Shown here one piece after another: positions 1-20,925 of a stretch of DNA of 20,925 nt. Source of the stretch: a virus. The notes under the pieces are model-generated. The model ran no database searches, had not been told where the DNA came from, and saw nothing but the letters and a program-made list of their open reading frames with translations. Position 1 is the first letter of the stretch. Each line of letters opens with the position of its first letter. The DNA is taken from positions 1 to 20,925 of IMG/VR virus record IMGVR_UViG_3300044990_000934, one strand, 5' to 3'. Made by a program: the position numbers and the translations under genes.

Positions 1-297
1 CCTCGTCTCCATCATAGCGGCGAGTTGAGCATCCACGAATTTGATGTGCCACCTGTCGCCGTCTGAAACTATAATCCTTAGGTCTTCCATAGCCGCGACC
101 GTTTCAGATATCCACTCTTCCGACTTTTTAAACCTCATGCGAATGCTCATTGGGGATATTTCAAACGCTCCATGCCCTGACCATGCCGACATGCAGAAGT
201 GAAGGAAGAGTCCCTGCTGGTCCAGATCGAACGAGCTGACCTTGCCTGTCAGCCAGCGGTCGTTATGGAATTGCCAGTATGGAAAACTGTTTGTCAC
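1..297 (-). CDS. Replication-type phage protein, N-terminal 99 codons (cut by left edge)
   Basis: The leftward frame is open from a GTG start at 297-295 to the window edge, 99 codons without a stop. The start overlaps the stop of the upstream RHH gene as GTGA (297-294), which fixes it. The N-terminus reads MTNSFPYWQFHNDRWLTGK, followed by an LDQQGLFLHFCMSAW stretch and later ISPMSIRMRF and DGDRWHIKF. Aromatic/Trp pairs followed by an 'xxGLFxxxxxxxW' helix are typical of the N-terminal domain of phage replication-initiation proteins (DUF1376 or Lin1244/Lin1753-like). That similarity is remembered rather than searched, so the function is tentative. The pairing with a small RHH regulator suggests an early replication/control operon read leftward from the promoter at 512-540. 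The C-terminal part, where a winged helix or helicase-loader region would lie, is outside the window. Confidence 0.75.
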   Translation of the reverse strand, partial: MTNSFPYWQFHNDRWLTGKVSSFDLDQQGLFLHFCMSAWSGHGAFEISPMSIRMRFKKSEEWISETVAAMEDLRIIVSDGDRWHIKFVDAQLAAMMETR

Positions 298-476
298 CGC
301 GTTGCCGCTCCCTTGCTCTGCATCATGGCGAAAACGGCGTCGCGGACGTGCTGAGATACGGGCATTCCCGTTTCCTCGGCGAGGGCAAACAGGTATTCGC
401 GCATTTTAGCCGTGGGCTTAAACCCGATCGGCTTTCCCTTGCGGGCTTTCGGTTCGGTCTTATCAAACTTTTTCAA
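294..476 (-). CDS. Small ribbon-helix-helix-like DNA-binding protein
   Basis: This 60-aa protein starts at TTG (476-474). The start is supported by a strong GGAGGATC ribosome binding site just upstream (leftward strand, about 478-488) and by the promoter at 512-540. A basic N-terminus (KKFDKTEPKARKGKP) leads into a short strand IGFKPT and two predicted helices (MREYLFALAEETG, then VSQHVRDAVFAMM). That strand-helix-helix pattern is the RHH/CopG-Arc fold, in which the strand of a dimer enters the major groove. The last bases overlap the GTG start of the replication-like gene, so the two are translationally coupled. It probably autoregulates the 477-633 divergent region. The fold call is from pattern only; the protein could be an antitoxin-type RHH, but no toxin is adjacent. 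Confidence 0.78.
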   Translation of the reverse strand: MKKFDKTEPKARKGKPIGFKPTAKMREYLFALAEETGMPVSQHVRDAVFAMMQSKGAATR

Positions 477-511
477 CTGTGATCCTCCGTGCTATTTGAG
501 ATGCAAAAAGT

Positions 512-540
512 ATCATAAGTGATCTATTGTCATCTCGCAA
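512..540 (-). promoter_or_regulatory. Leftward sigma70-type promoter
   Basis: On the minus strand a TTGCGA -35 box (540-535) and a TATGAT -10 box (517-512) are separated by exactly 17 bp. Transcription would start near 505 and read the RHH and replication-like genes. The -10 box overlaps a short palindrome, ATCA-TAAG-TGAT (512-523), a possible operator for an RHH dimer. Confidence 0.65.
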
Positions 541-633
541 GCACAAATGCACATTTTTAAACGTTTTTGTTTGTAATTAAAATGTGTTAATCTTGAAAAT
601 GTTGCTAATCTCAATCAGAGAGGAGTGCGCAAA
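541..633 (+). promoter_or_regulatory. AT-rich divergent control region with short direct repeats
   Basis: The segment between the two divergent RHH genes is much more AT-rich than its surroundings. It contains two related 10-mers, TTAATCTTGA (587-596) and CTAATCTCAA (605-614), spaced 18 bp apart. RHH repressors commonly bind short repeated half-sites in such regions, so these are operator candidates. I could not pick a convincing rightward -35/-10 pair here. The last part carries the ribosome binding site GAGAGGAG (618-625) for the gene at 634. Confidence 0.4.
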
Positions 634-780
634 ATGAAGCTAACCGCCAACATTAATGTAAAACTAACCCCACTTGAAAAGCGGAGGTTCCGCGCGATTT
701 GCAGCGCGTCCGGTGCTCCTGACGGTCAGGTAGCCCGCCAGTTAATCCGTGCGCTTTTAGTAGCCATAGAGGTATGTTGA
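634..780 (+). CDS. 48-aa ribbon-helix-helix-like protein
   Basis: ATG at 634 is preceded by GAGAGGAG eight bases upstream, and the frame ends in TGA at 778-780. The protein begins MKLTANINVKLTPLEKRRF, followed by RAICSASGA and a second helix VARQLIRALLVAI. A short strand (ANINVKLT) followed by two helices fits the RHH family. It lies divergent to the RHH gene at 294-476, so the two may form a bidirectional switch. Its 3' end overlaps, in a different frame, the tyrosine-recombinase remnant at 770-898. Only the fold class can be argued from sequence; the DNA target and role are inference. Confidence 0.65.
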   Translation: MKLTANINVKLTPLEKRRFRAICSASGAPDGQVARQLIRALLVAIEVC

Positions 781-898
781 GATTGCGGGTGAAATGGGCA
801 ACAGTCCGACGGTTTTTTATGAGCATTACAGGGCTTTGGCGGCTCCAGGCGATGGCGTGCGGTACTTCAACTTATGGCCGGATAGGTGCATGATTTAA
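770..898 (+). pseudogene. C-terminal remnant of a tyrosine recombinase (integrase)
   Basis: The frame from 770 to TAA at 896-898 reads RYVEIAGEMGNSPTVFYEHY, then RALAAPGDGVRYFNLWPD. This matches the C-terminal end of phage/island integrases, where 'GNSPxxxxxHYRxL' contains the nucleophilic tyrosine (HY at about 827-832) and is followed by an aromatic tail. The same frame is closed by TAG at 767-769, and the upstream Arg/His box region is absent, so only about 42 codons remain. If translated, it could begin at ATG 794 and give 34 aa. It sits about 600 bp from a tRNA-derived att-like core, as expected for an integration module. The family call is by motif recognition and should be verified by search. 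Confidence 0.55.
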
Positions 899-927
899 AT
901 GAAAAAGTTGAAAATTGTGTCATTGTG

Positions 928-956
928 TTGACTAGCTCAGATGTTTGGGCTATAGT
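928..956 (+). promoter_or_regulatory. Near-consensus sigma70-type promoter
   Basis: TTGACT (928-933), a 17-bp spacer and TATAGT (951-956) are each 5/6 matches to consensus at ideal spacing. The start site would be near 963, giving a leader of about 34 nt before the ATG at 997. It is the strongest promoter-like sequence I see in the left part of the window. Confidence 0.75.
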
Positions 957-996
957 GTCGACAGTTGAGAGCGGAACAACCAACGGGAGAGCGAAA

Positions 997-1188
997 ATGA
1001 GCAAGAACACGAGCGAGCGCAACGCGTACCGGACAACCTATCACCGCGACGGGACTGTGACGGTGTGGGATGTCCATCAGCAGGCGTGGACGCGGGTACG
1101 GGCCGACAGGATCGGCGATGCGGTGCTGGCATCCCTCTCGGATGCCGAGCGGCGGCGGATCTCGCGGATGGCGTTCAAGCGGGCCTGA
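997..1188 (+). CDS. Small basic protein of unknown function (63 aa)
   Basis: The frame is open further upstream, but ATG 997 is chosen because GGGAGAG (984-990) precedes it at good spacing and the promoter at 928-956 lies inside the longer version. The protein reads MSKNTSERNAYRTTYHRDGT, then a VTVWDV strand, and a C-terminal helix with ADRIGDAVLASLSDAERRRI. The first half looks like a short beta hairpin and the second half like a basic amphipathic helix. I do not recognise the family. Having its own strong promoter next to the integrase remnant suggests a constitutively or early expressed accessory or regulatory protein, which is inference. Confidence 0.7.
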   Translation: MSKNTSERNAYRTTYHRDGTVTVWDVHQQAWTRVRADRIGDAVLASLSDAERRRISRMAFKRA

Positions 1189-1243
1189 TCTGCCATTTCC
1201 CTCCCGCGCCCGGCGGGCAATCCGGGCATCAAGGAAAAAGACA

Positions 1244-1441
1244 ATGCACACATGCCCCCGATGCGGATATCCCGGCAAAGACCCTCGCGCAGTCGCCAGA
1301 GGTGCGGCCGGTACCGGAGAAAGCAAAAAACGTGATCCAGCCAAAATGCGGGCGGCTGGAATAAAAGGCGCGACAAAGCGGTGGGAAAAGCGTCAAGACT
1401 GCAACGATTCCGCAACGACACGCGAAAAGGCCAGTAAATAG
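1244..1441 (+). CDS. Zinc-knuckle microprotein (65 aa)
   Basis: ATG 1244 follows an AAGGAAAAAG site (1231-1240), so the longer upstream reading of this frame (overlapping the 997 gene) is not used. The protein opens with MHTCPRCGYPGKD, a single CxxC knuckle, then a basic Ala/Gly-rich helix (DPAKMRAAGIKGATKRW) and a charged tail. Small proteins with an N-terminal CPxCG followed by an 'AAGxKGxxxRW'-type helix are common in phage early regions, possibly as DNA-binding accessory factors. With one CxxC pair it would need a second ligand pair from a dimer to bind zinc. The last 45 bp also contain two GCAACG repeats belonging to the att-like structure. Confidence 0.6.
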   Translation: MHTCPRCGYPGKDPRAVARGAAGTGESKKRDPAKMRAAGIKGATKRWEKRQDCNDSATTREKASK

Positions 1442-1657
1442 GCCAAAAAACGCGGATTTCTAATCCGGCGGTCGCGTGTTCGAGTCACGCCGGGGGTGTC
1501 ATCTTCCAACCCCCTCAAAAGCCCATATTAAAGGGCATTTCGGCCACAATTCCCGCGTTTTCCCCTCCCTGGCCGTCTCCATCGCAAGCGGCGTTTCCCG
1601 ACTTTAAGCGGCTTTAAGCGGCGTTTGGCGGTCGTTTTCTGCAACGCTATTGCAACG
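1401..1657 (+). repeat. Two pairs of GCAACG repeats flanking the tRNA-like core (attP-like arms)
   Basis: GCAACG occurs at 1401-1406 and 1412-1417 on the left of the tRNA-derived segment and at 1641-1646 and 1652-1657 on the right. Both pairs have a period of exactly 11 bp, about one helical turn. Paired direct repeats on both sides of a tRNA 3' core are the layout of integrase arm-type sites in attP. An alternative is terminase small-subunit binding sites near a cos site, since terminase genes lie about 2.2 kb downstream. Confidence 0.4.
1452..1498 (+). other. 3' half of a tRNA-Arg(UCU)-like gene, probable attachment core
   Basis: The segment contains an anticodon arm with 7-nt loop TTTCTAA (1457-1463; anticodon TCT at 1459-1461), a stem GCGGA/TCCGG whose outermost pair is mismatched, a five-base variable region, and a perfect T arm GCGTG-TTCGAGT-CACGC (1474-1490) with the conserved TTCRANY loop. 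It ends with CGGGGGT (1491-1497) and a discriminator G. No D arm or ACCCCCG 5' acceptor strand lies upstream, so it is not a functional tRNA. Phages integrating in tRNA genes carry exactly such 3' halves as their att core. CCA is not encoded. Identity as an att site is inference. Confidence 0.55.
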
Positions 1658-1685
1658 GCGCGGCGGGCGTGGTATTGGCTGAGAC
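1499..1685. other. Noncoding stretch with hairpin and short tandem repeats
   Basis: No convincing gene lies between the tRNA-like segment and ATG 1686. GGGGGT (1492-1497) can pair with ACCCCC (1509-1514), a hairpin just after the tRNA-like end. AAGCGGCGTTT occurs at 1586-1596 and again at 1616-1626. Between them TTTAAGCGGC is tandemly duplicated (1603-1622). The repeats suggest a protein-binding region, such as an integrase arm, cos or packaging site. Confidence 0.4.
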
Positions 1686-1928
1686 ATGAACAGAGACGGG
1701 AACAACCGCACCCCTTCGCAACGCGCATTCGGCAAGATCGGCCTGCCGTCCTCAGAGCGCACGGGAAAGGCCACAGACCGCCTTGAGCTGATCAAGCGGC
1801 TATGGCGCAAGGGCGTTGTCGATCAGCGTTGCCTCATGGCCCGCGTCAGGGCGCTTGACAGGGATAGCGCGATCACGGCGCGGATACCGGATGAACTTTT
1901 AAGCATGGTGGAGGGTCAGGAGGAATGA
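1686..1928 (+). CDS. Small hypothetical protein (80 aa), first gene of the coupled cluster
   Basis: ATG 1686 begins MNRDGNNRTPSQRAFGKIGL, followed by a charged helical region (RLELIKRLWRKGVVDQRCLM) and a C-terminal RIPDELLSMVEGQEE. The ribosome binding site upstream is weak. The stop codon TGA (1926-1928) overlaps the next ATG (1925) as ATGA, which supports the reading frame. The composition is mostly alpha-helical and basic in the first half. I do not recognise a family. Its place at the head of an overlapping run of small genes before the terminase is where phages often carry HTH-like or packaging-associated small proteins. Confidence 0.55.
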   Translation: MNRDGNNRTPSQRAFGKIGLPSSERTGKATDRLELIKRLWRKGVVDQRCLMARVRALDRDSAITARIPDELLSMVEGQEE

Positions 1929-2200
1929 AAACCGGAGGGATTATGTCTGCACCAATTCCGCCCGAAGGATACGCCCTGGTTGAGAAGCGCGAAATCACCA
2001 TTGTTTATTCGTGGCTCTGGTGGAGCGCCAGCCGCCAGCAATGGGAGCCGACCGCCGTGGCGGGCGAAACCTACCCCGAAACCAGCGTTCATTTCTACTG
2101 CCGGCCGATCATCGATTTTGCCGAGTTGAGGTGTCTGATTGAGCAGAGCGAGGCGATTAACGCACGGATGCGTGAATGGGTAGAGGAGGCACGGCAATGA
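1925..2200 (+). CDS. Hypothetical protein, Trp-rich (91 or 85 aa)
   Basis: Two starts are possible: ATG 1925 (ATGA overlap with the upstream stop, GGAGG just before) or ATG 1943 (GGAGGG three bases upstream), which begins MSAPIPPEGYALVEKREITI. The second looks like a more natural N-terminus; the first fits the coupling pattern. The protein has a WLWWSASRQQW segment, several beta-strand-like stretches and a helical C-terminus (CLIEQSEAINARMREWVEEA). The TGA at 2198-2200 overlaps the next start. Family not recognised; probably a cytosolic phage accessory protein. Confidence 0.6.
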   Translation: MKTGGIMSAPIPPEGYALVEKREITIVYSWLWWSASRQQWEPTAVAGETYPETSVHFYCRPIIDFAELRCLIEQSEAINARMREWVEEARQ

Positions 2201-2322
2201 AAAAGGTCACGGAGTGGCTACAGGTCGTCGTCATGTTTCCGGCCATTGTTGCCGTGGGCATCTTAGCCCTGCTGTTGATTGCGTTTGTCCGCGTTGACGA
2301 GACGGAAGCGGGGGAGGAGTGA
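2197..2322 (+). CDS. Single-pass membrane microprotein (41 aa)
   Basis: ATG 2197 overlaps the upstream stop as ATGA and is preceded by AGAGGAGG (2182-2189). The protein has a short basic/amphipathic start (MKKVTEWLQ), one hydrophobic helix from about residue 10 to 31 (VVVMFPAIVAVGILALLLIA), and an acidic tail (RVDETEAGEE). Its TGA overlaps the next gene's GTG as GTGA. Charges favour a lysine-bearing end inside by the positive-inside rule. It is too small and too far from lysis genes to be called a holin with confidence. A membrane-associated partner for the adjacent phosphoesterase or a superinfection-exclusion peptide is also possible. Coding status is well supported by the two overlaps. Confidence 0.65.
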   Translation: MKKVTEWLQVVVMFPAIVAVGILALLLIAFVRVDETEAGEE

Positions 2323-3254
2323 GCAACGAAGAAGTGATTCTTACGACAAAAGTTTCCCCGTTGCGGCTTAAGTCCGTAGCGCAGCCGTGGAGCCTGTTTC
2401 TGACTGGCGACATACATCAGGGCGTAGACAATCACCATAACACCGGCTATCGGAAAATGATTTCCGAGTGCGTCAAAATGAAGGCCAAGAAACAGCCCTT
2501 CAAGGTCATTTACACGGGGGATGAAAACGACATCGCCAGCGGATCTGAGCGGGCCGGAATGATGGCGGCGAACCTCCACGGCGGCACGATCAAGACTATG
2601 GATCAGATGTTTGCCGAAAAGTGCGATGAGCTTATCGAGATGAATAAACCCATTGCCGAAGAAATTATCGGATGGGTTCAGGGCAATCACTTCTGGCGCT
2701 TCTCCACGTCGAACACGCGTAAGGGCTACCACGAGGGGATGACATCGACCGAGTACATTTGCCGCAAACTGGGCAATCATTGGCTAGGCTTCATGTCCTG
2801 CATCGTCATCAGCGCCAAAGACGATAACAACGTCCAAGTTCCTTACAAAGTCGTCGTCTGCCACGGAAAAACGGCATGCGCGACGGCGGGCGGCGCGATC
2901 AACCAAGTCCAGAACCTACGCAAGATATGGCCTCTTGCAGACACCTATTGCCTTGCCCACGACCACAAGCTGTTGGCCGTCAAGGAGCCGCAGCTAGACA
3001 TTGACGTTTCCCCCAAGAGCGCCTGCGACTACAGCACGTCTAACATGGAGCACTTTAGGGTCACATCCAAGGATCAGATCCTTTGCCGTTCAGGCAGCCA
3101 ACTCAAGAGCTACGAGCCGGGCGTGCCAAGCTATGCGGTAGGGCGCATGTATCACCCGTCTTCCCTTGGATGCGTGACGATTGAAGTTAAAGGCCATAGG
3201 CGCATGACAGATGGCGGCCGGAACTTTGAATGGGAGCATACGGCAAGGATATGA
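2319..3254 (+). CDS. Calcineurin-like metallophosphoesterase
   Basis: A GTG start at 2319 overlaps the upstream stop (GTGA) and follows GGGGAGGAG. All hallmark blocks of the two-metal calcineurin-like fold are present in order: GDIHQG (D31, H33), GDENDIAS (D68, D71), GNHFW (N123, H124), VVCHGK (H182) and AHDHK (H214, H216). At 311 aa it is the size of phage-encoded family members often found among small genes before the terminase. Such enzymes hydrolyse phosphomono- or diesters, and some act on nucleic acids or cyclic nucleotides, but the substrate cannot be read from these motifs. It is cytosolic, with no signal peptide. The C-terminal 90 residues lack recognised motifs. Its position in a coupled run suggests an accessory, perhaps counter-defence or DNA-processing, role. 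Confidence 0.85.
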   Translation: MSNEEVILTTKVSPLRLKSVAQPWSLFLTGDIHQGVDNHHNTGYRKMISECVKMKAKKQPFKVIYTGDENDIASGSERAGMMAANLHGGTIKTMDQMFAEKCDELIEMNKPIAEEIIGWVQGNHFWRFSTSNTRKGYHEGMTSTEYICRKLGNHWLGFMSCIVISAKDDNNVQVPYKVVVCHGKTACATAGGAINQVQNLRKIWPLADTYCLAHDHKLLAVKEPQLDIDVSPKSACDYSTSNMEHFRVTSKDQILCRSGSQLKSYEPGVPSYAVGRMYHPSSLGCVTIEVKGHRRMTDGGRNFEWEHTARI

Positions 3255-3451
3255 GCATGAACTCTTGGACGCGCAAGATGAAGCAGGCATTCAACGAGGG
3301 GTGCCACGCAGGCGAACATGGGCAACCCGCGCGCGCTACCGAGACCGATACGGCGCATGAAGCAGGCGCGCGGATCAAGGGCTACGAGGTTGGGGCGGAG
3401 ATGCGCAGGCAGGAAGCGGAATGGACAAGGCATAGGAGGGGGCAGCAGTGA
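3251..3451 (+). CDS. Small charged helical protein (66 aa)
   Basis: The frame is open slightly upstream (an ATG at 3230), but ATG 3251 overlaps the phosphoesterase stop as ATGA and has AAGGAT before it; ATG 3257 is a further alternative. The sequence starts MSMNSWTRKMKQAFNEGCHA and contains an EAGARIKGYEVGAEMRRQEAEW helix-rich region ending RHRRGQQ. It is hydrophilic, with no membrane segment or cysteine motif. Repeated small-residue/charged patterns (FNEGCHAGEHG, EAGARIKGYEVGAEM) suggest a helical bundle. Similar 'GxxAGxxxGxExG' microproteins occur next to packaging genes in phages, but I cannot name a family. Confidence 0.6.
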   Translation: MSMNSWTRKMKQAFNEGCHAGEHGQPARATETDTAHEAGARIKGYEVGAEMRRQEAEWTRHRRGQQ

Positions 3452-3702
3452 GCGACTGCACATGCGCGATCTGCGGCCTGCCCATCGAGCGGCAGCGGTT
3501 TGGCCCTGCACCGACAACGCATCCAGGCGCATGCAGGACGGCGCGGAACCTTGAGTTGAGGCGCGTGACGGTTGCCGAGTGGCGAAGGCGCAACAAGGGC
3601 AATGGGTGGACGGTGGAAGGGGAGAGCATCGTCAAGCGGATGATGCAGAAGGTCAGACAGATAAACGATCAGATTGAAATAGAAGCAGAGGTACAGAGGT
3701 GA
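3448..3702 (+). CDS. Putative zinc-finger small protein (84 aa)
   Basis: GTG 3448 overlaps the previous stop (GTGA) and has a strong AGGAGGGGG site at about 3434-3442. The N-terminus SDCTCAICGLPI carries C6 and C9; H25 and C29 in THPGACR can complete a CxxC...HxxxC zinc site. A basic helix follows (TARNLELRRVTVAEWRRRNK), and the C-terminus looks like an amphipathic helix (SIVKRMMQKVRQINDQIEIE). A compact zinc finger with a basic helix suggests nucleic-acid binding. The role in the phage is unknown. The TGA overlaps a following GTG at 3699. Confidence 0.6.
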   Translation: MSDCTCAICGLPIERQRFGPAPTTHPGACRTARNLELRRVTVAEWRRRNKGNGWTVEGESIVKRMMQKVRQINDQIEIEAEVQR

Positions 3703-3848
3703 AACGCAATTACTTAGTCTCTCTGTGTGGGCAGACCTGTCAAGACAAAACGAAATGTTTAGAGTTGCTGCACCCCCGTCATAGGTTCCCTGTAGGGGGT
3801 GTACGCGCCTCAGGTGCGGAGTCCGGTGCTTTTCCTCGTACACCGTAA
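3699..3848 (+). CDS. Possible 49-aa microprotein filling the gap before terminase
   Basis: A GTG at 3699 overlaps the upstream stop as GTGA, and the frame runs to TAA at 3846-3848, almost exactly filling the space before the terminase gene. The product would begin MKRNYLVSLCGQTCQDKTKC, with three cysteines, and end in a Pro/Gly/Arg-rich tail. The overlap and an AGAGG upstream argue for translation. However, the same DNA forms competing inverted repeats, so it may instead be a structured leader, or a leader peptide of an attenuator. Treat as a low-confidence gene. Confidence 0.35.
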   Translation: MKRNYLVSLCGQTCQDKTKCLELLHPRHRFPVGGVRASGAESGAFPRTP

Positions 3849-3866
3849 AATATTAAGGGTTTACCA
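3769..3866 (+). promoter_or_regulatory. Mutually exclusive inverted repeats in the terminase leader
   Basis: CACCCCC (3771-3777) can pair with GGGGGTG (3795-3801). The right arm overlaps GGTGTAC (3798-3804), which is perfectly complementary to GTACACC (3838-3844). Both hairpins cannot form together. A third short pair, GTAAA (3845-3849) with TTTAC (3860-3864), would place the ribosome binding site AAGGG (about 3855-3859) of the terminase small subunit in its loop. This looks like a switchable leader, but neither hairpin is followed by a U tract, so control would be translational rather than by intrinsic termination. Confidence 0.4.
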
Positions 3867-4325
3867 GTGAACCTCAACAAGTCAGCCATCGCCTCCCGCC
3901 TCGGCATCAGCGCCGCCGCCGTGGGGCAGTTGCTCAAGGCTCCCGACGCGCCCGCTGAAGTCGAAAAGGGGCTATTTGACCTCGCCGCCGTCCGTGCCTT
4001 CTGGAAGTCCCGCAAGGCGCTCGACAAGGCCAAGCCTACCGGAAGCTATGCCGACGAACTCAAGGCCAAGACAGCCGCACAGCGGGCGCTTCTGGAGTTG
4101 GACTTGGAAGTGAAGCGCGGCAACCTGATCGACCGGGACACCGTGGAGATGCAGCAGCGGGCATTCGTTCAGGTCGTCCAATCCGACCTGCTCAATGCCC
4201 ACACGACCCTCGCGCTGCTGGTATCGGGCAAGACCGGCGCAGACCTGGAAACCGAGATCAAGGGCTTCATGCGGCGACTGATCCAGAGCTGGCAGAAGTT
4301 GGCAAAAAAAGAGGGCGGGAAGTGA
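3867..4325 (+). CDS. Terminase small subunit (Nu1-like)
   Basis: This 152-aa protein starts at GTG 3867 with AAGGG seven bases upstream, and its stop overlaps the GTG of the large subunit (GTGA). The first 50 residues form a winged-helix-like DNA-binding segment: NKSAIASRLGISAAAVGQLL, then a short wing and FDLAAVRAFWKSRK, the typical 'helix-turn-helix plus DLxxVxxW' pattern of lambda Nu1-type subunits. The middle (ELKAKTAAQRALLELDLEVK) is a long helix for oligomerisation followed by RGNLIDRDTVE, also typical. Lambda Nu1 is 181 aa. It would recognise the packaging site on concatemeric DNA and load the large subunit. Position immediately upstream of a GpA-type large subunit makes the call firm. 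Confidence 0.85.
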   Translation: MNLNKSAIASRLGISAAAVGQLLKAPDAPAEVEKGLFDLAAVRAFWKSRKALDKAKPTGSYADELKAKTAAQRALLELDLEVKRGNLIDRDTVEMQQRAFVQVVQSDLLNAHTTLALLVSGKTGADLETEIKGFMRRLIQSWQKLAKKEGGK

Positions 4326-6103
4326 ACCTCGACCCCAACGCCATGCTCGGCCTGTTTGAGCTACCCCCCGATGGCAAAATCTGGGAATGGGCTGAAGAGT
4401 GTATCATCATCCCGGCGCGGACCCCGACCAACTTTCCCGGCGCATACCGTTCCGAGCTGGCAATCTACACGCGGGATATCCTTGACCTGATTCAGGATCC
4501 CGCCGTTAACACGATCATCTTTGAGAAGGGCGCACAGGTCGGCGCAACTCTGCTCGCCATCATCGCCCTCGCCTACTGGTGTGACGTTGACCCTGGCCCC
4601 GCTATGATTGTCTACCCCACTGAGGACATAGCCCGCTCGGTTTCCGAGACCCGCGTCATGCCAGTCTTCGAGGAGTCGCCCCGCCTTGCCGCGCTGATCC
4701 CCTCCGACCGCAAGCAAAACTGGACGAAGCTCCAATACCGCCTGAAAAAGAACGTGGTCAACTATGTAGGGTCCAACAGTCCCGCGAACCTCGCATCCCG
4801 CGCCGTGCGCTACCTGATCACGGATGAGGAAGACAAGTACCCCGCCCGCTCGAAAGAGGAAGCAGACCCCGTATCGCTTGCCAGCCAGCGGCTCAAGACC
4901 TTCGGCGGGCGGCGCAAGCATCTGCGAATGTCAACCCCTACCACATCAACGGGCCACATTCACCGCGCCTATCTGTCAGGCGACCGCCGCCGCCTTTACC
5001 TGCCCTGCCCTCACTGCGGCCTGATGCAGTTTCTCCAGTGGGCGCAGATCAAGTTTGACGCCAAGAAGCCCATCGATCAGGCGGCTATGAGTTCCGTTTA
5101 CGAGTGCGCGGGCTGCAAGCGCCCCATCATGGACGGGCATAAGCCGGACATGCTCAAGAAGCGCGAATGGAAATCCAGCGCGGTATCGGATGACCCCGCT
5201 ACGGTCAGCCTTCACCTCTCCAGCCTGTACGCTCCGTGGGTTACATGGTCTCAGCTTGTGCGCAAGTTTCTTCAGACCCGCAACAATCCTGAGCAATTAC
5301 AAGACTTCATCAACTCCGAATTAGGCGAACCATTTGACCCCATCGATACGCGCATCTATGACGAAACGATAGCCGACCGCGAGGGCGACTACCCGGACGG
5401 CAAGGATTGGGCTGATTGCAAGACCTATGCCGACCGATTCAAGGGTCTGGTGCGCAACGAGGATTACGCCACATTCATCGGGTGTGACGTTCAAAAGGGC
5501 TACATCCGCATGGTGGCCCGCACTTTCCTGCGGTCAGGCGATTCAGCGCAAGTCTACCGCGCAGAGCTATCGGGATTCGACGCGCTCTTAAAGTTGGCCG
5601 ACTCCCTGCAAGCGGAATACATCGGTATCGATACCCTGTACCGGCGCGAGGAAGTGCAGGAGTTTTGTTACGAGGCTGGCGCTGGATTCTACCCCATTCA
5701 CGGCGTATCGACGCGGGCGGCTCCGCTTATTCGCCTTGAGGCAGGGTTTGACATCGACGAGGGAAAGCGCCGCGTTAACCCACAGGCCCGCACCCTTGAC
5801 CGCTTTGCCATCCACAGCGACCAGGCGCTTTCCTTGCTTGCCGACTGCATCCAGCAGACGCGGGACAAGGCGGGCAACCCGACCACCCCGCAGTGGTTTG
5901 TCGGCAAAGGCGTCGGCGGAGATAAGGCGTATTGCCGCGAGCTGACGGCGCGAGTGTGTCAGGGCGGAAAATGGGTCAACCCGCAGCAGCGGGCGGACCA
6001 CTACAGCGATTGTGAAAAAATCACCATCGCGCTTGCCGTGCATTTTGGTTTTTGGAAATGGGTGGACGTGGATGCCGACAAGGAGGGCGCTAAAGATGAG
6101 TGA
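4322..6103 (+). CDS. Terminase large subunit, GpA family
   Basis: The 593-aa protein begins at GTG 4322, coupled to the small subunit. ATPase features: Walker A-like EKGAQVGAT (about residues 68-76), a PAMIVYPT strand, Walker B RYLITDEED (about 163-171, D168/E169), and coupling motif STPTTSTGHI (about 204-213). A zinc ribbon of the GpA family follows (C229, C232 in LPCPHCG and C262, C265 in ECAGCK). The C-terminal nuclease has FIGCDVQKG (D389), YIGIDTLYRRE (D437) and DHYSDCEK (D563) as metal-binding candidates. It cuts concatemeric DNA, usually at cos sites in this family, and pumps it through the portal. Length matches the family (about 600-640 aa). A lambda-like packaging scheme is thus implied. 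Confidence 0.95.
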   Translation: MNLDPNAMLGLFELPPDGKIWEWAEECIIIPARTPTNFPGAYRSELAIYTRDILDLIQDPAVNTIIFEKGAQVGATLLAIIALAYWCDVDPGPAMIVYPTEDIARSVSETRVMPVFEESPRLAALIPSDRKQNWTKLQYRLKKNVVNYVGSNSPANLASRAVRYLITDEEDKYPARSKEEADPVSLASQRLKTFGGRRKHLRMSTPTTSTGHIHRAYLSGDRRRLYLPCPHCGLMQFLQWAQIKFDAKKPIDQAAMSSVYECAGCKRPIMDGHKPDMLKKREWKSSAVSDDPATVSLHLSSLYAPWVTWSQLVRKFLQTRNNPEQLQDFINSELGEPFDPIDTRIYDETIADREGDYPDGKDWADCKTYADRFKGLVRNEDYATFIGCDVQKGYIRMVARTFLRSGDSAQVYRAELSGFDALLKLADSLQAEYIGIDTLYRREEVQEFCYEAGAGFYPIHGVSTRAAPLIRLEAGFDIDEGKRRVNPQARTLDRFAIHSDQALSLLADCIQQTRDKAGNPTTPQWFVGKGVGGDKAYCRELTARVCQGGKWVNPQQRADHYSDCEKITIALAVHFGFWKWVDVDADKEGAKDE

Positions 6104-6314
6104 AAGAACGTGGGCTTGTTTCCGTTGTCTTGGCAGCAAGCGGGTCATGCTGCCCGCTACTCATTCGCAACCCGACACCGATCATCGCCTTTTTTCCGTT
6201 CCTTGCCCGTCCTGCTGCGGGTCCGTAAACCTTAAGCGAAAAGTTGACATGCGGACATGGCGGCGGCGCGATGAAACGTGTCCTGAGTACGGTTTAGGGA
6301 ATCGAAAACTTTAA
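6096..6314 (+). CDS. Zinc-ribbon microprotein (72 aa)
   Basis: ATG 6096 overlaps the end of the terminase gene by 8 bp and has an excellent AAGGAGGG site (6080-6087), so the longer upstream reading is rejected. The protein begins MSERTWACFRCLGSKRV and contains a second cysteine pair, SVPCPSCCGSV. Two CxxC knuckles about 28 residues apart make a plausible four-Cys zinc ribbon of DnaJ/rubredoxin type. A basic C-terminal part (NLKRKVDMRTWRRRDE) may contact nucleic acid. It sits between terminase and the small-RNA-like unit. No family is recognised; a packaging or transcription accessory role is conjecture. Confidence 0.65.
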   Translation: MSERTWACFRCLGSKRVMLPATHSQPDTDHRLFSVPCPSCCGSVNLKRKVDMRTWRRRDETCPEYGLGNRKL

Positions 6315-6318
6315 AAAT

Positions 6319-6346
6319 TTGACAGGCTAGGCTCTACAAGGATACT
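6319..6346 (+). promoter_or_regulatory. Promoter in the terminase-portal gap
   Basis: A perfect TTGACA -35 box (6319-6324), a 16-bp spacer and GATACT (6341-6346; 4/6) make a good sigma70-type promoter. The predicted start is near 6353, only about 95 bp before a strong intrinsic terminator, so its main product would be a short RNA unless read-through occurs. Confidence 0.6.
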
Positions 6347-6352
6347 TGAACT

Positions 6353-6448
6353 GACAACTGAATAGGGCCGGACCTTTGGGCTGATCCCCCGAAGGCATGG
6401 CACAAGAAGGGCGCATCCGTCTAGGCGCGGGTGCGCCCTTTTTGTTTT
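6353..6448 (+). ncRNA. Candidate ~95-nt small RNA (promoter, hairpin, terminator unit)
   Basis: Between the terminase and portal regions a promoter (6319-6346) is followed by an 8-bp hairpin, CCTTTGGG (6373-6380) with CCCGAAGG (6388-6395; one G-U pair) around a 7-nt loop CTGATCC, and then by a terminator at 6409-6448. GCC (6367-6369) and GGC (6399-6401) could extend the hairpin past an internal loop. No ribosome binding site or sensible ORF lies inside; an ATG at 6397 reads through the terminator stem and is unlikely to be used. The unit could be a small regulatory RNA or a leader controlling read-through into the head genes. I cannot assign an RNA family. Confidence 0.5.
6409..6448 (+). terminator. 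Intrinsic terminator upstream of the head genes
   Basis: GGGCGCA (6409-6415) pairs with TGCGCCC (6432-6438) and is followed at once by TTTTTGTTTT (6439-6448). It ends the candidate small RNA and may partly terminate transcripts coming from the terminase genes, so head gene expression may need read-through or antitermination. Confidence 0.8.
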
Positions 6449-6477
6449 CCCCCGGCCCGAGTTCTATCAGGGGGCAA

Positions 6478-6807
6478 ATGGCGACAACCGACACACTACG
6501 CGCCGCACTGACCGCCGAGCTTTCGGAGCTGTGCCCGCTTGCTTCAAACCCCGTTGAGAACGCCGACCTCGCTATTGATATCGACGCCTATTGCAAGGCA
6601 CGCGAGGCCGAGCTGCTGCTTACCGCCAACCATCTTTCCAACCGCTCGCAGGCAGGGCAGACTTTCGGCTATCGGGACGCGGCATCGGCGCAACGCATGG
6701 CGCAGACCATGGCGGCAAAGCTGACCCGCGCCGGATTCTCTCTGAACGTTGGCGCGACGACGCTTGCCGATATGCGCGGACTGAGGGAGCAAAATGAGAT
6801 TCAATAA
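6478..6807 (+). CDS. Small protein at the head-tail-joining position (110 aa)
   Basis: ATG 6478 is preceded by AGGGGG and lies after the terminator; an in-frame ATG at 6397 would read through the terminator stem and is rejected. The protein is helical: DTLRAALTAELSELCPL, a middle AYCKAREAELLLTANHLSN and RDAASAQRMAQTMAAKLTRA, then a LGATT-like turn and a charged end. It occupies the slot that gpW has in lambda (between terminase and portal), but at 110 aa it is longer than gpW (68 aa) and shows no clear match. It overlaps the portal start by 14 bp. It could be a connector or chaperone; this is positional inference. Confidence 0.65.
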   Translation: MATTDTLRAALTAELSELCPLASNPVENADLAIDIDAYCKAREAELLLTANHLSNRSQAGQTFGYRDAASAQRMAQTMAAKLTRAGFSLNVGATTLADMRGLREQNEIQ

Positions 6808-8269
6808 AATCAGCTCCTATATCGCAAACTTGAGTGCGTCCATCATGGGGCGTGGCTATGACGCAGGCGATACCCGCTATTCTGATCATGGCCTTGGGTG
6901 GGATCGTGCGGGCAAGCATGACGAAGACCGTTACGTCACGGCCTGGACGCGGGACAAGATCCGCAGCTTGTGCATGGATGGGCGGCGCAATGACCCCCTC
7001 ATTCAGGCGGCTTGCAAGCGCATCGTTGACTTTTGCGCGGGCCCGGACGGGTTAATCTTGCAGGCGGCGACCGACAATGACGCCGTAAACGCCGAGTACG
7101 ACCAGTATTTCAAGGAGTGGTCCAACCGCTGCGACTTCCTCGGCGTCCTGTCTTTTGGCGATTATCAGCGGCTCATGATCGACGCTGACGAGCATTCAGG
7201 CGATTGCCTCATCATGCGCCTGTCCAACGGTCAGCTCCAGGGCATTGAGGGGGAGCACATTCGCCAGCCGCACAACGTGCCTGAAACCGCTTCGCAATAC
7301 GACGGAATGCGGCTTAACTCCATCGGGCAGATTACCGCCTTTTGCATCCATAAGCGCGACAAGTCCGGGCAGTTCAGCGGGCTTGACTACGAATGGGTTG
7401 ACGCCGCCGCCTGCTACCATTGGTCAGACCGTTGGCGCTTTGACATGATGCGCTCCTTGCCTGAGTTGGCTTGCGGCATCATCCCGGCGCGACACATCAA
7501 GGACGCCAACGATTCAACGCTCACACAGGTGCGGGCGCAGGCAAAGCCCGCTATGGCGACCGAGACGTTTACCGGCAACGTGGCCCCTTCTGGACGCAGC
7601 GCAGCCCGCACGGCTCAGAGCGTCAACAAGACCCGCGTGGAAGAGCTGGACGGCGCTACCCTGTACCACTTCCTTCAGGGAGAGGGCGGTCTTAAGTTCG
7701 CGGCTCCGACAACGCCGAACAGCAACCTGACCCCGTTCTTGACCTTCAATATGCGCCGGTTCGCGGCTATCACGGGCTTTGCCTACGAAGTCTTGATGCT
7801 CGACATGACGGGCGGCAACTTCTCGCAAAACAAGATGATGCGGTATTGCACTCAGGCGGCAATCGACACGAAGCAGAAGCGCCTCGCCAAGTTCGTGCAG
7901 TTCACGCGCTCATGGCAAATCGCCCGTGGTGTCGCCCGCAAAGAGATCCCGCCCGCCCCGTTCATCAAGGGCCGCTCGCAGTTCGCGGACGTTCGCGTGA
8001 TCAAGCCGCCGCAGACGTGGGCAGACGATGCCGACCAGATCGGCACGGACACCAAGGAAATTCAGGCTGGGCTCGCGTCCTACAGCGAGAAGGCGGGGCG
8101 CAAGGGGCAAGACATCGAGGAAATTTGGCGGCATAAAATCAGCGACTTGGTGCTCCTTAAAAAGCTGTGCGCGGAAGCGTCCAAGGATGGATTGCAAATC
8201 AAGCCTGAGGATATCGCCGTCATCAATCTGCCTGGCGCACAGGCACAACCGCAGCAGGCCGCACCGTGA
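6794..8269 (+). CDS. Portal protein, lambda (GpB) family
   Basis: The 491-aa protein has the sequence style of lambda-type portals: an N-terminal region with WDRAGKHDEDRYV and RDKIRSLCMDGRRNDPLIQA, the conserved 'RxNPxxxxAxxxxxxxxVG' equivalent (DPLIQAACKRIVDFCAGPDG), then GDCLIMRLSNGQLQGIEGE, HWSDRWRFD and PARHIKD, where lambda portals have 'xxxvxHl'. A later stretch FAYEVLMLDMTGGNFSQNKM corresponds to the 'lxxDxsxxNYSSxR' motif. Length agrees with the family (480-530 aa). The dodecameric ring forms the DNA entry vertex, docks terminase, and later binds the connector. The stop overlaps the protease GTG as GTGA. Confidence 0.93.
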   Translation: MRFNKISSYIANLSASIMGRGYDAGDTRYSDHGLGWDRAGKHDEDRYVTAWTRDKIRSLCMDGRRNDPLIQAACKRIVDFCAGPDGLILQAATDNDAVNAEYDQYFKEWSNRCDFLGVLSFGDYQRLMIDADEHSGDCLIMRLSNGQLQGIEGEHIRQPHNVPETASQYDGMRLNSIGQITAFCIHKRDKSGQFSGLDYEWVDAAACYHWSDRWRFDMMRSLPELACGIIPARHIKDANDSTLTQVRAQAKPAMATETFTGNVAPSGRSAARTAQSVNKTRVEELDGATLYHFLQGEGGLKFAAPTTPNSNLTPFLTFNMRRFAAITGFAYEVLMLDMTGGNFSQNKMMRYCTQAAIDTKQKRLAKFVQFTRSWQIARGVARKEIPPAPFIKGRSQFADVRVIKPPQTWADDADQIGTDTKEIQAGLASYSEKAGRKGQDIEEIWRHKISDLVLLKKLCAEASKDGLQIKPEDIAVINLPGAQAQPQQAAP

Positions 8270-9075
8270 AAAACGAGATCCGTTTACAGGCTAAATTGGG
8301 CGAGCCGTGGGCCATTCGCCCGCAGTCGCTCCACGCGTTTCTCGCCATGGAAGACGACCGGATGCCGTTGCGTGAAAAGGATGAGCACGCGCCCGCCATG
8401 CAGGGTGCCGTCGCCGTTGTGCCGCTCGTTGGCGTCATGATGCGCAACCCCGACGAAGTCGATTACATGCTCGGCGCGTGCAGCACAACCGCCTTTTGTG
8501 CCGCCATGAATGCCGCCGCCATGAATGCCGCCGCGTCCGCAATTCTGATCGATGTCGACAGTCCTGGCGGCGAGGCGCTCGGATGCGATGAGGCGGCTGA
8601 TGCGGTCAAGCAGGCGCGGGCAATCAAGCCCGTTGTGACCTACAGCGGCGGAATAATGGCGAGCGGCGCTTATTGGGTTGGATGCAATGCCGACGCCGTT
8701 TATGGGTCCGCGATGGCGCGAATCGGAAGCGTAGGTTGTTACGCGCTCTATCGCGACTACAGCAAGTATTTTGAGAACAGCGGCATCAAGTCTTTCCTCG
8801 TCAAGTCCGGCGACAACAAAGGCGACTTCGCGCAGGGGTTGCCTATCACGCAGGACATGATCGACGGAGCGCAGGCCCGCGTTGACAAGATCGGGGCTAT
8901 GTTCCGCGAATGCGTGAGCGCGGCCCGCCCGTCGATTGCCGCCGCCGATATGCAGGGCCAGGACTTCATGGGCGACGATGCGTTGAAAGCCGGTTTCATT
9001 GATTCGGTGTGTGGGTTTAACAGGGCGCTTGCCGATGCTGGAACATTGGCCCGTCTGCGCTCTGATCGTGGTTAG
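8266..9075 (+). CDS. Head maturation protease, S49 (SppA/gpC) family
   Basis: This 269-aa protein starts at GTG 8266, coupled to the portal. Family marks are ILIDVDSPGGE (about 93-103, the 'LdvdSPGG' oxyanion strand), GGIMASGAYWVG with catalytic Ser133, MARIGSVG (about 150-157), and KSGDNKGDF where Lys185 is the probable general base of the Ser-Lys dyad. There is no signal peptide or membrane anchor, unlike cellular SppA, which fits a procapsid protease. It would cleave the scaffold and possibly portal or capsid termini. Unlike lambda gpC/Nu3, the scaffold is a separate downstream gene (9601) rather than an in-frame C-terminal extension. A 15-bp tandem duplication at 8506-8535 adds an MNAAA repeat. 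Confidence 0.92.
   Translation: MKNEIRLQAKLGEPWAIRPQSLHAFLAMEDDRMPLREKDEHAPAMQGAVAVVPLVGVMMRNPDEVDYMLGACSTTAFCAAMNAAAMNAAASAILIDVDSPGGEALGCDEAADAVKQARAIKPVVTYSGGIMASGAYWVGCNADAVYGSAMARIGSVGCYALYRDYSKYFENSGIKSFLVKSGDNKGDFAQGLPITQDMIDGAQARVDKIGAMFRECVSAARPSIAAADMQGQDFMGDDALKAGFIDSVCGFNRALADAGTLARLRSDRG
8506..8535 (+). repeat. 15-bp tandem duplication within the protease gene
   Basis: ATGAATGCCGCCGCC (8506-8520) is followed by a copy differing at its last base (8521-8535). It encodes MNAAA twice just before the SPGG strand. It keeps the frame and probably arose by replication slippage. Confidence 0.85.
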
Positions 9076-9099
9076 TCGAAAAGCAAAAAGGAACAGAAA

Positions 9100-9591
9100 A
9101 TGAAGAAGTTCGTTGCGTTTATCGGGATTCTCGCGCTGGCGGTTTCGCTGGTGCAGGCGGAGAGCCAGACGTTCACGGTGTCGGTTGCCTCGAATCAGAC
9201 CGCCTTCACGGCCGCGCTGCCGGTTCACGGTGTGATTGATCGCGTCGAGCTGGTCCGGGCCGCGAGTGCGCCTCAGTGCGATGTCATCGTTGGCACGTTT
9301 GACGGCACGACCGTGATTGACACTTGGGTGAGCGTCCTGAACTGGGCCGAGGGCGGAGCCAAGGAGACGAAGGTGATTCGCCCGCGCCTGATCGGTACGG
9401 ACATCACCGGCACGGCCCTGACCTATGGTAGCGCCCTCCAGGTGACGAACATCACGCAGCAGCTCACGGCGACCTACGAGGCCCCGATGGCTGGCGGGAA
9501 CGTGTATGTGAAGCTGGTCAATGACGCGACCGGATCCAACATCACCGCGACGGTCAAGGGCACCATCTACTTCACCCCCGTGCAGCGGTAA
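9100..9591 (+). CDS. Beta-rich protein with Sec signal peptide inside the head module
   Basis: ATG 9100 follows AAGGAACAG. Residues 1-20 (MKKFVAFIGILALAVSLVQA) form a textbook signal peptide: two lysines, a hydrophobic core and a VQA cleavage site before ESQ. The mature part (about 143 aa) is beta-strand-rich with many Thr/Val and no cysteine motif (one Cys): TFTVSVASNQTAF, VIDRVELVRA, GNVYVKLVNDATGS, ATVKGTIYF. That is the style of phage decoration or spike-like beta sandwiches. It lies between the protease and scaffold genes, where a head decoration protein could lie, yet a secreted precursor is unexpected for a head protein. The alternative is a secreted moron product. No family is recognised. 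Confidence 0.75.
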   Translation: MKKFVAFIGILALAVSLVQAESQTFTVSVASNQTAFTAALPVHGVIDRVELVRAASAPQCDVIVGTFDGTTVIDTWVSVLNWAEGGAKETKVIRPRLIGTDITGTALTYGSALQVTNITQQLTATYEAPMAGGNVYVKLVNDATGSNITATVKGTIYFTPVQR

Positions 9592-9600
9592 AGGAGAATC

Positions 9601-10038
9601 ATGGAAACCCCCGTTCAACTGCTGGATAAGGCGAACGCAAGCCTTGCGACCTTGACCGCCGAAGTGGGTACGCTCAAGGCCGAGTCGCTCAAGTCGGCTG
9701 ACGCTATCAAGGCGCTCACCGGCGAACGCGACACGCTCAAGGCGCTGGCCGATGAGGCGTGCGCCAAGGTTGCCTCGCTGGAAGGCGAGAAAGCCACGCT
9801 GGCCGCGTCCATTACGGACCTGACCGGCAAGCTGGAAAGCGCCGAGGCGAAGCTGAAAGACCCCGCGCTGCTGGCCGCCGCCGCACTCGTGGCCGCTGCT
9901 CCCGTGGCGGGCTTGGGTGGCGAAGGCGCACCCCAGGCGTCGAATGCCGAGAAGACCAAGGAAATCGAATCGAAAATTAAAGCGACGGACAACGCCATGG
10001 AAAAGGCGACCCTCCGCGCTCAACTCCGCGACCTGTAA
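9601..10038 (+). CDS. Coiled-coil scaffold-like protein
   Basis: ATG 9601 is preceded by AAAGGAGAATC. Residues 1-87 are a continuous heptad-type coiled coil (ETPVQLLDKANASLATLTAE through ITDLTGKLESAEAKLKD), then an Ala/Pro/Gly hinge (PALLAAAALVAAAPVAGLGG) and a charged C-terminal helix (EIESKIKATDNAMEKATLRA). Lying directly between the protease and major capsid genes, with this architecture and 145-aa size, it is most likely the internal scaffold that templates procapsid assembly and is degraded by the S49 protease. The C-terminal helix would contact the capsid protein, as in other scaffolds. Sequence identity to known scaffolds is not claimed. Confidence 0.65.
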   Translation: METPVQLLDKANASLATLTAEVGTLKAESLKSADAIKALTGERDTLKALADEACAKVASLEGEKATLAASITDLTGKLESAEAKLKDPALLAAAALVAAAPVAGLGGEGAPQASNAEKTKEIESKIKATDNAMEKATLRAQLRDL

Positions 10039-10053
10039 GAAAAGGACACTCAA

Positions 10054-10938
10054 ATGGCTAACGTGACGTTTACGACTTTCACCCAGGAAGAGCGCATGAA
10101 GGATGCGTTCATCATGGCGCTGCGCACCAAGCTCGTCCCCATGGACGCCTTCACCACGAAGTTTGACCTCACGGGCAAGCGCGTGGGCGACTCCATCGTG
10201 GTCGGTAAGTACACGGGCGGCGTTGCTGCTACCCGCGTTCCCGGAGCTGCGGGCGTTGGCTCCGGCACCGTGGTTGGCGCGAAGCTGACTCTGCCCAACC
10301 CGACCTACGTTCAGTGGGGTATTCCCTCTGGCGTGGGTGGTGCGGAAGACTTTTTCCGCGTGGGCATGGACCAGATGAAGATCCTCGCAGCGGCGATTCT
10401 TGCGGTGCCGTTCGCCAAGATCACCTCGGCCAACTACGGCGACACCGTTGCCGACAAGCTGGTCAAGAGCTCCGGCGACTTTGGCCGCTCGGCTGTGGCC
10501 TCTCTCGGCAAGCTCGCCGCCGCCAAGGGCATTGACGGGAACATGGTCCTGAACAGCGCCTATTACTGGCAGCTCCTGACCGAGTACAGCGCGGGCATTC
10601 TGGACAAGGAAGCGTTCACATCCGGTATCCTGCCCATGCAGGCCGGAATGACCGCCTACCAGTATCCCGCGCTTCCCGCCAACAGCGAAGCCCTCGGCGG
10701 CGCGGTGTGTGCCAAGAGCGCCCTGCTGGTCGGTATGGCCCCGCTGCTGCCCGAAGGCAAGCCCGGCGACGGCGACCTGATCTCCTCGGAGATCATCACG
10801 GACCCCGATGGCAAGGTGGCTATGTGCTATACCCGCTGGTTCAAGAGCGATGAAAGCACCATGTTTGGGCGCTGCGAAGTCATGGCCGTTGCCGAAGTCG
10901 GTGACTCGAACGGCATCATCCGCATCGTGGGCGAGTAA
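10054..10938 (+). CDS. Major capsid protein (probable HK97 fold)
   Basis: ATG 10054 has AAAAGGA upstream. The 294-aa product directly follows protease and scaffold genes and precedes connector genes, the standard site for the major capsid protein. It begins MANVTFTTFTQEERMKDAFI and contains 'VPMDAFTTKFDL' and 'GKRVGDSIVVGKYTG' strands of an N-arm/E-loop type, an NSAYYWQLLTEYSAGI helix and a C-terminal EVMAVAEVGDSNGIIRIVGE beta end. Length agrees with HK97-fold capsid proteins without a fused delta domain. It should be the most abundant virion protein; its codon use is visibly biased towards GC-ending codons. The fold is inferred from context and length, not a recognised motif. Confidence 0.8.
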   Translation: MANVTFTTFTQEERMKDAFIMALRTKLVPMDAFTTKFDLTGKRVGDSIVVGKYTGGVAATRVPGAAGVGSGTVVGAKLTLPNPTYVQWGIPSGVGGAEDFFRVGMDQMKILAAAILAVPFAKITSANYGDTVADKLVKSSGDFGRSAVASLGKLAAAKGIDGNMVLNSAYYWQLLTEYSAGILDKEAFTSGILPMQAGMTAYQYPALPANSEALGGAVCAKSALLVGMAPLLPEGKPGDGDLISSEIITDPDGKVAMCYTRWFKSDESTMFGRCEVMAVAEVGDSNGIIRIVGE

Positions 10939-10947
10939 GGAACATCA

Positions 10948-11295
10948 ATGCCCGTCGATTTTGCCAACTTGTTTATTGCAGATCACGCGGTGGGAGCCGG
11001 TGAGCATTCCCAGGCGGTCGAGTTCGCTTCAAGCGGGCGCGGCCGTCCGGGCTTCACCGTCCCTGATGCCATTGTTGGCGATTTGCAGTTGGACGAAATG
11101 AGCAAGATCGACGGGGATCTCGAATCGTTTATCTCAACTCTCATTGTGCGCCGCTCCCAGTGTCCATATATCCCCCGCAAGGGGCAGCGGGTGACACTGG
11201 CGAGCGGGCGCGTTTGTTCCGTCGATACCGTCATGACTGAGGCAAGCGATGGGGTGACGCTCCCCATGCAGATAAGGGCGGAAGTCAATGGCTGA
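10948..11295 (+). CDS. Head-tail connector-type protein (115 aa)
   Basis: ATG 10948 follows AAGGA. The protein (MPVDFANLFIADHAVGAGEH) is beta-rich, with CPYIPRKGQRVTLASGRVCS, SVDTVMTEAS and a final VTLPMQIRAEVNG. A compact beta barrel of this size right after the capsid gene matches the lambda FII-type head-tail joining position. A 'P+kGD/Q xV' strand motif (PRKGQRVTLASG) is common in these small barrels. It overlaps the next gene by 8 bp. Assignment is by position and predicted fold. Confidence 0.6.
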   Translation: MPVDFANLFIADHAVGAGEHSQAVEFASSGRGRPGFTVPDAIVGDLQLDEMSKIDGDLESFISTLIVRRSQCPYIPRKGQRVTLASGRVCSVDTVMTEASDGVTLPMQIRAEVNG

Positions 11296-12061
11296 CGGAT
11301 TCGCCATCAAGGTTGATATGTCTGACTTCAAACGTGCTATGCATGAGTACGAAAAAGTCAGCAAGCGGGACTTTGCGCAGATCGTCACAAGCAAGCTGGG
11401 CAAGCTGGCTAAAGTTGCGGCTGGCATTGTGAAGCGCACGACGAAAGAGACCGTTGAAGCATTTAGGGAGTCTAAGCATTTTTGGGCATTCATCAACAAA
11501 GTCCGCAACAAGGGCATGAGCATATCGAAGCGGCGCAGGGCGAAGGGCGCGGAGATTGATAAACCGTACATCGACCTTTCAACTGGGAAAAGAATCAATG
11601 CCCGCAAGTGGATTCACGAAAAGCGGACCATCGGCGGCGCAGGCGCAGCGTCGGTGAAGCGGGAAAAGCTGACCCGTGAAATGAAGATGATCGCGCTGCG
11701 GGTGATCCGGCGTCGGGTGGGCAAGGTCAAGTCTTTCGTCGGGTTGTTTCTTAAGGCGTCTCATCTTTTAGGCGAGCGCGTTACGCAGTCTGACCTCGGC
11801 AAGAACGCGTGGAAGACGCAAGGAGTTGACGCGGCAAAGGCGGTTCCTGGCGGGAAGTGCATCGCTTATTTCACTTTACCGATTCGCGCCGATTTGAGGG
11901 AAACGGGCGAGGGCAACCGAAACTTGCGCGAACAGCAAAAGGTTTTGATGGTGAATCAGGCAATCGACATCGCCAAGCAAACGATCACGCGGGAAACGCT
12001 GGATGAAGTTCAGAAGCGCCTTGCCCAGTTGGCGATCAAGGCAAGCAAGAGGGCCGCATGA
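11288..12061 (+). CDS. Minor tail/tail-completion protein (gpZ or HK97 gp10-like)
   Basis: ATG 11288 overlaps the preceding gene by 8 bp and has AAGGGCGGAAG upstream. The N-terminus FAIKVDMSDFKRAMHEYEKV is the usual 'v.v.g..el...l......' opening of tail-completion proteins of the gp10/gpZ group, followed by helices rich in Lys/Arg (LGKLAKVAAGIVKRTTKETV). At 257 aa it is longer than HK97 gp10 (about 140 aa) and similar in style to minor tail protein Z. It is strongly basic, in keeping with a protein sitting on DNA at the head-tail interface. Gene order (connector, this, gpU-like, tube) supports the call. Confidence 0.65.
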   Translation: MADGFAIKVDMSDFKRAMHEYEKVSKRDFAQIVTSKLGKLAKVAAGIVKRTTKETVEAFRESKHFWAFINKVRNKGMSISKRRRAKGAEIDKPYIDLSTGKRINARKWIHEKRTIGGAGAASVKREKLTREMKMIALRVIRRRVGKVKSFVGLFLKASHLLGERVTQSDLGKNAWKTQGVDAAKAVPGGKCIAYFTLPIRADLRETGEGNRNLREQQKVLMVNQAIDIAKQTITRETLDEVQKRLAQLAIKASKRAA

Positions 12062-12528
12062 AACCGTTAAACATCAAGGGCAAAACCGAGACGGCTTTCC
12101 TGCGCATCCTCGAGCCGCTGAAAGACTCGCAAGACCTGTCAGGCTTTCAATGGGTTTGGCGTTTCTTCAGGGGGACGCTGAAGCAGAAGCGAATCAGCGT
12201 TGTGTGCGGCGTCCCGTCCGTTGCCGAGCGCCTGGAAGATAGCACCCCCTGGCTGTGGAATGTCCCCGTGATGGTTGAAGTTGTCACGGGTAAAAAGGCG
12301 ACGGAGCCGGAAGCGCATGACGAGTTTGCCGCAACCGTCCTTGAGGCGATATTCGACGGGTCCGATACCTGCGCCGCACTGAACGCCGCCATGGGGAACG
12401 AGGGCTTTAAAGCGTTTTCGTGGGCCATTCAGGACGGGCCGGAAGATGACATTGACGATGAAACGCGGCGCACAAAGACAACCGGAATTTTGATGATGAT
12501 GCCGTTCGCGGCGCAAACAGGAGCATAG
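12058..12528 (+). CDS. Tail terminator-type protein (gpU-like position)
   Basis: ATG 12058 overlaps the preceding stop as ATGA and follows AGAGGG. The 156-aa protein contains helical ETAFLRILEPLKDS and strands VPVMVEVVTG and TTGILMMMPFAA with a mid-helix AHDEFAATVLEAIF. A 'strand-charged helix-strand' alpha/beta layout with a long 'F...v..l...l' helix fits tail terminators, which cap the tube and join it to the head. The order just before tail-tube genes matches lambda (Z, U, V). No direct sequence match is claimed. Confidence 0.55.
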   Translation: MKPLNIKGKTETAFLRILEPLKDSQDLSGFQWVWRFFRGTLKQKRISVVCGVPSVAERLEDSTPWLWNVPVMVEVVTGKKATEPEAHDEFAATVLEAIFDGSDTCAALNAAMGNEGFKAFSWAIQDGPEDDIDDETRRTKTTGILMMMPFAAQTGA

Positions 12529-12531
12529 GAC

Positions 12532-12885
12532 ATGCCTACGATCAATGATGGAACAACTGTGCCTCTGACCGGTTTCCCCGGAACGCTCACCGGCACGACT
12601 CAACAGACCGTTGAGATGACCAACGGCATCCGCAAGACCGAGCGGGTTATGAATGAGAGCAACGAAGCGGGCGCGGTGGTTTTTACCGGCAAGCACAAGG
12701 ACGTTTCCATTTCGGGCATCATGCTCGCCACCAGTGCGCCTGCCCTGCGCATGTCCGTGCCGTTCGCCTACAACTCGGTGAACTACCGCACGACCGCGTT
12801 TAACGTGGCGAGCACCCGCACCCTGCGGCGCTTCGGCCTGACCGGACGCAAAGAGGCGTCCATGACCTACACCCTGCCCGCTTAA
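12532..12885 (+). CDS. Tail-tube-like protein, first of two paralogues
   Basis: ATG 12532 has AGGAGC and AGGAC upstream. The 117-aa product begins MPTINDGTTVPLTGFPGTLT and ends in beta strands: KHKDVSISGIMLATSA, YRTTAFNVASTRTLRRFGLT and GRKEASMTYTL. The last third aligns with the next gene: 'KxVSxxGxxL', then 'YxTxAxxxxSTxTLxRFxL' and 'KExSxTxT'. Small beta-barrel-like proteins in this position form the ring stack of siphovirus tail tubes. Tube identity is inferred from size, position and strand pattern. Confidence 0.6.
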   Translation: MPTINDGTTVPLTGFPGTLTGTTQQTVEMTNGIRKTERVMNESNEAGAVVFTGKHKDVSISGIMLATSAPALRMSVPFAYNSVNYRTTAFNVASTRTLRRFGLTGRKEASMTYTLPA

Positions 12886-12895
12886 GGATCACACC

Positions 12896-13246
12896 ATGAC
12901 AACGCCCTCCGTACAATATGCCACCGGCAAAGAGCCCGCCATCGGCTTTGCCACCGCCGCAATCGCCAACGCCTCGCGTGATGAGGAAAATGTCGTTGAG
13001 ACCGGCGATGTTGAAGAGGTTGAAGGCGAGGCGGGCGCGGTTGAGTCCGTCATCACATCGAATCTCGGCAAAGAAGTCTCCGTCAACGGAACCGCCCTTT
13101 CCGGCATGACGCTCCCCGAAATCGGAGACGCCTTGACCGCCGCCGACCTTGACGGGTATTGCACCGCCGCGTCAATGTCCAGCACCCCGACGCTTTCCAG
13201 GTTCAACCTCGGCGTGAAGAAGGAAGATTCCATAACGGTGACATAA
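12896..13246 (+). CDS. Tail-tube-like protein, second paralogue
   Basis: ATG 12896 follows AAGGATCAC. The 116-aa product shares its C-terminal half with the upstream gene: NLGKEVSVNGTALSGMTLPE against KHKDVSISGIMLATSA, and YCTAASMSSTPTLSRFNLGV against YRTTAFNVASTRTLRRFGLT. It differs by an acidic insert, DEENVVETGDVEEVEGEAGA (about residues 29-48). Tandem duplication with divergence could give a two-component tube, or one copy could be a tube and the other a decoration or initiator. The acidic insert could face the tube lumen or outer surface. The role is inferred. Confidence 0.6.
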   Translation: MTTPSVQYATGKEPAIGFATAAIANASRDEENVVETGDVEEVEGEAGAVESVITSNLGKEVSVNGTALSGMTLPEIGDALTAADLDGYCTAASMSSTPTLSRFNLGVKKEDSITVT

Positions 13247-13249
13247 TCT

Positions 13250-14035
13250 ATGTGGACGATTCACAAGGCGGCATTCTTTCCCTCTCCGGTGCGCATCTGC
13301 GGCGTTTCGCTGATGCCGCCTACCGTGGGGCATTATGCCATCCTTGAAGCCATAGAAAGCCCGTTTCTGTGCGGTGGCAACGCCAAGGCGGGCGACTTGC
13401 TCGGCACCGTGGCGCTGCTCTCCGTGAGCCACAAGACCGCCGCCGAACTGGTCCGGCGTCCGGCGCGGTGGGGATGGCGGCAGCGGGCGCTTGCGTGGCG
13501 TATGCGGCGCAAAAGGTTGACCCTGGAAGACGAGACCCGCCGCCTGTCCCGCTGGATGGCTGAGTGCGTTTGGTTCCCTGAACGGTTCAAAGACCCCGCC
13601 ACTGAAAAGCCGTCGTTCCCGTCATCCGTCCCGCACGCGAATAAGCTGGTCTGGATCTTGACCGAGCATTTCCCGAAAGCGGACGTGCTCGCCATGAACA
13701 TCATCGAGGCGCATTGCTACGCCTTGAGCCGCGCTGAAATGGTCGGCAATCAGTTTGAGACCTTGCAGGAATATCAACAGGTGTGGCTCCCCGAAGGATA
13801 CGCCTATCACCCGACTGAGTATCCCGAAATCAACGCGGCCAAGGAAGCGGTTACGCGGGCGGGCCTGCTGATGAAGGACGCCGGGGACGCCATGAATGCC
13901 GCCAAGGTCAGCGGGGATGACAAGAAGATTGAAGCCGCCAAGGACATGATGACCGCCGCACGCGCCGAAAACAACAAGGCGACCGAAGCCTATAAAACAG
14001 CCTGCTTAAATGCGGGAGGGGGACCGTATGCGTAG
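13250..14035 (+). CDS. Protein at tail-assembly-chaperone position (261 aa)
   Basis: ATG 13250 starts three bases after the preceding stop; the ribosome binding site is weak, so reinitiation may be used. The protein reads MWTIHKAAFFPSPVRICGVS, then LMPPTVGHYAILEAIESPFL, an 'xPxTxGHxxxLxxxxSPF' signature I associate with tail genes of phages in Gram-negative hosts. The C-terminal part from about residue 195 (INAAKEAVTRAGLLMKDAGD onward) is a coiled coil. It lies between tube and tape measure genes, where tail assembly chaperones sit. I did not find a convincing slippery site for a lambda G-GT type frameshift. The 3' end overlaps the next gene by 8 bp. Confidence 0.55.
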   Translation: MWTIHKAAFFPSPVRICGVSLMPPTVGHYAILEAIESPFLCGGNAKAGDLLGTVALLSVSHKTAAELVRRPARWGWRQRALAWRMRRKRLTLEDETRRLSRWMAECVWFPERFKDPATEKPSFPSSVPHANKLVWILTEHFPKADVLAMNIIEAHCYALSRAEMVGNQFETLQEYQQVWLPEGYAYHPTEYPEINAAKEAVTRAGLLMKDAGDAMNAAKVSGDDKKIEAAKDMMTAARAENNKATEAYKTACLNAGGGPYA

Positions 14036-14453
14036 ATTCATCCCATTGCTTTTCCTTGCTGCGTCCGCTTTTGGAGCCGACGAAATTGTCCTTTCCGCGT
14101 CCCTCAAGATTGCAAGCGGCAGCGTGATTCAGTCTCAGGCGTCTGGCGAGCTGAAATACGACATGACCGCCGCCACTCCGGTTTATGCGGGAGCCGTCAC
14201 CCTGCTATCGAACGCCACTACGCAGACCCTTGACGCCGCCGCCGTTGGCGATCCGGGCTACCTGTGGGCAAAGAACACCTCGACCAACGGCATCATCTAC
14301 GCTGGCCCCACGAATGCGGCTGGCACGCTGCTGCCCGTCATCGAACTGCGCCCTGGCGAGCTGCACATGATCCCGCGTGGGTCAGCCGATATGTTGTTTA
14401 CTTCCAGCGTCACGAATCTGACCGCGCTTCAGTGGTTTCTAATCACGCGCTAA
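14028..14453 (+). CDS. Signal-peptide protein with virion-type beta domain
   Basis: ATG 14028 is chosen over the in-frame ATG 14010 because a GGGAGGGGG site (14012-14020) lies between them and the second start gives a standard signal peptide: MRRFIPLLFLAASAFG then ADE. The 141-aa product has strands SGELKYDMTAATPVYAGAVT and YLWAKNTSTNGIIYAGPTNA, then LPVIELRPGELHMIPRG. This last pattern ('N-x-strand...LxPGExxxIP') resembles small phage beta proteins found near tail fibres ('xLKPGEFxxlR' type). It sits between chaperone-position and tape-measure genes. A precursor targeted to Sec in that slot is unusual. Confidence 0.72.
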   Translation: MRRFIPLLFLAASAFGADEIVLSASLKIASGSVIQSQASGELKYDMTAATPVYAGAVTLLSNATTQTLDAAAVGDPGYLWAKNTSTNGIIYAGPTNAAGTLLPVIELRPGELHMIPRGSADMLFTSSVTNLTALQWFLITR

Positions 14454-14465
14454 CGGGGGCAAGGC

Positions 14466-15860
14466 ATGGCAACCGTCAGAGTAGATATTGAGGGCAATTC
14501 CTCAGGGCTCACGAAAGAGCTGAAGAAAGCGGACGCCTCCGTCATGGACTTCGGGCGCGGGCTCTCGTCCATTGCCGGGAAGCTCGGCATTGCTTTTAGT
14601 GTTGGAGCCATCGTCAATTTTACGCGACATACTATTGCCGCCGCAGATGCTGTAGTAACCTATGCGAAGGGAATTGGCGAATCCGTGCAGGCTACGCTTG
14701 CACTTTCCAAGGCTGGAATTGAGTCAGGCGTTGCCCAGGAAAAGACCCTCGGTTGGTTGCAGAAAATCAAGGACGCGCAGGAAACCATTGTTAAGTCGGG
14801 GGGTAAGTCTCCGCTTGCCGCGCAGCTGGAAAGCATCAACATAAGCGTTGCCGAGTTTGTTAACATGTCTCCTACCGAAGCATTCAACGCCTTGACCGAG
14901 GCGGCTATCAAAACAGGCAAGGGCGTTTCAGTGTTGACCGACATTCTCGGTAAAATGTCGGCGTCCGATGCGATGGACATGAAGAGCATCATTGACGCGG
15001 CGGGAGGGTGGGACGTTTACAAGGCTGGCGTTGAAAGAGCTGCCGAGGCTACAAGGAAACTTGCCGACCAGCAGGACCGGATTGACAAACTCAAGGCCAG
15101 CGTTAGCGAAGCCGCTACCACTTGGCTTGGCGACCTGATTTCCCTTGCCGCAAAAAACAACGAGACAATGGGGCTTGGCGAAAACAACGCTGCCGGATTT
15201 CTTCCGGCCTTTTTTCAAAATCTTGACCCTTATTCGCGGGCTTACGCGCAAAACGGACTCGGCGTAAACACCCCGAATCTCAATGGAACAGCTGGCGCCG
15301 GAACCGGGGCAACTGGATCTGGGGCAGAAGAAAGCCCCGCCGCTCTCATGGCGCGGATTGCAACTGAAGCGGATGAAGCCGCCAGAGCCAAGCTATATGA
15401 CGCATGGAAAAACCGAAACACGATGGACGAAACAATCGCTGGCTATGGCGATGTTAAAACCATGAAGTCGATGCGGGAAGGCACGCGGATAGGAATCGAA
15501 GGCGACCGCAGCTGGATGAGCCCGCAAAAGTTGGCCGAAATGATCGCTTTTGAAAAAGCGTTAACCGCTGAAATCGAAAAGCGGGAAAAGGTTGAATCAG
15601 ACATTGCCGACAAGCGCCAAAAAATGATAGACGCAGCCGCCGAACAGCGCGAAACCGTCCGCATCAACACGAATAAAGCCATTGAGGGCATCACCGTTGG
15701 CGTCCCTCGCCTGAACGACATGGAATCCGTTGGCGCAATCATGGGCGGCACGGGCCGAGCGGCGGATAGCATGCAGCAGAGGCTCGACAAAATAGCCGAC
15801 ATCAATTTGAAGGCTACCGAAAGCCTAAAGTCTATCGACGAAACCCTGAAGGGGTCATAA
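14466..15860 (+). CDS. Tape measure protein (short)
   Basis: ATG 14466 is preceded by GGGGGCAAGG. The N-terminus ATVRVDIEGNSSGLTKELKK, followed by AFSVGAIVNFTRHTIAAADA, is the standard opening of tape measure proteins ('i.v.gn.sgl...l..a...'). The 464-aa chain is mostly helical and contains repeated amphipathic segments and one hydrophobic stretch around residues 35-60. Tape length sets tail length: at roughly 0.15 nm per residue (established estimate) it implies a tail near 70 nm, shorter than lambda's. The C-terminal third is charged and coiled (IEKREKVESDIADKRQKMID). There is a Gly/Ala-rich hinge near residues 270-290. Confidence 0.85.
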   Translation: MATVRVDIEGNSSGLTKELKKADASVMDFGRGLSSIAGKLGIAFSVGAIVNFTRHTIAAADAVVTYAKGIGESVQATLALSKAGIESGVAQEKTLGWLQKIKDAQETIVKSGGKSPLAAQLESINISVAEFVNMSPTEAFNALTEAAIKTGKGVSVLTDILGKMSASDAMDMKSIIDAAGGWDVYKAGVERAAEATRKLADQQDRIDKLKASVSEAATTWLGDLISLAAKNNETMGLGENNAAGFLPAFFQNLDPYSRAYAQNGLGVNTPNLNGTAGAGTGATGSGAEESPAALMARIATEADEAARAKLYDAWKNRNTMDETIAGYGDVKTMKSMREGTRIGIEGDRSWMSPQKLAEMIAFEKALTAEIEKREKVESDIADKRQKMIDAAAEQRETVRINTNKAIEGITVGVPRLNDMESVGAIMGGTGRAADSMQQRLDKIADINLKATESLKSIDETLKGS

Positions 15861-15861
15861 C

Positions 15862-16677
15862 ATGACGGATCCCACAGTCCAAGGGTCAACCGAGTTCACC
15901 TTGCGCCATCGCTACACCGCACGCGACATAGCGCGGGGCGTTGTCACTACCGAAGTGTGGAACGGGCTTTATTCCAGCCATGAGGAAAAGGCGCTTGACC
16001 TGTGGGCGGCAGGCGCGGTCAGCGTCACCCCATCCATGGGCGGCTCGGTCTGCACCATTACGGCCATTTTCGGCGGCACGCAGGGATCACAGGGCGGCGG
16101 GTCAGGTGGTGGCGGCACACCCGTTTCCATTGAGCCCATCACCGTCAGCTGGTCAGACGACCCGCACGTTTCAGAGGTGGACCTTAAGGGTATCCGCACA
16201 TGGGGGCTTGACGGGAATCCCCTTTCCGCTGACAACAAGGAACGCGCCCGCATCCTTAACTTGATCGACAAGTACATTTCATCGGGCCAGCTTGACCTTG
16301 TTTCGGCGCTGACTGACATTACCGACAATCAGAAAAAATATGGCATTATCAAGGCGTCCGGCATTAACGGGGCCTATCGGTCTACCTATGCCGTCACCAA
16401 GACAACGACATGGGCGCGGTTCAAGGACGCCAAAGGGTATGTCGATTACTCTAAGCAGCTCAAAGTTATTTCATGGGCCGAAGTCGGCGCACCGTCCGAT
16501 TACGACGAACCGCTTTATAGGGACATTGATATAAACGGAACTTGGGTAACGTCTCATTGCGAATGGCTTACCATGCCGCCGCGCAAGGGCTTGCAGGGGC
16601 GCGTCTTCACCGTGATTGAAACTTGGCTAGGGGCATACAAATGGAAGGCGGAACTTTATGACGGCGGCACAGGTTAA
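15862..16677 (+). CDS. Distal tail/baseplate-type protein with Gly-rich linker (271 aa)
   Basis: ATG 15862 starts one base after the tape measure stop. The protein has two parts: residues 1-71 (TEFTLRHRYTARDIARGVVT... VTPSMGGSVCTITAIFG), then a flexible linker GGTQGSQGGGSGGGGTP, then a beta/alpha domain with IEPITVSWSDDPHVSEVDLK and WVTSHCEWLTMPPRKGLQGR near the end. The first part looks like a small beta domain. Its position between tape measure and fibre genes fits a distal tail or baseplate hub component. I do not recognise a family. Confidence 0.6.
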   Translation: MTDPTVQGSTEFTLRHRYTARDIARGVVTTEVWNGLYSSHEEKALDLWAAGAVSVTPSMGGSVCTITAIFGGTQGSQGGGSGGGGTPVSIEPITVSWSDDPHVSEVDLKGIRTWGLDGNPLSADNKERARILNLIDKYISSGQLDLVSALTDITDNQKKYGIIKASGINGAYRSTYAVTKTTTWARFKDAKGYVDYSKQLKVISWAEVGAPSDYDEPLYRDIDINGTWVTSHCEWLTMPPRKGLQGRVFTVIETWLGAYKWKAELYDGGTG

Positions 16678-17998
16678 ACTCTTTGCGGTCTCTTGCCTTG
16701 TGGCGTCCTCGTGTTTCGCGCAACTCAACGTGCGAAACCTGACCGCGACAACGGCAGTTGAATCGGCGTCCATTCCCGCGTCCGTGCCGCTCCGGTGGTA
16801 TCGCGGGGAGTCCGTCAACTTCAACCACTGGTCAACGGAAGGCGGCACCGCGTGCGCCTGGACCAACCTCTCCAACCTCGTTGCCGTCTGGAGCCTGACC
16901 GCCAACCGCTCCGACGACCAGGACCCGGACAACTCCAACACCTACATGTGGGTGACGGGCGCAGTGACGGCGGCATCTGGCAAAGTGACATTCTCCGCGC
17001 AACCGAGTTGGACCGCCATGCCCGCTAGTAACTATTGGTCATTTGTCACCCTCTATCAAACGGACGCGCTCGGCTTGACCAACGAATACATCGGCGTCCT
17101 GCACCGCGCAAACGCCAACGTGCTCTATCGGGACACGGGGGTGAACTACGCTGGCCCGTGGGAAGTGCCGTCCAACATGGTTGACTCATACGCCCGCTCG
17201 CTCATCGCCGCAGGCGTCCCCGACTACACATCCCGCTCAAACACCGCCGCCATCTCCACCGCCCTGACCACCGAAACAAACCGCGCACAGGTTGCCGAGT
17301 CCGGCCTGTCCGCGTCTATCGCAGGGGTCAACGTGACGGCCACCAACGCCCTCACCAACTCCCTGCTCGCCATCGTTGCCGCTGCGTCTAAGCTCGGCGG
17401 GTCCGCTGTGACCAATGCCCTCGTTGACTACCTCGGCTCAAACACCGTCCCGCGTGCCATGGAAGCGATGTACCTGAAAGGAACGAATGCCAATTACAGT
17501 TGGGAAATGAACGGGGGCGTGCTGACGATTTACGAGGTGACGAATACGGTAAATGTCAGGGTGACGGCAACCAACAATTTAGGGCTTGGGTATAATGGGC
17601 CGCCTGTCGGAATGGTGTTCACGAACCCCGTTTGGAGCGCAGAAACAGTAACGTGGACGTGGGGCCAAAACGATTTTGACGGCGAGGGCAATATTGTTGA
17701 TCTGTCTTTCACCGGTGACGCCGACATTTTTGCCGCACAATCAGTTGCCTTAAATATTAGCGGGCTTGTCCCGATTAGAACGTGGAGCAGCTCTTCTGGT
17801 GCGCTTGTTCTTCAGCCGTCGAACGCTGGAGTTGGATCTCCGACCATCGCATTTGTCCCCGCAACCAACACCTACACCCTTGGCTTTTACGACTACGCCC
17901 CGAGAGACGCGGTGTCATTTACCAACGGGCTTTACGGCACGACCAACGCGGCAGTCCACACCGCCAACGGCACCAACTGGTATATCACTTTCGAATGA
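16658..17998 (+). CDS. Baseplate/fibre protein with Sec signal peptide and BppU-like domain
   Basis: ATG 16658 overlaps the upstream gene by 20 bp and has GGAAGGCGGA (16643-16652) before it. Residues 1-21 (TAAQVKLFAVSCLVASSCFA) form a Sec signal peptide with a CFA cleavage site. Next comes a domain starting PLRWYRGESVNFNHWST, through VWSLTANRSDDQ and GKVTFSAQPSWTAMPASNYW, the Ig-like pattern of baseplate upper protein N-domains ('yRGdxxxfxvxl'). Residues about 180-225 (AISTALTTETNRAQVAESGL) are the trimeric coiled coil of tail fibres. A beta-rich C-terminus (PSNAGVGSPTIAFVPATNTY) could bind a receptor. The signal peptide on a fibre-type protein is odd. Confidence 0.75.
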   Translation: MTAAQVKLFAVSCLVASSCFAQLNVRNLTATTAVESASIPASVPLRWYRGESVNFNHWSTEGGTACAWTNLSNLVAVWSLTANRSDDQDPDNSNTYMWVTGAVTAASGKVTFSAQPSWTAMPASNYWSFVTLYQTDALGLTNEYIGVLHRANANVLYRDTGVNYAGPWEVPSNMVDSYARSLIAAGVPDYTSRSNTAAISTALTTETNRAQVAESGLSASIAGVNVTATNALTNSLLAIVAAASKLGGSAVTNALVDYLGSNTVPRAMEAMYLKGTNANYSWEMNGGVLTIYEVTNTVNVRVTATNNLGLGYNGPPVGMVFTNPVWSAETVTWTWGQNDFDGEGNIVDLSFTGDADIFAAQSVALNISGLVPIRTWSSSSGALVLQPSNAGVGSPTIAFVPATNTYTLGFYDYAPRDAVSFTNGLYGTTNAAVHTANGTNWYITFE

Positions 17999-18798
17999 AA
18001 CACTTACTCGCCATCCTTACATTAGCCTGCGCCTTATGTAGCGTTCAGGGCGCGGTTGACGTTGTGCGCGGTCGCGTTTCCGACCTGACATGGGCCGGCT
18101 CAGGGTCAACGCGGGTTGCTACGTTCGGGTCAGCAGACGTGACAGACGGTCTTATCGCCCGCTGGACCGTGGCAGAAGGCGCCGGCACGACCGCCGCCGA
18201 TACCGCAGGCACGAACACAGCCTACTTCGTTGACGCGCCCGTGTGGACCAACAGGGCGGCTGGCAAGGGCGGGCTGTACTTCGATGGGGCAAACGATGCG
18301 CTTAGGTCGAGCACGTTGAATCTGTCCGCAACAAATCAAGTAACGCTCGCGTTCTGGATGAACTGGCGGACCTTTGCGAACAACAACGACCTCGCGTTTG
18401 AATACTCGGCTACAATGAACAGCGCACCGGCGTTCTACATTAACCCTAACAGCGGCGCACCCGCTTCCGGCAAGATGACGGCTGTAATGTCAAGCGGTGC
18501 GGGTCAATATAACGGGATTGCGGTAGACCGTCCCGCGTCAAACACTTGGTGCCACTTTACGGTAGTTCTGAATCGCGCATCCGGCGTGACGTGTTACAAG
18601 GACGGTGTTCTGTGCGCAACTACTCCCGCGTATACCAACACTTTGACCGGCAACTTTTCGGGGCTAGCCATCGGGCTCAACATGATGTCCCGAAACGGCG
18701 CGTCCCTGTTCGGAAACGGCTCGCTTCAGGACGTGCGAATCTACAACCGCGTGATTACGAGCAACGAGGCTTACACAATTTGGAACGCAACGAAATGA
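17995..18798 (+). CDS. Secreted LamG/concanavalin-like domain protein
   Basis: ATG 17995 overlaps the preceding stop as ATGA; the in-frame upstream extension is rejected. Residues 1-19 (MKHLLAILTLACALCSVQG) are a Sec signal peptide. The mature part has a beta-rich lead (about 20-50), then one LamG-type jelly-roll: DGLIARWTVAEGAGTTAADT, KGGLYFDGANDALRSS, VTLAFWMNW, NTWCHFTVVLNRASGVTCYK, DGVLCATTPAYTNT and LQDVRIYNRVITSNEAYTI, all typical strands ('lxFDGxxDyv', 'W.hva.v.dg', 'iddvRiYnRaLs'). Such domains bind glycans. It follows the fibre gene and is likely a receptor-binding or surface-adhesion factor. Confidence 0.85.
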   Translation: MKHLLAILTLACALCSVQGAVDVVRGRVSDLTWAGSGSTRVATFGSADVTDGLIARWTVAEGAGTTAADTAGTNTAYFVDAPVWTNRAAGKGGLYFDGANDALRSSTLNLSATNQVTLAFWMNWRTFANNNDLAFEYSATMNSAPAFYINPNSGAPASGKMTAVMSSGAGQYNGIAVDRPASNTWCHFTVVLNRASGVTCYKDGVLCATTPAYTNTLTGNFSGLAIGLNMMSRNGASLFGNGSLQDVRIYNRVITSNEAYTIWNATK

Positions 18799-19010
18799 AA
18801 ACTTTCCGCCGCCATAGTCAGTCCTCCCTCCGAAGCGTGTTCATGCCCACGCTTTTGCTGGCTATGGCGGCACTTCTCTCAGGATGCACGGCACCGCTCA
18901 TTCAGCGGACATATCCGATAACGGTCCTGCAAATCGGGTTTAACAGCGTGGATTCCGAGGTGTTGAAAGAAACACAGGTCAGCCCTCAACTGAAAGCGAG
19001 TTTGAAATGA
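18795..19010 (+). CDS. Small lipoprotein (71 aa) with type II signal peptide
   Basis: ATG 18795 overlaps the preceding stop as ATGA. A basic n-region (MKTFRRHSQSSLRSVF), hydrophobic core (PTLLLAMAALL) and lipobox LSGC (Cys31) define a lipoprotein signal peptide. The mature peptide has only about 41 residues (CTAPLIQRTYPITVLQIGFN...), mostly polar. Such small lipoproteins in late phage regions can be outer-membrane spanin subunits or receptor-masking factors. The absence of a proline-rich tail and of an embedded partner frame makes a lambda Rz1 analogy weak. It is coupled to the next gene by ATGA. Confidence 0.75.
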   Translation: MKTFRRHSQSSLRSVFMPTLLLAMAALLSGCTAPLIQRTYPITVLQIGFNSVDSEVLKETQVSPQLKASLK

Positions 19011-20185
19011 AGGCACGAGAAACACGCAGAAATGAAAAGGCTGATTCGCCTCGCGTGGGGAATTGGCTCAAATGGTTCACGGCAAAAAGGACTTGCCGAA
19101 ACTGGAAGCGTTTTAGCGGCATCGACGTTGCCGTAATCCTGCTTTTCGCCGCTTTGAACGTCAACGCCATGGGCTACCTGCCGAAGCGTGACCCTGCGCC
19201 TGACCCCGTTATTATCACCGCACCGACAAACGAGACGGGCGTTGAGACTGTCACGCCGCCATCCGCAACGGTTGACACAATCGCGGTAGGCTCGTTCTCG
19301 CGCCCGTCGATTGCGGTTGACGGCGAGACCGTCTATGTCGCCTGTGAAGGTCCGAAGATGCAGAGCCTCTATCAGTGGACGCGCACCGCTGGCACATGGT
19401 TTGGCGGGATCATCGTCAAGGCGTCACCGCAAACGGCTATGCGGACCTACGTTGCCGACACCCTTCCGGGCTTCACCTCGTTTCGCTACGGCAAGAAGGA
19501 TGGCGGCAAGTTTCATGGTCCTGGATTATTTGCAGACGGAAAGGAATCATTCGTGGGCCTGACAACCGGAGCGGCACGGCTGGCGATGTCAAAGGACGGG
19601 CCGATCCTCATGAGCAAAAACGGGGAATGGAAAAACCTCAGGACGGGTCAGACGGGCAAGTACAACGCGGGGAGCACCGGCGAGAAATACGACTTTGCGA
19701 TTCAGGACGGCAAATGGGCAACGGTGGTCAACGGGTATAGCAAAGATCCGTCGTCAATCTCGTATGACGGCAAACGGGTTGTCGCATTTGATTACAACAC
19801 CTTCAAGGATCAAGGCTCAGACCTCAATTATCCGTCGATCCTGATTCACTCAGGCGCAGTCTGGATGGCGTCTGTGCATAGCGGACGGTTGCGCCTTCAG
19901 TGTCTCAAAGACGGCAAGCTGCGGTGGTCCGCTACCAAACCCGCCAACATCGGAGACGCCACTATGCAACAGCGTTGCCCGCCTCGCCTGACGGCTATCA
20001 GGGGGCGCGTGGTGGCAGTCTGGCAGTACAAGGGGTCCATCATGCAGGTGGACGTTGAAAACGCTTTGGCGGGCCAAGCCAAGCCCGTTGCCGTTTGCCG
20101 TGGGACCATGCCGGACGTGTCAGGGCCGCACATGGTCTATCTGGACGGCGGGGCGGTCAAACACCGGACGCTTAAGGGGGAATGA
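19007..20185 (+). CDS. Membrane-anchored beta-propeller-like protein (392 aa)
   Basis: ATG 19007 overlaps the lipoprotein stop as ATGA. A basic 38-residue leader (two clusters of Lys/Arg) precedes one hydrophobic helix at about 39-55 (GIDVAVILLFAALNVNA), so the protein is either a signal anchor or has a long signal peptide. A Pro/Thr-rich linker (PKRDPAPDPVIITAPTNETG) leads to five or six propeller-like repeats: SRPSIAVDGETVYVAC, YDFAIQDGKWATVVNG, YPSILIHSGAVWMASVHSGR, CPPRLTAIRGRVVAVWQYKG and SGPHMVYLDGGAVKHRTLKG ('P.l....G.vwva'). Exported propellers often bind carbohydrate or protein. A fibre or surface decoration role is possible. No family is assigned. Confidence 0.7.
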   Translation: MKARETRRNEKADSPRVGNWLKWFTAKRTCRNWKRFSGIDVAVILLFAALNVNAMGYLPKRDPAPDPVIITAPTNETGVETVTPPSATVDTIAVGSFSRPSIAVDGETVYVACEGPKMQSLYQWTRTAGTWFGGIIVKASPQTAMRTYVADTLPGFTSFRYGKKDGGKFHGPGLFADGKESFVGLTTGAARLAMSKDGPILMSKNGEWKNLRTGQTGKYNAGSTGEKYDFAIQDGKWATVVNGYSKDPSSISYDGKRVVAFDYNTFKDQGSDLNYPSILIHSGAVWMASVHSGRLRLQCLKDGKLRWSATKPANIGDATMQQRCPPRLTAIRGRVVAVWQYKGSIMQVDVENALAGQAKPVAVCRGTMPDVSGPHMVYLDGGAVKHRTLKGE

Positions 20186-20189
20186 CGCG

Positions 20190-20573
20190 ATGAACGGACA
20201 GGCAAAGGAAAAGATTGAGCGTACACGGGAGTACGTTTTGGCGAGCAACCTGGCCGACGAGGCCAAGGACGGCCTGGGCAACCTGCTCGACGCCGGGGCC
20301 AAGGCGGCGAACGGGGCACCCGACAAAATTCAGGCCATTGCGGACGCACTTATGGAGCTTATCCTCCACGAGGTCAAGCAGGCGGTCCGCTATCCTGAAA
20401 CGTTCAAGAAGGCGGTGGAGGCGCATGCGTTGACCTGCCCGCTCAACACCCCGGCCGGGAAGCTCGGCGTGGCGTTCCGGTTCCGCTGGCCCATCTGCGT
20501 GTTCGCCTCCGTTGCCGTGTTCTCGCCCAACTTCGGGCGGCTGGCCGAGCTGATCAAAGGGCTGATTCGATGA
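20190..20573 (+). CDS. Hypothetical membrane-associated protein (127 aa)
   Basis: ATG 20190 has AAGGGGG (20174-20180) nine bases upstream; the longer in-frame reading overlaps the propeller gene by about 130 bp and is rejected. The protein starts MNGQAKEKIERTREYVLASN, with amphipathic helices (KIQAIADALMELILHEVKQA), and has one hydrophobic segment near the C-terminus (WPICVFASVAVFSPNFG, about 101-117). It could be a holin-like or lysis-accessory protein, but one segment preceded by about 100 soluble residues is not typical. The end overlaps the next start as ATGA. Confidence 0.6.
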   Translation: MNGQAKEKIERTREYVLASNLADEAKDGLGNLLDAGAKAANGAPDKIQAIADALMELILHEVKQAVRYPETFKKAVEAHALTCPLNTPAGKLGVAFRFRWPICVFASVAVFSPNFGRLAELIKGLIR

Positions 20574-20925
20574 ATCCTACCGTCCCCGGAACATTCGAAA
20601 ACGAGCGCGAGAATGTCGGCTACCTGCTGGAGTTTGACCATCAGGACTACGGGTGTTTCTGGCGCGAAAAGGTCGTGTATCGGTTCATCCTCATTGAGCG
20701 TAGCCCCATCACATTCATCCAGCGGGACGGCACGCGCATTAGGCCATGCCGGGAGTTCCTGAGTGATCAGGGATCGCAGCCGCCTATAGTGCAGGGCTGG
20801 CTCCCCAAAGATCGACATCCGGCGGTCTATTTCCACGATGACCAATATCGGAGCGGTGGGGCGTGGATTGCGGCACCCGGAAACGTCGCCTTTGAGTTTG
20901 TGCCGTTGACCCGCTCGCAAGCCGA
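20570..20925 (+). CDS. DUF1353-like phage protein (cut by right edge)
   Basis: ATG 20570 overlaps the previous stop as ATGA. The frame stays open to the window end, giving 118 complete codons. Residues about 66-118 (CREFLSDQGSQPPIVQGWLP, then DRHPAVYFHDDQYRSGGAWI and FEFVPLTRSQA) match the DUF1353 pattern: 'fxSDxxSxPxxxxxxxP', an HD-x-Y pair (H-D-D-Q-Y), and a C-terminal 'TRxxAD'. DUF1353 proteins are small and occur in phage tail/lysis regions; their biochemical role is unknown. The remaining C-terminus lies outside. The N-terminal 40 residues look like an added charged segment. Confidence 0.7.
   Translation, partial: MNPTVPGTFENERENVGYLLEFDHQDYGCFWREKVVYRFILIERSPITFIQRDGTRIRPCREFLSDQGSQPPIVQGWLPKDRHPAVYFHDDQYRSGGAWIAAPGNVAFEFVPLTRSQA

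Follow-up and report, generated by a model that had tools for sequence, protein, structure and literature searches.

In the late operon of a tailed phage, analysed here as one stretch of 20,925 nucleotides (the window), we have found several genes whose products start with Sec-type signal peptides. One of these proteins shows a fibre-like exchange of its C-terminal half, and two virion-type families of other phages occur both with and without a signal. The export of virion-type proteins from late operons is well supported by these observations, although that the proteins leave the cytoplasm, are cleaved and attach to the particle is what we infer; coincidence, or a reading of the genes as morons only, is unlikely. 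That the window's own signal proteins belong to the virion is suggested by their families, their position and the module swap.

Signal peptides within one late operon

The window encodes a siphophage-like tailed phage with an HK97-type head, as indicated by matches to PHROGs 57, 15, 21 and 53 in one operon, together with a weak capsid assignment (Table 1). The capsid candidate is weakly similar (phmmer, E=0.002) to a protein of 706 aa from phage contig L072, and shows seven differences, clustered at 10653-10710, from contig L002. The terminase large subunit forms an isolated long branch in the tree, which does not place the host. The earlier note had set the signal-bearing genes among head protease, scaffold, tape measure and fibre genes; the S49 protease is confirmed by its family matches, whereas the scaffold (9601) and the tape measure (14466) are candidates named for their position and shape.

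Table 1. Genes of the window, with the grounds for each assignment
Product	Coordinates	Strand	Basis	Signal peptide
Terminase small subunit	3867..4325	+	PHROG 57, E=8.4e-19	none
Terminase large subunit	4322..6103	+	PHROG 15, E=3.7e-117	none
Protein at head-tail adaptor position	6397..6807	+	precedes portal gene; no family match in PHROG search, no extra domain seen	none
Portal protein	6794..8269	+	PHROG 21, E=4.5e-44	none
S49-type head maturation protease	8266..9075	+	PF01343, E=1.1e-21; PHROG 53, E=1.7e-53	none
SP9100, 163 aa	9100..9591	+		9100-9159
Coiled-coil-like 145 aa protein, scaffold position	9601..10038	+	sequence; weak PHROG matches only, no Pfam match	none
Likely major capsid protein	10054..10938	+	position and weak phmmer match	none
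261 aa protein	13250..14035	+	precedes SP14028 and overlaps its start	none
SP14028, 141 aa	14028..14453	+	directly 5' of tape-measure-like gene	14028-14075
Tape-measure-like 464 aa protein	14466..15860	+	position and length only; no PHROG match	none
Tail-type 271 aa protein	15862..16677	+	position; no family match	none
SP16658, 446 aa, fibre-like	16658..17998	+		16658-16720 (or lipobox VASS/C)
SP17995, 267 aa, LamG-domain (lectin-like)	17995..18798	+		17995-18051
Predicted lipoprotein, 71 aa	18795..19010	+		lipobox LLSG/C
392 aa protein, one hydrophobic segment near residues 39-54	19007..20185	+	sequence	
127 aa protein, one hydrophobic stretch	20190..20573	+	sequence; no Pfam match	

Signal peptides were scored by a rule of our own, based on the charge of the n-region, the hydrophobic core and an A-x-A-like site, which by itself does not distinguish signals that are cleaved from membrane anchors. 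With a slash at the predicted cleavage site, the N-termini read MKKFVAFIGILALAVSLVQA/ESQT in SP9100 (score 16.0), MRRFIPLLFLAASAFG/ADEI in SP14028 (12.8), MTAAQVKLFAVSCLVASSCFA/QLNV in SP16658 (11.9) and MKHLLAILTLACALCSVQG/AVDV in SP17995 (13.7). All four have the features expected for Sec and signal peptidase I, namely a positive n-region, a hydrophobic core and small residues at -3 and -1, and cleavage is predicted. The signals described in the earlier note were thus recovered at the same positions and with the same N-termini, and their scores place them with the secreted proteins of E. coli. In a calibration stretch of E. coli K-12, secreted proteins scored 11.5-15.4 and lipoproteins 11.0-12.8, and none of the proteins classed as cytosolic reached 11; yccA, an integral membrane protein, did reach 13.9. 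When the N-termini of the window's proteins were shuffled, 1.7% scored at least 11.9, and shuffling of each protein's own first 60 residues gave p = 0.004 for SP9100, 0.037 for SP14028, 0.040 for SP16658 and 0.019 for SP17995. Five of the 25 window genes pass, for which the chance at a rate of 1.7% is, by our own arithmetic, about 1e-4; of 70 late genes annotated in four named phages, 2 pass 11.5.

The count of four proved incomplete. A lipoprotein signal at 18795 (LLLAMAALLSG/CTAP, score 14.2) is the fifth in the window, and at 19007 a hydrophobic segment after a long n-region is a possible sixth, either a signal anchor or a long signal peptide. The lipobox ending in Cys at 18795 has a weaker counterpart in SP16658, so lipoprotein processing of the latter is possible.

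All of these genes lie inside a tightly coupled operon. The start of 14028 overlaps the preceding gene, and its ATG follows a strong Shine-Dalgarno-like GGGAGGGGG; 16658 overlaps 15862 by 20 bases, and 17995 and 18795 each start in 4-base overlaps. Promoter- and terminator-like sites are no commoner in the window than in shuffles, and GC content and third-position GC of the signal-peptide genes are in line with those of their neighbours. On these grounds we rejected an independent moron, in agreement with the earlier view that the genes do not form a separate moron block.

As regards the individual proteins, the mature parts of SP9100 and SP14028 are predicted to consist mostly of strands in single-sequence models of low confidence (pLDDT 40 and 45, respectively), and SP9100 lies between the protease and capsid genes, a frequent site of decoration proteins, which it might be. 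SP17995 matches PF13385 (E=5.2e-18) and PHROG 8510, a virion structural protein (E=6.3e-11). The 19007 protein is perhaps a beta-propeller, with a weak match to PF10647 (E=0.021). SP16658 behaves like a receptor-binding fibre, with a conserved N-terminal and an exchangeable C-terminal part: contig L002 is almost identical to the window over 13.5 kb, yet the C-terminal half of SP16658 is replaced in it from about residue 240. This swap is seen with a single partner contig that stops shortly beyond it. Searching the PDB by sequence with SP16658 and SP17995 returned no useful match.

Virion-type families with and without a signal

The signal proteins of the window have no relatives outside two near-identical contigs. 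Named phages gave no match either to the whole window in a near-DNA search or to SP9100, SP14028, SP16658 and the capsid candidate in protein searches; viral contigs scanned with the capsid, SP14028, terminase and SP16658 yielded the near-identical contigs only, and a terminase scan of GTDB genomes found none with the single sequence and generic terminases with an alignment. The idea was therefore tested on other phages. The search for homologues advised earlier was in this sense uninformative for the window's proteins, while in other phages it brought out families with naked (signal-free) and signal-bearing members.

The first family is a fibre domain (alignment A6), naked in six phage contigs of IMG/VR (L247-L252) and signal-bearing in six others (L204, L213, L214, L217, L238 and, as the sixth case, L271). 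In an alignment of both forms the signal sits exactly before the shared mature start. The gene directly 5' of the fibre likewise has both forms, with a signal in L238 and without one in L250 (E=0.001). The mature parts of two proteins are 91-92% identical while their signal regions are 60-65% identical, and fast-changing signal regions joined to conserved mature parts are the usual signal-peptide pattern. SP16658 was rejected as a member of this family (probability 0.1% against alignment A6). Searches for the domain in 398 genomes from the phylum of G391 (a choice based on an alphaproteobacterial locus), in 44 of the phylum of L107 and in 199 of the acidobacterial phylum came back empty, which proves little.

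The second family bears a signal in one prophage, L271, and is naked in six checked phages: Lacusarx, where it is called 'head protein', Citromicrobium phage RXM, Microcystis phage Mae-JY04, Pseudanabaena phage Pam2 and two Manatee Spring phages. The L271 member is 41-64% identical to its naked relatives, and its signal stands exactly before the start that it has in common with them. Relatives with the same body, naked in one phage and signal-bearing in another, imply that a signal was added to, or lost from, the protein. The earlier note had counted homologues without the hydrophobic N-terminus against its reading; such homologues do occur in these families of other phages, and they leave the signal peptides of the signal-bearing members standing.

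The gene that follows a signal-bearing fibre encodes a head-tail adaptor (PHROG 118) lengthened at its N-terminus by a domain of about 95 residues. In other prophages the match is confined to the adaptor part and does not include this domain, which recurs in the podophage-type prophage L238 before a tail-tubular-protein-like adaptor (50% identity, E=3e-31). The enlarged neck adaptor is found in five phages with signal-bearing fibres, from two lineages.

Prophage layouts extend the picture. In Omnitrophota and Nitrospirota prophages, all from metagenome-assembled genomes, fibre, lectin and decoration-type genes with signals stand beside portal, adaptor, capsid and tube genes, and these core genes have none. 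L271 has the layout of the window, with signals beside the capsid gene, in fibre genes and beside the tube gene, one of them of the twin-arginine type, and with none in the portal, capsid, adaptor-like or tube genes; SP9100 and SP14028 show no similarity to their positional counterparts there. Most related prophages do not have the signal-bearing cassette. Some signal-bearing prophage genes plainly encode cell-surface proteins, a beta-barrel in L024 and a PEP-CTERM protein (CBM96) in L107.

Possible fates of the signal-bearing proteins

We hold it an even call that these observations have a joint explanation, a cytoplasmic core and exported accessory proteins, of which those of fibre and decoration type join the particles at lysis. 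The late operon would then combine the core (portal, protease, capsid, tube and tape measure) with outer accessory proteins (decoration-, lectin- and fibre-like) carrying genuine Sec signal peptides. The core would assemble in the cytoplasm, while the accessory proteins would be translocated, be freed of the signal peptide and reach their fold in the periplasm or at the envelope. Once holin, endolysin and the breaking of the envelope had let particles and periplasm meet, these proteins, or at least those of fibre and decoration type, would attach to the particles. In a wider form, whose chances we put a little short of even, decoration, lectin and neck or tail fibre proteins of phages from several diderm phyla, exported by Sec (once apparently by Tat), join heads and tails built in the cytoplasm during or after lysis, in some phages through a docking domain added to the neck adaptor. 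The earlier note had offered envelope-passing virion parts or late secreted factors; the shared core of this proposal, export of virion-type proteins, is supported, and the step from other phages to the window is one of analogy, since the window's proteins lack informative relatives.

The exported proteins could instead stay in the periplasm or at the cell surface, where receptor-binding and lectin-like proteins made by the phage would mask receptors, exclude other phages or keep released particles off debris, late timing explaining their site in the operon. This account, which we consider rather unlikely, draws on the envelope proteins encoded with signals at the same locus in other prophages (the outer-membrane barrel of L024 and the CBM96/PEP-CTERM protein of L107), on the lipoprotein in the 3' block of the window and on the receptor-binding fibre, which would suit receptor masking and with which the C-terminal swap of SP16658 also fits. 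What points to the particle is that the mature parts belong to families naked in the late operons of other phages, and that signals in the fibres go with an enlarged neck adaptor.

Nor need the signal proteins form one group: those at 9100, 14028 and 16658 might be exported virion-type proteins, and 17995-20573 the start of a block for lysis or surface modification (lectin, lipoprotein, membrane protein). The 3'-end cluster does hold a lipoprotein of o-spanin size and the 127 aa protein with its hydrophobic stretch, but no lysis family was matched in Pfam or PHROG and the contig does not reach as far as a clear lysis gene; we find such a division improbable. Very improbable, in our judgement, is that the hydrophobic N-termini are anchors, or assembly segments inserting into capsid, neck or tail. 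Some scores are modest against shuffles of the proteins' own composition (p 0.02-0.04) and our rule is compatible with uncleaved anchors; yet the N-termini close with sites resembling those of signal cleavage, in one case a lipobox, and in relatives the segment is absent while the rest of the protein is unchanged. The segments also change quickly yet stay signal-like, and one of them in L271 is of the twin-arginine type.

Known systems and meaning

A cleaved signal peptide is known from Lys44, the endolysin of Oenococcus phage fOg44 (PMC6116005). Lys44 and the signal-arrest-release endolysins (P1 Lyz, phage 21 R) are, like the window's proteins, late proteins of tailed phages using the host Sec pathway, but they are lysis enzymes and not proteins of fibre or decoration type. 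An exported endolysin was rejected, as Pfam and PHROG revealed no peptidoglycan-degrading domain in SP9100, SP14028, SP16658 or SP17995. The coat proteins pIII and pVIII of filamentous phages are virion proteins with cleaved Sec signal peptides; those phages are put together at the inner membrane and leave the cell by secretion, whereas the window, with its portal, terminase and head protease, belongs to a tailed phage. The portal and terminase led us to reject an exported filamentous-phage coat protein.

Lom and Bor of lambda, Cor of N15 and Llp of T5 are phage-encoded exported envelope proteins that act in lysogenic conversion or superinfection exclusion, and the L024 and L107 proteins may be of this kind. 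Unlike them, the window's genes are interleaved with core structural genes and overlap them, and one of them codes for a fibre-like protein whose C-terminal module has been exchanged. The naked fibres of L247-L252 and the Lacusarx 'head protein' family share their mature sequences with the signal-bearing proteins of L204, L213, L214, L217, L238 and L271; they have no signal peptide and are unrelated by sequence to the window's proteins.

The assembly of tailed phages is taught as cytoplasmic and complete before lysis, and in the literature searched, in which subscription journals were thinly covered, we found no virion protein of a tailed phage described as having a cleaved signal peptide. Our results suggest that in some phages the last outer parts are put on the particle outside the cytoplasm, or that the host is covered with binding proteins made by the phage. 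Should outer parts be exported first, virion maturation would include a step outside the cytoplasm, with periplasmic folding and a new point of interference between host and phage; if they stay on the envelope, the same fibre families would have two uses, one in the particle and one in exclusion. Both outcomes would be new for such families, within the literature searched, and are directly testable, and a search for signal-bearing members of late operons offers a means of recognising outer proteins in phages that have not been cultured.

Signal peptides within the late operon

A search of named phages found no close relative of the window, a linear IMG/VR record taken at its full 20,925 bases, whose terminase forms a long isolated branch in the tree. 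The late genes, all on the plus strand, fill the window from about 3867 onwards. They begin with the terminase subunits, adaptor-position gene, portal, S49 protease, SP9100, coiled-coil protein and likely capsid protein; several tail-type genes follow, then SP14028, the tape-measure-like gene, g15862 (the gene at 15862), SP16658 and SP17995, and the series closes with a lipoprotein and two further proteins of 392 aa and 127 aa. The four signal-type N-termini claimed in the earlier note, those of the SP proteins (named by gene start), were all found as stated when the window genes were checked. Two more genes join these four: one encodes a lipobox, and the other a single hydrophobic segment preceded by a long charged region. 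Under a home-made rule, with E. coli secreted proteins as yardstick, the four score within the E. coli secreted range and above most shuffles, two of them being only modestly significant in shuffles against each protein's own composition. The signal genes overlap or abut neighbouring genes and have the same base composition, and no promoter- or terminator-like excess marking them off was found in the window. Structure models of SP9100 and SP14028 were too weak for use. The antisense open frame listed in the table probably arises from the high GC content of third codon positions.

The coat proteins of filamentous phages are exported. A limited literature search, taking in few subscription journals, turned up no published case of a cleaved signal peptide on a fibre or decoration protein of a tailed phage; exported endolysins are known in tailed phages (fOg44, P1 and phage 21; PMC6116005).

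Coordinates of features in the window and in other phage contigs and prophages (L-numbers)
Locus	Position	Feature
Window	2319-3254	metallophosphoesterase-like gene upstream of terminase (PHROG 7339, E=9e-9)
Window	8284-10053	589-codon open frame, minus strand, antisense to protease and SP9100 genes
Window	10653-10710	7 differences from L002 in a 58-base stretch of the capsid gene
Window	17287-17373	breakpoint of replaced fibre tip versus otherwise near-identical L002
L271	3030	signal peptide; adjoins tube-like gene
L271	5452	signal peptide
L271	7986, 8609	signal peptides; fibre-type
L271	9424-11004 (G955:C12)	late operon; pectate-lyase-like protein, RRQF twin-arginine-like motif at start (RRSLTRRQFVLG)
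L271	11776	signal peptide; adjoins capsid gene
L213	6986-7489	N-terminal domain fused to PHROG 118 neck adaptor
L238	13331-14251	same domain fused to an unrelated, tail-tubular-protein-like neck adaptor
L024	12268-13032	signal-bearing outer-membrane beta-barrel (PF13505) between phage contig's terminase and portal
L107	12116-12781	signal-bearing CBM96 protein with PEP-CTERM motif between prophage's terminase and portal
L030	3009-6338	two opposite-strand signal-bearing genes between terminase and portal, phage contig

Related proteins with and without a signal

The positions of the signal genes in L271, a prophage in a Nitrospirota-phylum genome, mirror those of the window, and no signal peptides were found in its portal, MuF-like, capsid, adaptor-like, tube-like or chaperone-like genes. 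Phage records, named or environmental, contain ten full-length relatives of the L271 5452 protein; in the six that were examined (41-64% identity), the annotated start, MSK, is the exact post-signal start of the L271 protein, and the relative in the Sphingobium phage Lacusarx is an annotated head protein. A version of a virion-type protein with an added export signal therefore exists.

Omnitrophota prophages were reached through terminase relatives, the cassette cases coming from metagenome-assembled genomes. Several have two to three consecutive signal-bearing genes between terminase and portal, on the same strand. In L204, L213 and L217 these encode a small protein, a LamG protein and a repeat-rich fibre; in L136 (the same prophage as L214) they encode a protein of 508 aa and a fibre of 154 aa. 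The next gene encodes a PHROG 118 head-tail adaptor with an extra N-terminal domain of ~95 residues; in other Omnitrophota prophages the profile matches the adaptor part only. This domain recurs (50% identity over 112 residues) before the adaptor of L238, an unrelated podophage-type prophage. Its adaptor gene directly follows a gene for a signal-bearing fibre, which shares 47% identity with the L214 fibre, and two further signal-bearing genes. Since neck fibres would naturally dock on an adaptor, this gene content suggests a tie between the signal-bearing fibres and the particle.

Between L204 and L217, identity is 60-65% in the signal regions, against 91-92% for the mature part in two of the three proteins. 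Signal peptides typically change fast while keeping their character, as these regions do. A domain scan of other phages found the fibre N-terminal domain without a signal in L247 to L252, where it starts M-F/Y-Q-I/V, the exact post-cleavage start of the signal-bearing forms; likewise, the gene before the fibre is signal-bearing in L238 and its counterpart before the L250 fibre is not (20% identity, E=0.001). One signal-free fibre-domain gene each is also present in L266 (a contig binned with Omnitrophota) and L270 (Nitrospirota phylum), so that host phylum alone is not decisive for signal presence.

Probable fibre-tip exchange and the proposed fate of the signal-bearing proteins

In scans of viral contigs, window proteins were common to only two contigs, both nearly identical to the window; beyond those two, its signal proteins are orphans. 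The near-identical sister contig L002, from a different metagenome sample, has zero differences from the window over 3824-17286 outside the capsid-gene cluster, which resembles a short tract exchanged within a putative surface region. SP16658 is the same in both through its signal peptide and the rest of its N-terminal part; divergence starts at 17287 and the proteins are unrelated from about residue 240. The receptor-binding fibres of sister phages vary in this way, with the N-terminal part kept and the tip replaced, which supports reading SP16658 as a fibre with an exchangeable tip. The divergence may instead reflect a chimeric contig end, as L002 stops 163 bases past the aligned part; the SP16658 reading frame there is open to the contig end.

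The predicted signal peptides imply export, and a particle or receptor function would follow from the protein families, the extra adaptor domain and the exchanged fibre tip. The exported proteins might simply remain on the envelope, masking receptors or excluding other phages. This accounts for the same facts, and same-locus genes elsewhere clearly encode envelope proteins (the outer-membrane barrel of L024 and the PEP-CTERM protein of L107); we consider it possible, though less likely than attachment to the particle. We give about an even chance to the reading that combines export with a particle function: these would be outer accessory proteins that are exported and then added to the particle at a late stage, during or after lysis.
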